DNA from: Lebetimonas natsushimae | Lineage (GTDB): Bacteria > Campylobacterota > Campylobacteria > Campylobacterales > Nautiliaceae | Reading direction: 5' to 3' | DNA: 64,000 bases | Assembly (NCBI RefSeq): GCF_002335445.1 | Contig: NZ_BDME01000001.1 | Span: 124,001 to 188,000, forward strand | Shown here: piece by piece, positions 1 to 64,000 of the stretch | Numbering within the stretch: the stretch's first letter is position 1 | How the letters are laid out: every line of letters starts with the position of its first letter | Position numbers and translations under genes: made by a program | Notes under the pieces: generated by a model | The model's input: only the letters and a program-made list of their open reading frames with translations | Told to the model about the DNA's origin: nothing | Database searches by the model: none

Positions 1-210
1 TTGTTAAAACCTGTTTTAGAATTAAAAGGTAAGTGGATGTATCCTTTTGATTCACCATTTAGAGAAAAATGGTATAGTAAAAAAGAGTGGAAAAAAATTT
101 TGAAAGAAAACGGATTTACATTAGAAAATGTTGAAGTTATTGAAGGGAATGGAAAAAAATTTGTAAATAGATATTATTTGATAGAAGGAATAAAATGTCA
201 AAAACAATAG
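1..210 (+). CDS. 3' end of an unidentified protein (5'-truncated by window)
   Basis: The window opens inside this gene; the TTG at base 1 is probably an internal codon, so only about 69 C-terminal residues are visible. They are rich in Lys, Trp and aromatic residues, with a stretch resembling 'PFREKWYSKKEWKKILKENG'. That pattern, Trp-Tyr-Ser followed by a helix ending in Glu-Asn-Gly-Phe, recalls the C-terminal end of class I SAM-dependent methyltransferases, but this is only a resemblance. It overlaps the next gene by 16 bases, so it is probably the preceding member of the glycan operon. No function can be assigned safely. Confidence 0.5.
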   Translation: MLKPVLELKGKWMYPFDSPFREKWYSKKEWKKILKENGFTLENVEVIEGNGKKFVNRYYLIEGIKCQKQ

Positions 211-1535
211 CTGTTATTCTTGCTGGAGGAAGTGGAGAAAGATTTGGTAGTGAATTACCAAAACAATTTATTAAATTAGCCGGTAAACCTATAATAGAAT
301 ATACTTTAAAAACATTTCAAGAGCATCCTTTGATTGAGGAAATAATTGTAGTAATTAAACAAGAATATGAAGAAAAATTATGGAATATTGTAAAAGAAAA
401 TAATTTCTATAAAGTAAATAAAATTATTAATGGAGGAAAAGATAGATTTGGTTCAACTTATGCTGCATTAAATGCGTTAGAATATGAGGATAGCAATATT
501 AAAGTCCTTTTTCATGATGCAGTAAGACCATTAGTTGATAAAAAAACTATAGATGATGTTATTAAAGCTTTAGATAAATATGATGCAGTAGATACTGCAA
601 TAGATGCTACAGATACGATTATAAAAATAAATGATGATTGGATTATTGAAGATATTCCTAATCGTAAATATATGAAAAGAGGTCAAACCCCTCAAGGTTT
701 TAAATTAAATACCATAAAAAAGGCTTATCAAAAAGCAATTAATGAAAATAAGCGTAGTTTTACCTGTGATTGTGGTGTAGTTAATGAAATGTTAAAAATC
801 CCTATTAAAGTTGTAAAATCAACAATTAAAAATATAAAAATCACTTATCCTATTGATTTATATATTGCCGAAAAATATATTCAAATGGGAATAGAATATG
901 ATTTAAAAGAGATTAATTTAGAAAAATTAAAAGGTAAAAATATAGTTATTTTTGGGAATAGTAGTGGAATAGGAAAAGAAATTGAAAAAATTGCTTTAAA
1001 GTATGGGGCTAATGTATATGGTGGAAGTAGAAAAAATGGTTTAGATATAAGAGATAAAAAACATATTGAATCATTTTTATCAGAGATATCAAATATTGAT
1101 GTGATAATAAATACTGCTGCAATTTTATTTAAAAAACCATTAGATTATATGTCTGAAAAAGAAATAAATGAGATTATTGATATTAATTATAAAGGGACTG
1201 TAAATGTGGCATTGGTTGCAAAAAAATTTTTAGAAAAAACAAATGGAATGTTAATAAATTTTGCGTCAAGTTCTTATACGAGAGGTAGAGCTAATTACTC
1301 ATTATATTCTTCTTCAAAAGCAGCAATTGTAAATTTAACACAAGCTTTAAGTGAAGAGTGGGATAATGTGAAGGTTAATTGCATTGTTCCACAAAGAACT
1401 AAAACTCCTATGAGAGAAAGAAATTTTGGATATGAAGACCCATCTACTCTTTTAAATCCTTCTGATGTTGCATTAAAAACTTTAAAATTAGCTTTAAGTG
1501 ATAAAACAGGAATTATATTGGAGATAAAAAAGTGA
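195..1535 (+). CDS. Bifunctional cytidylyltransferase / short-chain dehydrogenase (ribitol-5-P type)
   Basis: Two fused enzymes. Residues 1 to about 230 form an IspD/TarI-like cytidylyltransferase with the nucleotide-binding stretch 'VILAGGSGERFGSELPKQF'. Residues about 247-446 form a short-chain dehydrogenase with a GNSSGIG dinucleotide loop and a Tyr-x3-Lys pair (YSSSKAA). The arrangement matches Haemophilus Bcs1/Acs1, where the reductase makes ribitol 5-phosphate from ribulose 5-phosphate and the transferase makes CDP-ribitol. By analogy this gene would make CDP-ribitol or a related CDP-polyol in the cytoplasm. Two CDP-alcohol phosphotransferase genes follow directly, which fits. The exact polyol is inference. 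The ATG at 195 is preceded by a GAAGGAA ribosome site. Confidence 0.85.
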   Translation: MSKTIAVILAGGSGERFGSELPKQFIKLAGKPIIEYTLKTFQEHPLIEEIIVVIKQEYEEKLWNIVKENNFYKVNKIINGGKDRFGSTYAALNALEYEDSNIKVLFHDAVRPLVDKKTIDDVIKALDKYDAVDTAIDATDTIIKINDDWIIEDIPNRKYMKRGQTPQGFKLNTIKKAYQKAINENKRSFTCDCGVVNEMLKIPIKVVKSTIKNIKITYPIDLYIAEKYIQMGIEYDLKEINLEKLKGKNIVIFGNSSGIGKEIEKIALKYGANVYGGSRKNGLDIRDKKHIESFLSEISNIDVIINTAAILFKKPLDYMSEKEINEIIDINYKGTVNVALVAKKFLEKTNGMLINFASSSYTRGRANYSLYSSSKAAIVNLTQALSEEWDNVKVNCIVPQRTKTPMRERNFGYEDPSTLLNPSDVALKTLKLALSDKTGIILEIKK

Positions 1536-2164
1536 ATAAAATAAACAAGAAAAAAGTGATAAAATATAGCGATTTTATTTCCAATTATTTTTATCAACAG
1601 ATAGCTTTTTTAATTACTTCTTTTTTAGTAAAAACAAAAATAACACCTAATATTATTACTTTAATCTCATTATTTTTAGGGATAATTAGTGCAATATTAG
1701 TATATTTACGTTCTCCAATATTAGCAATTATTTTTTTGAATTTTAGTTTTATTTTAGATTGTGTAGATGGGCAATTGGCAAGAGTCAAAAAATTGGAAAG
1801 TGATTTTGGAATGTGGTTAGATAATGTTTCTGATAGAATAGTAGAAAATATTATTATTTTATCAATAGGTTTTTTGTACATTAATAACACATTTTTAATA
1901 AAAGGAGTATTGTTACTTATTTTTTTAAATATGTTATATGCTTATATGAATGATATGGTAATATATCAGGGTAAAATATATAGGACTTTAACAGTAAAGG
2001 AAAAAATAATTTTTTCTCCTATTTATTTTATAAGTAGAAGTATGATTATTCCATTATTGTCATTATTAATAATTTTTCCATCAAAATTTGTTTGGATATT
2101 AAATGCTTTTTATTTTTATGGGATAATATTTAAAATATATAGGGAGATTAGTGGAAAAATATAA
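1532..2164 (+). CDS. CDP-alcohol phosphatidyltransferase family membrane protein (first copy)
   Basis: Integral membrane enzyme of about 210 residues carrying the family signature D-x2-DG-x2-AR-x8-G-x3-D-x3-D, visible as 'DCVDGQLARVKKLESDFG' followed by MWLDNVSD. The conserved Asp residues bind the divalent metal and the CDP-alcohol. Several hydrophobic helices follow. The GTG start at 1532 overlaps the previous stop by four bases, so translation is probably coupled to the CDP-polyol synthase. Family members transfer a phospho-alcohol from a CDP-alcohol to a hydroxyl acceptor, or a phosphatidyl group to an alcohol. Here the context suggests polyol phosphate transfer to a lipid-linked glycan, which is inference. 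Confidence 0.8.
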   Translation: MNKINKKKVIKYSDFISNYFYQQIAFLITSFLVKTKITPNIITLISLFLGIISAILVYLRSPILAIIFLNFSFILDCVDGQLARVKKLESDFGMWLDNVSDRIVENIIILSIGFLYINNTFLIKGVLLLIFLNMLYAYMNDMVIYQGKIYRTLTVKEKIIFSPIYFISRSMIIPLLSLLIIFPSKFVWILNAFYFYGIIFKIYREISGKI

Positions 2165-2843
2165 TTTAGAAAAAATTGAAAATACTTTTAAAGAAAAAAG
2201 TTGGTGGGCTATTATTTTTAATTTATTACCAGCGAAGTACATTACTTATTTTGTTGCAAATAAAACAAATATTACTCCTAATCAAATTACTTTTATAAGC
2301 TTTATAGTGGCTATTTTAGCAGGAGAGGCTTTTTTTAAAGGTTATTTTATTTTAGGTGCTATTTTATATCAATTAAGTTTTATTTTTGATATTGTAGATG
2401 GTGCCTTAGCAAGGGTTACAAATCAAAGTTCAAAATTTGGGGCTTTTTTTGATGTGTTTACAGATTGGATAAAAGCTCCATTATTATTTGTGATTATTTT
2501 TTTAAAAACTAATCATTATTATTCTTTAATTTTTTTATTATTGCTTTTATTTTGGCTTTGTTTGGCTAATAAATATAATGATATGCTTTTTTATAAAGGT
2601 ACAAAAAGTATTTCTAAAAATATAGCAGAAAAATCTTTTTCTGAAATGAATTTTATTGAAAAATATTTTTTTTATATGAAAAAAAATCATATTCAGCCTT
2701 TTCCATCCACTGTTGAAGTAGAAGGATTTTTGTTATTTTTATATCCTATTTTTCAAAAAGATGTTTTTATATATTTAGGCTTTATTATATTAATATTTCA
2801 ATTAGCGATTAAACTTTATATTATTATAAAAAAGATAAAATGA
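2151..2843 (+). CDS. CDP-alcohol phosphatidyltransferase family membrane protein (second copy)
   Basis: A second member of the family, about 230 residues, overlapping the first by 14 bases and starting at GTG 2151. The metal and CDP-binding signature is complete: 'DIVDGALARVTNQSSKFG' followed by AFFDVFTD. Long hydrophobic segments flank it, giving about six membrane helices. It differs enough from the first copy to be a separate activity rather than a fresh duplication. A tandem pair after a CDP-polyol synthase suggests two transfer steps, or two acceptors, in one glycan pathway. Housekeeping phospholipid synthases (PgsA, PssA) are the alternative but would not normally sit in a glycan locus. 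Confidence 0.8.
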   Translation: MEKYNLEKIENTFKEKSWWAIIFNLLPAKYITYFVANKTNITPNQITFISFIVAILAGEAFFKGYFILGAILYQLSFIFDIVDGALARVTNQSSKFGAFFDVFTDWIKAPLLFVIIFLKTNHYYSLIFLLLLLFWLCLANKYNDMLFYKGTKSISKNIAEKSFSEMNFIEKYFFYMKKNHIQPFPSTVEVEGFLLFLYPIFQKDVFIYLGFIILIFQLAIKLYIIIKKIK

Positions 2844-4030
2844 AAAAACTTTTATTTTCTGCTTCTTTTATTACTATTTTGGTAATGGGAATTAACTTTT
2901 TATTTAAAATATATCTTTCTTACAAAATAGATAAAAATGAATTAGGACTTTTTTACACTTTTATGGATGTTATTAGTGTAGGAATTATGTTATTTAGTGG
3001 ATTTAAGGATAGTCTTGTGGTTGCGTATGACAATGAAGATTTTGAAAAAATCTTTTTTTGGTATAAAAGAATATTTTGGGGATTGGTTTTAATATTAATG
3101 GGGGGAGAATTATTTTATTATTCAAAACTTTCTTTTAATTATCCTGTTTATTTTTTAATTTTATTGTTTTTAGCAAATAGCTATATGATTTATCTTTCTT
3201 ATTTAAACGCTGCTTTTAAAAATTACAAAGTTATGCTTTTTGAAAATTTAGTTATGTCTATAGGACTTATTTTGGGATATTTTATATTTTCATTTAGTAA
3301 ATATGTATTATTTTTTGCATTTTTAACATCTTATATGGGTAGAATTTTGTATCTTAAAATTTTTGGAAATTTAAGGTTAAAAGAGAAAAAAGCTTCTTTT
3401 TTAGAGGTGAAAAATTTTTTTAAGAATAGTTTATTAAGTTCGTTAATGTATTTTTTTAGTGGTTTATTTGTTAGTTTAAGTGCAATAACTTTTCTTTATT
3501 TTTATGATAATAAAGATATTTTATCTGAATATCATGTAGTAGTTAGGAGTATATTTTTTTCATTGGTTGCAATTTTTGTATTTCCTTTAAATACCTTTAC
3601 TTTTCCTCATATTTCAAAATTTATTGCTGAAGGTAAATTTTATGAAATTTTGAGAATAGAAAAAAAACTTTTTAGATATCTGTTTATTTTTTTTATTTTA
3701 CTGATATTTTCTACATTTTTTACTAAATTTGGAATTGAATTGGTTTTTCCAATTTCTTACAAAGAAAGTTATAAAATGCTAAATTTAATGTTGCCTTTTT
3801 TACCTTTTATTGCGTATACAACTTTTGCATTGAATATTTTAAAAGGTTTTAACAGATTTGATTTAGCTTTAATTGTCAGAATAGCAGGAAGTTTGACATT
3901 TTTTATGGTTTTTTATTTTTTATTCAAAATAAATGTTACACCTAATAAAACATTGATATTTAGTTTAGATAGTGCATTTTTTGTTATGTTTTTAATTTCT
4001 TTTATTTTTAGAATAAAGGTTTTAAAATGA
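2840..4030 (+). CDS. Wzx-like polysaccharide flippase (MOP superfamily)
   Basis: A 396-residue, almost wholly hydrophobic protein with about twelve predicted membrane helices and short basic loops, typical in length and layout of Wzx/O-antigen flippases. The N-terminus contains the common 'GLFYTFMDV' type turn after the first helix. It overlaps both neighbours by four bases (ATGA-type overlaps), so it is translated within the glycan operon. Its likely job is to move undecaprenyl-diphosphate-linked oligosaccharide across the inner membrane. No PglK-type ABC flippase is present in the window, so this protein or the MurJ-like protein at 23431 may supply PglB with its glycan donor. Assignment rests on topology and context. 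Confidence 0.7.
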   Translation: MKKLLFSASFITILVMGINFLFKIYLSYKIDKNELGLFYTFMDVISVGIMLFSGFKDSLVVAYDNEDFEKIFFWYKRIFWGLVLILMGGELFYYSKLSFNYPVYFLILLFLANSYMIYLSYLNAAFKNYKVMLFENLVMSIGLILGYFIFSFSKYVLFFAFLTSYMGRILYLKIFGNLRLKEKKASFLEVKNFFKNSLLSSLMYFFSGLFVSLSAITFLYFYDNKDILSEYHVVVRSIFFSLVAIFVFPLNTFTFPHISKFIAEGKFYEILRIEKKLFRYLFIFFILLIFSTFFTKFGIELVFPISYKESYKMLNLMLPFLPFIAYTTFALNILKGFNRFDLALIVRIAGSLTFFMVFYFLFKINVTPNKTLIFSLDSAFFVMFLISFIFRIKVLK

Positions 4031-5079
4031 ATATGCTTTTTATTCCGCATGTTCCAAACATTTCAGTTGTTAATAGAGTATATGAATTTGCAAAAAATAG
4101 TAATAGTTTCTATCTTTATTGGAATATTGATAATTCTTCATTTAAAGCAAAAATAAAATCTCAAATTTCTTCTTTAAAATATAGAATTGATGGTAAAAAA
4201 ATTGAAATTCCTCTTTTATTTAAGCCGGACAAAATTGCCATTTATTTTAACACTTTTATATTAAATAGGATTATTGAAAAGTTAAAAATAGATGTAGTAA
4301 TTAATGCAAATGCTTTGTTGTTTGATGTTAGCAAAATAAAAGTTCCGGTAGTTTATGATTTAGTGGACGACCATTTAAGTGAAAATAAAGATATCGGTTT
4401 AAATAAAGACAGGGTAGAAAAAATTAAAAGGGATATTAAAGCGAGTAAAGGTGTGATTTGTGTAACGGAAATTTTAGAAGAAAAGGTTAGAATGTTAAAT
4501 AAGAATACAATTACCATTGAAAATGGAATTTATTTTAAAAAATTTAAAAAAGCTAAATCGTTAAAAAAAGAACTTAATTTAGAAAATAAAAAAGTTTTTG
4601 GATTTATTGGAGGAATTGAAAAATGGACTGGAATTGAAAAAGCAATTAAAGAATATTTGAAAATTAAAAATGATTCTACCGCTTTTTTGGTTATAGGTGG
4701 AAATAGTGGAGAATTTTATAAAAATTTAGTTAAAAAATATGCAAATGATGTTTTATTTATTGGCAGAGTAGCACCTAAGAAAGTGGCAGATTATTTTAAA
4801 ACTATTGATGTTGGATTAATTCCGTTTGAATTAAATGATTTTACCAATAATTCATTACCTATAAAAGCATTGGAATATGGATTAGGTGGGGCTCATGTGA
4901 TTTCGACTCCTTTAAATGCCCTTAAAAGAAAGAATTTTCCTTTTATTCATTTTTGTGAGATAGAAAATTTTCATAAATGTATGTTGAAAGATTTTGAAAA
5001 AGTGAATTTTGATTTTAGCAAATATGATTGGAAAAATCAGGCTAACAAATTGATTAAATTTATAAAAGAGGTTGTATGA
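4027..5079 (+). CDS. Glycosyltransferase, GT-B fold (GT4-like)
   Basis: About 350 residues with a Rossmann-like N-terminal half and a C-terminal half showing GT4-type features: 'KVFGFIGGIEKWTGIEKAI' (donor-domain start), 'VLFIGRVAPKKVADYFKTID' and a Pro-Phe-x-x-N-D-F-T-N region before 'LPIKALEYG', which corresponds to the nucleotide-sugar binding E-x7-E area (here partly diverged). It acts in the cytoplasm on lipid-linked glycan. The start overlaps the flippase stop by four bases, and the gene overlaps the GT9-like gene downstream in the same way. Donor and linkage cannot be read from sequence. Confidence 0.75.
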   Translation: MNMLFIPHVPNISVVNRVYEFAKNSNSFYLYWNIDNSSFKAKIKSQISSLKYRIDGKKIEIPLLFKPDKIAIYFNTFILNRIIEKLKIDVVINANALLFDVSKIKVPVVYDLVDDHLSENKDIGLNKDRVEKIKRDIKASKGVICVTEILEEKVRMLNKNTITIENGIYFKKFKKAKSLKKELNLENKKVFGFIGGIEKWTGIEKAIKEYLKIKNDSTAFLVIGGNSGEFYKNLVKKYANDVLFIGRVAPKKVADYFKTIDVGLIPFELNDFTNNSLPIKALEYGLGGAHVISTPLNALKRKNFPFIHFCEIENFHKCMLKDFEKVNFDFSKYDWKNQANKLIKFIKEVV

Positions 5080-5966
5080 AAAAAATCTTAGTAATTCATA
5101 CCTGGGGAATGGGAGATTTAATTTTAGCAACACCAATGCTTAAAAGTTTAGCTAAAAGCGGATATATAGTTGATTTAGCTGTTTTTGGAAGTTTTGCAAA
5201 AATAATTTTAAAAAATAATGATTTTATTAAACAGATTTATGAATTAAATTCTTTATTTAATTTATTAAAATTTTTTGGGAAATATGATTATTTAGTATCA
5301 ACTGCGGGCACAAATCCTATTAAAATAAAGTTATTGGGTAAAATGTTAGGAGTTAAAAGAATATTTACACTAAAGCAAGAAAGAAACATTCATCGAATAG
5401 ATATGAATTTAAAAATTGTTAAATCGCTTTTAAAAATAGTAGATAAGGAGCCCTATATTTACATAAATGATTGTAAAAAATATATAAAAAAAGGAGAAAA
5501 AAATATTGGATTTGCTGTTGGGAGTGGTGCTAAACAGAAGTTTAAAAGATGGGATAGAGAAAAATATAAAGAATTGATAGGAAGAATAGAAGGAAATAAA
5601 TTGGTTTTTTTGGGAAAAGATGAAAGTGATTTGGAAGAATTTTTTAAAAATTTAGATGTTACAATTGTAAAAGAAAATTTAGAAGATGTAATAGGAATTA
5701 TTTCTAATTTGAATTTATTAGTAGGTAATGATAATGGCCTTATGCATATAGGATATGCTACAAAAATAAATACTGTTACCATTTTTGGAATGACAAATGA
5801 AAAAGAAACAGGAGGTTATAGAAAAAATAATGAAAATGTATTTTTAAATTTAGAATGTCGCCCTTGTTTTGATCCATCGACTGATAAACTTAAATGTAAT
5901 ACTTATGAATGTTTAAAAAATTTGGAAAGTGAGAATGTATGGAAAGTTTGCCAAAAATATCTATAA
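5076..5966 (+). CDS. Glycosyltransferase family 9 (heptosyltransferase-like)
   Basis: A 296-residue GT9-type enzyme. The N-terminus 'KKILVIHTWGMGDLILATP' carries the G-x-GD motif of heptosyltransferases, and the C-terminal domain has 'LVGNDNGLMHIGYA' matching the conserved D-(S/N)-G-x-x-H-x-A donor-binding loop. Four Cys residues near the C-terminus (ECRPCF...CNTYEC) are unusual for the family and could form a metal site or disulfides. It lies in the middle of the glycan operon, overlapping the next gene by 28 bases. Heptose transfer is typical of the family, but other sugars are possible. Confidence 0.8.
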   Translation: MKKILVIHTWGMGDLILATPMLKSLAKSGYIVDLAVFGSFAKIILKNNDFIKQIYELNSLFNLLKFFGKYDYLVSTAGTNPIKIKLLGKMLGVKRIFTLKQERNIHRIDMNLKIVKSLLKIVDKEPYIYINDCKKYIKKGEKNIGFAVGSGAKQKFKRWDREKYKELIGRIEGNKLVFLGKDESDLEEFFKNLDVTIVKENLEDVIGIISNLNLLVGNDNGLMHIGYATKINTVTIFGMTNEKETGGYRKNNENVFLNLECRPCFDPSTDKLKCNTYECLKNLESENVWKVCQKYL

Positions 5967-6946
5967 TAATTCCAATTTATAATGAGGAAAAATATATTGC
6001 TAAATGTTTAGATTCGATAATAGATAGTGATTTTGATAAAGAAAAATTTGAAGTTTTATTAGTTGATGGGGGAAGTAGTGATAAAACTGTTGAAATTATA
6101 AAAGAATATCAAAAAAAGTATCCTTTTTTTAAACTTTTACATAATCCCAAAAAAATTGTGCCTATTGCTATGAATATTGGCATAAAAAATGCAAAAGGTG
6201 AATATATAATAAGACTTGATGCTCATTCTATATATCCGAAAGATTATTTTAAGAAGCTAATTTATTATCATAAAAAATTAAATGCTGATAATGTAGGGGG
6301 TGTTGTTATTACAGAAGTGAAAAATAAAAATAATACTTCAAATGCTATAAAAAATGTTTTAAGTGATAAGCTTGGAGTTGGAAGTGCATTTAGAAGCGGA
6401 GTTAATGAAATAAAAGAAGTTGATACAGTGCCTTTTGGATGTTATAAAAGAGAAATTTTTAATAAAGTAGGGCTTTATGATGAGAGACTTGTCAGAAATC
6501 AGGATATTGAACTTAATAAAAGAATAAAAAAAGCCGGAGGGAAAATATATCTTATTCCAGATATTAAATGCACATATTTTGCAAGAGAAAATTACAAAGA
6601 TTTGGCTAAAAATAATTTTAATAATGGACTTTGGAATATTTTGACAGCTTATTATACCAATTCGTTAAATTCACTTTCCTTTAGACATTTTGTTCCTTTA
6701 ATTTTTATTTTGAGTTTGATATTTACTTTTTTATTGGGAATTTTTAATAAGTTCTTTTTTTATCTCTTTTTATTTATTTTGTTTAGTTATTTAATTATAA
6801 TTTCAATCAGAAGTTTTCAAATAAAAAAAAATACGACTTTTTTCCATCAGCTTTTAGCTTTTTTGGTTTTGCATTTTAGTTATGGAATAGGTAGTTTAGC
6901 AGGTGTTTTTAAAATTTTAAAGGATAAATATGTCAAAAGAAAATAG
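5939..6946 (+). CDS. Glycosyltransferase family 2, ExoA-like, membrane-anchored
   Basis: The N-terminal 230 residues are a GT2 domain: 'ISIIIPIYNEEKYIAKCLDS', 'VLLVDGGSSDKT' for the nucleotide, 'YIIRLDAHS' as the D-x-D/H metal motif, and the acceptor-side 'RNQDIELNKRIKKAG' (ED-type motif). The last 90 residues hold two or three membrane helices. The layout resembles succinoglycan enzyme ExoA. The ATG at 5939 lies within the end of the GT9 gene, a 28-base overlap that implies translational coupling. It probably extends the lipid-linked glycan that the following oligosaccharyltransferase uses. Confidence 0.85.
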   Translation: MESLPKISIIIPIYNEEKYIAKCLDSIIDSDFDKEKFEVLLVDGGSSDKTVEIIKEYQKKYPFFKLLHNPKKIVPIAMNIGIKNAKGEYIIRLDAHSIYPKDYFKKLIYYHKKLNADNVGGVVITEVKNKNNTSNAIKNVLSDKLGVGSAFRSGVNEIKEVDTVPFGCYKREIFNKVGLYDERLVRNQDIELNKRIKKAGGKIYLIPDIKCTYFARENYKDLAKNNFNNGLWNILTAYYTNSLNSLSFRHFVPLIFILSLIFTFLLGIFNKFFFYLFLFILFSYLIIISIRSFQIKKNTTFFHQLLAFLVLHFSYGIGSLAGVFKILKDKYVKRK

Positions 6947-9080
6947 ATTAGTTTTAGGTTTGATTATTATTGCTTATATATTTAGTTATTTTTTTCATAC
7001 TCATTTTTGGATAGACTGGGCTAGTAAAATATCTCAGTTTATCTGGCACGGGCAGGTTATGATAAATAATCCTGACGGATATTTTTATGGGAGCGGAGTT
7101 CAAAAAATTGTGTATCATGAGCATTTATACAATCCCAGACTTTTAGGGGTTTGGCATTATGGAACTTCTGTAATAACGGCTTTTTTAGCTAAATTTTTTC
7201 ATATAAATATCGATACATTAATGCTTTATTTACCGGCTGTTATTTCTTCATTAGTGGTAATTCCCATTATTTTAATAGGAAAGCTTTATAAAAACTTAAC
7301 ATGGGGATTTCTGGCGGCTTTAATTGGAAGTATAGGATGGAGTTATTATAACAGAACTCTTGCAGGATATTATGATACAGATATGTTTAGTGCAAGTTTG
7401 CCTATGTTTATTTTATATTTTTTACTAGCAAGTATTAAAAACCGTTCTTTAAATTATCTGCTTGCAGCTGCTTTTACTATTATTTTATATCCTTTTCTTT
7501 ATGACCAGGGGCTATCAATTGTTTATGCAATGGGTATAATGGCTTTTATTTATCTTATTTTTACTAAAGATAACAAATTATCAATAAACTTAAATGATGA
7601 ATTTGTATTTAAATTTATAATTATTCTTTCAATTGCTTTAATGGATATAAATTGGATAATTAGAATTGTTTTATTAATAGGTGTTTATTATTTGTTTAAA
7701 ATAAAAGAATTTAAATTAAGAGGACTTCAAATCAGTGCTTTGGTATTTTTTATCTTGTTTTTATTTACAGGGAATGTTTTTGGCATTATTTTAAATAAAA
7801 TTTTTTCTTATTCAACCTCTACAGAAGCAGAAAAAGGTCTTCAATTTTTAAATGTAAATAAAACAGTAAGAGAAGCGGGGCATATTCCTTGGTATATAGT
7901 ATTTGACAGGATTATTGGAAGTACATTGGGAATTATTATTGCACTTGTTGGATATATTTTGCTTATTAAAAGATATAAAGAATTTATTATAGCTCTTCCT
8001 TTATGGGGGATAGGATTTTTTGCTTTTATAGGAGGTCTTAGATTTACTGTTTATGCAGTGCCGATTGCCGCAATCAGCGGGGTTTATTTTTTTGTGTGGC
8101 TGGCGGAAAAATGGAAAATGGAAAATGAAAAATGGAAAATCACAATATCTGTTATTGGCAGTGTTTTTTTAATAGCGCCGAACATTTCACATATTGCTGG
8201 ATGTTGTGAAAAAAATAAATTTTTGGCTTCCATCAGCAAAATTTATCCGTTAAGCAGTTATCCTTATTTAACTCCTACGGTATTTAATAAAAATGAAGTT
8301 GAGGTTTTAGATAAATTAAAAAAACTTTCAAACCCAAAAGATTATGTAATTACCTGGTGGGATTACGGATATCCTATCTGGTATTATGCCGATGTTAATA
8401 CATTGGTGGACGGTGGAAAACATAATGAAGATAATTTTTTGGTGTCAAAAATTTTAACCACTTCAAATCAGTTTCTTGCAGCAAATCTGTCAAAACTTGC
8501 TATTAAAAAATATGTAGAAACAAATAAAACAGTGGCAACCCAGCTTTTTATAAAAAACGGAAAACCAATTGATGTAAATGGATTTTTAGATGAAGTCGGA
8601 AGTAAAGAGTATAAAGCTCCAAAACTTGACAGAAATGTTTATTTAATGTTTCCATACAGGATGTTTAATATTTACCCGACAGTTGCAGTGTTTAGCAATA
8701 GAAATTTAAATACCGGAGAAATTTATCCAAATCACTTTTTTTATAAAAACAGAATTAGAAAACAGGGAAATTATCTGTTAGTAGGGAATATTCCTGTTGA
8801 TCTAAGAACTGCTGAAATAATACTTAGAAACAGAATCCCTGTTAAAGAACTTGATATATCTTTTTATGATAAAGATGGAAAATTAAAGGTTAAAAAACAG
8901 CATTTAAGAAATGAAGGGCTTAATTTGATTATTTTACAAAATTATAGAGAAGCCCTGATTGTAGATGATTATTATTATAATTCAACATTTATTCAGATGT
9001 TTGTATTTGAAAATTATGATAAAAATCTTTTTGAACCGGTAATATTGAATCCTATGATAAAAATTTATAAGATAAAATGA
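6930..9080 (+). CDS. pglB: STT3/PglB-type oligosaccharyltransferase
   Basis: At 716 residues this matches Campylobacter jejuni PglB in length. An N-terminal membrane domain of about 13 helices is followed by a periplasmic domain. The diagnostic 'TWWDYGYPIWYYADV' (WWDYG acceptor-binding motif, about residue 475) is intact, as is an early DGYFYGSG acidic loop and a D-x-D pair in 'YYDTDMFS'. It transfers glycan from undecaprenyl diphosphate to Asn in D/E-x-N-x-S/T sequons in the periplasm. Oddly, about residues 393-405 (EKWKMENEKWKIT) are encoded by the dispersed 7-bp repeat, inserted in frame between two membrane helices. It overlaps the PglC-like gene by four bases. Confidence 0.95.
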   Translation: MSKENRLVLGLIIIAYIFSYFFHTHFWIDWASKISQFIWHGQVMINNPDGYFYGSGVQKIVYHEHLYNPRLLGVWHYGTSVITAFLAKFFHINIDTLMLYLPAVISSLVVIPIILIGKLYKNLTWGFLAALIGSIGWSYYNRTLAGYYDTDMFSASLPMFILYFLLASIKNRSLNYLLAAAFTIILYPFLYDQGLSIVYAMGIMAFIYLIFTKDNKLSINLNDEFVFKFIIILSIALMDINWIIRIVLLIGVYYLFKIKEFKLRGLQISALVFFILFLFTGNVFGIILNKIFSYSTSTEAEKGLQFLNVNKTVREAGHIPWYIVFDRIIGSTLGIIIALVGYILLIKRYKEFIIALPLWGIGFFAFIGGLRFTVYAVPIAAISGVYFFVWLAEKWKMENEKWKITISVIGSVFLIAPNISHIAGCCEKNKFLASISKIYPLSSYPYLTPTVFNKNEVEVLDKLKKLSNPKDYVITWWDYGYPIWYYADVNTLVDGGKHNEDNFLVSKILTTSNQFLAANLSKLAIKKYVETNKTVATQLFIKNGKPIDVNGFLDEVGSKEYKAPKLDRNVYLMFPYRMFNIYPTVAVFSNRNLNTGEIYPNHFFYKNRIRKQGNYLLVGNIPVDLRTAEIILRNRIPVKELDISFYDKDGKLKVKKQHLRNEGLNLIILQNYREALIVDDYYYNSTFIQMFVFENYDKNLFEPVILNPMIKIYKIK
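8105..8140 (+). repeat. Heptad repeat inside pglB coding sequence
   Basis: Tandem 7-mers ATGGAAA, ATGGAAA, ATGAAAA, ATGGAAA read in frame through the oligosaccharyltransferase gene. They encode a charged, Trp- and Lys-rich stretch in the loop before the next membrane helix. Confidence 0.85.
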
Positions 9081-9667
9081 GTAAAAAAGATAAAATAATC
9101 AAGCGTGCTTTTGACTTTTTTTTAGCCTTTTTTGGGCTTTTAATTACCTGGCCGACAATTTTAATTGCCTGGATTATCGCAAGCATTGAAACTAAATCAA
9201 ACGGTTTTTTTTTGCAAAAAAGAGTTGGGGAAAATGGAAAACTGTTTACTATTATAAAAATAAAAACGATGTATCCAAATAAAGGTTCAACCGTTACAAC
9301 TGCAAATAATTCAAGGATTACAAAAAGCGGCAGGTTTTTTAGAAAATATAAAATTGACGAGCTGCCTCAGCTAATTAATGTTTTAAAGGGTGATATGTCT
9401 TTTGTAGGACCTCGGCCGGATGTGCCTGGATATGCAGATAAATTAGAAGGTGATGACAGAATAATTTTAAGCATAAAACCCGGAATTACAGGGCCTGCAA
9501 GTTTAAAGTATAAAAATGAAGAGGAAATTTTAGCAAGTGTTGATAATCCAAAAGAGTATAATGATAAAGTAATTTGGCCCGATAAGGTAAAAATAAATAA
9601 AGAATATATTAAAAACTGGTCACTTAAAAAAGATATTGAATATATTATTAAAACTATTAAAGGTTAG
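9077..9667 (+). CDS. pglC: PglC-like polyprenyl-phosphate sugar-1-phosphate transferase
   Basis: A 196-residue monotopic phosphoglycosyl transferase, close to the usual 200 residues. It has one N-terminal membrane hairpin (about 11-35), the 'FFLQKRVGENGKLFTIIKIK' substrate region, the catalytic Asp-Glu dyad in 'KIDELPQLINVLKGDMSFVG' and the following PRPD motif. It attaches the first sugar phosphate to undecaprenyl phosphate at the inner membrane, starting the N-glycan. It begins on the last bases of pglB and is followed three bases later by the aminotransferase, matching a pgl operon. Bacillosamine-type sugar is expected but not proven. Confidence 0.88.
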   Translation: MSKKDKIIKRAFDFFLAFFGLLITWPTILIAWIIASIETKSNGFFLQKRVGENGKLFTIIKIKTMYPNKGSTVTTANNSRITKSGRFFRKYKIDELPQLINVLKGDMSFVGPRPDVPGYADKLEGDDRIILSIKPGITGPASLKYKNEEEILASVDNPKEYNDKVIWPDKVKINKEYIKNWSLKKDIEYIIKTIKG

Positions 9668-9670
9668 AAG

Positions 9671-10768
9671 ATGATTTATCTTTCACCCCCACATATGAGC
9701 GGAAAAGAAATTGAGTATGTAAAAAAAGCGTTTGAGAGTAATTATATAGCCCCTCTTGGTGAGTTTGTAGATAAGTTTGAGGACTTGATAAAAAATTATA
9801 CCGGCGCTAAAGCGGCTCTTGCCGTTTGCAATGCTACAAGCGGACTTCATCTGGCTCTTAGGGTCTTGGGAATAAAAGACAGTAAGGTTGCAGTTTCGAC
9901 TTTTACTTTTATAGGTTCTGTTAATCCTATTCTTTATGAAAGAAATAAACCTGTTTTTATAGATGTGGATGAATATTGGCATATGGATGCAGAACTGCTT
10001 GAAAAGGCTGTAAAGGAAAATGATATAAAGGCAGTAATTTTGCCCCATATTTACGGGCAGGTTGCAGATATCGAGCCTATTTTGGAAATATGCAAAAAAA
10101 ATGATATTTATTTAATTGAAGATGCGGCTGAGAGTCTTGGGGCGTATTATAAATTAAAAATGGATAACGGAGAATGGAAAATTAAATACAGCGGAACTTT
10201 TGGAATTTTTGGGGTTTACAGTTTTAATGGAAATAAGCTTTTAACCACAAGCAGCGGGGGAGTGTTGGTTGGTAATGATGAAAATTTGATAAAAAAAGCA
10301 AGATTTTTATCTACTCAGGCAAAAGAAGCTGATTTTATGGAATATGTGCATAAAGAAGTCGGATATAATTACAGAATGAGTAATATTTTGGCGGCTGTCG
10401 GTGTAGGGCAAATGGAGGTTGTGGAAGAGAGAATAGCTAAAAAAAGAGAGATTTTTAACTGGTACAGGGAGTTTTTGGATGAAGAATTTATGCCAGAACT
10501 TTCCAATACCAGAGGAACAAGATGGCTTACAACTGTTGTTTTTAAAGATAAAGATCCTTGGGAAGTTATGAAAAAATTAAGAGTTAACGAAATTGAAAGC
10601 AGACCTCTTTGGAATCCTATGCATCTGCAGCCCTTGTTTAATGGGGCAAAAGCTTATCTCAATGGCAGAAGTGAAGAATTATTTAAAAAAGGACTTTGCC
10701 TTCCAAGCGGAACAACTTTAACACAAAAACAGGTAAAGGATATTTGTGAAATTGTCAAATCTTCTTAG
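9671..10768 (+). CDS. pglE: PglE-like UDP-4-keto-6-deoxyhexose aminotransferase
   Basis: A 365-residue DegT/DnrJ/EryC1/StrS enzyme using PLP. Visible features are 'IEDAAESLGAYY' (Asp that contacts the PLP ring nitrogen), the Schiff-base Lys in 'SFNGNKLLTTSSGG', and 'YNYRMSNILAAVGVGQ' for the substrate side. It would aminate the 4-keto sugar made by the PglF-like enzyme encoded next. About residues 160-173 (KLKMDNGEWKIKYS) come from the dispersed 7-bp repeat and sit between the Asp and Lys motifs. No PglD acetyltransferase gene lies beside it, so the final sugar may differ from diNAcBac. Confidence 0.88.
   Translation: MIYLSPPHMSGKEIEYVKKAFESNYIAPLGEFVDKFEDLIKNYTGAKAALAVCNATSGLHLALRVLGIKDSKVAVSTFTFIGSVNPILYERNKPVFIDVDEYWHMDAELLEKAVKENDIKAVILPHIYGQVADIEPILEICKKNDIYLIEDAAESLGAYYKLKMDNGEWKIKYSGTFGIFGVYSFNGNKLLTTSSGGVLVGNDENLIKKARFLSTQAKEADFMEYVHKEVGYNYRMSNILAAVGVGQMEVVEERIAKKREIFNWYREFLDEEFMPELSNTRGTRWLTTVVFKDKDPWEVMKKLRVNEIESRPLWNPMHLQPLFNGAKAYLNGRSEELFKKGLCLPSGTTLTQKQVKDICEIVKSS
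10153..10187 (+). repeat. Heptad repeat inside pglE-like gene
   Basis: Units AATGGAT, AACGGAG, AATGGAA, AATTAAA lie in frame between the regions encoding the PLP-binding Asp and Lys motifs. The encoded loop looks inserted relative to the tight spacing usual in the family; an alignment is needed to be sure. Confidence 0.7.
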
Positions 10769-12491
10769 GCCTACAAATTTTAAGAGGGCGCTGTTTTTTA
10801 TAACAGGAGATATAATAATTTCATTTTTTACACTTTTTTTATCTTATCTTCTCAGGTTTAATTTTTCAATTCCAAAAGAATATTTAGCTAATTTTTGGCA
10901 GATAGCTTTTGTTTTTATTTTTTTTAAACTGGTTTTTTATTATGTTTTTAAACTTTATTTTGTAAGCTGGAGATTTTTTTCGCTAAAAGAGCTTAAATCT
11001 TTAATTCTTGCTACGACACTAGCTTATATTTTGGGCGGGGGAGTGCTATTAATTTTTAGAGAGTTTTTTATACCTTTTCCAAGAAGTGTTATTATTATCG
11101 ATTATTTTTTATCAATTCTTTTTATAGGTTTTTTTAGAATTTCAAAAAGGCTTATAATTGAAAAAATTTCTACAAATAAAACCCCTGCAATTATAATAGG
11201 AGCTAATAAAAAAGCAATTTCTCTTTTGAAACAGGATATTCCTTATTCAGTTCTTGAAGTTTATGATAATAAAAAAAATTTAATCGGAAGTTATATTTAC
11301 GGAATTAAGGTAGAAGATGTTTCAAAAATAGACGGAAAAATAAAAACAGCAATTATCACCAAAGAATTATCTCAAAAAGAGCTTGATAAACTGGTTGAAT
11401 TTTTACAGAGTAAGGGAATAGAAGATATTAAAATATATAATCCTTTTGAGAAGAAAATAAAAGATATTTCTATTGAAGATTTGTTGGCTAGAAAACCAAA
11501 GGATTTGGATAAAAATGCAATTGAAAATTTTGTAAAAAATAAAAAAATTTTAATAACAGGTGCCGGCGGAAGTATTGGAAGTGAAATAGCAAGGCAGTGT
11601 GAAAAATATAAAGCCAAAGAACTTATTTTAGTGGATAACTCTGAATTCAACCTTTATTCCATAAATGAGGAACTTAATATTAAAAGATATCCTTGTTTGG
11701 TTGATGTTACAAAAAAAGAGGATTTAGAAGAAGTTTTTAAAAAATACACTCCTGAAATTGTAATTCATGCAGCGGCTTACAAACATGTGCCTATGTGTGA
11801 ATATAATCCTAAAAGTGCTGTAGTAAATAATATACTCGGGACTAAAAACGTAATAGACTTAGCAATAAAATATAATATAAAAGATTTTATTTTAATTTCC
11901 ACAGATAAAGCAGTTAGGCCTACAAATATAATGGGTGCTACAAAAAGGGTGTGTGAACTTTACGCTCAGAATATTGACAGCAAAAACACAAAAATATGTG
12001 CTGTAAGATTTGGGAATGTGCTTGGCAGCAGCGGCAGTGTGGTGCCTAAATTTAAAAAACTGATTGAAGAAAATAAACCTTTAACAGTGACCCATCCGGA
12101 AATTACAAGATTTTTTATGCTGATTCCTGAAGCATGCCAGCTGGTATTGCAGGCTGGAAGTTTGGCCGAGGATAAAGAGATTTTTATTCTGGATATGGGG
12201 GAACCTGTAAAGATAGTGGATTTAGCCAAAAAAATGCTAAAACTTTATGGAAAAAATGAAGATAATATTGAATTTATTGGACTCAGACCTGGAGAAAAGC
12301 TCTACGAAGAGCTTTTAATTGATGAGGCTGACAAAAAAACTAAATATAAAGACATATTTGTTGCTAAAGCAACTTTTTATGATATTAAAAAATTAAACGA
12401 CCAAATTGAAAACTTACTTCAAAAGAATATAAAACAAGATATTATAAAATTGTTAAGAGAAATGGTGAAAGAATATAATCCAAACGATTAA
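10746..12491 (+). CDS. pglF: PglF-like UDP-GlcNAc 4,6-dehydratase, membrane-anchored
   Basis: A 581-residue protein: four N-terminal membrane helices (about 1-135), a CoA-binding-like nucleotide domain, then an extended SDR dehydratase domain starting at 'KILITGAGGSIGSEIARQ'. The active-site region shows 'HAAAYKHVPMCE' and 'STDKAVRPTNIMGATKR', with the Met-x3-Lys variant of the catalytic Tyr typical of this subfamily. It converts UDP-GlcNAc to the 4-keto-6-deoxy sugar. It starts at GTG 10746 within the end of the aminotransferase gene (23-base overlap), so the two steps are coupled. C. jejuni PglF has nearly the same length. Confidence 0.92.
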   Translation: MKLSNLLRPTNFKRALFFITGDIIISFFTLFLSYLLRFNFSIPKEYLANFWQIAFVFIFFKLVFYYVFKLYFVSWRFFSLKELKSLILATTLAYILGGGVLLIFREFFIPFPRSVIIIDYFLSILFIGFFRISKRLIIEKISTNKTPAIIIGANKKAISLLKQDIPYSVLEVYDNKKNLIGSYIYGIKVEDVSKIDGKIKTAIITKELSQKELDKLVEFLQSKGIEDIKIYNPFEKKIKDISIEDLLARKPKDLDKNAIENFVKNKKILITGAGGSIGSEIARQCEKYKAKELILVDNSEFNLYSINEELNIKRYPCLVDVTKKEDLEEVFKKYTPEIVIHAAAYKHVPMCEYNPKSAVVNNILGTKNVIDLAIKYNIKDFILISTDKAVRPTNIMGATKRVCELYAQNIDSKNTKICAVRFGNVLGSSGSVVPKFKKLIEENKPLTVTHPEITRFFMLIPEACQLVLQAGSLAEDKEIFILDMGEPVKIVDLAKKMLKLYGKNEDNIEFIGLRPGEKLYEELLIDEADKKTKYKDIFVAKATFYDIKKLNDQIENLLQKNIKQDIIKLLREMVKEYNPND

Positions 12492-12499
12492 AGGTATAA

Positions 12500-12961
12500 T
12501 TGTTGTATAAAAAATTGTCCATTTTACATTTTATATTTTACATTTTTTTATTTATCGGTTGTGCTACCAAAACAATCCCCGTTTATAGCATAATAAATAC
12601 CCCTTATATAAAAGTGAGTGATCAGGGTTTTTTAAAAAAAGGTTTTAATTATAAAAAATTAGTGATTTATAAAGATGCAAACATACCTGTTGAAATTAGT
12701 ATATATAAAAATTCAATATGTTTAAATAAACGATGTTATCCAAAAGATAAATTTGTAAAAAAACTTTCTCCTGATTATCCAAAAAATTTGTTAGATAATA
12801 TAATAGAAAAAAAGCCTATTGAAAATTTAGGTAAAATTACAAAAATAAAAAAAGGATTTTTACAAAAGAATAAAAGATTTTTTTATCAGATAGACGATAA
12901 AAAAGTTTTGTTTAAAGATAAACTTAAAAAAATTATTATTATGATAAAGGAATTAAATTGA
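12500..12961 (+). CDS. Small lipoprotein of unknown function
   Basis: A 153-residue protein with a signal peptide ending in the lipobox 'FLFIGC' (Cys about 20), so it should be lipidated. The mature part is basic, with a Cys pair in '[14 protein letters not shown]' that may form a disulfide. No family is recognised. The hydrophobic core of the signal peptide is encoded by the dispersed 7-bp repeat read in its reverse orientation. The start is TTG (12500 or 12503) after an AAAGG site at 12490. The stop overlaps the ugd start by four bases, so it is co-translated within the glycan operon. Confidence 0.75.
12511..12550 (-). repeat. Heptad repeat (reverse) encoding a lipoprotein signal peptide
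   Basis: Reverse-orientation units such as TTTTACA, TTTTATA, TTTTACA follow one another at 7-bp spacing. Read on the + strand they encode Leu, His, Phe, Ile and Tyr and form the hydrophobic core of the signal peptide. Confidence 0.8.
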
Positions 12962-14124
12962 AAATAGCAATAGCGGGGACAGGATATGTGGGACTAAGCA
13001 ATGCAGTACTTTTATCTCAAAATAATGAAGTGGTTGCACTTGATATTATTCCAGAAAAAGTAGAAATGATAAATAAAAGGATAAGTCCCATAGAAGATAA
13101 GGAAATAACAGAATTTTTCCAGACTAAAAAACTTAATCTAAAAGCCACAACGGATAAAAAAGAGGCATATGTAAATGCCGAATATGTAGTAATAGCCACT
13201 CCTACTGATTATGACCCTGTTACTAACTATTTCAATACCAAATCGGTTGAAAGTGTTATAAAAGACGTGATGGAAATTAATCCATCAGCCACCATTGTGA
13301 TCCGCTCAACCATTCCGATAGGTTATACGGAAAGGATTAAAAAAGAATTTAATTTTAAAAATATATTTTTTGTGCCTGAATTTTTAAGAGAGGGGAAAGC
13401 TTTATATGACAGTTTGTACCCAAGCAGGATTATTGTAGGAGAAAAATCCGCAAAGGCTGAAATTTTTGCCAATTTGCTAAGAGACGGGGCATATAAAGAG
13501 ACAATTCCGATTCTTTTTACAAACAATACTGAAGCGGAAGCGGTTAAACTTTTTGCAAATACGTATCTTGCAATGAGGGTTGCTTTTTTTAACGAACTTG
13601 ACTCTTTTGCTGAAATGAAAGGTCTTAATGCAAAAGAAATAATCGAGGGTGTTTGTCTAGATCCACGAATCGGAATGTATTATAACAATCCGTCATTCGG
13701 ATACGGAGGGTATTGCCTGCCAAAAGATACAAAGCAACTTCTGGCAAATTACAGGATAGATAATATTCCACAGAGGCTTATTGAGGCAATAATTGATTCA
13801 AATACAGTAAGAAAAGAATTTATCGCAAAAAGGATACTTGATAAGAAACCGAAAAAAGTTGGGGTTTACAGACTTATAATGAAAGCCGGAAGCGATAACT
13901 TCAGAAGCAGTGCCATATTTGATGTAATAGAAATGTTAAAACCTTTTGTAAATATTTTAATATATGAACCAAAAGCAAAAGGAGATGAAATCGAAGGAGT
14001 TGAATTTACGGATTCTTTGGATAAGCTTAAAGAATGCGATGTAATTCTGGCTAACAGAATTGATGAAAATTTGGAAAGTGTAAAAGAAAAAGTTTATACA
14101 AGGGATATTTATTCTAAAGATTAG
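12958..14124 (+). CDS. ugd: UDP-glucose 6-dehydrogenase
   Basis: A 388-residue enzyme, the length of the short E. coli type. The N-terminus '[20 protein letters not shown]' is the NAD-binding fold, '[20 protein letters not shown]' carries a catalytic Glu, and '[15 protein letters not shown]' holds the nucleophilic Cys. It oxidises UDP-glucose to UDP-glucuronate in the cytoplasm. A UDP-glucuronate 4-epimerase follows 26 bases later and galU/galE lie downstream, so the cluster can supply UDP-GlcA and UDP-GalA. The start is TTG, overlapping the lipoprotein stop. Confidence 0.95.
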
Positions 14125-14150
14125 ATATTAAATGGAAAATAAGGAATAAT

Positions 14151-15194
14151 ATGAAAATTTTGATTACGGGGACAGCAGGATTTATAGGCTTTCATTTAGC
14201 CAATGCTTTAATTAAAAGAGGTGATGAGGTAATCGGGCTTGATAATATAAATGATTATTATGACGTAAATTTAAAATATGCTAGATTAAATGAGGCCGGA
14301 ATTGATAAAGAAAAAATAGAATATAATGAGATAGTGAAGTCAAACAAGTATCCAAATTATAAATTTATAAAATTGAATCTTGAAGACAAGTTTAACCTTT
14401 TTAAACTTTTTGAAAAAGAAAAATTTGATAAAGTATGTCACCTTGCGGCTCAGGCAGGGGTGAGATATTCTCTTAAAAATCCCGATGCATATATAAACTC
14501 AAACATAATTGGACATATGAATATATTAGAAGCTGTAAGACATAACGGAGTGAACGCTCTTGCATATGCCAGCAGTTCGAGTGTATACGGACTGAATAAA
14601 AAACAGCCGTTTTCAACAGACGACAATGTAGACCATCCGGTAAGTTTATATGCAGCTACAAAAAAGGCGGACGAACTTATGAGTCATACATATTCGTATC
14701 TTTATAATATCCCCACAACCGGTCTTAGATTTTTTACTGTATATGGTCCATGGGGAAGACCTGATATGGCGCTTTTTAAATTTGTAAAAAATATTTTAGA
14801 AGATAAACCGATTGATGTTTATAATTACGGTGAAATGAAAAGAGATTTTACATATATTGATGATATTATTGAAGGGGTTGTCAGAGTAATTGACAATCCC
14901 CCAAAACCAAAACCTGATTGGGATGGCAGGGCGAGTGAGAGTGTGGCGCCGTATAAAGTTTATAATATAGGAAACGGGGCACCTGTTAAACTTATGGATT
15001 TTATAGAGGCTATTGAAGAAGTGCTTGGTAAAAAGGCTAAAAAAAATCTGCTTCCTATGCAGCCGGGAGACGTGGCAAGCACATGGGCTAATACTAGTGA
15101 TTTGGAAAAAGATTTGGGTTATAAACCTTATACTGATGTAAGAGAGGGAATTAAAAATTTTGTAGATTGGTATAGAAAGTTTTATGATATTTAA
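14151..15194 (+). CDS. UDP-glucuronate 4-epimerase (extended SDR)
   Basis: A 347-residue extended SDR enzyme with '[20 protein letters not shown]' at the N-terminus and the catalytic '[13 protein letters not shown]' (Tyr-x3-Lys). The '[17 protein letters not shown]' stretch and '[19 protein letters not shown]' are typical of the UDP-glucuronate/UDP-galacturonate 4-epimerase subgroup (LspL/Cap1J type). It follows ugd directly, so the pair would make UDP-galacturonate for surface glycan. The ATG at 14151 follows AAGGAA. Subgroup assignment rests on recalled motifs. Confidence 0.88.
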
Positions 15195-15202
15195 GGAGAG
15201 GG

Positions 15203-16237
15203 ATGAATATTTTAGTAACAGGGGGAGCCGGATATATTGGAAGTCATGTTGTTAAGCTTTTGCTTGAAAACAGTGATTATGATGTAACAGTTATAGATAA
15301 TTTGGTAACAGGATTTAAAGATACGGTTGATACTTTAAGACAGATAAGAGAGTTTCAGTTTATTAAAGCTGATTTAAGTAATTGGAATGAAATTAAAGGA
15401 ATATTTAAAACTAAAAAATTTGATGCGATTATTCATTTTGCAGCAAGTTTGATTGTACCTGAAAGTGTAGAAAAACCTTTGAAATATTATCTTAATAATA
15501 CCGCCAATACCGCAAATTTAGTAAATTTGGCTGTTGAATATGGAGTTGAGAAATTTATATTCTCTTCTACGGCTGCAGTTTACGGGGAAACGGATATTCA
15601 ATTAAAAATGGAAAATGTAAAATGTAAAATGGAAGGAATTAGGGGAGAATTTCCTACAAATCCGATAAATCCATACGGGCAGAGTAAACTTTTTAGTGAA
15701 AAAATTATTCAGGATGCGGCTAAAGCTTACGGTTTAAAATATGTAATTTTCAGATATTTTAATGTGGCGGGTGCCAGTCCTGATTTAATGATAGGGCAAA
15801 AAACAAAAAATGCGACCCATTTAATAAAAGTGGCAAGCGAATGTGCAGTGGGTAAAAGAGATAAAATGTATATATTCGGGACAGATTATCCAACACCTGA
15901 CGGTACCTGTATAAGGGATTATATTCATGTGATGGATTTGGCTGATGCACATATAAAAGCTCTTGATTATTTAGATAACAATAAAAGTGATATTTTTAAT
16001 GTCGGATATGGAAGAGGTGCCAGTGTAAAAGAGGTGATTGATACTGTAAAAAAAGTAAGCGGAGTTGATTTTAAAGTTGAAAATGCCCCAAGAAGAGTGG
16101 CAGACCCAGCCGTTCTTATTTCAGATAACAGTAAAATTCAGCAAAAAATGGGTTGGATTCCAAAATATGACGATTTGGAATTTATCTGTAAAACTGCATA
16201 TGAGTGGGAGAAAAAACTAATGGAAAATGAAAAGTGA
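15203..16237 (+). CDS. galE: UDP-glucose/UDP-GlcNAc 4-epimerase
   Basis: A 344-residue SDR epimerase with 'NILVTGGAGYIGSHVVKLLL', 'STAAVYGE' and the catalytic Tyr-x3-Lys in 'NPYGQSKLFSEKI'. It interconverts UDP-glucose and UDP-galactose, or the GlcNAc forms. Residues about 135-147 (LKMENVKCKMEGI) are encoded by the 7-bp repeat and lie just after the Ser-Thr of the active site and before the Tyr, a loop where GalE proteins normally have a few residues. The C-terminus (MENEK) also ends inside repeat units. The gene starts eight bases after the epimerase, behind AAGGAGAGG. Confidence 0.93.
   Translation: MNILVTGGAGYIGSHVVKLLLENSDYDVTVIDNLVTGFKDTVDTLRQIREFQFIKADLSNWNEIKGIFKTKKFDAIIHFAASLIVPESVEKPLKYYLNNTANTANLVNLAVEYGVEKFIFSSTAAVYGETDIQLKMENVKCKMEGIRGEFPTNPINPYGQSKLFSEKIIQDAAKAYGLKYVIFRYFNVAGASPDLMIGQKTKNATHLIKVASECAVGKRDKMYIFGTDYPTPDGTCIRDYIHVMDLADAHIKALDYLDNNKSDIFNVGYGRGASVKEVIDTVKKVSGVDFKVENAPRRVADPAVLISDNSKIQQKMGWIPKYDDLEFICKTAYEWEKKLMENEK
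15603..15636 (+). repeat. Heptad repeat inside galE
   Basis: Units AAAATGG, AAAATGT, AAAATGT, AAAATGG run in frame through the epimerase gene and encode a Lys/Met/Glu-rich loop. Confidence 0.85.
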
Positions 16238-16260
16238 AAAGTTAAAAATGAAAAAGAAAG
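16219..16260 (+). repeat. Heptad repeat between galE and galU
   Basis: Units AATGGAA, AATGAAA, AGTGAAA, AGTTAAA, AATGAAA. The galE stop codon is the TGA within the AGTGAAA unit, and the array fills most of the short gap before galU. Confidence 0.8.
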
Positions 16261-16267
16261 GAAAAAA

Positions 16268-17077
16268 ATGATTAAAAAAGCATTGTTTCCGGCAGCCGGA
16301 TATGGTACGAGATTTTTGCCGGCTACTAAATCAGTTCCAAAAGAGATGCTGCCAGTTGTTAATAAACCGCTTATTCATTATGGTATTCAGGAATGTATGA
16401 ATGCGGGTATTTTTGAAATAGGGTTTGTAACAGGTAGAAACAAAAGGGCGATTGAGGATTATCTTGATTTTTCACCTGAACTTGAAGATAAAATAAAAGA
16501 TTCTTCCAAAGCAGAACTACTTAGAGAAACAAATGAAATGATAGAAAAGTGTACTTTTACTTATGTAAGGCAAAAAGAAATGTTAGGTCTTGGGCATGCT
16601 GTTTTAACGGGAGAGCCGTTAATAGGGAATAATCCTTTTGCTGTAGTTTTGGCGGATGATTTATGTGTAGGGGATGTTTTAACCCAAATGGTAAATCTTT
16701 ATAAAAAATACAAATGCACCATAGTTGGGGTTGAAGAAGTAGATAAAAATGAAGTAAACAAATACGGAATAGTGGCCGGCAGAAAAATAGAAGATAGTGT
16801 CATTATGGTTGATGATATGGTTGAAAAACCTGATGTTGACAAAGCACCAAGCAATCTTGCAATTATAGGAAGATATATTTTAACTCCGGATATATTTAAT
16901 TTATTAAAAAAGGTAAAACCCGGAAAAGGCGGTGAGATTCAACTAACCGATGCAATCAGAATGCAGGCACATGAGGGTATGGTAATAGCATATAAATTTA
17001 AAGGTAAAAGATTTGACTGCGGAAGTATACCAGGATTTATAGAAGCTACTAATTATATTTATGAAAATATGAAATAA
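16268..17077 (+). CDS. galU: UTP--glucose-1-phosphate uridylyltransferase
   Basis: A 269-residue nucleotidyltransferase with 'KALFPAAGYGTRFLPATKSV' (GXGTR loop and Lys), 'VVLADDLCVGD' as the metal site and 'GEIQLTDAIRM' near the C-terminus, all typical of GalU. It makes UDP-glucose from UTP and glucose-1-phosphate, feeding GalE and Ugd encoded just upstream. The ATG at 16268 follows GAAAGGAA. Length matches the family. Confidence 0.96.
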   Translation: MIKKALFPAAGYGTRFLPATKSVPKEMLPVVNKPLIHYGIQECMNAGIFEIGFVTGRNKRAIEDYLDFSPELEDKIKDSSKAELLRETNEMIEKCTFTYVRQKEMLGLGHAVLTGEPLIGNNPFAVVLADDLCVGDVLTQMVNLYKKYKCTIVGVEEVDKNEVNKYGIVAGRKIEDSVIMVDDMVEKPDVDKAPSNLAIIGRYILTPDIFNLLKKVKPGKGGEIQLTDAIRMQAHEGMVIAYKFKGKRFDCGSIPGFIEATNYIYENMK

Positions 17078-17089
17078 AGGCAATTATAT

Positions 17090-18859
17090 ATGTGTGGGAT
17101 AGTAGGAGTTAAGGGAATTGAAAATCCTCAAAATTTTTTAATAGAAGGACTTAGGGAACTGGAATACAGAGGATACGACAGTGCCGGAATTGCTGTAATT
17201 GATAATGACGGGCTTAAAGTAATAAAAGCGGTTGGAAAACTTAAAAATTTAGAAGTCAAGTTAAAAAATGTAACTTTTAAAAATCCAAAACTGGGAATCG
17301 GCCATACCAGATGGGCAACCCATGGGAAACCTACAGAAATCAATGCCCACCCACACACTGGGAAATTCAGTGCGGTAGTACATAACGGGATAATAGAAAA
17401 TTATCAGAAGATAAAAAAAGAACTTGAAAAAGAAAATATTGAATTTATCTCCCAAACAGATACAGAGGTAATAGTAAAACTTTTTGAACATTTTTGTAAC
17501 GGGGACGTGTTTGAAGCATTTAAAAAAACAATTAAAAAAATAGACGGTGCTTATGCTGTGTTATTAATTACGGAAAAAGCACCTGATAAAATATTTTTTG
17601 CAAAAAAAGGTTCCCCTCTAATCGTGGCAAAAAATGGGAATAAATTTTTCTTTGCTTCATCCGATGCCCCTTTGATAGGCTATGCAGATAGTGCTCATTA
17701 TTTAGAAGATTCTGAATTTGGATATATTGACGATGATATATACTTGTTTAAAGACGGTAAAAAGATTACACCAAATTTTAAACCTCTTCCTGATAACAGG
17801 GAATCAGCCAAAAAAGGCGGATACCGTTTTTATATGGAAAAAGAGATTTATGAACAATACGATGTGCTAAAAGAAAACACTCTTGGCAGAAATACAAAAG
17901 AAGGAATTAAATTTGATGAGGTTGATAAAAATTTTTTTGAAGGAATAAACAATATTATAATTTCAGCATGCGGGACCAGTTATCACGCAGGACTGGTTGG
18001 AAAATATCTGATAGAAAGAAGCGCAAAAATAAGGGTAAATGTAGAAGTTGCAAGCGAGCTTAGATACAGAAATCCTCTTTTAACAAAAGACACCCTTTTT
18101 ATTGTAATTTCCCAAAGCGGGGAAACCGCAGATACGCTTGAGACTCTTAAAATGGCAAAAAAAGCCGGGCTTAAAACATTGGCTTTATGTAATGTGGACA
18201 ATTCTTCAATTGTCCGTGAAGCTGACAAAACTATACTTCTTAGGGCTGGTATAGAAAAAGGAGTTGCATCCACAAAAGCCTTTGCCACTCAGGTAATGAC
18301 TCTTTGGATGCTTAGTAATTATTTGGCAGATAAAAACGAATATGAAATTATAAATAAAGCGATTGAATCCACAAAAGTAAATCCTAAAATTCATGAAAAA
18401 ATAAAAAGACTTTCAAAAAGATACCTTCACGGACACGGATTTTTTTATATAGGAAGAGATATATTCTATCCTCTTGCACTTGAAGGGGCACTTAAACTAA
18501 AAGAAATAAGCTATATTCATGCAGAAGGATATCCGGCAGGAGAAATGAAACACGGACCTATCGCTTTAGCGGACCCTGAGCTTTTTGTAGTGGCATTGCT
18601 TAGCAAAAATATACTTTTTGAAAAAACAAAATCAAATATAGAAGAGCTTGTGGCAAGGGATGCCACGGTTCTTACAATTTCAAGTGAATTAATTGAACTT
18701 ACAGATGACTTTATACAAATAAGTGATTCAAATCATCCGATGATAGAATTTTTTGAAATGATGGTAATAACTCAGCTTTTAGCCCTTGAAGTGGCAATCA
18801 GAAGAGGAAATGATGTGGATATGCCAAGAAATTTGGCAAAATCTGTGACAGTTGAATGA
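17090..18859 (+). CDS. glmS: Glutamine--fructose-6-phosphate aminotransferase (isomerizing)
   Basis: A 589-residue GlmS. The N-terminal glutaminase domain starts with the nucleophile in 'MCGIVGVKG', and 'GIGHTRWATHGKP' binds glutamine. Two SIS isomerase domains follow ('SACGTSYHAGLVGKYL', 'ISQSGETADT', then 'EGYPAGEMKHGPIAL'). The C-terminus ends 'MPRNLAKSVTVE' as usual. It makes glucosamine-6-phosphate, the first committed step to UDP-GlcNAc, which serves both peptidoglycan and the pgl sugars. It is the last gene before a sharp change to more AT-rich glycan genes. Confidence 0.97.
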   Translation: MCGIVGVKGIENPQNFLIEGLRELEYRGYDSAGIAVIDNDGLKVIKAVGKLKNLEVKLKNVTFKNPKLGIGHTRWATHGKPTEINAHPHTGKFSAVVHNGIIENYQKIKKELEKENIEFISQTDTEVIVKLFEHFCNGDVFEAFKKTIKKIDGAYAVLLITEKAPDKIFFAKKGSPLIVAKNGNKFFFASSDAPLIGYADSAHYLEDSEFGYIDDDIYLFKDGKKITPNFKPLPDNRESAKKGGYRFYMEKEIYEQYDVLKENTLGRNTKEGIKFDEVDKNFFEGINNIIISACGTSYHAGLVGKYLIERSAKIRVNVEVASELRYRNPLLTKDTLFIVISQSGETADTLETLKMAKKAGLKTLALCNVDNSSIVREADKTILLRAGIEKGVASTKAFATQVMTLWMLSNYLADKNEYEIINKAIESTKVNPKIHEKIKRLSKRYLHGHGFFYIGRDIFYPLALEGALKLKEISYIHAEGYPAGEMKHGPIALADPELFVVALLSKNILFEKTKSNIEELVARDATVLTISSELIELTDDFIQISDSNHPMIEFFEMMVITQLLALEVAIRRGNDVDMPRNLAKSVTVE

Positions 18860-18890
18860 AATATATGTATTAATTAATTTGTTAATTAAA

Positions 18891-18907
18891 AAAGGAGTGT
18901 AAAAATT
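18891..18907 (+). promoter_or_regulatory. Shine-Dalgarno and AUU initiation codon of the O-antigen ligase gene
   Basis: AAAGGAG ends at 18897, seven bases before ATT 18905. The frame is open from here into the ligase gene and closed upstream by TAA at 18887. No ATG, GTG or TTG occurs at a suitable distance. Confidence 0.6.
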
Positions 18908-20206
18908 AAATTAAATTTTAAATATATTTTATTTTCATTTGTATTGTTATCATCTATTTTTCAATTTTATTTTATTAGAATAGGATATTCATATATATCT
19001 TTAACTACAATTAGTATAATAGTACTATTACCTTTATTTATTAAAAATATGAAACTATTATTATGGAAACCTTTATTTTTTTTATTATTAATTATTATTT
19101 TTCAAATAATTAGTTTTTTATGGTCAACAGATTTAAAATTAGGTTTACATAATATATTAATTTTTTTAATATTTTTAATTATTATGACCTCAACGTATGA
19201 AATTGCTAAAAGTTATCCTAAAAGAATTTTGTATGTTTTAATAATTTATTTTATTTTTTTATTAATTGAAGTGATTTTAGTAATAATTTTTCGTATATAT
19301 CCATTAATTGAATTAGATTTTCTACATTCAAATATAGCAAAAATATTTATTAATCCTAATACTATACATGGTTTATTTAATGGTATAAGGAATAATGTAT
19401 TTGATCCAAATAAAGCAGGAGGTTTTTTCGTAAATGCAAATGTAGCTGCTGCATTTTTAGGTATAAATGCGTTAATTTGTTATTCTTTTTTTAAAATTTA
19501 TAATAATAATTTATTAAAAATAATAACTTTTTTTTTAATAATTGGAGTTTTTTTTACTGGTTCTAAAGCTGGAATAATTTTGATATTATCGTTACTTTTT
19601 TTATCTTTTATAATATTTTATTTTTTAAATAAAATATTAACTTTACAAAAAATAATTTATATTTTATTTTTTATTAATATCATTTATTTATTAATTATTT
19701 TTTGGGGATATAATTTTTTACAAAGTGATTTTGTAAAAAAAACAATGAGTACCACAGAAATTCGATTATTAATTTGGAAATATGGCATAGAACAATTTTT
19801 ACAACATCCAATAATTGGATTAGGATTTGGGGGTTGGCAAGAAAATTTTAAAATTTATGCATTGAAAATGGGTATAGGAACAGGTTTCCCACCTCATAAT
19901 ACATTACTTTATTTATGGGCACAAAGTGGAATTTTTGTAGTAATTTTTGCCTTATTGTTTATATTTTATATAATAAAATTTGGACTTATTTTAATTAAAT
20001 CTTCAATTAAAGAACTACAAGGATTAGGAATAGCTATATTAGGTGCGTTTGGATGGACATTTATTCATGGAATGGGTACTAATTTTGGATTAATAGGTGA
20101 AATTCATATGGAGATTATTTTAGCTACATTGCTTGGTTATTCTTTAGCAAGATTAAAATTCTATCAAAAAAAGGTTATTTATGAAAATGAATATAATAAT
20201 TTATAG
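18905..20206 (+). CDS. O-antigen ligase/polymerase (Wzy/WaaL family), probable AUU start
   Basis: About 433 residues with around ten membrane helices and a large periplasmic loop. The family-typical 'PIIGLGFGGWQENF' then 'PPHNTLLYLWAQSG' (conserved His-Asn) mark the Wzy_C/O-antigen ligase domain. It would polymerise glycan repeats or join them to lipid A core or another carrier. A normal start appears only at TTG 18944, which lacks a ribosome site. A strong AAGGAG at 18892-18897 points instead to ATT at 18905, which gives an N-terminus KLNFKYILFSFVLLSS that completes the first helix. The region is more AT-rich than its upstream neighbours, which fits an exchanged cassette. Confidence 0.75.
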   Translation: MKLNFKYILFSFVLLSSIFQFYFIRIGYSYISLTTISIIVLLPLFIKNMKLLLWKPLFFLLLIIIFQIISFLWSTDLKLGLHNILIFLIFLIIMTSTYEIAKSYPKRILYVLIIYFIFLLIEVILVIIFRIYPLIELDFLHSNIAKIFINPNTIHGLFNGIRNNVFDPNKAGGFFVNANVAAAFLGINALICYSFFKIYNNNLLKIITFFLIIGVFFTGSKAGIILILSLLFLSFIIFYFLNKILTLQKIIYILFFINIIYLLIIFWGYNFLQSDFVKKTMSTTEIRLLIWKYGIEQFLQHPIIGLGFGGWQENFKIYALKMGIGTGFPPHNTLLYLWAQSGIFVVIFALLFIFYIIKFGLILIKSSIKELQGLGIAILGAFGWTFIHGMGTNFGLIGEIHMEIILATLLGYSLARLKFYQKKVIYENEYNNL

Positions 20207-21302
20207 AAACCAGCTTTTTAAGATATCAGAATCATTTATTACTAGTCAAGCTGAAATGTTAAAAAAATTTAATCCTATATATGTAGGAAGAAAATCTTTT
20301 GGCCCAGCACCTAAAAATTCAGTTGTTGTTACAATGGATGATTTATCTATAATAAAAAATATTAACTATGTTTTATTTAGAAATATTTCTTTTTTTGAGA
20401 AAAATTTATTAAGTTTTAATCCAAAATTAATACATGCACATTTTGGAGTAGATGGTATTTATGCTATAAAATTAGCACAAGAAATGAAAATTCCATTAAT
20501 TACTACTTTTCATGGATTTGATGTTTCTATAAGTAATAAAAATTTATTATTTTCAGGAAAGCCTGCATGGATAAATTATTTATTATATAGAAAAAAATTG
20601 GCAAAAAATGGAGATTTATTTATATGTGTTTCAGATTTTATTAGGAAAAAAATAATTGAACTTGGGTTTCCAGAAAATAAAACTATTACACATTATATAG
20701 GTATAGATACAAATTTGAAAAAAAATAAAATTAAAAAGTTTCCTTATAAAGTTATTCTTCATGTAGCAAGATTAACAGAAAAAAAAGGAACCAAATATCT
20801 TATAGATGCATTTAAAATTATTAATAAAGAGGATAAAAATACAAAATTAATAATAATTGGTAGTGGTATTTTAGAAAAAAAATTAAAGAAGCAAGTAAAA
20901 GAGTTACAATTGGAAAATTATGTAAAATTTTTGGGTGCTATGTCTCATAATGAGGTTATGGAGTGGATGCAAAAAGCTGATATTTTTTGTTTACCAAGTA
21001 TTACTGCTAAAACGGGAGATGCTGAAGGATTAGGTATGGTATTTCTTGAAGCAGGTATTTATGAAGTGCCAGTAGTAGCTACTCTTCATGGAGGAATTCC
21101 TGAGGTTATATTAAATAATAAAACAGGTTTCTTGGTAGAAGAAAGAAATATAAAACAGTTAGCAGATAAGTTATTAATCTTATTAAAAAATGAAAATTTA
21201 AGAAAAAGTATGGGAAAAGAAGCCAGAAATTTTATAAAAGAAAAATTTGACATTCAAAAACAAACTAAAAAATTAGAGGAAATTTATAAAGGGTTAATAT
21301 GA
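20181..21302 (+). CDS. Glycosyltransferase family 4
   Basis: A 373-residue GT-B enzyme. The N-terminal half has 'KLIHAHFGVDGIYAIKLAQ' and 'LITTFHGFDVS', the acceptor side of GT4 colanic/exopolysaccharide transferases. The C-terminal half has 'VILHVARLTEKKGTKYLIDA' and the E-x7-E donor loop 'EGLGMVFLEAGIYEVPVVAT'. It overlaps the O-antigen ligase gene by 26 bases and the next gene by four. WcaL/AmsK-type galactosyl- or glucosyltransferases look most similar, but the donor is not known. Confidence 0.87.
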   Translation: MKMNIIIYRNQLFKISESFITSQAEMLKKFNPIYVGRKSFGPAPKNSVVVTMDDLSIIKNINYVLFRNISFFEKNLLSFNPKLIHAHFGVDGIYAIKLAQEMKIPLITTFHGFDVSISNKNLLFSGKPAWINYLLYRKKLAKNGDLFICVSDFIRKKIIELGFPENKTITHYIGIDTNLKKNKIKKFPYKVILHVARLTEKKGTKYLIDAFKIINKEDKNTKLIIIGSGILEKKLKKQVKELQLENYVKFLGAMSHNEVMEWMQKADIFCLPSITAKTGDAEGLGMVFLEAGIYEVPVVATLHGGIPEVILNNKTGFLVEERNIKQLADKLLILLKNENLRKSMGKEARNFIKEKFDIQKQTKKLEEIYKGLI

Positions 21303-22255
21303 AAAATATTTCAGTTATTATACCGGCTTATAATGAAGGAAGAAATTTATCTAAAAGCGTTTTATCTTTTATTAATCAAACTGTTAAACCATTAGAAATT
21401 ATTATTGTTGATGATTGTTCGAGTGATAATACTTTAAATATTGCTTATGAATTGAAATATAAATATTCTAAATTCAATATTAAAATATTAAAACATAATA
21501 AAAATAAAGGAGCTGGAGGAGCAAGAAATACTGGGCTTTTAGAAGCAAGAGGTGATATTATTGTTTTTGCAGAAGCTGATGGTGAATATTCAAAATTATA
21601 TTTACAAAAAGTTTTAAATATTTTAGAGAGAAATAGGAATTGTTTTACTGGAGGAGGATTAAGAGTTTGTTCAAATAGAAATAAAACTATATGGATTGAG
21701 TATTGGAATTCTTTATTTGAAGCAAGATGGATTCTTAGTAAAAAATTAAATATACATAAGGGGGGATGGGTTTTTTATAAACAAGATATAAAAAATATTG
21801 GAGGATATAATGAATCATTAAAAGAAGGTGAAGATATAGAATTAACTAATCGTTTATTGAAAAAGGGATTTAAAAGTATTTGGATAGGTAATGTTTTTTT
21901 TAAACACCGAGAACCTGAAACTATAATAGAAGTTTTTAAAAGATTTTTTAAAGCCGGGAAAAATACTTATAAATTTAGAAAACTGCAAAAAAGATATTAT
22001 AAGGATGTTATATTATCCATTTTATTTGTAGTTTTTTCCCCTATATTGATGATTTTTCCTCATTTTTTTATTATTTTTAAGTCTGAAACAAGGATTGCTC
22101 AAATTAGGTTAATAAAAAAATATAAAAAGAAACAAAATAATATTTTAAGTGTTATTTTATTTCCTTATCAATTTTATTTTCAAAAAATGTCAACTGCATT
22201 AGGAATTATTGTTAGTTTTTTTTATGAAGTAACTAAAAAAAATAAGGGTTTATAA
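21299..22255 (+). CDS. Glycosyltransferase family 2
   Basis: A 318-residue GT2 enzyme: 'ISVIIPAYNEGRNLSKSVLS', 'IIIVDDCSSDNTLN', 'NKGAGGARNTGLLEARG' and 'FAEADGEYS', where Glu-Ala-Asp replaces the usual Asp-x-Asp. A hydrophobic segment near residues 240-260 suggests a membrane-attached C-terminus. It starts on ATGA shared with the previous stop. It probably adds one sugar during assembly of the surface glycan; donor and acceptor are not evident. Confidence 0.85.
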   Translation: MKNISVIIPAYNEGRNLSKSVLSFINQTVKPLEIIIVDDCSSDNTLNIAYELKYKYSKFNIKILKHNKNKGAGGARNTGLLEARGDIIVFAEADGEYSKLYLQKVLNILERNRNCFTGGGLRVCSNRNKTIWIEYWNSLFEARWILSKKLNIHKGGWVFYKQDIKNIGGYNESLKEGEDIELTNRLLKKGFKSIWIGNVFFKHREPETIIEVFKRFFKAGKNTYKFRKLQKRYYKDVILSILFVVFSPILMIFPHFFIIFKSETRIAQIRLIKKYKKKQNNILSVILFPYQFYFQKMSTALGIIVSFFYEVTKKNKGL

Positions 22256-22256
22256 A

Positions 22257-23438
22257 ATGAAAGAAAAATATAAATTGCTTATCGTAGCTAGGGATATTGT
22301 AAATACAGGAGGAGGTCATGTAATAGAACAGCTTTGTAAAAATTTAATTAATTATTGCGATGAAATTGTGGTTTTTACTGATTATAAAAATTCTATATTA
22401 AACGAATTAGAAATTAAACAAATAACTTCTTTTTATGGAGAAAAATTATATAACTATAATCCAAAAAGAAAAGTTTTTAAAATAATAAGACACTTTTTAA
22501 GAGTTAGTTTTTTTGCTTTTTCTACTTTAAAATTAAAAAATAAGAAATTTTCAGAATATATTATATTAGATAATAATAATGAAGGTTTTATTTGTGATAT
22601 TTCATTAACTCATGATGTTTTTACATGTACTTTATTAAAAGATGTTAAGAAAAATAAAAGAAAAATAAAAAGGATATTTAATCCTGTATTACTATTTAAA
22701 ATAGTTAAAGAGTGGATTGTTTTAAATAAAAATAGTACTAAATTTATAATAGCTATTTCTAATGAAACTTTAAAAGAAATTAATTTTGTTTGTAAAAAAA
22801 AGAAAAAACCTAAAAAAGTTATAGGACATGGGGTGGATTTAGAAAAATTTTATCCAAATGAAAAGATAAAAAAGAATTTAAGAAAAAAATATAATATTCC
22901 TAATGAAAAATTTGTTTTATTACTTTCTGGGCATGATTATGAAAGAAAAGGACTAGAGTATGTTATTAAAGCGCTTAAATTGCTACCGGATGATATAATT
23001 TTAGTTGTAACAGGAAAAGGAGATATAGAACCTTATTTAGCACTTGCAAAAAAACTTTCAGTTTATGATAGAGTTTATTATTTAGGACTTTTAAATGATG
23101 TAAGGGAAGGATATTGGTTGAGTGATGTTTTTGTTTTACCTACTTCGTATGAAGGATGGGGATTAGTTGCTACTGAAGCAATGGGATGTGGTTTACCTGT
23201 TTTAATATCAAAAGTAGGAGGTGTAAAAGATTATTTGATAGATGGATATAATGGTTTAGCTATTGAACGTGATGAGTATAATATAGCAAAAAAAGTTTTA
23301 TATATTAAAAATAATCAATCTATTTATAATAACATAAGGAAAAATGGAATAGAAACTGCTAAGAAATATAATTGGGAAAATGTTGCTAAGAAGTATTTAG
23401 AAGTTATAAAATTTGTAGGTAAACAAAAAAATGTTTAA
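22257..23438 (+). CDS. Glycosyltransferase family 4
   Basis: A 393-residue GT-B enzyme. 'KFVLLLSGHDYERKGLEYVI' begins the donor domain and 'DVFVLPTSYEGWGLVATEAM' with 'GCGLPVLISKVGG' is the E-x7-E nucleotide-sugar site. The N-terminal half contains 'ARDIVNTGGGHVIEQLCKNL', the glycine-rich loop of the family. It begins one base after the preceding stop and overlaps the MurJ-like gene by eight bases. Base composition is like the neighbouring AT-rich glycan genes. Confidence 0.87.
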   Translation: MKEKYKLLIVARDIVNTGGGHVIEQLCKNLINYCDEIVVFTDYKNSILNELEIKQITSFYGEKLYNYNPKRKVFKIIRHFLRVSFFAFSTLKLKNKKFSEYIILDNNNEGFICDISLTHDVFTCTLLKDVKKNKRKIKRIFNPVLLFKIVKEWIVLNKNSTKFIIAISNETLKEINFVCKKKKKPKKVIGHGVDLEKFYPNEKIKKNLRKKYNIPNEKFVLLLSGHDYERKGLEYVIKALKLLPDDIILVVTGKGDIEPYLALAKKLSVYDRVYYLGLLNDVREGYWLSDVFVLPTSYEGWGLVATEAMGCGLPVLISKVGGVKDYLIDGYNGLAIERDEYNIAKKVLYIKNNQSIYNNIRKNGIETAKKYNWENVAKKYLEVIKFVGKQKNV

Positions 23439-24891
23439 ATCTTTTTTTAAAATATTTACAGGTAATATCATAGGGAAAATAATAGGATTTTTAAGAGAAA
23501 TTATAATAGCTTATTTATATGGTACTAGTGTACCTGTTGGAGCATTTCGTATCGCACAAACTGCTGTATTAATTCCTGTAAATTTTTTTACATCCGATAC
23601 TTTAAATGCAGGATTTATTCCTCTTTATAATCACTATAAAAAAATTAGTATTTATAAAGCCCAATCGTTTTTTTGGATTTTAAATATAGCTCTTACGTTA
23701 ATATCTTTCATAATTGTTATTATTTTATTTAAATCAGCTTTTTGGTGGGTAAATTTGATTGCTCCTGGTTTTTCTGTGGCAGAGCACAATTTGGCAGTAC
23801 TTTTTGTTAAAATTATGTCTTTAAGTATTCCTTTCTATGTATTAAGTTTGCTTTATTCATATCTTGCATTAGCTCATAATTATAGTTTTCTTGTTTCTAT
23901 TAGGCCTTCTATACAAAGTTTTGGAATGATTTGTGGAGCAATTTTGGCATATTATTTTAACAACATTGCATTATTTGCATGGGGTTTTACTGGGGCTTAT
24001 ATATTTTTTTTCTTTTTAGCTATAAAAGAATTATTAAAAAAAAATTTATTTTATTTTTCTTTTCAAAATATAGGAGAAATATTAAAGGATTTTTTTAATA
24101 TTATTAAACCTTTATTGTTATTACCTATTATGTTACAAGGAAATATATTTATAGAGCGAATGGTGTCTTCTTATATGGGTATTGATGTTGTGGCTTCAGT
24201 GGAATATGCTAAATTTATTACAGAATCTGGAATATCTCTTTTGGCAGCTCCTTTAGGTCTTATAGGATTAGCTACATTAAGTAATTTTAATATGAAAAAA
24301 ACAAGAGATAAGTTATTGCAAATAATTTCTCTTATTTTAATAATTACGATTCCGATATCTATGTTTTTAATTTCAAATTCTGAATTAATTGTTTCTTTTA
24401 TATTTAAAAGAGGAGCTTTTGATAAAGAATCTGTATTAATTACTAAAAATATATTAATTGGTTTATCTATAGGCTTTTGGGCACAAATAGTATCTTATAT
24501 TATGATAAAAGCTTTAAATGCTCAACATGAAAATAAAAAAGTAGTTATTTTTATGGCTATTGCTTTAAGCTCGAATACTTTATTTGATATTTTTTTTTAT
24601 AAAATATTAGGACCTATTACTATAGGTATAGGATCAAGTATTTACGGATTTATTCTTTTTATTTTAACGATTAATTTTTTTAATATTTCAAGATATTTAT
24701 TAAATATAATATTTTGGTTATTAATTGGAAGTGTGATTTATTTTTTTATTAATAATTTTTTATATTTTAAAAATGAATTTATTGATATTTTTATTACATT
24801 TTTTTTATTTTTATTATATTGGGCAATTTATATTTTTATAATTCCAATTTTAAGAAATAATATTATATCAATTTTAAAAGGAAAAAAATGA
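23431..24891 (+). CDS. MurJ/MviN-like lipid-linked glycan flippase
   Basis: A 486-residue membrane protein with about 14 helices. The N-terminus 'NIIGKIIGFLREIIIAYLYG' and the later 'ERMVSSYMG' and 'FKRGAFDKES' motifs are those of the MurJ/MviN family within the MOP superfamily. MurJ flips lipid II, but the position among glycosyltransferases suggests this copy carries the locus glycan instead. The housekeeping murJ would then lie elsewhere in the genome. It is one of two flippase candidates in the locus. Confidence 0.82.
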   Translation: MFKSFFKIFTGNIIGKIIGFLREIIIAYLYGTSVPVGAFRIAQTAVLIPVNFFTSDTLNAGFIPLYNHYKKISIYKAQSFFWILNIALTLISFIIVIILFKSAFWWVNLIAPGFSVAEHNLAVLFVKIMSLSIPFYVLSLLYSYLALAHNYSFLVSIRPSIQSFGMICGAILAYYFNNIALFAWGFTGAYIFFFFLAIKELLKKNLFYFSFQNIGEILKDFFNIIKPLLLLPIMLQGNIFIERMVSSYMGIDVVASVEYAKFITESGISLLAAPLGLIGLATLSNFNMKKTRDKLLQIISLILIITIPISMFLISNSELIVSFIFKRGAFDKESVLITKNILIGLSIGFWAQIVSYIMIKALNAQHENKKVVIFMAIALSSNTLFDIFFYKILGPITIGIGSSIYGFILFILTINFFNISRYLLNIIFWLLIGSVIYFFINNFLYFKNEFIDIFITFFLFLLYWAIYIFIIPILRNNIISILKGKK

Positions 24892-26051
24892 AAAAGGATA
24901 TAGTATTACTTTCTACGGCCGAATGGGATCATCCATTTTGGACTAATAAACAACATGTAGCTGTGGAATTGGCAAAAAGAGGTCATAAAGTTTTTTATAT
25001 TGATTCTTTAGGTCTTCGTCGTCCTAGTGCGAGTAGTCAGGATTTTAAAAGAATTTTAAAAAGAATTCAAAAATCATTAAAAAAACCTAAACAAGTTAGA
25101 GAAAATTTATGGGTATGGTCTCCTATTTTATTGCCTTTTCAAAATAAAAAAATTGTTAGAAAGTTTAATTTTGTTTTATTAAATAACTGGTTAAATTTTT
25201 GGTTAAAAAATTTAAATTTTAAGCACGAAATTTTTTGGACATACAATCCTTTAACAAGTAAATTATTTGATGTTAAAAAATATGAACTGCTTGTATATCA
25301 TTGTGTTGATGAGATAAAAGCTCAACCCGGAATGCCTATTAAAATTTTAGAAGTAGCAGAAAAAGAATTAGTTGAATTATCTGATTATGTTTTTACTACT
25401 TCATTAAAACTTTATGACACGCGTAAAATTTTAAATGAACATACTTATTATTTTTCCAATGTGGCTGATTTTAATCATTTTTCAAAAGCAATGGAAGAAA
25501 CTACAATTGTCCCTCAAGATTTAACAGCTATTTCTTCTCCTCGAATAGGTTTTATTGGGGCTATAAGTAGTTATAAAATAGATTTTAATTTATTAGAATA
25601 TTTAGCTAAAAAATTTCCTCATTATTCTTTTATTCTTATAGGAAAGATTGGTGAAGGAGATCCATGGACAAAAATTGATTTTCTTAAAAAATATAAAAAT
25701 ATTTATTTTTTAGGTCCTAAATCATATTCTGAATTACCTAATTATTTAAAAGGAATAGATGTTGCTATATTGCCTAATAATATAAATGAATATACAGAAT
25801 CTATGTTTCCAATGAAATTTTTTGAATATTTAGCGGCAGGTAAACCTATAGTTAGTGTTAATTTACCGTCTTTAAAAGAATATAAAAATATATGTTTTTT
25901 ATCAAATACATATGAAGAATTTGCAAATAATATTAATAAAGCATTAAAAAATCCTAATTTTAATTTAGAAAAACGGATATCTTTAGCTAAAGAATTTACT
26001 TATGAAAAAAGAACTGAAAAAATGATGAAAATAATTGAAGGAAATTTATGA
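24888..26051 (+). CDS. Glycosyltransferase, GT-B fold (GT1/GT4-like)
   Basis: About 387 residues. 'KDIVLLSTAEWDHPFWTNKQ' and 'WTYNPLTSKLFDVKKYELLV' characterise a group of GT-B enzymes found in exopolysaccharide loci (TuaH-like). The C-terminal half has 'RIGFIGAISSYKIDFNLLEY' and 'MFPMKFFEYLAAGKPIVSVN', the donor-binding K-x2-E-Y-x-A-x-G-x-P region. Overlaps of four bases with both neighbours indicate a coupled operon. The sugar is not known. Confidence 0.83.
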   Translation: MKKDIVLLSTAEWDHPFWTNKQHVAVELAKRGHKVFYIDSLGLRRPSASSQDFKRILKRIQKSLKKPKQVRENLWVWSPILLPFQNKKIVRKFNFVLLNNWLNFWLKNLNFKHEIFWTYNPLTSKLFDVKKYELLVYHCVDEIKAQPGMPIKILEVAEKELVELSDYVFTTSLKLYDTRKILNEHTYYFSNVADFNHFSKAMEETTIVPQDLTAISSPRIGFIGAISSYKIDFNLLEYLAKKFPHYSFILIGKIGEGDPWTKIDFLKKYKNIYFLGPKSYSELPNYLKGIDVAILPNNINEYTESMFPMKFFEYLAAGKPIVSVNLPSLKEYKNICFLSNTYEEFANNINKALKNPNFNLEKRISLAKEFTYEKRTEKMMKIIEGNL

Positions 26052-27166
26052 AAAAAGCATTAGTTCATGATTGGTTTTCTGTATATGCCGGGGCTGAAAA
26101 GTGTGTTGAAAGTTTTACGAATATATGGAATGATTTTGATGTGTACAGTCTTATTGATTTTTTGAACGAAAAAGATAGAGAAATTATATTAAAAGGTAAA
26201 AAAGCAAATACCAGTTTTATTCAAAAGCTTCCAAAAGCAAAAGATAAATATAGAAATTATTTCCCTTTGTTTCCTTTTGCTATAGAACAGTTTGATTTAA
26301 GTGATTATGATTTAATTTTATCTTCTTCTCATGCAGTTGCAAAAGGTGTATTGACTCATTCTAATCAACTTCATATAAGTTATGTTCATACTCCTATAAG
26401 ATATGCTTGGGATTTATATCATCAATATTTAAAAGAAAGTAAATTAGATAAAGGTTTAAAAGGTATTCTTGCAAAATATTTTCTTCATAAAATTCGTATA
26501 TGGGATATGAGCACAATAAATCGTGTGGATTATTATATAGCAAATAGTCATTATATAGCACGAAGAATTAAAAAAGTGTATGGAAAAGATAGTACGGTTA
26601 TATATCCACCTGTTGATGTAGATAAATTTAAACTTAAATCTTATAAAGAAGATTTTTATTTAACCGCTTCTAGGATGGTTTCATATAAAAAAATAGATCT
26701 AATAGTAGAGGCTTTTAGCAAAACTGATAAAAAACTTGTAGTAGTAGGGACTGGTCCGGATATGGAAAAAATAAAATCTAAAGCTGCTAAAAATATTGAA
26801 ATTTTAGGATATCAGCCAGATAGTGTGCTTATTGATTTAATGCAGAAGGCAAAAGCATTTGTTTTTGCAGCAGAGGAAGATTTTGGTATTATTCCTGTAG
26901 AGGCTCAAGCATGTGGAACGCCGGTTATTTGTTTAGGAAAAGGCGGAACGAAAGAGACTGTTATTGATAATGTTACAGGGGTTCATTTTGATAATCAGTG
27001 TGTTGAAAATATTTTAAAGGCAGTTGATAAATTTGAAAAAAATATAGATAAATTTGAGCCTGAAAAAATTAGAGAAAACGCTTTAAGATTTTCAAGGGAT
27101 AGATTTGAAAAAGAGATAAAAGACTTTGTAGAAGAAAAATATAAAATATTTAAAAATCATAAATGA
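26048..27166 (+). CDS. Glycosyltransferase family 4, WbaZ-like (probable mannosyltransferase)
   Basis: A 372-residue GT4 enzyme. 'KALVHDWFSVYAGAEKCVES' at the N-terminus, 'SYVHTPIRYAWDLYHQYL' and 'SHYIARRIKKVYGKDSTVIY' are hallmarks of the WbaZ/WbdA-type mannosyltransferase group. The donor site is 'EEDFGIIPVEAQACGTPVIC'. GDP-mannose would come from ManC, encoded 10 bases downstream, which supports mannose as donor. Composition shifts back toward the locus average here. Confidence 0.85.
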   Translation: MKKALVHDWFSVYAGAEKCVESFTNIWNDFDVYSLIDFLNEKDREIILKGKKANTSFIQKLPKAKDKYRNYFPLFPFAIEQFDLSDYDLILSSSHAVAKGVLTHSNQLHISYVHTPIRYAWDLYHQYLKESKLDKGLKGILAKYFLHKIRIWDMSTINRVDYYIANSHYIARRIKKVYGKDSTVIYPPVDVDKFKLKSYKEDFYLTASRMVSYKKIDLIVEAFSKTDKKLVVVGTGPDMEKIKSKAAKNIEILGYQPDSVLIDLMQKAKAFVFAAEEDFGIIPVEAQACGTPVICLGKGGTKETVIDNVTGVHFDNQCVENILKAVDKFEKNIDKFEPEKIRENALRFSRDRFEKEIKDFVEEKYKIFKNHK

Positions 27167-27176
27167 GGTGTAAAGT

Positions 27177-28586
27177 ATGAAAGCAGTCATTTTAGCAGGG
27201 GGGAGTGGAACAAGATTATTTCCATTATCAAGAAAAAAATTTCCTAAACAGTTTTTAAATTTAGGAGATAGTGAAAGTTTGTTTCAAAAAACAGTAAAAA
27301 GAAATTTAAAAGCTTTAAAAGATATAAATGATGTAATAATAATTACAAACAATGATTATCAGTTTCATGTAAAAAATCAATTAAAAGATATTTTTAATAA
27401 TAAATTAAATTTGATTTTAGAACCTGTAGGGAGAAATACAGCACCGGCAATTGCATTGGCTATAAAATACGCATTTGAAAAATTAGGGGTGGGTGAAAAC
27501 GAAATTTTGTTTGTTTCACCGTCTGATCATTTAATTTCTCCTGATGATAAATTTGCAGAATATATTAAAGAAGCTGAAAAACTTGCTAAAAAAGGATATA
27601 TTGTTACATTTGGAGTAAATCCTACTAAACCTGAGACTGGATATGGATATATTGAAGCGGGAGATTTAGCTGAAAATGCTTATAAAGTTAAACAGTTTCA
27701 TGAAAAGCCGAATTTAAAAACAGCTCAAAAATATTTAATGGCGGGTAACTATTATTGGAACAGTGGGATGTTTGCTTTTAGTATAGAAACAATTTTAGAA
27801 GAATTTAAAAAATTTGTTCCTGAAATTTATGAAAAAATTGAAAATTCTTCATTTGAAGAGGTAATTAAAGATTTTGAAAATATGCCTGATATTTCAATAG
27901 ATTATGCCGTAATGGAAAAAACTGATAAAGCTGTTGTTTTACCTCTTAATATTATATGGTCTGATGTTGGTTCTTGGGACAGTGTTTATGATGTTTTAGA
28001 TAAAGATGAAAATCAGAATGTAAAAATAGGTAATATTATTGATATTGATACGAAAAATTCCCTTATTATGGGTGAAGACAGGCTTATTGCCACAATCGGG
28101 GTAGATAGTTTAATGGTTATAGAAACGTCTGATGCTATTGTAGTAGCTAAAAAAGGACAAGGGCAACAAATAAAAAATTTGGTATCTTTATTAAAAAATA
28201 ATTCACAGACAAAAGAGTTGACTGAATTTCATAAAACGGTTTACAGACCGTGGGGAAGTTATACAGAACTTGAAAAAGGAGAAAGATATAGAATAAAAAA
28301 AATAGTGGTAAATCCGGGAGAACAGCTTAGTTTGCAGTTGCATTATCACAGAAGTGAACATTGGATAGTTGTAAAAGGAACGGCAAAAGTTGTGTTAGGT
28401 GATGAAAAAGGAAATTTAAAAGAATTTTTTATACATGAAAATGAAAGCACATATGTACCTAAATCTACAAAACACAGACTAATTAATCCGGGTAAAATTC
28501 CACTTGAACTTATAGAAGTTCAGGTAGGAGAATATGTTGAAGAAGATGATATTATAAGATTTAACGATAAATACAAAAGAGTTTAA
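27177..28586 (+). CDS. manC: Mannose-1-phosphate guanylyltransferase / mannose-6-phosphate isomerase
   Basis: A 469-residue type II PMI/GMP enzyme. The guanylyltransferase half begins 'MKAVILAGGSGTRLFPLSRK' and the C-terminal cupin isomerase half shows 'RPWGSYTELEKGERYRIKKI' and 'QLHYHRSEHWIVVKGTAKV' with the metal-binding His and Glu residues. It makes GDP-mannose from mannose-1-phosphate and interconverts fructose-6-P and mannose-6-P. No phosphomannomutase gene is in the window. Its stop codon overlaps the stop of the convergent gene. Confidence 0.96.
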   Translation: MKAVILAGGSGTRLFPLSRKKFPKQFLNLGDSESLFQKTVKRNLKALKDINDVIIITNNDYQFHVKNQLKDIFNNKLNLILEPVGRNTAPAIALAIKYAFEKLGVGENEILFVSPSDHLISPDDKFAEYIKEAEKLAKKGYIVTFGVNPTKPETGYGYIEAGDLAENAYKVKQFHEKPNLKTAQKYLMAGNYYWNSGMFAFSIETILEEFKKFVPEIYEKIENSSFEEVIKDFENMPDISIDYAVMEKTDKAVVLPLNIIWSDVGSWDSVYDVLDKDENQNVKIGNIIDIDTKNSLIMGEDRLIATIGVDSLMVIETSDAIVVAKKGQGQQIKNLVSLLKNNSQTKELTEFHKTVYRPWGSYTELEKGERYRIKKIVVNPGEQLSLQLHYHRSEHWIVVKGTAKVVLGDEKGNLKEFFIHENESTYVPKSTKHRLINPGKIPLELIEVQVGEYVEEDDIIRFNDKYKRV

Positions 28587-28598
28587 TTTAACTCTTTT
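28575..28598. terminator. Compact bidirectional terminator over two overlapping stop codons
   Basis: AAAAGAGTT pairs with AACTCTTTT around a six-base TAATTT loop, with A- and T-runs on both sides. The loop and stem edge contain the stop codons of manC (+) and of the facing gene (-). Confidence 0.6.
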
Positions 28599-29635
28599 TC
28601 ATATTTTTTTCTTAAAATATTATAAATCCATAAATAAATAAGACTTGCTATTATAAATATTGAAATTAAGGCAAACGGATTGTATCTGAAATAAAAGACA
28701 ATAATATTTAAAATAATATGTGGGATTAATATATAAAGTGCCGCTATGGAATTTTTGATTGCATTATCTTTTATATTTGGATATTTTTGTTTTATATATT
28801 TAAACATAAAATAATGCAAATCTTCACTGTCTGATTCACTAAAAGGTATTCCGTATAATTTTTTTCTTTTTATTCTTCTTGGAAATTTTTGTAAAGTATT
28901 TATAATAGGAATTGTAAATGCTGCTAAAGGATACCATACTGTTAATTTTGGGTCATGATTTGTCATAGCAATTGATAAAAACCCTACAATAAATCCTATA
29001 AGATGGGCTCCCATATCTCCTAAAAAAATTTTTCCATATGGAAAATTAAAAATCAAAAATCCTAAAATAGCACCGTTTAAAATAAGTACTACTTTTAAAT
29101 ATTCATACATCCCTGTAATATAAAAATGATAACCAAAAAATGATAATGTAATAAATATTACTCCCGTAGCATAACCGTTTAGTCCATCAATAAAATTTAT
29201 AGCACTTGCAAATCCTACAATTCCTATTATTGCAATAATATAACCTATTGCGGCTTCAAAAGGATTGTTTTTATTTAAGATTATAAATCCTCCGTTAAAT
29301 ACACCTTCTTTTGTCATATAAACTAAAACTAATGCTGAAAGGAATATAAAGGCTATTTTTTTTGAATAAGGTAGATCTAAATGAAATCTGTCTTCTAAAA
29401 AACCAAAGGTAAATATTGCTGTTCCCGCTATGAGTATATTTGTTAGTAGAGGAGAAAAAAATACTGAAGTAATGGTTATACTTGCAATAATTCCTAAACC
29501 TCCGAGTCTTGACACTTTATGGGTATGCATAGCATGACTTTTTTCATCAGCAGTCTTGTCTAATCCATAATTTTTTTTGTAAATTAGATAAACAAAAATT
29601 GCAGATAATATAAATGAGATTAAAAATTCTAACAT
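28583..29635 (-). CDS. Polyprenyl-phosphate HexNAc-1-phosphate transferase (WecA/MraY family)
   Basis: A 350-residue membrane enzyme with about ten helices. 'DKTADEKSHAMHTHKVSRLG' early, 'NFIDGLNGYATG' (DGLNG motif) and 'FLGDMGAHLIGFIVGFLS' (GD-x-GA) are the conserved cytoplasmic loops of the WecA/WbpL/MraY family that hold the metal and undecaprenyl phosphate. It would start a second lipid-linked glycan, separate from the PglC-initiated one. The C-terminal loop 'KFPRRIKRKKLYGIPFSESD' is WbpL-like rather than MraY-like. It is convergent with manC and divergent from the efflux operon. Confidence 0.88.
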   Translation of the reverse strand: MLEFLISFILSAIFVYLIYKKNYGLDKTADEKSHAMHTHKVSRLGGLGIIASITITSVFFSPLLTNILIAGTAIFTFGFLEDRFHLDLPYSKKIAFIFLSALVLVYMTKEGVFNGGFIILNKNNPFEAAIGYIIAIIGIVGFASAINFIDGLNGYATGVIFITLSFFGYHFYITGMYEYLKVVLILNGAILGFLIFNFPYGKIFLGDMGAHLIGFIVGFLSIAMTNHDPKLTVWYPLAAFTIPIINTLQKFPRRIKRKKLYGIPFSESDSEDLHYFMFKYIKQKYPNIKDNAIKNSIAALYILIPHIILNIIVFYFRYNPFALISIFIIASLIYLWIYNILRKKYEKELN

Positions 29636-29690
29636 TTAAAACCTTTTATTGAAAAAATATAATTGGTTGAATATAATTAAATTCGAGTGA

Positions 29691-29700
29691 ATTATATCAA
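29691..29700 (-). promoter_or_regulatory. Possible -10 box for the WecA-like gene
   Basis: Minus-strand TTGATATAAT contains a perfect TATAAT about 56 bases before the ATG. No clear -35 is seen among the A/T runs, so this is tentative. Confidence 0.35.
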
Positions 29701-29728
29701 AATAAAAAAAGTGTTTTTTTTATTTCAA

Positions 29729-29757
29729 TTGACACATCAATTTTACTTTGTTACAAT
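29729..29757 (+). promoter_or_regulatory. Sigma-70-type promoter of the EmrA-like gene, with shared operator-like blocks
   Basis: TTGACA (29729-29734), 17 bases, TACAAT (29752-29757). The block TTGACACATCAA holds an inverted repeat TTGA-4-TCAA, and both it and CTTTGTTA recur exactly, at the same spacing, in the promoter at 33784. Confidence 0.8.
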
Positions 29758-29784
29758 CTCCATAAAAATTTTGGAGATTTTTAT

Positions 29785-30900
29785 ATGAAAAAGAAAATTG
29801 CTTTGATTGTTTTTGCTGTTTTGATAGGAATTTCTTTATTTGTATTAGTTAAATATATAATTTTTTCAAAAAATTACGCTACTTCAAATGCCGTATTTGT
29901 AAAAACGGATTCTTTAACAAATCTATCTTTTAAAATTCCCGGGAAAATAGAAAAAATTTATGTAAATGAGGGTGAGAGTGTAAAAAAAGGTGAATTGCTT
30001 GCAAAACTTAATACAAAAGATTTGGAAATTCAAAGAAAAGAACTGATTAATCAAATAGAGGCTTTGAATAAAAAAATTGAGGCAAGTGTAATTCAAAAAG
30101 ATAAATTGAGCAAAGATATAGATGAAAATATAGATTTGATAAATGTGCAGATTAAAAAACTTTCTAAGCTAATCGAAGCAAAAAAATATGCAATTAAAGC
30201 CAAAGAAAATAAGCTTCAGAAACTTCAAAACGATTATAAAAGATTCAGCAGACTTTATAAAAATAAAAAAATTTCTATTGAAAAGTTTGAAAATGTAAAA
30301 ACTGCTTTTCTTGCCTTACAAAATGAAATAAATGCGGATAAAAAAATACTAGAAAGTATGTATGAAGATAAAAATGCTTTGTTTATAAAATTAAAACTTG
30401 CGGAAAATAATAAAAAAGAAATAAGTAGACTTGCTAAACTTATTCAATCAATGAAATCGCAGTTAGAAGCTTTAAATGATAAATTAGCTTTAATTAATCA
30501 GCATATAAAAGACAGTTTCATTTATGCTCCTTTTAACGGCAAAATAGCTAAAAAATTTACAAATGCTAATGAGGTTGTGAATGCTGGAACTAAGATTTTG
30601 AGTATTGTAAATCCGAAGGATTTGTATGTTTTGGTTTTGCTTGAAGAGACTAAATTGAAAGGTATAAAAACAGGAAATTATGTAAAAATTCATATCGATA
30701 CGACCGATAAGGATTATGAGGGGTATGTAAATAAAATTTTGCCTGCAAGTGCTGCGACTTTTGCGCTTGTTCCAAGGGATATAAGCAGCGGGGAATTTAC
30801 TAAACTCTCTCAAAGATTTTATATAAGGATTAAGTTTAAAAAAATTCCTGATGATGTGCTGGTTGGGATGAGCGGAGAAGTTGAAATTGCGAGAAATTGA
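29785..30900 (+). CDS. HlyD/EmrA-family membrane fusion protein
   Basis: A 371-residue periplasmic adaptor. One N-terminal anchor helix (about 4-28), a split barrel-sandwich hybrid domain ('KIEKIYVNEGESVKKGELLA' and 'FIYAPFNGKIAKKFTNANEV'), a long coiled-coil hairpin between them (about 75-240) and a beta-barrel 'KDLYVLVLLEETKLKGIKTG'. It would link an inner-membrane MFS pump to an outer-membrane channel. The EmrB-like pump gene is at 32242, separated from it by a DUF4143 ATPase gene. The promoter at 29729 and GGAG at 29773 fit this start. Confidence 0.9.
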   Translation: MKKKIALIVFAVLIGISLFVLVKYIIFSKNYATSNAVFVKTDSLTNLSFKIPGKIEKIYVNEGESVKKGELLAKLNTKDLEIQRKELINQIEALNKKIEASVIQKDKLSKDIDENIDLINVQIKKLSKLIEAKKYAIKAKENKLQKLQNDYKRFSRLYKNKKISIEKFENVKTAFLALQNEINADKKILESMYEDKNALFIKLKLAENNKKEISRLAKLIQSMKSQLEALNDKLALINQHIKDSFIYAPFNGKIAKKFTNANEVVNAGTKILSIVNPKDLYVLVLLEETKLKGIKTGNYVKIHIDTTDKDYEGYVNKILPASAATFALVPRDISSGEFTKLSQRFYIRIKFKKIPDDVLVGMSGEVEIARN

Positions 30901-30954
30901 TAAATTTACTAATTGTATTTAGTAAATTTATGATATTATTCTAATTATAATTAG
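30901..30954. repeat. Two perfect palindromes after the EmrA-like gene
   Basis: TAAATTTACTAA (30901-30912) and its exact complement TTAGTAAATTTA (30919-30930) surround a six-base loop. A 14-base palindrome CTAATTATAATTAG lies at 30941-30954. Together they may be a weak terminator plus an operator for the ATPase gene that begins at 30973. Confidence 0.6.
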
Positions 30955-30972
30955 AAAATAAGGAAAAAAATA

Positions 30973-32214
30973 TTGAAACAAGCAATTATATCTCACAATA
31001 AACACTGGAAACAAAAATATGAAAATCTTTTTTATAGAGATGTAGTGGAAAAATTAGTAAAAAAAATTAATTTAAAGCATATACAGGTTTTGACAGGAAT
31101 AAGAAGAAGCGGTAAAAGCAGTATATTTAAAATTTTGATAAATTATTTAATTGACAATAATATTAATCCTTTAACTATTTTATATATTAATTTAGATGAT
31201 CCGTTTTTTAGTGAAATTTGGCAGGATTCTAAAAAATTATATGATTTAATAACTAGCAGTGAAAGTATTACAGGTAAAAAAATAAAATATCTTTTTTTAG
31301 ATGAAATTCAAAATGTAAATAACTGGGAAAAATTTATCAAAGTAAGTTATGATAATGAAACTTTTAAAAAAATCTTCATTACAGGAAGTAATGCAAAACT
31401 GTTAGAAGGTGAATTTGCCAGTTTAATCAGCGGAAGATATTTAAAAGAAATTATTTATCCTTTAAGTTTTAAAGAAGTTTTGAGATTAAATAATATCAAT
31501 TCATATTTAGATTTGTTGGATAACAAAGCCAAAGTTTTGTCAATTATAGAAGAAATGATGGAATATGGAAGTTTTTTTGAAGTTTTAAAAGAAAAAGAGT
31601 TTAAAAGAGATATTCTTTTAAATTATTTAGAAAGCATAATTTATAAAGACTGTATTATGAATAATAATATAAGAGATGCAAAATTTTTTAAGAATTTTGT
31701 CCAATTAGTATTGTCTAATATATCAAATTTGTATTCATATAATTCTCTTGCCAAAGCTCTTAATTCAAACGAAAATACTGTTAAAGCCTATTTATCTTAC
31801 TTACAGGAAGCTTTTTTAATTTATGAAATAAACAACTTTAGTTTTTCTTTAAAAAATCAGATTAAATCTAAAAAGAAAAGTTATACGATTGATAACGGGT
31901 TAGCAGCCCAGACTTCTTTTAGATTTAGCAGTGATAAGGGAAAGTTGTTTGAAAATCTGGTGTTTAGCGAACTTAAAAAAAGAAATTATGAAATATATTT
32001 TTACAATGAAAAATATGAATGTGATTTTTTAGTAAAAGATGACAAATTAAAAGCAATTCAGGTGGCATATGAATTAAATGATTTTAATTTTGAAAGAGAA
32101 ATTAGGAGTTTAATTAATTTACCGTTTGAGGCTGAAAAATATTTAATTACTTTTAACCAGGAAAAAATATATGAAGATATTAAAATTGTTCCTTTTTATG
32201 AGTTTTTTAAATGA
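30973..32214 (+). CDS. AAA+ ATPase with DUF4143 domain
   Basis: A 413-residue protein with Walker A in 'LTGIRRSGKSSIFKILINYL', Walker B in 'YLFLDEIQNVNNWEKFIKVS', sensor region 'FITGSNAKLLEGEFASLISG' and the characteristic 'YPLSFKEVLRL'. The C-terminal DUF4143 part has 'KLFENLVFSELKKRNYEIYF' and 'ECDFLVKDDKLKAIQV', a restriction-endonuclease-like fold pattern. These ATPases are common in bacteria and archaea but their role is not known. It starts at TTG with AAGGA upstream, and sits between emrA- and emrB-like genes where it has no obvious business, flanked upstream by palindromes. Confidence 0.9.
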   Translation: MKQAIISHNKHWKQKYENLFYRDVVEKLVKKINLKHIQVLTGIRRSGKSSIFKILINYLIDNNINPLTILYINLDDPFFSEIWQDSKKLYDLITSSESITGKKIKYLFLDEIQNVNNWEKFIKVSYDNETFKKIFITGSNAKLLEGEFASLISGRYLKEIIYPLSFKEVLRLNNINSYLDLLDNKAKVLSIIEEMMEYGSFFEVLKEKEFKRDILLNYLESIIYKDCIMNNNIRDAKFFKNFVQLVLSNISNLYSYNSLAKALNSNENTVKAYLSYLQEAFLIYEINNFSFSLKNQIKSKKKSYTIDNGLAAQTSFRFSSDKGKLFENLVFSELKKRNYEIYFYNEKYECDFLVKDDKLKAIQVAYELNDFNFEREIRSLINLPFEAEKYLITFNQEKIYEDIKIVPFYEFFK

Positions 32215-32241
32215 TTTTAATTTTGATGAGAGCAGTTAAAA

Positions 32242-33783
32242 ATGCAAACTAAACTTTTCACTTTTAACTTTGCACTTTACATTATTTTAATCATTACCGG
32301 CGCTTTTATGGCTGTTTTGGATACGACGGTGGTTGATATTATTGTTCCAAGGCTTAAGGGACCGCTTTCAACGGATATGTATGGGGTGCAGTGGGTAATT
32401 ACTGCATATATGACTGCGGCGGCTGCCGGGCTTTTGGTGGTTGAGTGGCTTATAAAAAGATATGGAAACAAATGGGTTTATATTGTGGGGGTGGGGCTTT
32501 TCAGTTTGGCTTCTTTTCTTTGCGGAATTTCAAATTCTCTTGGCTTTATTATAAGTGCGAGGGTAGTTCAGGGATTTGCCGAGGCTTTGATAATGGTTAC
32601 AGCCCATATGATGATTTTTTCTCTGTTTCCTCCAGATAAAAAAGGTATTGCCATGGGGATTTTTGCCCTCGGGGTTGCCTTTGCCCCGGCAATAGGACCT
32701 ACGCTCGGGGGGTATCTGAGTGAGTGGTTTGGCTGGAGGAGTGTATTTTTTGTAAATGTACCGATAGGAATAATCATAGTGATTTTTGGAAGTCTGCTTT
32801 TGCCAGATATCGGTAAAAGAGAAAAGTATCCTTTAAATGTAATATCTTTTATTTTTCTCTCTATCTCAACTGTTGCTCTTTTGATACTGCTCAGTAAAGG
32901 TCAGCAGTATGGATGGTTTAATTCTTCTTTTATAGTTTATCTTGGGTTTATTACCTGGTTTGGATTTTTATTTTTTGTAATGAGTGAATATTTTTCTAAA
33001 GTGAGATTATTTGAATATTCTTTATTTAAACATCCTTTTTATACTTTGGGTATTTTGATTTATTTTATTTTGCTAGGGTTTTCAATGTATCAGTATTTTT
33101 ATCTGATACCTGTTTTTTATGAACACATAAAAGGGCTTAGTTCCATTCAATCGGGTCTTGGAGTGCTTGGATTTGGTATATGGATAGGAATTGTTAGTAT
33201 TATTGCCGGAAATGTCAGTGATAAAATAGGACCTGTGCCTGTTCTTGTTGCGGCCGGAGTGATTTATCTGATAACTTCATTTTATTTTTTCCCTCCGATT
33301 AATTATTATATGAGCTTTATTGAAGCGGTTTTTAGAACTATGCCTTTTGGAATTGCAATGGGTATGTTTTTTGCCCCTGTAACAGTTCTTGTAATGAATG
33401 CTGCAAAAGACAAAGGCGAGCAAGCTATTGTGGTAATGGATTATGTGAGGTTTGTAGGAGGAAGTTTCGGGACAGCAATTGCCACTAATTCAATGTTTTT
33501 TTATAAAGATAAAGAATATGAGGGGATTGTAAGTTTGCAAAATTATTCATTAGTCAGTGATTTACTTGAAAAATTAAAATTTGTTTTTGGTGAAGCTGGT
33601 GAGGTGATATTAAGAAATCTGCAGGAATTTATGGCTATGAATTACGGGTTTAAATATGTTTGGTTAAATGCCGCTTTTTGGGGATTAGTGGGCAGTTTGT
33701 TTGTATTTTTACTGCCGGTGGCCAAAAAATGGGTAACGGAAAACGGAGAGTGTAAAATGAAAAGTGAAAAACGAAAAATTTAA
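32242..33783 (+). CDS. EmrB/QacA-type MFS multidrug transporter (DHA2 family)
   Basis: A 513-residue pump with about 14 helices. 'GAFMAVLDTTVVDIIVPRL' is motif D1 of the DHA2 family and 'VQGFAEALIMVTAHMMIFSL', 'GPTLGGYLSEWFGWRSVFFV' are motif C and neighbours. It exports drugs or other hydrophobic compounds with the HlyD-like protein at 29785. The first residues (MQTKLFTFNFALYIILII) are encoded by the 7-bp repeat in reverse orientation, and the last ones (ECKMKSEKRKI) by the forward orientation, so the gene is bracketed by inverted copies. The ribosome site is weak (GAGAG). Confidence 0.93.
   Translation: MQTKLFTFNFALYIILIITGAFMAVLDTTVVDIIVPRLKGPLSTDMYGVQWVITAYMTAAAAGLLVVEWLIKRYGNKWVYIVGVGLFSLASFLCGISNSLGFIISARVVQGFAEALIMVTAHMMIFSLFPPDKKGIAMGIFALGVAFAPAIGPTLGGYLSEWFGWRSVFFVNVPIGIIIVIFGSLLLPDIGKREKYPLNVISFIFLSISTVALLILLSKGQQYGWFNSSFIVYLGFITWFGFLFFVMSEYFSKVRLFEYSLFKHPFYTLGILIYFILLGFSMYQYFYLIPVFYEHIKGLSSIQSGLGVLGFGIWIGIVSIIAGNVSDKIGPVPVLVAAGVIYLITSFYFFPPINYYMSFIEAVFRTMPFGIAMGMFFAPVTVLVMNAAKDKGEQAIVVMDYVRFVGGSFGTAIATNSMFFYKDKEYEGIVSLQNYSLVSDLLEKLKFVFGEAGEVILRNLQEFMAMNYGFKYVWLNAAFWGLVGSLFVFLLPVAKKWVTENGECKMKSEKRKI
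32246..32283 (-). repeat. Heptad repeat (reverse) encoding the first helix of the MFS pump
   Basis: Reverse units CACTTTT, AACTTTG, CACTTTA at 7-bp spacing encode Phe, Leu, Asn and Thr-rich hydrophobic sequence at the start of the transporter. Confidence 0.75.
33741..33781 (+). repeat. Heptad repeat at the 3' end of the MFS gene
   Basis: Units GTGTAAA, ATGAAAA, GTGAAAA, ACGAAAA encode the last dozen residues. The array runs up to the stop codon and the next promoter's -35 box. Confidence 0.8.
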
Positions 33784-33812
33784 TTGACACATCAAAAATG
33801 CTTTGTTAAAAT
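33784..33812 (+). promoter_or_regulatory. Sigma-70-type promoter of the TolC-like/ABC exporter operon
   Basis: TTGACA (33784-33789), 17 bases, TAAAAT (33807-33812), directly after the MFS stop codon. Blocks TTGACACATCAA and CTTTGTTA are identical to the promoter at 29729, with only the five bases between them different, so one regulator may bind both. Confidence 0.8.
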
Positions 33813-33835
33813 ATTTTAGATTAAAAAGGATGAAA

Positions 33836-35137
33836 ATGAAAAAGTTTGTTTTAATATTCCCTCTGTTGCTTAGTGCCGAGAATTTTAACGATATAGCAAA
33901 ATCTATAACAAATTCTTTAAATTATAAACTTGCACAAAAAGATGTTGAAATTTATGAAAAAAAATTAAAAGCTGCCCGGGCTAAAAATTACGGAACCTTT
34001 GATTTCAGTTATACTTATGTGAGGCTGCATGATAATCCTATCATGAAAATGAATATGCCGGCGGCAATAGGTGCGCAAAATGCCGGAAGTGCTCCTGTTT
34101 ACCCGTTAATTTATAAAGATATGAGTGCTGAATTTCAGGCAGGAGAAAAAAATAATTTCAGCGGGGTTTTAAAATATTCTTATCCTCTTTTTACCGGTTT
34201 TGCAATAACAAATTTAATCAAAAAGAGTAAAATTGAACTAATGCAAAAAAAACTTATGCTAAAAAATGTTAAAAGAGTTTTGCTTTTAAATTCTGCAAAC
34301 CTTTATGCAAATATTTATGCTTTAAATGCTAAAATTGATGCATTAAATAAAGCAAAAAAGGCTGTTATACAGGCAAAGGAAAAGGCTGAGGCTTTTTACA
34401 ATGAAGGTCTTTTAAATAAATCCGAAGTCGATGAAATAGATGCAAAATATTATGAAATTGAAGCTCAGATTCAAAACACCGTCTCTCAAAAAAAAGCTCT
34501 TTTAAACAGTTTATCAACCCTGCTTAATAAAAAAATAGAAAAAATTGACGGAATTGATATTCCTAATCTTAAAAAAGAAAGCATTGAAAACAGACCTGAT
34601 ATTTTGGCAATAAAAGAAAATTTAAATTTAAGCGATACTTTTATAAAAATGGCAAAATCAAAAAATTATCCCGAGATCGGTATTGAAGTGGCATTAAAAA
34701 AAGAAGCTAACAATATCTCTCTTAGCAGAAACAATTATCAAAATAGAGATAAATCATATGCAGCTTTGGCTATGCAGTATAATATATTTGACGGGGGAGA
34801 AAAAGAGGCAAATATTGAAGAGGCGAAACTTTTTAAGATGAAAAGTATGATTTATTATCAAAATTATTTAAACTCTGCTTTAACAGATTATAAAAATGAT
34901 TTGTTAACCCTTAAAGCGTTGAAAGAGATGTATAAATCGGCAAAATCTGAAGTTAGAGCAAGGCTTAGTTATTATGAATATATTGATGCCAAATTTAACG
35001 AAGGGCTTGCAGATTCGGCCGATTTGACAGATGCTATTGCTAAACTGGCAGAGGCTAGGGCTAAAAAAGAGGCTGTGAAATCACAGATTTTCTTTTATAC
35101 AATAAAGACTAATCTGGACGGGGGAAACAGTTTTTAA
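33836..35137 (+). CDS. TolC-family outer membrane efflux protein
   Basis: About 433 residues with a signal peptide 'MKKFVLIFPLLLSAENF' and two repeats of the outer-membrane-efflux fold: long helices such as 'AKKAVIQAKEKAEAFYNEGL' with 'LLNKSEVDEIDAKYYEIEAQ', and the late 'FNEGLADSADLTDAIAKLAE'. It forms the outer-membrane and periplasmic tunnel for one or both export systems here. ATG 33836 is chosen over an in-frame ATG upstream at 33803 (no ribosome site) because AAAAAGGA ends five bases before it and the signal peptide starts cleanly. Confidence 0.9.
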   Translation: MKKFVLIFPLLLSAENFNDIAKSITNSLNYKLAQKDVEIYEKKLKAARAKNYGTFDFSYTYVRLHDNPIMKMNMPAAIGAQNAGSAPVYPLIYKDMSAEFQAGEKNNFSGVLKYSYPLFTGFAITNLIKKSKIELMQKKLMLKNVKRVLLLNSANLYANIYALNAKIDALNKAKKAVIQAKEKAEAFYNEGLLNKSEVDEIDAKYYEIEAQIQNTVSQKKALLNSLSTLLNKKIEKIDGIDIPNLKKESIENRPDILAIKENLNLSDTFIKMAKSKNYPEIGIEVALKKEANNISLSRNNYQNRDKSYAALAMQYNIFDGGEKEANIEEAKLFKMKSMIYYQNYLNSALTDYKNDLLTLKALKEMYKSAKSEVRARLSYYEYIDAKFNEGLADSADLTDAIAKLAEARAKKEAVKSQIFFYTIKTNLDGGNSF

Positions 35138-35159
35138 TGGATAATGAAAAGGATAAGCA

Positions 35160-36263
35160 ATGAAAAAGAATATACTCGGAATTATTTTGATAGTTTTGGT
35201 GGCAATTGGTGGGGTTTTAATATATAAAGCGTTAAATTCAAAAAAAGTTCCTCCGGAACTTGTGGCGGGGGTTGGCAATTTTGACGGGGATTTGATAAAT
35301 ATTAATACAAAATATCCCGGAAGGGTTGTAAAAATCAATGTTGATGACGGGAGCGATATAAAAAAAGGTGAAATTATTGCTGTTTTGGACAGTGATGAAT
35401 ACAGGGATAAATTAAAAGCAGTTGAATCTCAAATAAAAGCAAAAGAGAATGAATTAAATTTTACAACAGCTAAAATTAATAATTCAATAAAAGAGGCAGA
35501 GCTTGCCTGTAAAGCCAAAAAAAATGAATTAAAAGCGTTAGAGAAAAATATTGAATCCCTAAAAGCTGTAATAGCCCAGGATAAAAAAGATGAGAAAAGA
35601 ATTGCCGAACTTGTTAAAAGAAAAGTAAATAAAATTCACGATTTAGAACTTGCGAAACTAAAAACTGTAACAGATACCAAAAAGTTAGATGCTTTAAAAG
35701 CTAAAAAAGAGGCTTTAATTAAAGCAGTTAATATCGCCAGGAAAAATTTAGATACGGCAATTGCCGCAAAAGAGAATATAAAAGCTCTTAAAAATGCCGT
35801 TTTAGCGTTAAAGTCACAAAGAGATGAAATTCAAGTAATAATTGACAAACTTACTATAAAATCCCCAGTAAACGGATACATTGTAGATAAAGTGGCAAAC
35901 ATCGGGGAAGTTTTGGGTGCAGGTATGAGTGTTGTCACTGCGATAGATCCCGAAAATTTATATTTAAAAATGTATGTGGATGAAATTAATAATGGAAAAA
36001 TAAAAATAGGTGACAGGGCGGTTATATTTTTAGATGCATATCCAAATAAGCCGATACCGGCACGTGTTATAAAAATTGCCCAAAAAGCGGAATTTACTCC
36101 AAAAGAGGTTGAAGTTAGGGAAGACAGGATTGAAAGAGTTTATGAGGTTGATATAAAACCGGTTACCCCGAATCCATTGATTAAATTCGGACTTCCCGGA
36201 ATCGGGGTTATTAGTATAGGGGGTAAATTACCGGACAGTTTGGATGAATTGCCAAAACTTTAA
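35160..36263 (+). CDS. HlyD-family membrane fusion protein (YbhG-like)
   Basis: A 367-residue adaptor with an N-terminal anchor helix (about 4-24), 'YPGRVVKINVDDGSDIKKGE' and 'IKSPVNGYIVDKVANIGEVL' as the two halves of the lipoyl-like domain, and a Lys/Glu/Ala-rich coiled-coil hairpin between them (about 80-235). The C-terminal barrel ends with 'KFGLPGIGVISIGGKLPD'. It joins the ABC-2 transporter encoded downstream to the TolC-like channel encoded upstream. It follows the TolC gene by 22 bases. Confidence 0.9.
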   Translation: MKKNILGIILIVLVAIGGVLIYKALNSKKVPPELVAGVGNFDGDLININTKYPGRVVKINVDDGSDIKKGEIIAVLDSDEYRDKLKAVESQIKAKENELNFTTAKINNSIKEAELACKAKKNELKALEKNIESLKAVIAQDKKDEKRIAELVKRKVNKIHDLELAKLKTVTDTKKLDALKAKKEALIKAVNIARKNLDTAIAAKENIKALKNAVLALKSQRDEIQVIIDKLTIKSPVNGYIVDKVANIGEVLGAGMSVVTAIDPENLYLKMYVDEINNGKIKIGDRAVIFLDAYPNKPIPARVIKIAQKAEFTPKEVEVREDRIERVYEVDIKPVTPNPLIKFGLPGIGVISIGGKLPDSLDELPKL

Positions 36264-36297
36264 ATTAAAAGTTAAAAATGAAAAGTGAAAAGTTAAT
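36263..36297 (+). repeat. Heptad repeat supplying the start of the ABC ATPase gene
   Basis: Units AAGTTAA, AAATGAA, AAGTGAA, AAGTTAA cross the gap and the first codons. The start ATG at 36278 is itself inside a unit. Confidence 0.8.
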
Positions 36298-37894
36298 ATT
36301 TGAAACAAAAAATGTAACCGTTAAATATAAAAACAAAATTGCCATTAAAGATGCCTCAATTAAGGGGTATGAAAAAGAGATTATAGGATTTATCGGGGCT
36401 GACGGGGCCGGGAAAAGCTCTTTTATGTATGCCATAAGCGGGGTTAAGGATTTTGAGGGGGAAATTAGTTATTATGGTTTTATTTACAAAAATATAAAAG
36501 AAGCAGAAAAATTAAAAAAAGACACAGGGTTTATGCCACAGGGCCTCGGGCTAGTACTATATAAAAATTTAAGCGTAAAAGAACATCTAGATTTTTTCAG
36601 TGACATAAGAAATTTAAAAAGAGATGATGAATACTGGGAATATAGGGAGAGACTTCTTAAAATGGCTGGGCTTTATGAATTTCAGGAGAGACTTGCTAAA
36701 AATTTAAGCGGGGGTATGAAACAAAAGCTCTCCCTTATCTGTACACTTATACATAAACCAAAACTTCTTATACTTGATGAGCCGACTACCGGGGTTGACC
36801 CTTTAAGCAGACGGGAGCTTTGGAAAATTCTGGATGAAACAAGAAGCGGTCTTACGATTGTAAGCACCGCATATATGCAGGAAGCCGCTTTGATGGACAG
36901 GGTATATCTCTTTGATGAGGGAAAAATTATTGCGGGAGGTAAGCCAAAAGAACTTATGGATTCAATTAAAAATTATGTTTATGAAGAAACAAAATGTGAT
37001 GAATGTATTACATTTAATAAAACCACTTATTCACTGAAACCTTTAAAAGCACATCATAAAGAGCCGACATTAGAGGGGCTTTTTTTTGTAAATGCACTGA
37101 AAGACAATAAAATTCCTCCAAAAATGATTATTAAAGAAAGCAAAAAATCTCTTCCGGCCATTGTTCTTCAGGCAAAAGCCCTTACAAAAAGATTTGGAGA
37201 TTTCACAGCCGATGACCATGTAAATTTGGAACTAAAAAAAGGGGAAATCTTAGGACTTCTTGGGGCAAACGGGGCTGGAAAAACAACATTAATTAAAATG
37301 CTTCTGGGACTTTATCCTATTGATGAGGGTGAGCTTATACTGCTTGGCAGAAAAATCAAATCGTATGAGGACAGAATTGAGCTAAAAAGTAAAATAGGCT
37401 ATATGTCGCAACTGTTTGCGCTTTATAAAGATATGACGATAAGGGAAAATTTAATTTATTTTGCAAATATGCATAAAATACCTTTAGTTAAAGCCCATAA
37501 TTTAATAAAAGAATATGCCAAATCCCTTGGATTTTATGAGTATTTAGACGAATTTCCAAAAGATGTACCGCTTGGAATAAATCAGAGGTTTTCTCTTACA
37601 GCCGCCATTATGCACGAACCGGTTGTGTTGTTTTTGGATGAGCCAACAAGCGGGGTTGATACAATAGCAAGGGCTCAGTTTTGGGATATTTTGCATCAGT
37701 TAAAAGAGAAATGGGGAATTTCAATTATAGTTACCACGCACTATATGAGTGAGGCTGAATACTGTGACAGGGTTGTTGTGTTAAAAAGAGGTAAAAAGAT
37801 AGTGGATGATAGTGTTGAAAATCTACATAAAAAATTTCCTGAAGCAAGAAGTTTTGAAGAGATATTTATTAAATTTTATGAGGAAAGCAATTGA
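36278..37894 (+). CDS. ABC-2 exporter ATPase with two nucleotide-binding domains (YbhF-like)
   Basis: A 538-residue protein with two fused ATPase domains. The first has Walker A 'GADGAGKSS', signature 'LSGGMKQKLSL' and Walker B 'LLILDEPTTGVDP'. The second has 'GANGAGKTT', a shortened signature 'PLGINQRFSL' and 'VLFLDEPTSGVD'. The altered second signature is usual in YbhF/RbbA-type proteins. It powers the two ABC-2 permeases encoded next. The first residues (MKSEKL) come from the 7-bp repeat and no good ribosome site is seen, so initiation may be inefficient or depend on upstream translation. Confidence 0.92.
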   Translation: MKSEKLIFETKNVTVKYKNKIAIKDASIKGYEKEIIGFIGADGAGKSSFMYAISGVKDFEGEISYYGFIYKNIKEAEKLKKDTGFMPQGLGLVLYKNLSVKEHLDFFSDIRNLKRDDEYWEYRERLLKMAGLYEFQERLAKNLSGGMKQKLSLICTLIHKPKLLILDEPTTGVDPLSRRELWKILDETRSGLTIVSTAYMQEAALMDRVYLFDEGKIIAGGKPKELMDSIKNYVYEETKCDECITFNKTTYSLKPLKAHHKEPTLEGLFFVNALKDNKIPPKMIIKESKKSLPAIVLQAKALTKRFGDFTADDHVNLELKKGEILGLLGANGAGKTTLIKMLLGLYPIDEGELILLGRKIKSYEDRIELKSKIGYMSQLFALYKDMTIRENLIYFANMHKIPLVKAHNLIKEYAKSLGFYEYLDEFPKDVPLGINQRFSLTAAIMHEPVVLFLDEPTSGVDTIARAQFWDILHQLKEKWGISIIVTTHYMSEAEYCDRVVVLKRGKKIVDDSVENLHKKFPEARSFEEIFIKFYEESN

Positions 37895-37927
37895 AAGTGA
37901 AAAGTGTAAAATGAAAAGTGAAAAATT
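37889..37927 (+). repeat. Heptad repeat between ABC ATPase and permease genes
   Basis: Units GTGAAAA, GTGTAAA, ATGAAAA, GTGAAAA directly follow the stop codon region of the ATPase gene. Confidence 0.8.
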
Positions 37928-37939
37928 TAGGGGATATGA

Positions 37940-39046
37940 ATGAATATAGGTGTAATAAAAGCATATATACTAAATGAGTTTAAGTATTTAATAAGAAGCA
38001 AAATGATTTATTTGGTTTATATTGTACCTTTTATGATTCTTATTTTATTCGGATATGGAATTAAAATGAATGTGAAGCATGCAAGATGTGTTGTAATCGA
38101 TTATGATAAAAGTAAAATTTCCCTAGCTTTAATTTCAAAAATGAGGGATTCACAGTATTTTAAATTACTCTCTCCCATGAGTGAAAAAGATGCGCTTAAT
38201 AAAATGAAAATCGGAAAAGTTGATATGATTTTTATTATTCCACCCTCTTTTGAAAAATGGATTTTGAAAAATCAAAAAACAGCCATCGGAATTTTTATAG
38301 ACGGGGCTTATCCTATGAGAGCGCTTACAATGCAGAGTTATGCCGAGGGTCTTATTTTAGATACTGCTAAAAGTTTAAAACCCAATTTTAAAAGTCTGAT
38401 TAGCATAAATCAAAGAATGCTTTTTAATGAGTCCCTCAGGGATGAAAATGCAATAGTGCCGGGTCTTATAGGACTTATCCTTTTAGTGGCACCCGCACTT
38501 TTAGCTGCCCTTTTAATTGTAAAAGAAAAAGAAGAAGGGACTATTTTTAATTTTTACTCTTCACCTGTTAAAAAAATAGAATTTTTAATTGCAAAACTGA
38601 CCCCTGTATTTATCTTACATTCATTTAATATTTTTATACTTTTCCTGGCAGCTATATATCTTTTTAAAGTTCCTTTCAAAGGGAGTTTTTTAATTTATTT
38701 AACAGCAAGTGAAATTTATATTTTAATATCTTTGGGGATTGGTTTGCTTGTCAGTATAATTACGTCAAGGCAAATTGTTGCGATAGTTTTAACGGTTATT
38801 ATTACAATAATACCGGGATTTTTATATTCAGGTATGCTTATGCCAATTTCCTCAATGGAAGGTGAATCATACATTGAAGCCCATATCTTTCCTGTAATGT
38901 ATTATAATCATTTAGTATATGATTCTTTTTTAATAGGTGAGGGTTTAAATTCTTCTAAAAATATACTCTATTTTGGGATTTTAATTGTTTATGCGATTTT
39001 ACTTTTAGTAATCGGTAAACTGCTTTTGAAAAAAGGTTTGAAATGA
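37940..39046 (+). CDS. ABC-2 type permease (YbhS-like)
   Basis: A 368-residue permease with one N-terminal helix (about 20-42), a large extracytoplasmic domain (about 45-170), then five or six helices ending 'GILIVYAILLLVIGKLLLKK'. The conserved 'LLIVKEKEEGTIFNFYSSPV' before the second helix group is the coupling segment typical of the family. It forms a heterodimer with the next permease. The genes overlap by four bases. Confidence 0.9.
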   Translation: MNIGVIKAYILNEFKYLIRSKMIYLVYIVPFMILILFGYGIKMNVKHARCVVIDYDKSKISLALISKMRDSQYFKLLSPMSEKDALNKMKIGKVDMIFIIPPSFEKWILKNQKTAIGIFIDGAYPMRALTMQSYAEGLILDTAKSLKPNFKSLISINQRMLFNESLRDENAIVPGLIGLILLVAPALLAALLIVKEKEEGTIFNFYSSPVKKIEFLIAKLTPVFILHSFNIFILFLAAIYLFKVPFKGSFLIYLTASEIYILISLGIGLLVSIITSRQIVAIVLTVIITIIPGFLYSGMLMPISSMEGESYIEAHIFPVMYYNHLVYDSFLIGEGLNSSKNILYFGILIVYAILLLVIGKLLLKKGLK

Positions 39047-40122
39047 AAGCGTTTATGTCCATTTTTAGTAAAGAAATTTTAAGTTTTTTAAGAAGTCTAG
39101 GCCTTGTGGCAGTTGTTTTATATTCTTTTACATTTGATATTTATATTGCGGGAAACGGAATTCAGGTTAAGCCCAGAAATGTAACTATAGGATATGTGGA
39201 TTATTCAGGGGGAGTTGTTTCAAAAAAAATTTTAATCCATTTTCATAAACCCGAATTTAAAACTCCGATTCCTTTTAAATCGCAAAAAGAATTAAGCGAT
39301 GCAATATTCAATAAAGAAATAATGGTTGGGATTGTATTCGACGGTGATTTTGAAAAAAATATTTATAAAAAAAGACCTGCTAAAATAAATGTTTTAATGG
39401 ATTCAACCGCCGCTGCTCAGGCTTATGTGACGCTTAGTTATCTTCAAAATATTATTTTAAATATGGGTAATATCAAATTTCCAATAGACCTTGCCATTCA
39501 TAAACTTTTTAATCAAAACAGCAATTCAAAATGGTTTATGAGTTTTACCGAGCTTTTGTCTGTAATTACGCTTCTTGGTGTAATTTTGACAGCCATGGTG
39601 TTTGTAAAAGAAAAAGAGGACGGGACCTGGGATATAATGCTTTTGATGCCGGTTGACTCAAAACTTATTATTTTTGCAAAAATTATTTCTCAGGTTGTAA
39701 TTTTGCTTGGCGGGGTAATACTCTCTTTTGGATTTGTAATTTTTGGTGTGTTTAATGCCCCGATGAATGGAAGTATTTTTGATTTTTTAATTTTAACGCT
39801 TCTTTATTCCATAACAGCTGCAGGAATTGGGCTTTTTATTGCTGCAATAAGTGAGAGTGCCCTGGAAGTTGGTCAATATTCTATGCTTATTATGATGCCT
39901 TTGATTTTCCTAAGCGGGGCATGGACGCCTATTTATGCAATGCACCCAGTTTTACAGTTTTTATCTTTGTTTTCTCCTCTCAGGTATTATATTGAGGGGA
40001 GTGAAAGTATAATGTTTAGGGGTGCTGATATGTTTCATTTATGGAATTATTATGCGGCACTTTTATTTTTAGGTATTATTTTATTTATATATGGATACAG
40101 GAAAATGGGAAGGTTATTTTAA
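39043..40122 (+). CDS. ABC-2 type permease (YbhR-like)
   Basis: A 359-residue partner permease of the same topology: an N-terminal helix, a large periplasmic domain (about 35-165), and a C-terminal helix bundle. The coupling segment reads 'TAMVFVKEKEDGTWDIMLLM'. 'LSGAWTPIYAMHPVLQFLSL' near residue 285 is typical of the last periplasmic loop. With the ATPase, HlyD-like and TolC-like proteins it completes a tripartite exporter. Confidence 0.9.
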   Translation: MKAFMSIFSKEILSFLRSLGLVAVVLYSFTFDIYIAGNGIQVKPRNVTIGYVDYSGGVVSKKILIHFHKPEFKTPIPFKSQKELSDAIFNKEIMVGIVFDGDFEKNIYKKRPAKINVLMDSTAAAQAYVTLSYLQNIILNMGNIKFPIDLAIHKLFNQNSNSKWFMSFTELLSVITLLGVILTAMVFVKEKEDGTWDIMLLMPVDSKLIIFAKIISQVVILLGGVILSFGFVIFGVFNAPMNGSIFDFLILTLLYSITAAGIGLFIAAISESALEVGQYSMLIMMPLIFLSGAWTPIYAMHPVLQFLSLFSPLRYYIEGSESIMFRGADMFHLWNYYAALLFLGIILFIYGYRKMGRLF

Positions 40123-40172
40123 TGTAAAATTGATATTGGAAAATGGAAAATGTAAAATTAAAAATGTGAAAG
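40121..40172 (+). repeat. Heptad repeat between permease and LOG-family genes
   Basis: Degenerate units TGTAAAA, TGGAAAA, TGGAAAA, TGTAAAA start on the permease stop codon and fill the gap to the next ribosome site. Confidence 0.75.
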
Positions 40173-40179
40173 GATAAAA

Positions 40180-40851
40180 ATGAAAGATGTACAAAAAGAA
40201 TTTTTGGATAACAGAAATCCTACAAAAGATTTATGGAGAATGTTTAGGGTTATAAGTGATTTTACAGATGCGTTTGAAGAACTTGATGATTTGCCTCCGG
40301 GAATTTCAATATTTGGTTCTGCAAGAAGTAAACCCGGGGATTATTATTATGAAAAAGCGACTGAAATTAGTGAAAAACTTAGTGATAAAGGATATGCAAT
40401 TATTACAGGCGGCGGACCTGGAATAATGGAGGCTGCAAATAAAGGTGCAAAAGTAAGTGTCGGGCTTAATATTTTATTACCACGCGAACAGGTTACTAAT
40501 CCTTATGTAAAGATACCTCTTAAATTTAAATATTTTTTTACAAGAAAAGTGACTTTTCTTAAATATTCGGTTGGAACCGTTATGATGCCGGGAGGTTTTG
40601 GAACGTTGGATGAATTAAGTGAAGTTTTGGTATTGATTCAGACAAACAGAATGAGCAGGATTCCCGTTGTGTTTTTTGGAACTGAATTTTATAGGCCGTT
40701 AATTGAATTTTTTGAAACTATGCTTGAAAATAATTTTATTGATGAAAAGGATATTAATCTTTTTATGGTAACGGATGATGTGGATGAAGCGGTGGAATAT
40801 ATTTATAATAATGCTATAAAACCAAACGTAATTAAAATGGAAAATGGATAA
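40180..40851 (+). CDS. LOG-family protein (TIGR00730, nucleotide 5'-monophosphate phosphoribohydrolase-like)
   Basis: A 223-residue Rossmann-like protein with 'ISIFGSARSKPGDYYYEKAT', 'GYAIITGGGPGIMEAANKGA' and the signature 'MPGGFGTLDELSEVLVLIQT' (PGGxGTxxE). Family members hydrolyse nucleoside monophosphates such as cytokinin nucleotides or AMP. The C-terminal 'KMENG' and stop codon lie in the 7-bp repeat. It faces the small membrane protein genes on the other strand. Confidence 0.9.
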   Translation: MKDVQKEFLDNRNPTKDLWRMFRVISDFTDAFEELDDLPPGISIFGSARSKPGDYYYEKATEISEKLSDKGYAIITGGGPGIMEAANKGAKVSVGLNILLPREQVTNPYVKIPLKFKYFFTRKVTFLKYSVGTVMMPGGFGTLDELSEVLVLIQTNRMSRIPVVFFGTEFYRPLIEFFETMLENNFIDEKDINLFMVTDDVDEAVEYIYNNAIKPNVIKMENG

Positions 40852-40870
40852 TGTATAATGGAGAATGGGG
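40834..40870 (+). repeat. Heptad repeat at the LOG gene 3' end
   Basis: Units AAAATGG, AAAATGG, ATAATGT, ATAATGG, AGAATGG run through the last codons and stop and into the gap between convergent genes. Confidence 0.85.
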
Positions 40871-40877
40871 GAAGGAG

Positions 40878-40970
40878 TTATTTTTCATGATGAGGTTTAT
40901 CGTTAAAAATAAAAAAAATACTTAAAATTGCTATTGTAGCCATTATCATTAAATTAATTAAATAAATCAT
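40878..40970 (-). CDS. 30-residue single-helix membrane protein
   Basis: A very short gene: the translation starts MIYLINLMIMATIAILS and ends NDKPHHEK, giving one membrane helix and a short charged tail. Its ATG shares a base with the TGA of the 75-residue gene upstream (TGATG), and GGAGGA lies just before it, so it is well placed for coupled translation. No family is recognised. Evidence is the ribosome site, the overlap and the clean helix. Confidence 0.55.
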   Translation of the reverse strand: MIYLINLMIMATIAILSIFFIFNDKPHHEK

Positions 40971-41197
40971 CACATATCCTCCAATTTGTCGATTTCTTTT
41001 TTCAGTTTTTTGCCTGTAGCAATAATTCCTATTAGTAGAATTAATCCTGCAATATTTGTTAAAATTAATTGAATTTCAGATAATTTCATATACTTTGTAA
41101 AAACAAAAGCAACCAATCCAAATAGTGCAGTTAATAAAAAGAAAAACATTGTTCTTAAAAAAGCTATTTTTTCTTTTTGTTTGTCTATTTCAGCCAA
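40970..41197 (-). CDS. 75-residue two-helix membrane protein, unknown function
   Basis: A small protein with a charged start (MAEIDKQKEKIAFLR), two hydrophobic helices ('MFFFLLTALFGLVAFVF' and 'LTNIAGLILLIGIIATG') and a Lys/Glu-rich end. GGAAAA lies in front of the ATG. It is divergent from the S10 operon and probably forms a two-gene unit with the 30-residue protein downstream. I do not recognise the family; small membrane proteins of this form are common in Campylobacterota. Confidence 0.75.
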   Translation of the reverse strand: MAEIDKQKEKIAFLRTMFFFLLTALFGLVAFVFTKYMKLSEIQLILTNIAGLILLIGIIATGKKLKKEIDKLEDM

Positions 41198-41283
41198 TGT
41201 TTTCCTTTTTTTATAATTATAACATAAAAATTATTCAATAATTTCTTTTCCTTTATTTAAGGAAAAAATCTATTGATTAAATC

Positions 41284-41312
41284 TTGTAAAATCCCTAAAA
41301 ATCGTTTATAAT
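41284..41312 (+). promoter_or_regulatory. Promoter of the S10 ribosomal operon
   Basis: TTGTAA (41284-41289), 17 bases, TATAAT (41307-41312). It gives a leader of about 40 bases before rpsJ. Confidence 0.7.
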
Positions 41313-41326
41313 TTCACTCCAAAATG

Positions 41327-41340
41327 CGTGGAAAACCACG
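41327..41340 (+). promoter_or_regulatory. Leader hairpin of the S10 operon
   Basis: CGTGG and CCACG form a perfect five-pair stem with an AAAA loop, 22 bases before rpsJ. It is the most GC-rich short segment nearby. It could stabilise the leader or take part in autoregulation; it is far smaller than the E. coli L4-responsive leader. Confidence 0.5.
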
Positions 41341-41361
41341 AGATCTTTAAAAAGGAAGAGA

Positions 41362-41670
41362 ATGGAAAAAATCAGAATTAAACTGCAGGCATATGATCAC
41401 AGAGTGCTTGATAAAGCAGTAGGAATAATTACTGAAGCTATCAAAAGAACTGGAGCTGAAGTAAAGGGACCAATTCCACTACCTACAAAAATAAGAAGAT
41501 ATACAGTATTACGTTCACCTCACATCAATAAAGATTCTAGAGAGCAATTTGAAATTAGAATTCATAGACGTCTAATTGATGTTGTGAATGCATCGCCTGA
41601 AACTGTAGACCAACTAATGAAATTAGAGTTGGCACCAGAGGTAGATGTAGAAGTTAGGGCATTAAGTTAA
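41362..41670 (+). CDS. rpsJ: 30S ribosomal protein S10
   Basis: First gene of the ribosomal cluster, 102 residues. '[20 protein letters not shown]' and '[20 protein letters not shown]' are universally conserved in S10; the second is the extended loop that reaches into the 30S head. S10 also works as the antitermination factor NusE. Start ATG 41362 follows AAGGAAGAG. Confidence 0.98.
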
Positions 41671-41680
41671 GGAGAATTGA

Positions 41681-42256
41681 ATGGAATTTATAGTTGAAAA
41701 AATAGGAATGAGTAGGACAGTTGGAATCCCAAGCATTCCAGTTACATTATTAAAAATTGTTCCAGCTAAGGTTTGTGAAATAAAAGAAGATAAAGCATTA
41801 GTTGCGTATGCTAATGGTAAAAAAATCAATAAGCCAATTGAAGGTATGCAAAAAAAATACGGTCTAAGCAAAGAATTCAACAGATTTGTAGAACTTAAAG
41901 TTGCAAATGCAGAACCTGGAGATTTAAGTTTAGAACCGTTAAAAGAAGCTAAAAAAGTAAAACTTACTTTCAAAAGTAAAGGTAGAGGTTTTGCCGGTGT
42001 AATGAAAAGACACGGATTTGCCGGAGGTCCGGGAGGACACGGTTCAAGATTTCACAGAGCACCGGGATCAATTGGTAACTGTGAATGGCCAGGTAGAGTT
42101 CAACCGGGACAAAAAATGCCAGGACATTACGGAAATAAAAATGTTACAGTTAACGCAGAAGTGGTTGAATTTGATCCAGATATGGGTGTTCTTGTAATCA
42201 AAGGAAGCGTTCCAGGAGCTAACGGAAGTTTAGGAAAAGTAAGGATTGTGAAATGA
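41681..42256 (+). CDS. rplC: 50S ribosomal protein L3
   Basis: 191 residues. The central loop '[20 protein letters not shown]' that reaches towards the peptidyl transferase centre is intact, followed by '[20 protein letters not shown]'. L3 is an early assembly protein of the large subunit. It is 10 bases after rpsJ with AAGGAG before the ATG, and overlaps rplD by four bases. Confidence 0.98.
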
Positions 42257-42837
42257 GTGAAATTACAAAAATAACAAATTTACCGGAAGATTTTCAAAAT
42301 ATCAATCCGCATAATCTTTACCTATATGTAAAAGCTTATCTTGCTAATCAAAGAGCAGGAACAGCTCATACAAAAACAAGAGGTGAAGTTAGCGGTGGTG
42401 GTAAAAAACCATTCAGACAAAAAGGTCTAGGAAGAGCTAGACAGGGAAGTATCAGAGCACCTCAATTTAGGGGTGGTGGTGTTGCACACGGGCCAAGAAA
42501 CGAAAGAGACTGGTCACAAAAACTTAATAAAAAACAAAAAAGAGTTGCATTAAAATATGCTTTAAATGAAAAAGCAAACCAAGAAAAACTTTATGTTGTA
42601 GATACAATCAAAATTGAATCTGGAAAAACAAAAGATGCTGTAAAATGGTTAAATAATCTAAATGAAAGAGATTACTTAATAGTAGTTGATGAAATGGATG
42701 AAAAAACATTTTTAGCATTCAGAAACATTCCAAACGTATACATTATTACACCAGAAGAATTAAATGCATATTACGCAAGCGTTTTCAAATCAATTATATT
42801 TGATAAAGCGGCTTACGAAAAAGTTATAAAGGGCTAA
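42253..42837 (+). CDS. rplD: 50S ribosomal protein L4
   Basis: 194 residues. The conserved tunnel loop '[20 protein letters not shown]' followed by '[20 protein letters not shown]' lines the exit tunnel. In enterobacteria L4 represses the S10 operon; the short leader here gives no direct sign of the same mechanism. The start overlaps the rplC stop (ATGA). Confidence 0.98.
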
Positions 42838-42839
42838 AG

Positions 42840-43121
42840 ATGGCTGATATTACAGATATTAAATCAATAGTTTATACAGAAAAAGCACTAAACTTACAAG
42901 AAGAAGGTGTGCTTGTAGTTCAAACTACGCCAAAAATCACTAAAAACCAGTTAAAACAAATTTTTAAAGAATATTTTGGTGTTACACCACTTAAAGTGAA
43001 TTCATTTAGACAAAAAGGTAAAGTTAAAAGATTTAGAGGAATAGAGGGTAAAAGAAGCGATTTCAAAAAATTCTATGTGAAATTACCTGAAGATGCAAAA
43101 CTTGAAAGCCTAAGTGTATAA
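42840..43121 (+). CDS. rplW: 50S ribosomal protein L23
   Basis: 93 residues, with '[20 protein letters not shown]' and '[20 protein letters not shown]'. L23 sits at the tunnel exit and is the docking site for trigger factor and SRP. The ATG is two bases after the rplD stop, with AAAG upstream. Length is normal. Confidence 0.97.
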
Positions 43122-43132
43122 AGGAATAAAAG

Positions 43133-43957
43133 ATGGGAATTAAAACATATAAACCGTATACACCGTCAAGAAGATTTATGAGTTCGCTAGATAACAGCGA
43201 TATCACTTCTAAACCAACGGTAAAAAAATTATTAATTAAACTTCCGCAAAAAGCGGGAAGAAACAATCAGGGAAGAATTACATCAAGACACAGAGAAGCC
43301 GGGGCTAAAAAGCTTTACAGAATTATTGATTTCAAAAGAAACAAATTCGGAGTGCCTGGAAAAGTTACAACAATTGAATACGATCCATACAGAAACTGCA
43401 GAATCTGTTTAGTAACTTATGTTGATGGTGATAAAAGATATATCATTCAACCTGAAGGTCTAAAAGTTGGTGATACTGTAATGGCAGCGGAAGCAGGGCT
43501 TGATATTTTACCTGGGAATGCTATGAAACTTAAAAATATTCCTGTTGGTACTGTAGTTCACAATGTTGAGCTTAAACCTGGAAAAGGTGGTCAAATAGCT
43601 AGAGCTGCAGGAAACAGCTGCCAAATTATGGGTAGAGAAGATAAATATGTAATTCTTAGACTTCCAAGTGGAGAAATGAGAAAAGTTTTAGGCGAATGTA
43701 TGGCAACTATCGGTGTTGTGGGTAACGCCGATTACCAAAACATCACTATCGGAAAAGCAGGTAGAAACAGACACAGAGGTATCAGACCTCAAACAAGAGG
43801 TATTGCTATGAACCCGGTTGATCACCCACACGGTGGTGGTGAAGGTAGAAGTAAAGGTAACCATCCAGTTACACCTTGGGGAATGCCAACTAAAGGTTAC
43901 AAAACTAGAAAGAAAAAACCATCTGATAAATATATCATTTCAAGAAGAAAGAAATAA
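43133..43957 (+). CDS. rplB: 50S ribosomal protein L2
   Basis: 274 residues. '[20 protein letters not shown]' and '[20 protein letters not shown]' are the conserved blocks; the His in the second lies near the peptidyl transferase centre. The C-terminus is basic as usual. Eleven bases separate it from rplW. Confidence 0.99.
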
Positions 43958-43966
43958 GGATAGCGC

Positions 43967-44248
43967 ATGGCTAGAAGTTTAAAAAAAGGTCCTTTTGTAG
44001 ACGACCATTTAATGAAAAAAGTTTTAAAAGCTAAAGAAGAAAAAAACCCAAAACCAATTAAAACTTGGTCAAGAAGAAGTACAATCGTTCCTGAAATGAT
44101 TGGGCTTACAATTAATGTGCATAACGGAAGAGATTTTGTACCGGTTTATATCACTGAAAGACACATCGGTTTCAAACTTGGTGAATTTGCACCGACTAGA
44201 ACTTTTAGAGGCCATAAAGGTTCTGTTCAAAAGAAAATAGGTAAGTAA
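43967..44248 (+). CDS. rpsS: 30S ribosomal protein S19
   Basis: 93 residues beginning '[20 protein letters not shown]' and containing '[20 protein letters not shown]' and '[20 protein letters not shown]', all diagnostic. S19 binds the head of the 30S with S13. The start follows AAGGATAG nine bases after rplB. Confidence 0.98.
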
Positions 44249-44257
44249 GGATAGGTG

Positions 44258-44578
44258 ATGAGTAAAGCAGTATTAAAATTTATAAGACTTTCACCAACTA
44301 AAGCAAGACTTATTGCAAGAGAAATTCAGGGAATGAATGCTGAAGAAGCTCTTGCAAAGCTTGAATTTATGCCAAATAAAGCAGCAAGAGTAATTGCAAA
44401 AGTTGTTGCAAGTGCGGTTGCAAACGGTGGATTTGATGCAAACGAAGTTGTAGTTAAATCTTGCAGAGTTGACAGAGGTCCTTATCTTAAAAGATTCAGA
44501 CCAAGAGCGAGAGGTATGGCAAGCAGAATTCAAAAACCAACAGCTCACATTTACGTAGAAGTTGAAAAGGAAAGCTAA
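44258..44578 (+). CDS. rplV: 50S ribosomal protein L22
   Basis: About 106 residues. '[20 protein letters not shown]' and the hairpin '[20 protein letters not shown]' that lines the exit tunnel are clear. The ATG at 44258 is preferred to the GTG at 44255 because of its spacing from AAGGAT, though the two differ by one residue. It overlaps rpsC by one base. Confidence 0.97.
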
Positions 44579-45300
44579 TGGGTCAAAAGACAAATCCAAT
44601 CGGACTAAGACTAGGAATTAACAGAAACTGGAGAAGTAGATGGTTTATTAACTACAATACTATGCCAGAAAATGTATTAGGTGATTATGAACTTAGAAAA
44701 TTCTTAAAGAAAAAACTTTATTATGCTGGAATTAGTGATATTATTATTGAAAGAACAGCTAAAAAAATAAGAATTACAATTTTTGCCGCTAAACCTGGAA
44801 TTATTATCGGTAAAGGTGGAAGCGAAATAGAAAATCTTAAAAAAGAACTTCAAAAGAAAATTGGAAACAAAGAATTAATTCTTAATATTAAAGAAGAAAG
44901 AAAACCTCATTTAAGCGCTCAGCTTGCGGCTGAAAACATTGCTACTCAGATAGAAAGAAGGGTGGCATTCAGAAGAGCTATGAAAAAAGCTATTCAAAAT
45001 GCTTTAAAAGCCGGAGCTAAAGGAATTAAAGTTCAGGTAGCCGGAAGATTAAACGGTGCCGAAATGGCGAGAACTGAATGGTATCTTGAAGGAAGGGTTC
45101 CGCTTCACACACTAAGAGCTAAAATTGATTACGGTTTTGCCGAAGCTTTAACAACATACGGAATTATCGGAGTTAAAGTTTGGATATTCAAAGGTGAGGT
45201 TTTACAAAGAAGAAATAATGAAGTAGCTTCTACTACTGAGGAAAAAAGACCTCAAAGAAGAAGAAAAGGACGCAGAAATGTTAATGCCAAAAAGAACTAA
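44578..45300 (+). CDS. rpsC: 30S ribosomal protein S3
   Basis: 240 residues. '[20 protein letters not shown]' at the start, the KH domain '[20 protein letters not shown]' and '[20 protein letters not shown]' near the mRNA entry. A Lys/Arg-rich tail ends the protein. The rplP start lies 23 bases inside its 3' end. Confidence 0.98.
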
Positions 45301-45703
45301 ATACAGAAAACAACAAAAAGGTAGAAACAGAGGTAAGGCGTACAGAGGAAACAGCCTTGCATTTGGAACATACGGACTTAAAGCAATTGAACTTGGAAGA
45401 ATTAACTCTAGACAAATTGAAGCCGGTAGGGTTGCACTAACGAGAACTATGAAAAGAACTGGTAAAGTTTGGATTAGAGTATTTCCTGATAAACCTTTAA
45501 CTTCAAAACCGGTTGGTGTGAGAATGGGTAAAGGTAAAGGTAGCGTTGAAGAGTGGGTTATGAATATTAAACCTGGAAGAATTATTTTTGAACTTACCGG
45601 TGTTGATAATGATACAGCAATTCGTGCATTAACTCTTGCAGCTGCAAAATTACCTTTTAAAACAAAAATTGTAACAATGGAGAGTGAAAATGAGCTATAC
45701 TAA
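45278..45703 (+). CDS. rplP: 50S ribosomal protein L16
   Basis: 141 residues starting '[20 protein letters not shown]', the form common in Campylobacterota, with '[20 protein letters not shown]'-type central block and '[20 protein letters not shown]'. L16 helps position A-site tRNA. It overlaps rpsC upstream and rpmC downstream, so translation is coupled. Confidence 0.97.
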
Positions 45704-45896
45704 ATTAAATGTAGCGGATTTGGTTCAAAAAAGTGAAGCTGAATTACAAGAGCTTCTTAAAAATAAAAAAATGGAACTTTTTGAGACAAGAATGAAACTA
45801 AAAACTATGCAGCTACAAGACACATCTTTAGTTTCTAAAATCAGAAAAGATATCGCAAGAATTAAAACAGCGATGAGACAAAAAAGGGGTAACTAA
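45690..45896 (+). CDS. rpmC: 50S ribosomal protein L29
   Basis: About 68 residues, a helical hairpin with '[20 protein letters not shown]' and '[19 protein letters not shown]'. The ATG at 45690 is chosen over GTG 45684 because GGAG ends seven bases before it. It overlaps rplP by 14 bases and shares one base with rpsQ. Confidence 0.95.
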
Positions 45897-46141
45897 TGCC
45901 TAAAAGAATAATTATTGGAAAAGTTATTAAAAAAACTGGTGATAAAACAATTAACGTATTAGTTGAAAGAAAAGTTTTACACCCTAAATATCATAAAATT
46001 GTTAAAAAATTTAAAAAATATTTAGTTCATGATGAAAAAAATGAAGCAAATGTTGGAGATGTTGTGAGTGCTATTGAGCACAGACCAATTTCTAAAAGAA
46101 AATCTTTTGTTTTAAAAGAGATTCTTGAAAGAGGAGAATAA
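45896..46141 (+). CDS. rpsQ: 30S ribosomal protein S17
   Basis: 81 residues of the S17 OB fold: '[20 protein letters not shown]', '[20 protein letters not shown]' and '[20 protein letters not shown]'. An early 16S-binding protein. It begins on the last base of the rpmC stop. Confidence 0.97.
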
Positions 46142-46143
46142 GA

Positions 46144-46512
46144 ATGATTCAACCATTTACAAGACTAAAAGTTGCTGATAACAGCGGTGCTAAAGAAATT
46201 ATGTGTATTAAAGTTTTGGGAGGGTCAAAAAGAAGATATGCTACAGTTGGCGACATTATTGTTGCATCTGTTAAAAAAGCCCTTCCAAACGGAAAAGTAA
46301 AAAAAGGACAAGTTGTTAAAGCTGTAATAGTTAGAACAAAAAAAGAAGTTCAAAGAGAAAACGGTTCTTTAATCAGATTTGATGATAACGCTGCAGTTAT
46401 TATTGATGCTAAAAAAGAACCTGTTGGGACAAGAATTTTCGGTCCAATTGCCAGAGAAGTTAGATATGAAGGTTTCCAAAAAATTACATCACTTGCTCCG
46501 GAGGTGCTATAA
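46144..46512 (+). CDS. rplN: 50S ribosomal protein L14
   Basis: 122 residues, the usual length. '[20 protein letters not shown]' and '[20 protein letters not shown]' are highly conserved, as is the C-terminal 'GPIAREVR'. L14 forms an intersubunit bridge. It overlaps rplX by one base. Confidence 0.98.
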
Positions 46513-46763
46513 TGGCTGCTAGAAAAAATCTACCTCCTAAATTCAAAATTAAAAAAGGCGACACTGTAAAAGTGATTGCCGGGGATGACAGAGGTAAAAC
46601 AGGTGAAGTTTTAAAAGTGCTTCCAAAAGAAGCGAAAGTAATTGTTAAAGGTGTGAATATTGTTAAAAAGGCTGTTAAGCCAACTGAAGCCAACCCAAAA
46701 GGTGGTTTTGAATACATTGAAAAACCTATTCACATTTCAAACGTAAAAAAAGTAGAAGGCTAA
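46512..46763 (+). CDS. rplX: 50S ribosomal protein L24
   Basis: 83 residues with the KOW motif '[20 protein letters not shown]' and '[20 protein letters not shown]'. L24 starts 50S assembly. It is somewhat shorter than the E. coli protein, as is common. A GGAGG site ends just before the ATG. Confidence 0.97.
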
Positions 46764-46766
46764 GAG

Positions 46767-47321
46767 ATGTTTGAAGTAAAAGAAAGATATTTAAAAGAAG
46801 TAAGACCAAAATTGGTCGAAGAATTTGATATTAAAAATCCTATGCTTATACCTAATCTTGAAAAAATTGTTGTAAGTGCTGGTGTAGGTGAAGGTAGCAG
46901 AGATAAAAAATTCCTTGAAAGCGTAGCTGATACTCTTACAATAATTACAGGGCAAAAAGCTGTAATTACTCCTGCAAAAAAATCTGTTGCAGGATTTAAA
47001 GTAAGAGAAGGTATGCCTGTAGGTGTAAAAGTTACACTTAGAGGCGACAGAATGTGGAGCTTTTTACAAAAATTAATTTCAGTTGCTCTTCCAAGAGTGA
47101 GAGACTTTAAAGGTGTAAAAAGAGACGGATTTGATGGAAGAGGTAATTTTAACTTCGGTCTTACAGAACAATTGGTGTTTACTGAAGTAGATTACGATTC
47201 AATTATCAGAGTTCACGGTATGAATATTAATATTTCAACAACAACAGAAGATGATAAAATGGCTGAGAGAATGCTAGAACTTATCGGATTCCCATTTACA
47301 AAAGGAAAAGCAAATGGCTAA
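46767..47321 (+). CDS. rplE: 50S ribosomal protein L5
   Basis: 184 residues. '[20 protein letters not shown]', '[20 protein letters not shown]' and '[20 protein letters not shown]' are conserved. L5 binds 5S rRNA in the central protuberance. It overlaps rpsN by eight bases. Confidence 0.98.
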
Positions 47322-47499
47322 AAAAAGTATGATAGCTAAAGCTAAAAGAAAACCTAAATATAAAGTTAGAGCATACACAAGATGCTCTATTTGCGGTAGA
47401 GTTCACTCTGTTTACAGAGATTTTGGTATTTGCAGGATTTGTTTAAGAAAAATGGCAAATGAGGGATTACTCCCTGGTGTTAAAAAAGCTAGTTGGTAA
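47314..47499 (+). CDS. rpsN: 30S ribosomal protein S14, zinc-binding type
   Basis: 61 residues. Two Cys pairs, in '[20 protein letters not shown]' with the last Cys just after it, form the zinc ribbon, so this is the short C+ form (type Z) rather than the long zinc-free type. The ending '[11 protein letters not shown]' is typical. It begins inside the rplE 3' end. Confidence 0.97.
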
Positions 47500-47511
47500 A
47501 AGGATGCCGAG

Positions 47512-47907
47512 ATGATGAGCGATATTATTGCAGACGGATTAACAAGAATCAGAAACGCTGCACTGAGAAAACTTGAAGTTACGAAACTTAACTATTCGCG
47601 CCTTATGGAAGATGTATTAAAAGTTTTCCAAGAAAAAGGTTATATTGAAGGTTATAAAGTAATTGAAGACGGAAACAAAAAATTTATAAATGTTACACTT
47701 AAATATGATGAAAACGGTGAGAGCGTAATTAACGAAGTTAAAAGAATTTCTAAACCTGGAAGAAGAGTTTACAAAGGTTACGAAGATATTAAAAACTTCA
47801 AAAACGGATTTGGAACTATTGTAGTTTCTACAAATAAAGGTGTATTAGCAAACGATGAAGCCTACAGACAAAAAGTAGGCGGAGAAGTAATTTGTAGTAT
47901 CTGGTAA
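47512..47907 (+). CDS. rpsH: 30S ribosomal protein S8
   Basis: 131 residues (130 if the second ATG is used). '[20 protein letters not shown]' and the C-terminal '[20 protein letters not shown]' are conserved. S8 binds 16S helix 21 and, in E. coli, represses the spc operon. Twelve bases separate it from rpsN. Confidence 0.97.
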
Positions 47908-47918
47908 GGAGAAAATTA

Positions 47919-48458
47919 ATGAGTAGAATAGGTAAATTGCCCGTAAAGTTAGCTTCTGGCCTTGAAGCTAAGCTTGAAGGGAATAAATTAATTATAAAAA
48001 AAGGCCAAGATGAAAAAGTTATTGATACAAAAGGTGTAGTAAAAGTTAATATTGACGGTGATACTATAACTTTTGCACCTGTTAACGAAAATGATAAATT
48101 TGCTAAAGCTATGTGGGGGACTGTTAGAGCGCTTGCTAACAATGCTGTTATAGGTTTAACAAAAGGTTTTGAGAAAAAACTTGAAATTAACGGTGTTGGT
48201 TACAGAGCAGCGGTTAAAGGTAATGTTTTAGAATTACAACTCGGGTTTTCACACCCTATTAATTATGAAATTCCTGCTGGAATTACTATTACAGTTGAAA
48301 AAAACATTATTACCGTAAAAGGTAGTGACAAACAACAAGTAGGGCAAGTAGCAGCTGAAATAAGAAGCTTCAGAAAACCTGAACCATACAAAGGTAAGGG
48401 TGTTAAATATGTTGATGAAGTTATCATTAGAAAAGCTGGTAAAACAGCTAAAAAATAA
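47919..48458 (+). CDS. rplF: 50S ribosomal protein L6
   Basis: 179 residues. '[20 protein letters not shown]', '[20 protein letters not shown]' and '[20 protein letters not shown]' are diagnostic; the last is close to the sarcin-ricin loop contact. A clear AAGGAGA precedes the ATG. Confidence 0.98.
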
Positions 48459-48467
48459 GGGTGAGAG

Positions 48468-48833
48468 ATGAGAAGAAGTAAAGAATTAGCAAGAAGAGAT
48501 TTAAGAAGACTTAAAAGAAAAAGAAGAGTAAGAGGCAGAATCAGCGGGACTGCTGAAATGCCAAGAGTTACTATTTATAAGTCAAATAAATATATTATTG
48601 TTCAAGCTATTGATGATACAGCTGGAAAAACTTTGGTATTTTTAAATACAGGGCATATTGAAAACAAACTTCCGGCTAATATAAACGGTGCTAAAGAAGC
48701 TGCTAAAATTTTTGCTGAAAAATTAAAAGAAGCAGGAATTGAAAAAGTTGCTTTTGATAGAAATGGATATAAATATCATGGTGTAGTTGCAGCATTTGCA
48801 GATACTCTAAGAGAAAATGGTATAAAACTGTAA
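48468..48833 (+). CDS. rplR: 50S ribosomal protein L18
   Basis: 121 residues with a basic N-terminus rich in Arg and Lys and 'RVTIYKSNKYIIVQAIDDTA', then 'FDRNGYKYHGVVAAFADTLR'. It binds 5S rRNA. The gene lies nine bases after rplF behind AAGGGTGAG. Confidence 0.97.
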   Translation: MRRSKELARRDLRRLKRKRRVRGRISGTAEMPRVTIYKSNKYIIVQAIDDTAGKTLVFLNTGHIENKLPANINGAKEAAKIFAEKLKEAGIEKVAFDRNGYKYHGVVAAFADTLRENGIKL

Positions 48834-48845
48834 AGGAAAAGGCAA

Positions 48846-49319
48846 ATGGCTAAAAGAGAAGTTATTAAAGATTATAACAGAGAAGAATTTGAAGAAGTAG
48901 TTGTTAATGTTGGAAGAATTACTAAAGTTGTTAAAGGTGGTAGAAGATTCAGATTTAACGCTTTAGTAGTTGTTGGAAATAAAAAAGGAATAGTTGGAGT
49001 TGGAACTGGTAAAGCAAAAGAAGTTCCTGATGCTATTAAAAAAGCTATTGATGATGCATTTAAAAATTTAGTTAAAATTGAAGGTATTCATGGTAATACA
49101 ATTAACCATGATGTTGAAGTTAAATTCAATGCATCAAAAATTTTATTAAAACCGGCCAGTGAAGGTACAGGGTTAATTGCAGGTGGTGCGGTAAGACCGG
49201 TACTGGAACTTGTGGGAATTAAAGATATTCTTTCTAAATCACTTGGATCAAACAATCCACACAATCTTGTAAGAGCGACTGTTGAAGCTCTTAAAAAGAT
49301 TAAAAGTAAAAAGGCGTAA
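48846..49319 (+). CDS. rpsE: 30S ribosomal protein S5
   Basis: 157 residues. '[20 protein letters not shown]' is the RNA-binding part and '[20 protein letters not shown]' and '[20 protein letters not shown]' follow. S5 shapes the decoding region. Only two bases separate it from rplO, so rpmD (L30), which often lies here, is absent. Confidence 0.98.
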
Positions 49320-49321
49320 AG

Positions 49322-49714
49322 ATGGCATTAGAAAACTTAAAACCGGCTTGCGGGTCAACTCATAAAACAAAAAGAGTGGGACGCGGACCTGCCAGCGGAT
49401 ACGGAAAAACATCAACAAGAGGTCAAAAAGGTCAAAAATCCAGAACTGGTTACAAACAAAAAAGAGGTTTTGAAGGTGGTCAACAGCCAATTCAAAGAAG
49501 ATTACCTAAAATCGGTTTTAAATCAAGAGTGGTAAAACCTCAGGCTATTAATGTTGATAAATTTAGCGCAATTTTAGAACTTGATGAAATTACAATGGAA
49601 AATTTAGCTAAAGTTGTAAAATTAAGAGCTGAAAAAGTAAAACTTATTGGTACTAAAGCAAAAGAATTAAAAGATAAAATAAAAGATAGTAATATTACTA
49701 CTTCTGGAAAGTAA
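49322..49714 (+). CDS. rplO: 50S ribosomal protein L15
   Basis: 130 residues with '[20 protein letters not shown]' and '[20 protein letters not shown]', the glycine-rich N-terminal extension of L15. It is slightly shorter than E. coli L15 (144). L15 is a late 50S assembly protein. secY follows four bases later. Confidence 0.97.
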
Positions 49715-49718
49715 GGGT

Positions 49719-50978
49719 ATGAATCCGATAGCTAAAAAAATTCTTATAACCCTTGGCTTTCTTCTTGTTTACAGAATTCTTGCCTATGTTCCTGTTCCGG
49801 GGGTTAATATAGATGTAATCAAAGATTTTTTTGCAGGGCACCAGCATGATGCTTTGGGTCTATTAAATATGTTCAGCGGTAATGCTGTTAGCAGAATGAG
49901 TATTATTGCTCTTGGTGTTATGCCTTACATTACAGCTTCAATTATTATGGAACTTCTTGCTGCGACATTTCCGGGGCTTGGTGAACTTAAAAAAGACAGC
50001 AGTGGATTTCAAAAATATATGCAGATAATTAAATATTCAACTGTTGCTATTGCTTTTATTCAGGCAATCGGAATTGCAATCGGGCTTTCTCATTTAACAG
50101 GTCGTGGCGGTGAAAGTGCGGTAATGATTGACAATACTACATTTATATTTTTAACTGCATTTTCAATGCTCGGCGGTACTATGTTTTTGGTCTGGATTGG
50201 TGAACAGATTACCGAAAAAGGTATTGGAAACGGTATCAGTTTAATCATTTTTGCAGGTATTGTAAGTAGAATTCCGGCGGCGATTGTAGGAACACTTAAT
50301 TTGGTAGATGTGGGTGAGCTAAGCGTAATAGGACTTATTTTTGTTTTAATTATTGTGGTTGCAACTGTTTCATTTATTATTTATGTGGAGCTAGCCGAAA
50401 GAAGGATTCCAGTTTCTTATCAGAAAAAAGTTTTAATGCAAAACAGATTTAAAAGAATTATGAATTATATTCCGATTAAAGTGAATTTGAGTGGGGTAAT
50501 ACCTCCCATTTTTGCAAGTGCAATTTTAATGTTCCCTTTAACTGTACTTAGCGGGGTTAGTAATCCGATATTAATTTCTATCAGGGACGCTTTAAATCCA
50601 AATGGTTATTTATTTCATATTATAGAATTTTTACTTGTTATATTTTTTGCATATTTTTATGCATCAATTGTATTTAATGCAAAAGATATTGCAGAAAATC
50701 TTAAAAAACAAGGTGGTTTTATTCCTGGAATCAGACCGGGTGAGAGTACGGCTAAATTTTTAAACGAAGTTGCAAGCAGATTGACTTTCTGGGGATCTAT
50801 GTATTTGGGAATAATTACAATACTTCCATGGCTTTTAGTAAAACTTATGGGTATTAATTTTTATTTTGGTGGAACCGCTGTATTGATCGTTGTGCAAGTA
50901 GCAATTGATACAATGAGAAAAATTCAGGCACAACTTACTATGCAAAAATATGACACTCTCTCAGTTACAGGGCTTTAA
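49719..50978 (+). CDS. secY: Protein translocase subunit SecY
   Basis: 419 residues with ten membrane helices. 'VPGVNIDVIKDFFAGHQHDA' (plug region), 'GIGNGISLIIFAGIVSRIPA' and 'ERRIPVSYQKKVLMQ' (the cytoplasmic ribosome/SecA-contact loop) are all present. It forms the SecYEG channel. Its final codons and stop lie inside a terminator-like hairpin, so the ribosomal operon may end here. Confidence 0.98.
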   Translation: MNPIAKKILITLGFLLVYRILAYVPVPGVNIDVIKDFFAGHQHDALGLLNMFSGNAVSRMSIIALGVMPYITASIIMELLAATFPGLGELKKDSSGFQKYMQIIKYSTVAIAFIQAIGIAIGLSHLTGRGGESAVMIDNTTFIFLTAFSMLGGTMFLVWIGEQITEKGIGNGISLIIFAGIVSRIPAAIVGTLNLVDVGELSVIGLIFVLIIVVATVSFIIYVELAERRIPVSYQKKVLMQNRFKRIMNYIPIKVNLSGVIPPIFASAILMFPLTVLSGVSNPILISIRDALNPNGYLFHIIEFLLVIFFAYFYASIVFNAKDIAENLKKQGGFIPGIRPGESTAKFLNEVASRLTFWGSMYLGIITILPWLLVKLMGINFYFGGTAVLIVVQVAIDTMRKIQAQLTMQKYDTLSVTGL

Positions 50979-50990
50979 GCCCCCTTTTTT
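50970..50990 (+). terminator. Rho-independent terminator overlapping the secY stop
   Basis: GGGC-TTTAA-GCCC forms a GC stem, followed by CC and a run of six T. The TAA in the loop is the secY stop codon. Confidence 0.6.
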
Positions 50991-50997
50991 AATTTAT

Positions 50998-51042
50998 AAT
51001 AAAAAATGGACAATTGAGAATTAAAAATGAAAAGTTTGAAAA
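50998..51042 (+). repeat. Heptad repeat upstream of map
   Basis: Units AAAATGG, ACAATTG, AGAATTA, AAAATGA, AAAGTTT fill the secY-map gap. They create a spurious in-frame extension of map. Confidence 0.7.
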
Positions 51043-51055
51043 TAGGAGAAAAAAA

Positions 51056-51814
51056 TTGGCTATAGCTATTAGAAAACCTAGTGAAATAGAAGAAATTAAA
51101 AAAGCCGGTAAAATTGTTGGTAAGACTCTTAAACTTCTTAGGGAAAATGCAAAACCCGGTGTTACACCACTTGAACTTGATAAAATGGCCGAGGACTTTA
51201 TCAGAAGTCAGAATGCAAGACCTGCTTTTAAAGGTTTATATGATTTTCCAAATGCCGTTTGTATTTCAAAAAACGGTGTTGTAATACACGGAATTCCCGA
51301 TAATGAACCTTTAAAAGAAGGTGATGTGGTCGGATTTGACGTTGGAGCTGAACTTAACGGATGGTATGGGGATGCCGCAATTACTGTCGGAATCGGAAAT
51401 ATTAAAGAAGAACACCAGAAAATGATAGATGTTGCAAAAGGCGCATTATATCACGCAATTGAAAATATAAAACCGGGTATGAGATATAAACAGATTAGTA
51501 AGCTTATTGAAGATTATATTACATCTCACGGATATGTACCTTTAAGGGGATACAGCGGACATGGAATTGGAAGAAAACCTCATGAAGAACCTCAAATCCT
51601 TAATTATGTAGAAGGTAAACCGAATCAGGGTGAGAAAGTAAAAAACGGACATGTTTTCTGTCTTGAACCAATGCTGTGCCATAAAAACGGTGAACCAGTT
51701 TTAGGTGAGGACGGATGGTCTGTATATTGTGAAGATTTGGATGTGGGGGTTCATTATGAACATCAGATTGCAGTAGTTGAAAATAGAGCAATAATTTTAA
51801 CGGAGGAGAATTAA
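51056..51814 (+). CDS. map: Methionine aminopeptidase, type I
   Basis: About 252 residues. The five metal ligands are visible: Asp in '[20 protein letters not shown]' (two Asp), His in '[15 protein letters not shown]', Glu in 'FCLEPMLC' and Glu in 'YEHQIAV'. It removes N-terminal Met from new proteins. TTG 51056, after AGGAG with eight bases spacing, is preferred to the ATG-type upstream start at 51014, which lies within repeat sequence. It shares its last base with infA. Confidence 0.95.
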
Positions 51815-52032
51815 TGGCAAAAGACGTTTTAGAAGTAGATGGAATAGTAAAAGAGGCACTTCCCAATGCAATGTTTAAAGTAGAACTTGAAGGTCTTAAA
51901 AAAGAAGTGTTATGTCATATAAGTGGCAAAATTAGAATGAATTATATTAAAATAGTACCGGGTGATAAGGTAAAAGTGGAAATTAATCCGTACAGTCTTG
52001 ATAAGGGAAGAATTACTTACAGATATAAATAA
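51814..52032 (+). CDS. infA: Translation initiation factor IF-1
   Basis: 72 residues, standard length: '[20 protein letters not shown]', '[20 protein letters not shown]' and '[14 protein letters not shown]'. It binds the 30S A site during initiation. It starts on the map stop codon after GGAGGAG. In many bacteria rpmJ, rpsM, rpsK, rpsD, rpoA and rplQ come next; here a convergent gene follows, so those are elsewhere. Confidence 0.98.
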
Positions 52033-52104
52033 ATGGAAAATGTATAATGGAGAATGGAAAATAATAAAATTTTAATTATCCATTTTCAATTATCCATTAT
52101 TCAG
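52031..52104. repeat. Facing heptad repeats between infA and the PhoH-like gene
   Basis: A forward array (units AATGGAA, AATGTAT, AATGGAG, AATGGAA; 52031-52068) is followed at once by a reverse array (units TATCCAT, TTTCAAT, TATCCAT; 52070-52104). The transcript can fold into a long A/U-rich hairpin between two convergent genes, and the reverse array includes the stop codon of the PhoH-like gene. Confidence 0.8.
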
Positions 52105-52954
52105 TCAGTTTCATCGCAAGGTCTGTAAGTTTGTTTCTGTATATGTTTTTAAGTTCCACATGGGCTATTGCCTCATGTGGCAAAAGTTGTTGAAGTCTGT
52201 AAAGTCCGCTGTCTTTTTTTGAAATAGTAGAATATGTCTGATATAAATCACCAAGTAAAAAGAGTTTGCTCCCTTCACTCATTCTGCTTAAAATCATACT
52301 CATATATTCTCTTGTAATAAGCTGAACTTCATCTACTATTAAAATTTCTCCTTCAAGTATGGAAACACCCTGAATCATATTAAGAGGGATTATTTCAAAT
52401 TTTTCAAAAAAGAGCTGGTTTTTTATATTTTCGTAATTCATACCCTTGGAATCTTTGTACATATAATTCAGGGCACTTAAAAAACCGCCCGCCCATTCCA
52501 GCATTTTTTCATCTTTGCTTCCGGGTAAAAATCCTATATCATAAGCTGAACTGATTCCGATAGGGGGACGTGTTATAAAAATTTTTCTTTTGGTTTGGCT
52601 TAGTGCCATTGCAGTTGCAATGAGTGTTTTTCCGCTTCCAAACCTTCCTGTAATTAATGCGGCTTCACTTTCTTTCATAGCATATACAGCACATTTTTGA
52701 TAAATGTCTTTTGGCTCTATAATTGATGCTCCTTTTACCCTGATTTTGCTGGTTTCTGGAATATTGTCTATTCTTTCAATTCCTTTGTGTGGATTATAGC
52801 AGTATGCAAGGTCTCTTACTTCATCTTTTGTAATTACAAAATCCCAGGGTTTAAGTTCGTAGTTAAATTTTTCTTTTATATATTTTTTAAATTCATTTAC
52901 TTCTTTTACGCCAAGAAAATGGCCAAACTCAAAATTTTTATCTTTTATTAAAAT
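52097..52954 (-). CDS. PhoH-like ATPase, probable AUU start
   Basis: About 285 residues. Walker A 'LITGRFGSGKTLIATAMALS' and Walker B 'EILIVDEVQLITREYMSMIL' with 'KLFLLGDLYQTYSTISKKDS' match the PhoH family, often linked to RNA metabolism. There is no PIN domain. A standard start first appears at ATG 52678, which would remove the segment leading into Walker A. The frame is open back to ATT 52954, five bases after AAGGAG (52965-52960), and encodes LIKDKNFEFGHFLGVKEVNE and later 'DIYQKCAVYAMKESEAALIT'. The nadC stop lies in the same frame four codons upstream; nadA-nadC-PhoH form one operon. Confidence 0.8.
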   Translation of the reverse strand: MLIKDKNFEFGHFLGVKEVNEFKKYIKEKFNYELKPWDFVITKDEVRDLAYCYNPHKGIERIDNIPETSKIRVKGASIIEPKDIYQKCAVYAMKESEAALITGRFGSGKTLIATAMALSQTKRKIFITRPPIGISSAYDIGFLPGSKDEKMLEWAGGFLSALNYMYKDSKGMNYENIKNQLFFEKFEIIPLNMIQGVSILEGEILIVDEVQLITREYMSMILSRMSEGSKLFLLGDLYQTYSTISKKDSGLYRLQQLLPHEAIAHVELKNIYRNKLTDLAMKLTE

Positions 52955-52965
52955 ATTATCTCCTT
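52952..52965 (-). promoter_or_regulatory. Shine-Dalgarno and AUU initiation codon of the PhoH-like gene
   Basis: On the minus strand AAGGAG overlaps the nadC stop TAA and ends five bases before ATT. No ATG, GTG or TTG lies in frame for the next 270 bases although codons there read as protein. Confidence 0.6.
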
Positions 52966-53791
52966 ATTGTATTTTCATTGAAAAATCTTTAAATACTGCG
53001 TGATGAATGATAGCCCCGCTGCTGATTGCATCTACACCTGTATCAATGTATTTTTTTATATTTTCCAAAGTCACGTTTCCACTGGCCTCCAATAAAACTT
53101 TTGGAAAATTGTCATTTCTAAATTCAGCAACTTTTTTTATTTCATCAAATTCCATGTTATCGCACATTACTATATCAGCCCCGGCTTCCATAGCCTCTTT
53201 TGCCATTTCAAAATTTTCGCACTCAACTTCTATTTTTGTGGTAAAAGGAATAAGTTTTCTTGCTTTATTAATAGCTTCTTTTATTGATGTAAAAAGCGCT
53301 AAATGGGTATCTTTTAGCATCAAACAGTCATCAAGGCCGAGCCTGTGGTTTGTAATTCCTCCGCAAAATGCCGCATATTTTTCAAAAATCCTTAATTTTG
53401 GTCTTGTTTTTCGTGTATCAAGAATTTTTATTTTATTATCTGCAATTTTAGAAAATTTATATGCATTGCTTGCAATTCCACTTGCATGTTGCAAAATATT
53501 CAGCATTGTTCTTTCAATTGAAAGGATGTCTTTGGCATTACCGTAAACTTCAAAAATAATATCCCCGTTTTTATATTCGCTTCCGTCTTTATAAAAAAAA
53601 TCAAATTTCACATCAGCAATTTCGCTGAAATATTTAATATATTCAAGCCCTGCAACTATACCCTCACTTTTTGATTTTACAAAAGCTGTTGTTTCCCCTT
53701 TTATTAAACTTCTTGCCAAATCCCCTCTGCCTATATCTTCATTTAAGGCTTCTTTTAAGAAATCAACTATTTGATGCTTCATTAAATTCAT
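52964..53791 (-). CDS. nadC: Nicotinate-nucleotide pyrophosphorylase (quinolinate phosphoribosyltransferase)
   Basis: 275 residues. 'EALNEDIGRGDLARSLIKGE' at the start, 'QHASGIASNAYKFSKI' and 'KILDTRKTRPKLRIFEKYAA' (PRPP and quinolinate Arg/Lys residues), then 'HRLGLDDCLMLKDTHLA'. It converts quinolinate and PRPP to nicotinate mononucleotide. It overlaps nadA by four bases; the two catalyse successive steps in NAD synthesis. Confidence 0.96.
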   Translation of the reverse strand: MNLMKHQIVDFLKEALNEDIGRGDLARSLIKGETTAFVKSKSEGIVAGLEYIKYFSEIADVKFDFFYKDGSEYKNGDIIFEVYGNAKDILSIERTMLNILQHASGIASNAYKFSKIADNKIKILDTRKTRPKLRIFEKYAAFCGGITNHRLGLDDCLMLKDTHLALFTSIKEAINKARKLIPFTTKIEVECENFEMAKEAMEAGADIVMCDNMEFDEIKKVAEFRNDNFPKVLLEASGNVTLENIKKYIDTGVDAISSGAIIHHAVFKDFSMKIQ

Positions 53792-54759
53792 GAGAGCTCC
53801 ATCATTCTCTCAAGTGCTTTTTTTGCGTTTTTTGCAATATCTTTTTCAACTTCTATTTTATTATATCCTTTTCCCTCATCTATTGATTTTAAAAGATTAT
53901 ATAAGTCTTTCAAGGTTGTTTCATTCATACTAGGACATTCTGGTTTGGTTGAACTTAAGATATATATGTTAGGATTTATGTTTTCTTTAATCCAGTTTAC
54001 AAAATTTATTTCGGTTCCGATTGCAATTTTTTCATTTTTATGGGATTTTACGTATTCTAAAATCTGCGAAGTGCTTCCCGCAAAGTCTGCTTTTGCCACA
54101 ACTTCAGGAGAACATTCCGGATGAACGGCTATTTTAATATCGGGATATCTTTCTCTGTAAAAATCAATGTGTTCCGGCATAAAAAGCTGATGTACGGAGC
54201 AGTGCCCGTCAAAACAGATGATATCAGCTTCCTGCCATCCAACTTCACCTATTATTTTTGATTTCACACCGAGTTTTATAGCCGTGTTGGTACCCAGATT
54301 TTTATCTGGCAGGAAAAATACTTTTTTGTTTTGAGAAAGTGCCCATTCTATAATTTTTTTCGAATTTGAGCTTGTACAGGTAAGTCCGCCTTCTTTTGCC
54401 ACAATAGCCTTTGTTTTAGCGGTAGAATTTATATATGTAATCGGAATAAAATCAATATTGTTTTCTTTTAATAATTGTATGTTATTTTCTACTAAATTTT
54501 CTTTGGCCATTCTTGCCATTGAACAATCGGCAAGTTTTGGCATATAAACATCAATGTTTGGATTTAATATTTTTGCACTCTCTCCCATAAATTTTACACC
54601 GCAGAAAATTAGGGGATTATTTATATTTGCTGTTTTTTTGGCAAGGGCAAGACTGTCACCGGTTAAGTCAGCCAGTTCAAAAACTTCTTTTTTTTCATAA
54701 TAATGGGCGGCGATTGTAATATTCAGTTTTTCTTTCAATTTTTTGATTTCTTCAACCAT
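53788..54759 (-). CDS. nadA: Quinolinate synthase A
   Basis: 323 residues, an iron-sulfur enzyme. 'ITIAAHYYEKKEVFELADLT', 'CGVKFMGESAKILNP', 'GGLTCTSSNSKKIIEWAL' and 'SSTKPECPSMNETTLKDLYN' contain the conserved Cys ligands of the [4Fe-4S] cluster. It condenses iminoaspartate with dihydroxyacetone phosphate to quinolinate. No nadB gene is present here. First gene of the minus-strand unit. Confidence 0.96.
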   Translation of the reverse strand: MVEEIKKLKEKLNITIAAHYYEKKEVFELADLTGDSLALAKKTANINNPLIFCGVKFMGESAKILNPNIDVYMPKLADCSMARMAKENLVENNIQLLKENNIDFIPITYINSTAKTKAIVAKEGGLTCTSSNSKKIIEWALSQNKKVFFLPDKNLGTNTAIKLGVKSKIIGEVGWQEADIICFDGHCSVHQLFMPEHIDFYRERYPDIKIAVHPECSPEVVAKADFAGSTSQILEYVKSHKNEKIAIGTEINFVNWIKENINPNIYILSSTKPECPSMNETTLKDLYNLLKSIDEGKGYNKIEVEKDIAKNAKKALERMMELS

Positions 54760-54821
54760 TAAATCCCTTTTTGTATTATTTTATCAAAAATTAGTATAAT
54801 TGCATAAAAATGTAAAATAAG

Positions 54822-54972
54822 ACACTAACTAAATACACTCAACAAAAGTGTAAATTTTTAAACGCTAAATAAAAGCTAAAAAGCATTAACTCACTCCGTT
54901 CAAACAAAATGCTTTTTTTAATGCTTTTATTTAGCTAAAATTTGCAATTGTTTCGTTTTATTTAGTCAGTGT
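54822..54972. repeat. Large nested inverted repeat between nadA and plsY
   Basis: Three nested complementary pairs: outer ACACTAACTAAATA (54822-54835) with TATTTAGTCAGTGT (54959-54972, one mismatch), middle GCTAAATAAAAGC (54864-54876) with GCTTTTATTTAGC (54923-54935), inner AAAAAGCATT with AATGCTTTTT. The loop is 54888-54907 (AACTCACTCCGTTCAAACAA). No coding potential was seen. It may be a terminator, a structured RNA or a degenerate miniature element. It lies in the 241-base gap between the two divergent genes. Confidence 0.7.
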
Positions 54973-55000
54973 TTAAATTAGGTTTACTAAAAGGATAAAA

Positions 55001-55609
55001 ATGCATAATTTATTATGGTATCTTGCAGCATATTTGATTGGGGGAATTCCGTTTGGATATCTAATAGCAAAATATTTTGCCGGAATTAATATTAAAGAAC
55101 ACGGAAGCGGCAATATCGGTGCTACAAATGTTTTGAGGGTTTTAAAGGAAATAGACCCGGCTCGCGCCAAAAAACTTGCGGCAGTTACACTTTTTTTAGA
55201 TGCCTTTAAAGGGGCGTTTGTAGTGCTTTTGGCAAAATTTTTTGGGGTTTGTGATGCAACGCTTTGGGCTATTGCTGTAATTGCGGTTATAGGTCACTGT
55301 TTTTCTCCTTATTTAAAATTTGAGGGAGGAAAAGGAGTTGCTACAACTGCCGGGGTTTTGCTTGTTTTAATTCCAAAAGCAGTGCTCGTTGGTTTGGTTG
55401 TATGGTTTATTATGGCTAAGACTATCAGAATTTCGTCACTCAGTTCACTTACAGGGATACTTGTGGGAATGGCAAGTAGTTATATTTTATATCCTGATTT
55501 GTCAATTCGTTCACATGCTCCGTTGTGGATAATTGCTTTTGTGGTGATTTATAAACACAAAGAAAATATTTACAGAATTCTTACAGGACAAGAAAAGAGA
55601 GTGGTTTAA
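55001..55609 (+). CDS. plsY: Acyl-phosphate glycerol-3-phosphate acyltransferase
   Basis: 202 residues with five or six helices. 'YLIGGIPFGYLIAKYFAGIN' then 'KEHGSGNIGATNVLRVLKEI' (GSGNxGATN motif), 'VIGHCFSPYLKFEGGKGVAT' and the later Ser/Gly loop identify PlsY. It transfers acyl groups from acyl phosphate to glycerol-3-phosphate, the first step of phospholipid synthesis, in the inner membrane. AAAAGGA precedes the ATG. Confidence 0.96.
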   Translation: MHNLLWYLAAYLIGGIPFGYLIAKYFAGINIKEHGSGNIGATNVLRVLKEIDPARAKKLAAVTLFLDAFKGAFVVLLAKFFGVCDATLWAIAVIAVIGHCFSPYLKFEGGKGVATTAGVLLVLIPKAVLVGLVVWFIMAKTIRISSLSSLTGILVGMASSYILYPDLSIRSHAPLWIIAFVVIYKHKENIYRILTGQEKRVV

Positions 55610-55662
55610 AAAGTGAAAAATTAAAAATGAAAAGTGAAAAGATAATGGAAAATGGAGAATTT
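55609..55662 (+). repeat. Heptad repeat spanning the plsY-folB gap and folB start
   Basis: Units AGTGAAA, AATTAAA, AATGAAA, AGTGAAA then ATGGAAA, ATGGAGA. Both possible ATG starts of folB (55627 and 55645) are inside units. Confidence 0.8.
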
Positions 55663-55983
55663 AGGATTGTAATAGAAGAACTGACTTTTAAAGCTATTAT
55701 AGGAATTTTGGAGGAAGAGAGGGTTAATGAACAGTTGGTTGTGGTTAACTGTAAAATAGATTATGAAGGTAAGGAAAACTTTATAAATTATGCTGAAGTC
55801 TGTGATTTGATTCAAAATTCAATTATTGAAAATAAGTTTAAATTAATTGAAGAGGCGGTTGAATTTATAGAAAAAAAATTATTGGAGAAATATTCCAATA
55901 TGAAAACACTTTATCTTCAGATAAAAAAGCCTGAAATTTTAAAGAATGCTTTAGTGGGAGTGGAAATTTTAAGAAAATATTAA
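55645..55983 (+). CDS. folB: Dihydroneopterin aldolase
   Basis: About 112 residues. 'RIVIEELTFKAIIGILEEER' and 'INYAEVCDLIQNSIIENKFK' with 'LIEEAVEFIEKKLLEKY' match FolB, including the Glu of the pterin pocket. It cleaves dihydroneopterin to hydroxymethyl-dihydropterin in folate synthesis. Two ATG codons are possible (55627 or 55645), both in repeat sequence and neither with a good ribosome site; the later one adds fewer residues before the conserved strand. Expression may depend on plsY translation. Confidence 0.85.
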   Translation: MENGEFRIVIEELTFKAIIGILEEERVNEQLVVVNCKIDYEGKENFINYAEVCDLIQNSIIENKFKLIEEAVEFIEKKLLEKYSNMKTLYLQIKKPEILKNALVGVEILRKY

Positions 55984-55988
55984 TTTTT

Positions 55989-56011
55989 GCTATAATTTTT
56001 ATAGCTTTTTT
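55989..56011 (+). terminator. Hairpin with T-run before hsrA (possible terminator, contains TATAAT)
   Basis: GCTATAA-TTT-TTATAGC is a perfect seven-pair hairpin followed by six T. It could end plsY-folB. The same bases contain TATAAT at 55991-55996, which could be the hsrA -10 box, so the role is ambiguous. Confidence 0.5.
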
Positions 56012-56025
56012 GTTAAAGGAGATTT

Positions 56026-56694
56026 ATGAGAATTTTAGTTGTCGAAAAAGATGAAACATTAAACCATTTAATAGTAAAAGCCCTCAATGAATCCGGATAT
56101 AAAAGTGATTCTGCCTATACTGTCAAGGATGCTAAATATTTTTTAGATGTCAGGCATTATAATCTTGTAATAATAGATACGGATTTTGGACTTAGCGAAG
56201 TTTTTAAATTTATTAATTTTGCCAAAGACACCTATCCTTTAATAAAAATTATTTTAATCTCAAACGATATGTCGATTGAAACTGAAATTAAATGTTTAAA
56301 AATGGGGGCTGATGATTATATAAGAAAACCAATAAACTTTGATTTGTTAATAGCGAGGGTAAATGTAGCCCTTAGAGCTGGCAGGGAATCTCAGATAAAA
56401 ATAAAAGATTTGGTTATTTTAAAAGATGAAGAAAAAATAATTTATAAAGATAAAGAGACATATCTCAAAGGAAAATCTTTTGAGGTTTTTATGCATTTGG
56501 CAAGGTATCCCAATCAGGTAATTTCAAAAGAACAGCTTCTTGATGCAATTTGGGAAGAACCGGAACTTGTAACCCCGAATGTAATTGAAGTTGCTATAAA
56601 TCAAATACGTCAAAAGGTTGACAAAGTTTTTAAAATTGATACAATAAAGACCATTCGCCGAAGAGGCTATAAATTTTGTTATCCAAAGGAGTGA
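56026..56694 (+). CDS. hsrA: HsrA/HP1043-type orphan response regulator (OmpR family)
   Basis: 222 residues: receiver domain (1-115) and a winged-helix domain with 'YLKGKSFEVFMHLARYPNQV', 'SKEQLLDAIWEEPELVTPNV' and 'IEVAINQIRQKVDKVFKIDT' ending RRRGYKFCYP. The C-terminal half is very like Helicobacter HP1043 and Campylobacter Cj0355, an essential regulator of oxidative stress and central functions. Unlike HP1043, this receiver keeps an Asp at the phosphorylation position (Asp51 in VIIDTDF) and the Lys in 'YIRKPINF'; the usual double-Asp site reads E-K-D. No kinase gene is next to it. GGAGAT precedes the ATG. Confidence 0.93.
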   Translation: MRILVVEKDETLNHLIVKALNESGYKSDSAYTVKDAKYFLDVRHYNLVIIDTDFGLSEVFKFINFAKDTYPLIKIILISNDMSIETEIKCLKMGADDYIRKPINFDLLIARVNVALRAGRESQIKIKDLVILKDEEKIIYKDKETYLKGKSFEVFMHLARYPNQVISKEQLLDAIWEEPELVTPNVIEVAINQIRQKVDKVFKIDTIKTIRRRGYKFCYPKE

Positions 56695-56695
56695 T

Positions 56696-56953
56696 ATGTC
56701 ATTAAAAATAACAGAAGAATGCATTGCTTGTGATGCATGCGTTGATGAATGTCCAAACGGTGCAATAGAGGCTGGTGAGCCTATTTATGAAATAGACCCG
56801 GACCTTTGTACAGAATGTATAGAATATGGGGGAGAACCCCAGTGTGTACAGGTTTGCCCTGTAGATGCGATTGTGCCGGATCCTGATAATGTTGAAAGTG
56901 CGAAAGAACTAAAATTGAAAGCGGAACTTATCCATAAGGGTGAAGAAGAGTAA
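56696..56953 (+). CDS. YfhL-type 2[4Fe-4S] ferredoxin
   Basis: 85 residues with two cluster motifs: 'CIACDACVDECPNGAI' and 'CTECIEYGGEPQCVQVCP', where the second has the insertion between Cys ligands typical of YfhL-like ferredoxins. A Glu/Lys-rich tail follows. It is a cytoplasmic electron carrier. It starts one base after hsrA and shares a base with ppx; AAAGGAG lies at the hsrA 3' end. Confidence 0.95.
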   Translation: MSLKITEECIACDACVDECPNGAIEAGEPIYEIDPDLCTECIEYGGEPQCVQVCPVDAIVPDPDNVESAKELKLKAELIHKGEEE

Positions 56954-58407
56954 TGGCAAAAATTACCGCTGTTATTGATATAGGTTCTAATTCCGCCAGA
57001 ATGGCCGTTTTTAAAAAAACGAGCCGTTTTGGCTTTTATCTTTTAAGGGAAGAAAAAAGCCGTGTCAGAATCAGTGAAGGTGCTTATGAAAACGGAGGTA
57101 ATTTACAGGATTTTGCTATTAAAAGAGCTTTGTATGCCCTAAAAGAATTTCTTTTAATAGCAAAATCCTTAAAAGTCCGTAAAATTTTAGCAGTTGCAAC
57201 GTCTGCGGTTAGAGATGCCCCGAATAAAGCCGAATTTTTAAAAGAGGTAAGAAAAATTGGTATAAATCTTAAAGTTATTGATGGAGAAAAAGAGGCTTTT
57301 TTCGGAGGAGTTGCCGTTGCCAATCTCCTTTATAAAGAAAACGGGGTCAGTGTGGATATAGGAGGTGGAAGCTGTGAACTTTCACTTATCAGAAATAGAA
57401 AAGTGGAAAAAACCGCTACCCTTCAGTTAGGGACAGTGAGATTAAAAGAGCTTTTTTTTGACAAAAAAAATATTGCAGGTGCAAAAAAATATATAAAGTC
57501 AGAATTAATTAAATTAGATAAAAATTTTAAAGATAATACTGTATTCGGTATAGGTGGGACCGCCAGGGCTTTGGCACAGGTTATAATGAAAAAAAATGAA
57601 TATCCCCTTGACATTTTGCACGGATTTACATATTCAAATAAAGAGCTTGAATTTTTGGAAAATCTTATTTATAAAAATGATGAAGAATTATTAAAAGTGG
57701 GAATCAAACCCGAAAGACTTGACGTTATTAGACCCGGGATTTTAACATTTGTGGAAGTTATTAAATATTTAAAAGCCAAAGAAATTGTAACAAGCGGTGT
57801 GGGCGTTAGAGAAGGGGTTTTTTTAAGTGATTTATTAAGAAACGATAATTTAATGTTTCCCAAAAATTTCAATCCTTCAGTCAGAACTATTATAGATGTT
57901 TATAATATAAATAGAAAAACAGCTTCATATGAGACAAAAATAGTTTTAAATTTATTTGATTTGTTAAAAAACGATTTTAAACTGGATGAAAAATACAAAA
58001 AACATCTCACATATGCGATTAAACTTTCACGTGCAGGGGAGCTTATAGATTTTTATGAAGCCCATAAGCATACGGATTATATTTTACTTAATGCCTTGCA
58101 TTATGGATTTTCCCATAAAGACAGACTTTTAATTTCAAAAATAATCAGGTTTCATAAAAGAAAAAAAATTAAAAAAAGGGAAGTTGAAAAATTTAAAAAT
58201 TTACTTCCTAAAAAAGAAATTTTAGAAAAACTGTGCAATATTTTTTTGGTTGCAAAAATTGTTAACCAAAATTTATCTATGCCTGAAATTAAAATAAAAA
58301 AAGAAGGTAAAAAAATTATAATAGAAGGTAAAAATTTATATCTTGCAAGTGAAAAAATAAAAACAAAGAAACTTTTTTTTGAAATTAACATCATAAATAA
58401 AGGCTGA
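56953..58407 (+). CDS. ppx: Exopolyphosphatase / guanosine pentaphosphate phosphatase family
   Basis: 484 residues. 'ITAVIDIGSNSARMAVFKKT', 'ILAVATSAVRDAPNKAEFLK', 'GVSVDIGGGSCELSLIRNRK' and 'VFGIGGTARALAQ' are the ASKHA-fold phosphate loops of Ppx/GppA. The C-terminal third is an HD-like helical domain with 'LHYGFSHKDRLLISKIIRFH'. It hydrolyses polyphosphate or pppGpp. The gene overlaps the ferredoxin stop by one base. Confidence 0.92.
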   Translation: MAKITAVIDIGSNSARMAVFKKTSRFGFYLLREEKSRVRISEGAYENGGNLQDFAIKRALYALKEFLLIAKSLKVRKILAVATSAVRDAPNKAEFLKEVRKIGINLKVIDGEKEAFFGGVAVANLLYKENGVSVDIGGGSCELSLIRNRKVEKTATLQLGTVRLKELFFDKKNIAGAKKYIKSELIKLDKNFKDNTVFGIGGTARALAQVIMKKNEYPLDILHGFTYSNKELEFLENLIYKNDEELLKVGIKPERLDVIRPGILTFVEVIKYLKAKEIVTSGVGVREGVFLSDLLRNDNLMFPKNFNPSVRTIIDVYNINRKTASYETKIVLNLFDLLKNDFKLDEKYKKHLTYAIKLSRAGELIDFYEAHKHTDYILLNALHYGFSHKDRLLISKIIRFHKRKKIKKREVEKFKNLLPKKEILEKLCNIFLVAKIVNQNLSMPEIKIKKEGKKIIIEGKNLYLASEKIKTKKLFFEINIINKG

Positions 58408-58410
58408 AAA

Positions 58411-58884
58411 ATGAAAAAAATTCTTTTAATTTTACCTTTGGTTTTTGTGGGATGCAGTCTTACCAATGCTCCTGCCAAAGTAAAAGAATTTACCAAATGT
58501 TATGTTCATAAAATTCCTGCACCTTTTTGGGTATGTTATGAAACAAATTTTATGAGTGTTGGAAAAGTGCATACCAAAAAAAATACAAGACTTGCCGAAC
58601 AGGAGGCATATGCCGTGGGTATGAAAAATTTAAGTGAAAAAATTTTGATTAAAACCAAAGAATTTTTAAGAAAGTTAAACTGTAAAGACAAAAGTGTTTT
58701 GGCAAAAGTAAAATCTTTTGTTATTACAAATGCCGTTAGTGACGGTACATGGTATGATAAAAAAACTCAGATTTTATATGTAAAAGTTGTTGTAGATAAA
58801 AATGAATTTAAAAATTTTCTATTTAATTCCCTTAAAGGATATGATAAAAAAGTTTTAGAAGCGGCTTTTAATGAAAGTTTTTGA
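58411..58884 (+). CDS. LPP20-like lipoprotein
   Basis: 157 residues with a signal peptide 'KKILLILPLVFVGCSLTN'; the lipobox ends at Cys15. The mature part has 'KNTRLAEQEAYAVGMKNLSE', an Ala-rich helix pattern seen in LPP20-type lipoproteins of Campylobacterota, and 'TQILYVKVVVDKNEFKN'. The function is not known. It overlaps the FAD oxidoreductase gene by 14 bases. Confidence 0.8.
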   Translation: MKKILLILPLVFVGCSLTNAPAKVKEFTKCYVHKIPAPFWVCYETNFMSVGKVHTKKNTRLAEQEAYAVGMKNLSEKILIKTKEFLRKLNCKDKSVLAKVKSFVITNAVSDGTWYDKKTQILYVKVVVDKNEFKNFLFNSLKGYDKKVLEAAFNESF

Positions 58885-59953
58885 TTTTGTGGTAATAGGG
58901 GCTGGAATAGCAGGATTTTTGAGTGCTTATAGACTTAAAGAATTTAATACACTTCTTATAGATAAAAAAGGTATACTTGAAGGTGCAAGCGGGGCTGCAG
59001 GGGCATTTTTGTTTCCAAAAATAGGGTTTGACAGTTCTTATACTAGATATATTAACAATTCTATAATCGAAGCTTTAAAATTTTATAAAAATTTAGATAT
59101 TGATACCCATACAAAGGGGGTTCTTCTTTTGCCCCGCGATGATAGGGATATAGAAAAATTCAAACAATATGAAAAAGAAATAAGACTTCCTTTTAAAAAG
59201 TTAAACGGAGGATTTTTTTTTGATATAGGTTCGATAGTTGAAGTTGATGAGGTCAGAAAAAAAATAAAAGTGAATTTTAAACAAATTGAAGTTAAAAAAA
59301 TAGAATTTAAAGATGATATCTGGATTATTAATGATGAAATAAAAACAAAAAATGTAATTTTGGCAACCGGTTATGAAAAAATTGTCGATATTCCATATAT
59401 TAACATCAGACCTGTGTGGGGAGAGAGAATTGAGTTAAATGGAAAATCTAAAACGGATAATGAAAAATTGGATATTTATTATCATAAAAACTGTTCATTG
59501 GCTTTTGTAAACAATAAATTTCGAATCGGGGCAACCCATAAGAGAAACTGTTTGGAATGCAGGGAAAATTTAGAAGAAGCTGAATATTTAATTAAAAAAG
59601 CAAATGAAATTATGGAAATAAGCGGTGAAATAGTATCCATTAAAGGGGGTCAGAGGGCTGCAAGTGTTGATTATTTTCCTATAGTTGGTAAAATTATAGA
59701 TGTAGATAGGACTCTTTTGGAAAATAAACATATTGTAAAAGGTGAAATGCCTAAAAAAATTTTTTATAAAAAGGGTCTTTATATTATTAACGGAATGGGG
59801 GGAAGAGGATTTTCTAATGCGGTAAGTGCTTCGCAAATGTTAAAAGAAGTGATTTTAGAAAGTAAAGAAAGTATTTTGGACTCAAAAAGACTTTTTGTTA
59901 AATGGGCGAGACGTGAAGGGGAGAGATATTTAAATGAAAAGTTAAAAGTGTAA
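58871..59953 (+). CDS. FAD-dependent oxidoreductase (DAO/MnmC-C-like)
   Basis: 360 residues. 'FDFVVIGAGIAGFLSAYRLK' is the FAD Rossmann motif and 'GILEGASGAAGAFLFPKIGF' resembles the second FAD loop of D-amino-acid-oxidase-fold enzymes; 'YIINGMGGRGFSNAVSASQM' closes the FAD site. It could oxidise an amine, or be a stand-alone version of the oxidase domain of MnmC (tRNA wobble uridine modification), which has the same fold. The final residues lie in repeat sequence. Confidence 0.8.
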   Translation: MKVFDFVVIGAGIAGFLSAYRLKEFNTLLIDKKGILEGASGAAGAFLFPKIGFDSSYTRYINNSIIEALKFYKNLDIDTHTKGVLLLPRDDRDIEKFKQYEKEIRLPFKKLNGGFFFDIGSIVEVDEVRKKIKVNFKQIEVKKIEFKDDIWIINDEIKTKNVILATGYEKIVDIPYINIRPVWGERIELNGKSKTDNEKLDIYYHKNCSLAFVNNKFRIGATHKRNCLECRENLEEAEYLIKKANEIMEISGEIVSIKGGQRAASVDYFPIVGKIIDVDRTLLENKHIVKGEMPKKIFYKKGLYIINGMGGRGFSNAVSASQMLKEVILESKESILDSKRLFVKWARREGERYLNEKLKV

Positions 59954-59982
59954 GTGAAAAATGGAGAATTTAGAATGAAAAT
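59936..59982 (+). repeat. Heptad repeat after the FAD oxidoreductase gene
   Basis: Units AATGAAA, AGTTAAA, AGTGTAA, GTGAAAA, ATGGAGA, ATTTAGA, ATGAAAA. The gene's stop codon is in the third unit. Confidence 0.8.
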
Positions 59983-59995
59983 ATAAAGGAAAAAA

Positions 59996-60757
59996 ATGTT
60001 AAAAATAGATAAAGTTACGAAACAGTTTGGTGGTGTTGTTGCTATAAAAGATGTAACTTTTCATGTGAAACCAATGGAAATTTTTGCCCTTGTAGGTCCA
60101 AACGGTGCAGGTAAAACGACTCTTTTTAACATTATAACAGGGGCATTTCCTCCTACAAGCGGACATGTTTATTTTAAAGATGAGGAAATTACAGGGCTTA
60201 AACCTAATGAAATTGTAAAAAGAGGTATTGCAAGAACTTTTCAAAATATCAGACTTTTTAATTCTATGAGTGTGCTTGAAAATGTTTTAATAGGATTTCA
60301 TAACCATATAGAATATAATTTTTTTGAAGCCCTTTTCAGGGTGCCTAAATTTTTTAAAGAAGAAAAAATTCATAAAGAAATGGCAATGGAGATTTTAAAA
60401 TTTCTCGGAATTGATGAGTATGCAGATATTAATGCTAAGGCGCTCAGTTATGGAAATCAGAGAAAAGTGGAAATAGCAAGGGCTTTGGCGACCGAACCTG
60501 ATTTGCTTTTGCTTGATGAACCGGCTGCCGGGATGAATCCAAAAGAAACGGAAGAACTTGCAAACACTGTTTTTAAGTTAAGGGAAATTAAAGAAAAAAC
60601 AATTCTTTTTATCGAACACGATATGAAATTTGTCCAAAAAATAGCAGACAGAGTAATGGTACTTGATTACGGTAAAACAATTTTTGAAGGAAAACCAGCC
60701 GATATGATGAAAGACGAACAGGTTATCAAAGCATATCTCGGGGATATTGAAGTTTAA
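59996..60757 (+). CDS. livG: Branched-chain amino acid ABC transporter ATPase LivG-like
   Basis: 253 residues. Walker A 'LVGPNGAGKTT', signature 'ALSYGNQRKVEIARALATEP', Walker B 'LLLLDEPAAGMNP' and the LivG-type insert after 'ARTFQNIRLFNSMSVLENVL'. It powers uptake of branched-chain amino acids or related solutes (urea/amide type systems are alternatives). Only the two ATPase genes are here; permease and binding-protein genes would be elsewhere. Confidence 0.93.
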   Translation: MLKIDKVTKQFGGVVAIKDVTFHVKPMEIFALVGPNGAGKTTLFNIITGAFPPTSGHVYFKDEEITGLKPNEIVKRGIARTFQNIRLFNSMSVLENVLIGFHNHIEYNFFEALFRVPKFFKEEKIHKEMAMEILKFLGIDEYADINAKALSYGNQRKVEIARALATEPDLLLLDEPAAGMNPKETEELANTVFKLREIKEKTILFIEHDMKFVQKIADRVMVLDYGKTIFEGKPADMMKDEQVIKAYLGDIEV

Positions 60758-60785
60758 TTTAATGGATAATGTAAAATAAAAAAGG
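60758..60785 (+). repeat. Short heptad repeat between livG and livF
   Basis: Two or three degenerate units (AATGGAT, AATGTAA, AATAAAA) fill the gap before the livF ribosome site. Confidence 0.5.
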
Positions 60786-60791
60786 ATTGAG

Positions 60792-61490
60792 ATGCTGAAG
60801 GTTAAAAATTTAAAAGTAAAATACGGCGTAATTGAGGCGGTTAGAGGAATTAATTTTGAAGTAAGGGCGGGTGAAATTGTTACAATTATCGGAGCCAACG
60901 GCGCCGGTAAAACTTCAACCCTTAATGCTATTTTTAATTTGGTAAAAAAAGAGGGGAGTGTAGAATTTGTAGAAGCAGATATTTCCCGTCTTGCAACTCA
61001 TCAGATAGTAAAAAGAGGGCTTGCTTTAGTACCTGAGGGCAGAAAAATTTTTATCAATTTAACAGTTGAGGAGAATTTAAAAATCGGTGCATATTTAAAT
61101 GATGAAAATTTTGAAAGACTAAGAGACAGAATATATGATATATTCCCTAGGCTTAAAGAAAAAAGAAATAATTACGGGGGAAGTCTAAGCGGAGGTGAGC
61201 AGCAAATGCTTGCAATTGCAAGGGCGCTTATGAGTGAGCCTAAAATGCTAATTCTTGATGAGCCAAGCCTTGGGCTTGCTCCTATTATTGTAAAAGATGT
61301 TTTTGAAATTTTACTTAAACTGAATAAAGAAGAGGATGTGACAATTTTACTTGTGGAACAAAATGCAGGGGCTGCCCTTAGAATTGCAAACCGAGGATAT
61401 GTAATGGAAAACGGACTTCTTGTAATGGAAGATCAAGCAAAAAATCTTCTTGAGAGTGATGAAATTAAGAAAAAATACCTTGGAGGGTAA
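60792..61490 (+). CDS. livF: Branched-chain amino acid ABC transporter ATPase LivF-like
   Basis: 232 residues. Walker A 'IIGANGAGKTSTLNAIFNLV', 'RGLALVPEGRKIFINLTVEE' (LivF hallmark), signature 'GSLSGGEQQMLAIARALMSE' and Walker B 'MLILDEPSLGLAP'. It pairs with LivG as the second ATPase subunit. The ATG follows AAAGGATTGAG. Confidence 0.94.
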   Translation: MLKVKNLKVKYGVIEAVRGINFEVRAGEIVTIIGANGAGKTSTLNAIFNLVKKEGSVEFVEADISRLATHQIVKRGLALVPEGRKIFINLTVEENLKIGAYLNDENFERLRDRIYDIFPRLKEKRNNYGGSLSGGEQQMLAIARALMSEPKMLILDEPSLGLAPIIVKDVFEILLKLNKEEDVTILLVEQNAGAALRIANRGYVMENGLLVMEDQAKNLLESDEIKKKYLGG

Positions 61491-61492
61491 AT

Positions 61493-61573
61493 TTAATGGA
61501 TAATTGAAAATTGAGAATGGATAATTGATTTTTTTAATTTTCCATTATACATTGTGCATTTTACATTTTATTA
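61493..61573. repeat. Facing heptad repeats between livF and the exonuclease gene
   Basis: A forward array (AATGGAT, AATTGAA, AATTGAG, AATGGAT; 61493-61528) faces a reverse array (TTTCCAT, TATACAT, TGTGCAT, TTTACAT; 61539-61573) across a T-rich centre. Both convergent genes end at the arrays and the exonuclease stop codon is a repeat unit. Confidence 0.8.
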
Positions 61574-62442
61574 AGTATTTCCCCAATTCTTTTTCTCATT
61601 CCTTTGCTCATTTTCATATTGTGATAAGCCCAAGAAAGATAACTAATATCAATTTCCGCCACATCTTCAACGAGCATTCCTTTATATTTTCCAAAAGCAA
61701 ACCTGTATTCAGGCTGTTCTTCCATATTTGCCAAATGGTGTTCAATGGAATATTTCAAATCCGGTTCCAAATCGGCACTTTCAAGTATAAATTCTATATA
61801 ATCCGGGTCTTTTATAATGACTTCTTTAATATCTTTAAATTTATGTTTGCCCGTGTAAAATTTATCATATAAAATAGGCTCTTGTGTAAGTTGAACAAGT
61901 TCTTCAACACTTTTGTTAAATTCTTTTACAAGATATTCAAAAAGAAGTGTTAAAACAACAACATCCCCCAGAGCATCGTGGGCGTTAATTGTAATATTAT
62001 ATTTTTCGCATATTTCTTTTTCTTTTTTATAAAGCCCCAATGCGTATCGGTTATATTGAAGTGAATATTTACTATCTTTTATTAAATGTTTTAAAATCCT
62101 GAAAGTATCAATTATTTTAAAAAATGGGTTAAAATTTTCTTTTTTCAACATATTTAAATCAAATTCGGCATTGTGAATTACCACAATATTTTCGGGAGAG
62201 TTTAGCTCTTTTAGTCTTTTAAAGGCTTTTGTATGTTTTAATCTTGGTTTGTCCTCCACCATTTCGTTTGTTATGTGGTGGACCGCCATAGCTTCAAAAG
62301 AAATTGGCATTCCTGGATTTGCCAGGTCATTATGTATTTCTTCAATTTCAAGATTTTCATTCATTACAATATAGCTTAGTTGAATTATTTTATCCTCTTC
62401 TTTATTTCCCGTAGTTTCTGTATCAAGCAGTATTATTTTCAT
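61561..62442 (-). CDS. DEDDh 3'-5' exonuclease with C-terminal ExoX-like domain
   Basis: 293 residues. Exo I 'IILLDTETTG', Exo II 'VVIHNAEFDLNMLKKE' and Exo III 'NAHDALGDVVVLTLLFEY' give the Asp-Glu-Asp-Asp-His set of the DnaQ superfamily. The C-terminal 'YRFAFGKYKGMLVEDVAEID' with SYLSWAYHN is the small DUF3820-type domain seen after ExoX-like nucleases. It could act in DNA repair or end trimming. Its ATG lies 20 bases inside the preceding gene on the same strand. Confidence 0.9.
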   Translation of the reverse strand: MKIILLDTETTGNKEEDKIIQLSYIVMNENLEIEEIHNDLANPGMPISFEAMAVHHITNEMVEDKPRLKHTKAFKRLKELNSPENIVVIHNAEFDLNMLKKENFNPFFKIIDTFRILKHLIKDSKYSLQYNRYALGLYKKEKEICEKYNITINAHDALGDVVVLTLLFEYLVKEFNKSVEELVQLTQEPILYDKFYTGKHKFKDIKEVIIKDPDYIEFILESADLEPDLKYSIEHHLANMEEQPEYRFAFGKYKGMLVEDVAEIDISYLSWAYHNMKMSKGMRKRIGEILNKM

Positions 62443-63076
62443 TTATTTCCTTAATAAGTGGTATTTTTATACTGTATCCGTTTTGTGAATTTTCAATTTC
62501 AAAAAAATCTGATTTAATTTTTTTAAACGGCTTTGTAATTATATCAATTTGGGCAAGGGGGTATTTTTTGTTATCTATTTTTATGTATTCTCCCACTATA
62601 ATTTTAGAAGATATTTTTGCACTTTTAGAATTTTCTAGCATTTCAAAAATAATATTTAATAATTCTTTTTTGTTTAAATAGATTTCAGGAATGGAAGGGT
62701 CGTAAAAAGTGTCAATATTAATGCCTTTAAGATTTAAATATTCTTTTACAAATTCAAGCAGCATTGAAAATTTGACTTTTTCCAGATTATGCAGGGTTAA
62801 ATTCTGCTTTTCGGTATTTATAAAAAACCTAACTCCAAGTTTTTCCTCATAAAAACCTATTGAATATCCCATAAATTCAAATTTATCAAATTTTATTTCT
62901 TTAAATTCCGTTTTTATGCCATTATTTGGGGCGTTTTTAATAGCAAATTCAAAAACTTCTTTTTTATTAATATAAGAGAGAAATATTTCAGCTTCCTGGT
63001 TGCAGTAAATAATATTTGATTTGTAATCAAATACAATAAAAGGGTTTATGTCATATTCAATCCAGAATTTAAACAC
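62423..63076 (-). CDS. PAS-like sensor protein with degenerate kinase-like region
   Basis: 217 residues. The first 55 residues ('INPFIVFDYKSNIIYCNQEA') read as a PAS-like fold start. A later 'EKVKFSMLLEFVKEYLNLKG' and 'IYLNKKELLNIIFEMLENSK' resemble the linker and N-box of a histidine kinase, but no phospho-acceptor His box and no G1/G2 ATP motifs are evident. It probably senses something and acts through protein contact. It overlaps the Fis-like gene by eight bases and the exonuclease gene by 20. Confidence 0.6.
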   Translation of the reverse strand: MFKFWIEYDINPFIVFDYKSNIIYCNQEAEIFLSYINKKEVFEFAIKNAPNNGIKTEFKEIKFDKFEFMGYSIGFYEEKLGVRFFINTEKQNLTLHNLEKVKFSMLLEFVKEYLNLKGINIDTFYDPSIPEIYLNKKELLNIIFEMLENSKSAKISSKIIVGEYIKIDNKKYPLAQIDIITKPFKKIKSDFFEIENSQNGYSIKIPLIKEINENNTA

Positions 63077-63731
63077 CTAAAGCCTTCATTTTTTTTGTAA
63101 GAGTAACCCTGTTAATTTTTAGTTTTTCGGAAATTTTAAGTTTTGAGCGGTATTTCTCTTTCATTGCCGTAAATAGGTTTTTTTCAAAAAGGTTTATCTC
63201 CTCTTCATATGTTGAATGTTCATTTTTTAAAATCTCTTTTAAAATTTCATATATTTCATTTTTGTTTGGTTTTAACATTTCTTTGTAAATCTGTCTTTTT
63301 AATGAGTTTAAATTTTCAGAGATATCCGGATTTTTTATAATAATATTTTTATTTATTTTAAGCTCTTCTTTTGCTTTTTTGGTAAAATACTCTATAAAAA
63401 ATTCTATATCCTCCGGATGTTCTTTGAGGGGTTTTAATTCAATTTCAATTTCAAAATATTTTCTAAAAACAGATCTATTTAAGGGTTTTGAACCTGTTGC
63501 AACCATAATTGGAAAATTTGTATTCGGAATTAGATTTTCATCAAAATTTTCTATTATGCATGGATGATTGGGATTAATTTTATTAATTATCGCGTTTGGG
63601 GCAATGTATCTGGCAAGGGTTGTTTTACCGACACCCCTTTCACCCCATATATATACGTTTAAATTAAGCTCCCTTGCCATTGATGCCAAATTTTTAATTT
63701 TTTTAAGATAATCTGAATTTGTTAAAAACAT
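63069..63731 (-). CDS. Short NtrC-like regulator: reduced AAA domain plus Fis-type HTH
   Basis: 220 residues. 'LNVYIWGERGVGKTTLARYI' is a Walker A loop and 'KPLKEHPEDIEFFIEYFTKK' matches the post-sensor segment of sigma-54 activators. The C-terminus 'KISEKLKINRVTLTKKMKAL' is a Fis-type helix-turn-helix. The GAFTGA loop that contacts sigma-54, and a normal Walker B, are not seen, so it is unlikely to remodel sigma-54 in the usual way. It heads a three-gene minus-strand unit with the PAS-like protein and the exonuclease. Confidence 0.65.
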   Translation of the reverse strand: MFLTNSDYLKKIKNLASMARELNLNVYIWGERGVGKTTLARYIAPNAIINKINPNHPCIIENFDENLIPNTNFPIMVATGSKPLNRSVFRKYFEIEIELKPLKEHPEDIEFFIEYFTKKAKEELKINKNIIIKNPDISENLNSLKRQIYKEMLKPNKNEIYEILKEILKNEHSTYEEEINLFEKNLFTAMKEKYRSKLKISEKLKINRVTLTKKMKALGV

Positions 63732-63788
63732 TTACACCTTTTTGATTAAAATTATAGCAAAATTTAAAAAGATAAAATTTATCTTTTT

Positions 63789-63816
63789 TTGATTTTTTTT
63801 ACAAATTTGATAAAAT
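63789..63816 (+). promoter_or_regulatory. Probable promoter of the last gene
   Basis: TTGATT (63789-63794), 16 bases, TAAAAT (63811-63816), then an AAAAAGGAG ribosome site before ATG 63837. Confidence 0.5.
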
Positions 63817-63836
63817 AAATAAAAAAAGGAGAAGCT

Positions 63837-64000
63837 ATGCTTCAACCAAAAAGAACTGATGTGGATATGAACAGTGAAGAATTTAAAAAAGAAGAAGAAA
63901 AAACAAAAAAATTTGTTGAAAAAGTAGTTAAACAGTTTGGATGGTGTATAACTCCAAATAAAGAAGTATACGATGCCATCGTAATGGGTTTAACCAGAAA
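63837..64000 (+). CDS. Ferredoxin-thioredoxin reductase catalytic-chain-like protein (3'-truncated)
   Basis: Only the first 54 residues are in the window: MLQPKRTDVDMNSEEFKKEE, then a charged helix and 'KKFVEKVVKQFGWCITPNKE' with VYDAIVMGLTRN. This resembles the N-terminal part of ferredoxin-thioredoxin reductase catalytic subunits, where a helix, a short strand and 'x-x-GL-x-x-N' precede the Cys-rich cluster region. The cluster Cys residues would be beyond the window edge, so the call is provisional. Confidence 0.6.
   Translation, partial: MLQPKRTDVDMNSEEFKKEEEKTKKFVEKVVKQFGWCITPNKEVYDAIVMGLTR

Follow-up and report, generated by a model that had tools for sequence, protein, structure and literature searches.

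Our analysis suggests that three consecutive genes in a 64,000-nucleotide stretch of the Lebetimonas natsushimae genome (hereafter the window) probably form a CDP-ribitol cassette inside a PglB N-glycosylation operon, with CDP-alcohol phosphotransferases (CDP-APs) that put ribitol phosphate on the lipid-linked glycan. More broadly, we lean slightly toward a view in which CDP-APs add phospho-alcohols to lipid-linked oligosaccharides at the cytoplasmic face, and in which an exchangeable cassette (ribitol, glycerol, serine-type, or aminoalkanol-type) diversifies bacterial N-glycans in a manner comparable to capsule loci. The case is read from sequence, namely from gene content, motifs, operon overlap, swapping between relatives, and the apparent lack of transferases from other families. 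Each enzyme belongs to a known kind, and what appears new is their combination and the swapping of the cassette.

Organization of the operon

The features concerned are as follows.

1..210, +, 3' end of TOR_MT, alpha/alpha-toroid and SAM-dependent methyltransferase (full gene L005:12453-14210)
195..1535, +, putative bifunctional CDP-ribitol synthase: IspD/TarI-type cytidylyltransferase (residues 5-230) and SDR reductase (about 245-446)
1532..2164, +, CAP_A, CDP-AP, probable polyol-phosphate transferase (PF01066, 1.3e-14; motif DCVDGQLARVKKLESDFGMWLDNVSD)
2151..2843, +, CAP_B, CDP-AP, probable second polyol-phosphate transferase (PF01066, 3.6e-14; motif DIVDGALARVTNQSSKFGAFFDVFTD)
2840..4030, +, Wzx-like flippase, bounding the cassette slot on the right
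4027..5079, +, GT-B glycosyltransferase, conserved with the cassette (PF00534/PF13692)
5076..5966, +, GT9 (heptosyltransferase-type) glycosyltransferase (PF01075, 1.8e-21)
5939..6946, +, GT2 glycosyltransferase (PF00535, 1.1e-35)
6930..9080, +, PglB oligosaccharyltransferase, the bacterial STT3 (STT3-PglB_core, 1.6e-41)
9077..9667, +, PglC-type phosphoglycosyltransferase (PF02397, 4.8e-54)
9671..10768, +, PglE/LegC-type aminotransferase (PF01041, 5e-86)
10746..12491, +, putative PglF-type nucleotide-sugar dehydratase

An overlapping operon spans TOR_MT through PglC. TOR_MT (Pfam Methyltransf_23, 7.2e-17; SQHop_cyclase_C, 9.4e-11) shares 16 bases at its end with the start of the fusion gene, and the fusion, CAP_A, CAP_B, and flippase genes each overlap the next, with PglB downstream in the same operon. 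PglB, the PglC, PglE, and PglF types, and a flippase thus stand together in one operon, an arrangement kept in relatives. The dehydratase is tentatively called PglF-type from its family resemblance and from its position after the PglE homologue, which is conserved in relatives. The initial annotation had described a CDP-ribitol-type synthase fusion followed by two CDP-APs, with a flippase and STT3 in the same overlapping operon, and every part of this description is borne out: the fusion by Pfam, PDB matches, and SDR motifs, the CDP-APs by PF01066, motif, and predicted fold, and the shared operon by the coordinates of the reading frames and Pfam. The window PglB scores 384 bits against NF050801 (ProtGlycPglB), below the 1300-bit cut-off. 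An archaeal origin, raised by its STT3-like WWDYGY motif, was rejected because the relatives are Campylobacterales. The STT3 belongs to the bacterial PglB type and lies in a Campylobacterota genome. The flippase is 30-56% identical to the gene in the same place in relatives; it had no Pfam match itself, while the homologue at locus L028 matches Polysacc_synt. A second glycan cluster lies downstream at 14-29 kb, and the product of the cassette could serve there too, which is a point against the N-glycan model.

A putative CDP-ribitol synthase

The fusion protein matches Pfam IspD (9.4e-49, residues 5-230) and adh_short (2.8e-27, residues 284-409), and the GNSSGIG, NTAA, and YSSSK motifs for nucleotide binding and the YxxxK signature are kept in its SDR part. 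Among PDB entries, ribitol-5-phosphate cytidylyltransferases rank top for the N-terminal domain (127.8 bits), above plant IspD (104 bits). Both NCBIfam cut-offs are exceeded, that of the ribitol type (NF001183, 182.2 versus 166 bits) and that of IspD (189.3 versus 181.3 bits), and the latter is a point against the CDP-ribitol model. We rejected the isoprenoid-pathway IspD as the identity of the fusion, since it is not the sole IspD-family gene of the host: another, in a 380-residue frame (G000:C2:246209-246793), is read as IspDF.

Bcs1/Acs1 of Haemophilus influenzae is a bifunctional CDP-ribitol synthase whose product is used by a capsule polymerase. The window fusion resembles it in joining a ribitol-type, IspD-like cytidylyltransferase to an SDR reductase with catalytic residues, but is followed by CDP-APs instead of a capsule polymerase. 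Full-length homologues with 46-47% identity occur in Proteus and Parabacteroides. RefSeq names the latter 'bifunctional cytidylyltransferase/SDR family oxidoreductase', and in Parabacteroides distasonis (L082, 46.5% identity) it lies in a glycan cluster with a sugar transferase and Wzy, differing from the window in having an adjoining LicD as transferase instead of a CDP-AP, and in lacking PglB. A soluble CDP-polyol donor for the CDP-APs is well supported by the comparison of related loci described below, and ribitol is the probable activated alcohol.

The CDP-AP pair and the host genome

CAP_A and CAP_B both score above the gathering threshold of CDP-OH_P_transf (PF01066) and carry the complete DxxDGxxARx(7-9)GxxxDxxxD motif of the superfamily. 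This motif is intact in every CAP_A, CAP_B, and CAP_C homologue, while CAP_D, CAP_E, and CAP_F homologues have Glu for the third Asp. AlphaFold2 models of the pair, built from shallow alignments, reach pLDDT 77.8 and 83.7. The nearest solved folds are AF2299 (4o6m) and then IPCT-DIPPS (4mnd) for CAP_A, in reverse order for CAP_B, with a TM-score of 0.80 between the CAP_A model and solved CDP-APs. The substrate of IPCT-DIPPS is CDP-inositol, a soluble CDP-alcohol. Like the window, IPCT-DIPPS pairs a cytidylyltransferase with a CDP-AP, within one protein rather than in separate genes, and both solved proteins have the intact motif; however, they belong to archaeal solute or unknown pathways and are only 17-27% identical to the CAPs. 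None of the curated NCBIfam CDP-AP families (PgsA, PssA, PIPS, archaetidylinositol-phosphate synthase, IPCT-DIPPS) has its cut-off reached by CAP_A or CAP_B, the best scores being 77.6 versus 180 for archaetidylinositol phosphate, 71.3 versus 580 for IPCT-DIPPS, and 50 versus 170 for PIPS. A CDP-AP tree gave long-branch warnings and is kept out of deep claims.

The host genome (1.64 Mb in 8 contigs, listed as 100% complete) encodes four CDP-APs, namely PgsA (168.6 bits, cut-off 109.1), PssA (162.1, cut-off 107), CAP_A, and CAP_B. Pfam searches, which gave matches in control genomes and so work as a method, found no LicD (PF04991), TagF-type (PF04464), or sulfatase-fold (PF00884) gene in it. 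This agrees with the earlier suggestion that TagF and LicD are not the movers of the polyol phosphate here, and it leaves the CDP-AP pair as the sole visible consumer of CDP-ribitol among the known polyol-phosphate transferase families. On the same grounds we rejected LicD or TagF consumers elsewhere in the host, as well as a route in which a sulfatase-fold enzyme would use a phosphatidyl-polyol as donor in the periplasm. A hidden TagD-type glycerol-3-phosphate cytidylyltransferase (GCT) feeding CAP_B was also rejected, the sole TagD match being weak and in a 465-residue frame read as HldE.

Cassette swapping in related loci

We compared 11 related loci, defining the slot as the genes between TOR_MT, used as the anchor, and the flippase. 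Its contents fall into six cassette types, each made of a soluble cytidylyl- or nucleotidyltransferase and one or more CDP-APs.

Type 1: CytT-SDR fusion, CAP_A, CAP_B (window, L029/G225, L032)
Type 2: GCT, CAP_A, CAP_B (G054, G080)
Type 3: CytT-SDR fusion, distinct CAP_D, KpsS-like protein (L033/G178)
Type 4: asparagine-synthase-like, GCT-like, CAP_E, kinase-like proteins (L030/G258)
Type 5: nucleotidyltransferase fused to a SerK/SbnI-like serine kinase, methyltransferase, amino-acid racemase, CAP_C (L031/G026, G023)
Type 6: nucleotidyltransferase fused to a CobD/HisC-like PLP domain, methyltransferase, CAP_F, LicD-like protein (G075)

A search for the same three-gene set in other genomes, as the initial annotation had advised, found it at L029 and L032. 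The nucleotidyltransferases have different folds (IspD/LicC-like, TagD-like), so that the constant feature is CTP activation paired with a CDP-AP, and since relatives have different CTP-activating genes with CDP-APs at this position, the decoration would be exchangeable. Besides the CDP-ribitol and CDP-glycerol types, the donors of types 4-6 are predicted from domain content to include CDP-serine and a CobD-like CDP-aminoalkanol. G054 and G080, which share a genus label with G178, are presumably Nitratiruptor. LicD genes occur within the locus in two relatives, which is a point against a CDP-AP glycan model.

The arrangement appears to be above chance because it recurs in relatives, and TOR_MT seems to mark one class of PglB loci. 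Among 399 genomes of the order, which includes Nitratiruptor and other Campylobacterales, 7 have a CAP_B-type match and 10 have TOR_MT, with all 7 of the former within those 10 (4e-13 if genomes were independent, a figure that kinship makes larger). Across the phylum, only 4 of 397 genomes had CAP_A, and each of these carries the cassette. A six-frame search for the CDP-AP motif found none in 12 PglB loci of genomes lacking TOR_MT, some of them cut by contig ends, and none on the PglB contig of the fragmented genome G004, where a GCT adjoins TOR_MT and CAP_B is on a separate contig. TOR_MT matches in Saprospiraceae have the toroid part alone in common, and no cassette was found there by homology.

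Proposed pathway and alternatives

In the pathway we propose, the SDR part of the fusion would reduce ribulose 5-phosphate to ribitol 5-phosphate, and the IspD/TarI part would join this with CTP to form CDP-ribitol. At the cytoplasmic face, CAP_A and/or CAP_B would use CDP-ribitol to place ribitol phosphate on a hydroxyl of the undecaprenyl-linked glycan, releasing CMP; the flippase would turn over the decorated lipid-linked glycan, and PglB would pass it to asparagine. The transfer reaction and any division of labour between CAP_A and CAP_B are presumed. It had been proposed earlier that the CDP-APs use a CDP-polyol, not CDP-diacylglycerol, to decorate the lipid-linked glycan. The donor half of this proposal stands, in that a slot CDP-AP is always beside a CTP-activating enzyme of changing kind and the host has its own PgsA and PssA; the glycan acceptor we infer from gene order and the link to the PglB/flippase operon. 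Two CDP-APs beside a single CDP-polyol are a point against glycan decoration.

The strongest competing reading has a lipid as acceptor: the CDP-APs would use CDP-ribitol in a Kennedy-type reaction with diacylglycerol or another lipid to give a ribitol phospholipid, the position in a glycan operon being incidental or the lipid a later donor. The majority of known CDP-APs produce lipids, cytidylyltransferase and CDP-AP pairs also occur elsewhere with a lipid acceptor, P. distasonis has a cluster of a CTP-transferase, SDR, CDP-AP, and acyltransferase, and this logic has been proposed for CDP-inositol and diacylglycerol in Bacteroidetes (PMC9246714). We nevertheless consider it unlikely, given the strict linkage to the TOR_MT/PglB operon with swapping inside the slot, the overlap of CAP_B with the flippase gene, the occurrence of a tagD and CDP-AP pair in a Lactiplantibacillus plantarum exopolysaccharide cluster as well, and the lack in the host of a PF00884-family transferase able to use a ribitol lipid as periplasmic donor. 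That both proteins are ordinary CDP-diacylglycerol-dependent PgsA/PssA-like enzymes and the fusion an IspD would agree with the Pfam family name and with the IspD score; it is very unlikely, as neither protein reaches the cut-off of any CDP-diacylglycerol enzyme and the host has separate PgsA, PssA, and IspD-family genes, on which basis a housekeeping lipid role for the pair was rejected. A soluble polyol phosphodiester, serving a thermophile as compatible solute in the way of di-myo-inositol phosphate, is suggested by IPCT-DIPPS being among the nearest folds and profiles, but the shortfall against its cut-off (about 71 versus 580 bits), the linkage to an N-glycan operon, and the poor fit of the serine- and amino-type donors predicted for the same slot make this the least credible reading.

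A doubtful but conceivable refinement, compatible with glycan decoration by the pair, is that CAP_A acts on the variable CDP-polyol and CAP_B performs a different, donor-independent step, for example using CDP-diacylglycerol or forming a heterodimer with CAP_A. CAP_A identity follows the donor, the window protein being 47% identical to those beside GCT (Nitratiruptor) and 60-62% to those beside CytT-SDR (L029/L032), while CAP_B identity is independent of it (62 versus 59-61%), and CAP_B stands alone on its contig in G004. TOR_MT shows the opposite of the CAP_A pattern, placing the window nearer the GCT-type genomes (77-79% versus 56-64%). However, the GT-B gene is skewed in the same direction, though less strongly, so that regional recombination could explain the difference, both CAPs occur in just five loci, and the CAP_B motif is intact; that CAP_A tracks the donor and CAP_B does not is therefore only a hint.

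Comparison with known systems

EptC adds phosphoethanolamine to the N-glycan of Campylobacter jejuni and is a periplasmic sulfatase-fold enzyme with phosphatidylethanolamine as donor. Our model likewise has a phospho-alcohol on a Campylobacterota N-glycan, but the fold of EptC, which acts in the periplasm, is absent from the host genome. The Lactiplantibacillus plantarum SN35N plasmid cluster (L085) has tagD adjoining a CDP-AP in a glycan cluster with a flippase, indicating that glycan-locus CDP-APs also exist outside the Campylobacterota group, although its product is an exopolysaccharide, not an N-glycan, and its CDP-AP is 29.5% identical to CAP_A over 59% of CAP_A. An alternate inositol-lipid cluster of Bacteroidetes, for which a CDP-inositol route with a diacylglycerol acceptor is proposed, pairs a soluble cytidylyltransferase with a CDP-AP in the same Kennedy-type logic, but yields a lipid and lacks a glycan operon (PMC9246714). 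Phosphonate and phosphocholine tailoring by PntC and LicC shares the CTP activation of a small phospho-compound and the decoration of a surface glycan; transfer there is ascribed to LicD-like enzymes, and PntC is fused to a different aminotransferase (PMC6697681). In the open-access literature, which our search covered, we found no paper assigning CDP-APs to glycan or N-glycan decoration, or linking CDP-APs that use CDP-ribitol or CDP-glycerol to glycans.

If the model is true, CDP-APs, known for lipids and solutes, would also be tailoring enzymes of protein N-glycans, and phospho-alcohol addition before flipping would be explained for bacteria that have no LicD, TagF, or Ept enzyme. The cassettes would also offer glycoengineering a set of membrane transferases, each with its matching donor, and the swapping predicts about four different decorations of the N-glycan among named Campylobacterota, some of them culturable. 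The cassette-bearing Campylobacterota are mostly vent-type.

Conservation of the slot border and irregular cassettes

The left border of the cassette slot, TOR_MT, is complete in the host locus L005:

L005:12453-14210 (3' end at window 1-210), TOR_MT, toroid and methyltransferase protein

Sequence comparison gives ~43-79% identity among the TOR_MT of all cassette-bearing Campylobacterales, and a Saprospiraceae protein resembles the toroid part alone. The cassette is absent from the same-genus genome G001, in which the PglB match (G001:C1:803164-804399) is interrupted by two stops. In a relative's locus, L032, the SDR domain of the CytT-SDR fusion (L032:11773-12747) is short by ~125 residues, possibly through assembly error or gene decay; LicD and GCT genes are present further down.

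Other predicted CDP-linked donors and further clusters

L028:11764-12771, fusion of a nucleotidyltransferase with a SerK/SbnI-like serine-kinase domain
L062:16483-17478, the same fusion
L063:2016-3824, nucleotidyltransferase fused to a CobD/HisC-like PLP enzyme
Window 14151-28586, second glycan cluster

The serine-kinase-type fusions, adjoined by cysteate-racemase-like and methyltransferase genes, are predicted to make a CDP-serine-type donor. A CDP-aminoalkanol pathway is predicted for the L063 genes, where methyltransferase, CDP-AP and LicD-like genes neighbor the fusion.

The second glycan cluster encodes an O-antigen-ligase-type Wzy_C protein, a MurJ-like flippase, several glycosyltransferases and ManC. 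Outside the Campylobacterales, the L. plantarum plasmid pSN35N-3 has a tagD and CDP-AP pair (L085:5523-6729) within an exopolysaccharide cluster, and a P. distasonis run of cytidyltransferase, SDR, CDP-AP and acyltransferase (L081:5786-8719) appears to specify a so far undescribed pathway for a lipid head group.

Follow-up and report, generated by a model that had tools for sequence, protein, structure and literature searches.

In Escherichia coli, infC, the gene for initiation factor 3 (IF3), starts with AUU after a ribosome site, and two AUU genes are reported for that species (PMC9410913). Another E. coli gene, pcnB, is likewise limited by its AUU start (according to citations of Binns and Masters 2002), its protein being unrelated to the one discussed here. 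In vitro, AUU is reported to be disfavoured by IF3 when read by a CAU anticodon (PMC10158994). In Staphylococcus aureus, a strong Shine-Dalgarno sequence (SD) precedes the start codons of cvfC1 (AUU), ccpN and citZ (AUA), those of cvfC1 and ccpN are conserved among relatives, and AUU or AUA starts give about 10% of the AUG yield in poor medium (PMC13009471). Mutants of the Listeria rsbW gene rank ATG > ATA > ATT, translation being lowered by ATT (PMC13068326), and a survey of 36 groups gives AUG-to-AUU switches as 1 in 61,358 (PMC5622118).

Here we describe a wzy/waaL-like gene of the vent bacterium Lebetimonas natsushimae (wzy below) in which, as in E. coli infC and the S. aureus genes, a ribosome site is followed by such a codon, and in which AUU may limit expression as it does in pcnB. 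A PhoH-like ATPase gene in the same stretch of DNA shares with cvfC1 and ccpN the conservation of its start among relatives.

The start region of wzy

The gene lies in a 64-kb window (the whole stretch of DNA that was analysed), whose features are collected in Table 1. A mechanical list of open reading frames puts its start at TTG 18944. The original prediction preferred the ATT 39 nt upstream, arguing that AAGGAG sits seven bases before it, that the frame is open, that the added residues complete the first membrane helix, and that the TTG lacks a ribosome site and would cut into that helix; coordinates, the SD rule and hydropathy bear out each of these points. The ATT shares its frame with the TTG and with the stop codon at 20204-20206. 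Upstream, this frame has no stop as far as 18890, and from there to TTG 18944 it contains no ATG, GTG or other TTG. The rule used finds no SD for TTG 18944. The anti-SD sequence behind this rule is the generally known one, assumed because a search with Rfam matched no 16S tail in the L. natsushimae genome.

Table 1. Features of the wzy locus and genes with candidate non-standard starts (positions are those of the window unless prefixed by C1, a contig position)
Feature	Position	Strand	Remarks
glmS, upstream core gene	17090..18859	+	stop TGA 18857-18859; full-length orthologues 81-85% identical in family genomes
AAGGAG ribosome site	18892..18897	+	SD of 6 nt, spacing 7
SD-to-ATT spacer	18898..18904	+	7 nt
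ATT, proposed wzy start codon	18905..18907	+	SD, spacing, open frame, chance test
13 codons added by the ATT start	18905..18943	+	without them, first hydrophobic segment incomplete
TTG, first standard in-frame codon	18944..18946	+	no ribosome site
wzy/waaL-like gene, 433 aa	18905..20206	+	PF04932 (Wzy_C), E 2.6e-16, 60.2 bits against a cut-off of 31.7
Next gene, group 1 glycosyltransferase	20181..21302	+	ATG with AAGG site; 26-nt overlap with wzy
PhoH-like ATPase gene, 285 aa	52097..52954	-	second AUU gene of the window (ATT 52952-52954); PF02562, E 2.8e-28
TAAGGAG ribosome site of the PhoH-like gene	52960..52966	-	
wzy, ATT	C1:142905	+	
PhoH-like, ATT	C1:176954	-	
LptE-like lipoprotein, ATT	C1:292592	-	
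truA, ATT	C1:594621	-	
rsmA, ATA	C1:47513	+	
TPR-like membrane protein, ATA	C1:237283	-	
ribD-like, ATA	C1:356004	+	
Prepilin-like, CTG	C1:326950	+	

Such an arrangement is rarely produced by chance. An SD of at least 6 nt with an in-frame ATT, ATA, ATC or CTG appeared in 0.37% of 20,000 dinucleotide shuffles of the 84-nt wzy leader, AAGGAG at any position in 0.04% of 20,000 shuffles, and an internal ATT with an SD of at least 6 nt occurs at 49 of 219,075 codons of called genes (0.4% per 18-codon window). Among 696 SD-supported ATG, GTG or TTG starts, the aligned spacing is 4-6 in 523 and 7 in 60; the wzy spacer is usual, not modal. With the ATT start, the first 19-residue hydropathy window above 1.6 covers residues 6-24, while with the TTG start this segment is gone and the first such window (residues 11-29 of the shorter protein) belongs to the next segment. 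The 13 codons gained have a weakly positive coding score (2.3). The leader folds no more strongly than its shuffles (z 1.22) and matched no Rfam family.

The gene had been called an O-antigen ligase. Its product is indeed a PF04932 member, but ligase identity is not established, because this family spans ligases and polymerases, and a Wzy polymerase is possible. No NCBIfam model matched the product, and an AlphaFold model from the single sequence (mean pLDDT 53.5) was left out of the evidence.

On the same strand, wzy is the first gene 3' of glmS, with 45 nt from the glmS stop codon to the ATT; in relatives, genes other than wzy come after glmS. Positions 19001-29000 of the window form an A+T-rich island of envelope-sugar genes in which G+C is 19-29% (19% at 19001-20000) after about 33% before it; the genes immediately upstream have 32-35%. 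This drop suggests acquired, strain-variable DNA. The glmS of G001, the other genome of Lebetimonas, is split over several frames with stops (L067, L074; G001:C1:780445-782147) and other loci of that genome contain ambiguous bases, which are assembly errors or decay.

No orthologue of wzy was found in 41 relatives, 397 phylum genomes or genome contigs, other than wzy itself and a 25% match in G026; G001 lacks it. As no close homologue was found, the start is without comparative support, and other non-standard starts were therefore sought in the same genome. Among 30 Wzy_C loci examined from the order, only wzy is without a credible standard start. The other 29 all have a standard codon within the first 60 codons, 25 of them with an SD by rule, although two of these (L044, L046) are too deep to inform. 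This lone lack would also fit a recent accidental mutation or error.

Probable non-standard starts elsewhere in the genome and the family

The survey covered 804 kb, the window and a further 740 kb, or about half of the L. natsushimae genome. With a simple dicodon-based gene caller, 847 ORFs were found, and in 696 of them a ribosome site accompanies ATG (572), GTG (49) or TTG (75). Candidates came by two routes, from ORFs with an orphan SD and from ORFs with conserved protein upstream of every standard codon. Eight of the 847 need an AUU, AUA or CUG start (Table 1), and the case for ATT 18905 is thereby strengthened: at least seven other genes of the same genome need such a codon, in some cases conserved across genera. 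AUU starts had been taken as rare and known mainly from infC, which holds for E. coli, but they seem not unusual in Nautiliaceae. A vsr-like ATA (C1:269985) was dropped from the count because an ATG follows after 15 nt. Most orthology-only flags, among the matches listed, were left out as well, since they reflect brief resemblances of leaders in closely related genomes.

The N-termini gained fit the proteins concerned. Read from its ATA, RsmA has KAKKKFGQNFL at its N-terminus, and residue 2 of the product aligns with position 1 of the ksgA model TIGR00755; the lipoprotein gains a lipobox signal peptide from its ATT and the prepilin-like protein a prepilin leader from its CTG. The names LptE-like, prepilin-like and ribD-like are ones that we presume from familiar motifs. 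Pfam gave no match for the LptE-like and prepilin-like products, and the TPR_2 match of the TPR-like membrane protein is below the cut-off.

Conservation is clearest for the PhoH-like gene, for which 22 loci were returned and the 19 with an N-terminus were used (two fragments and one distant paralogue were dropped). These Nautiliaceae loci start with ATT (15), ATA (2), ATG (1) or TTG (1), and in the 17 loci with AUU or AUA no standard codon precedes the conserved motif. In the genomes of the neighbouring group f13, the start is TTG (G032) or ATG (G420). In the window, the ribosome site of this gene overlaps the stop codon of the upstream gene. Positions 41362-52032 of the window hold a close succession of about 22 short ORFs on one strand, most of them with a clear ribosome site; by itself, this layout resembles a prophage.

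For rsmA, 30 loci were taken of the 50 places found. Of 20 family loci, 19 have SD-AUA; the rule identifies it in 18, and in the other (G009) it chose an upstream TTG over an identical ATA. G004 has TTG, and both f13 loci have ATA. That AUA serves as the start is indicated by the SD, the lack of alternatives, and a TTG at the homologous codon in G031. Outside f1 and f13, a standard codon is found in 7/8 loci, and G040, from another family, has ATT without a standard codon, so that other families may share the habit. The rsmA AUA (L081:7505-7520) sits in TGnTATAAT, an extended -10-like box kept in every family and f13 ATA locus. Start codon and promoter-like box may therefore share bases, and conservation of the AUA may be partly promoter-driven.

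The remaining genes are more variable. For truA, 30 loci were taken of 38 places and classified as 17 family loci, G032 and 12 others (the family alignment has 18 rows including G004). The start is ATT in 4/17 family loci and in G032, the remaining family loci having ATG, and a standard codon is present in all 12 loci outside f1 and f13; four truA loci labelled near-cognate by rule have an ATG and were not counted. The lipoprotein (22 loci taken of 23, 21 classified) starts with CTG in five loci, ATT in one and TTG or GTG in the others; the unclassified G001 locus has, by eye, ATC, its frame being broken further on. Nine of 30 prepilin-like loci could be used, the others being distant paralogues or fragments, and these have CTG (2), ATA (1), ATT (1), TTG (3), GTG (1) or ATG (1). 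The TPR-like and ribD-like genes have ATA in both L. natsushimae and G001. G004, although a family member, has standard starts in all four genes examined (rsmA, truA, lipoprotein, PhoH-like). Homologous start positions switch among AUG, UUG, GUG, CUG, AUU and AUA.

Alternative readings and the possible role of IF3

We put the probability that AUU 18905 is the start codon of wzy at roughly 0.82. Ribosomes would bind AAGGAG and start at the AUU with initiator tRNA (fMet), making a 433-residue membrane protein with its first helix intact, the strong ribosome site rescuing the weak start codon. Because AUU is a weak start, translation of wzy would probably reach only a small part of what AUG allows; such a low yield is plausible, and could benefit the cell if few copies of the membrane polymerase or ligase are needed. 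The gene would then be one case of a Nautiliaceae habit of starting at AUU, AUA, CUG and perhaps AUC where a good ribosome site precedes the codon.

If the ATT were due to a sequencing or assembly error, or to a mutation of a standard codon in this single isolate, that would agree with the standard codons of the 29 other Wzy_C loci and with a wzy sequence known from one genome only. Base errors cannot, however, explain the seven other such genes in the sample, several of which share their codon with independent genomes; moreover, the first 464 kb sampled contain no ambiguous base (N) and the wzy frame is otherwise intact. As homologous starts elsewhere switch codons and recur across genomes, a lone base error at wzy is unlikely, and we regard error or mutation together as improbable. 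Least probable of all is that AAGGAG is a remnant and that a standard codon inside the frame, either TTG 18944 or an ATG further on (19049, for example), starts the protein. TTG does serve 75 of the 696 SD-supported starts of this genome, but this one has no SD, its use would remove most of the first hydrophobic segment, and a perfect SD would be left without function.

Two further explanations are unlikely to a similar degree. The gene could be decaying, an acquired gene whose start codon was lost and which is hardly translated any more, as its A+T-rich surroundings and its being unique to this genome among those searched might suggest; yet its 433 codons are open, the Wzy_C domain is intact, the SD and its spacing are kept, and other Nautiliaceae genes keep AUU or AUA starts across species. 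Alternatively, ribosomes could reinitiate at the AUU after terminating at the glmS stop (18859), in which case the start codon would matter little. The shared strand and the 45 nt between the two would allow such coupling, although this gap is long for it and the SD is strong by itself.

A wider and distinctly tentative proposal is that start-codon fidelity is relaxed in Nautiliaceae, affecting about 1% of genes (among them rsmA, truA, the ribD-like gene and the envelope lipoprotein), with an altered IF3 as a possible cause, the codon drifting among AUG, GUG, UUG, CUG, AUU, AUA and AUC and that of the PhoH-like gene and rsmA being selected as a fixed damper. In IF3 (L021 and other IF3 loci), one residue is deleted from a loop of the N-terminal domain in every sampled family member but G004, and the EGR motif of the C-terminal part has Asn in the whole family, G004 included, where other Campylobacterota have Arg. 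G004 is thus without the deletion and with standard starts in the four genes, but, on the sequences compared, the deletion and the non-standard starts would be correlated in a single lineage, which does not make one the cause of the other. A literature search on these IF3 residues found nothing relevant. An initiator-like tRNA (L104:15852-15928) looks normal, with its first base unpaired and GGG/CCC in the anticodon stem as usual. Regulation of wzy through IF3 would be speculation.

Comparison with known systems

E. coli infC resembles wzy in having AUU after a ribosome site. As a positive AUU control in this family, infC had to be rejected, ATG being its start in 13/13 Nautiliaceae loci and TTG in 8/8 loci of other families (L003-L023), with AUU in none. 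An IF3 loop of the infC type is therefore not evident here. Eight of 847 ORFs is far above published rates, but these counts were made differently and the one non-family genome sampled in bulk, G023, is a poor control because it is G+C-rich (GC 0.549). The truA and rsmA homologues of other families, nearly all with standard codons, serve as a partial control. Our literature searches, with term look-ups in PMC2628731 and PMC5401914, found no report of such starts in Nautiliaceae.

With a gene finder that admits only ATG, GTG and TTG, these genes would be truncated or overlooked: rsmA would be called without the FGQNFL motif and the lipoprotein without a signal peptide. Should AUU and AUA starts prove both frequent and conserved in this lineage, it would be a natural system in which to study how IF3 polices initiation and how weak starts are maintained.

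The Listeria rsbW ATA and ATT codons are selected mutations (PMC13068326), not conserved starts as in Nautiliaceae. The S. aureus starts were mapped by experiment whereas those described here are known from sequence, and that study names four such sites, infC included, against about eight in half of the L. natsushimae genome (PMC13009471). Taken alone, wzy would be a further case of the AUU initiation already known from these species; the recurrence of such starts across the family is the more interesting result.
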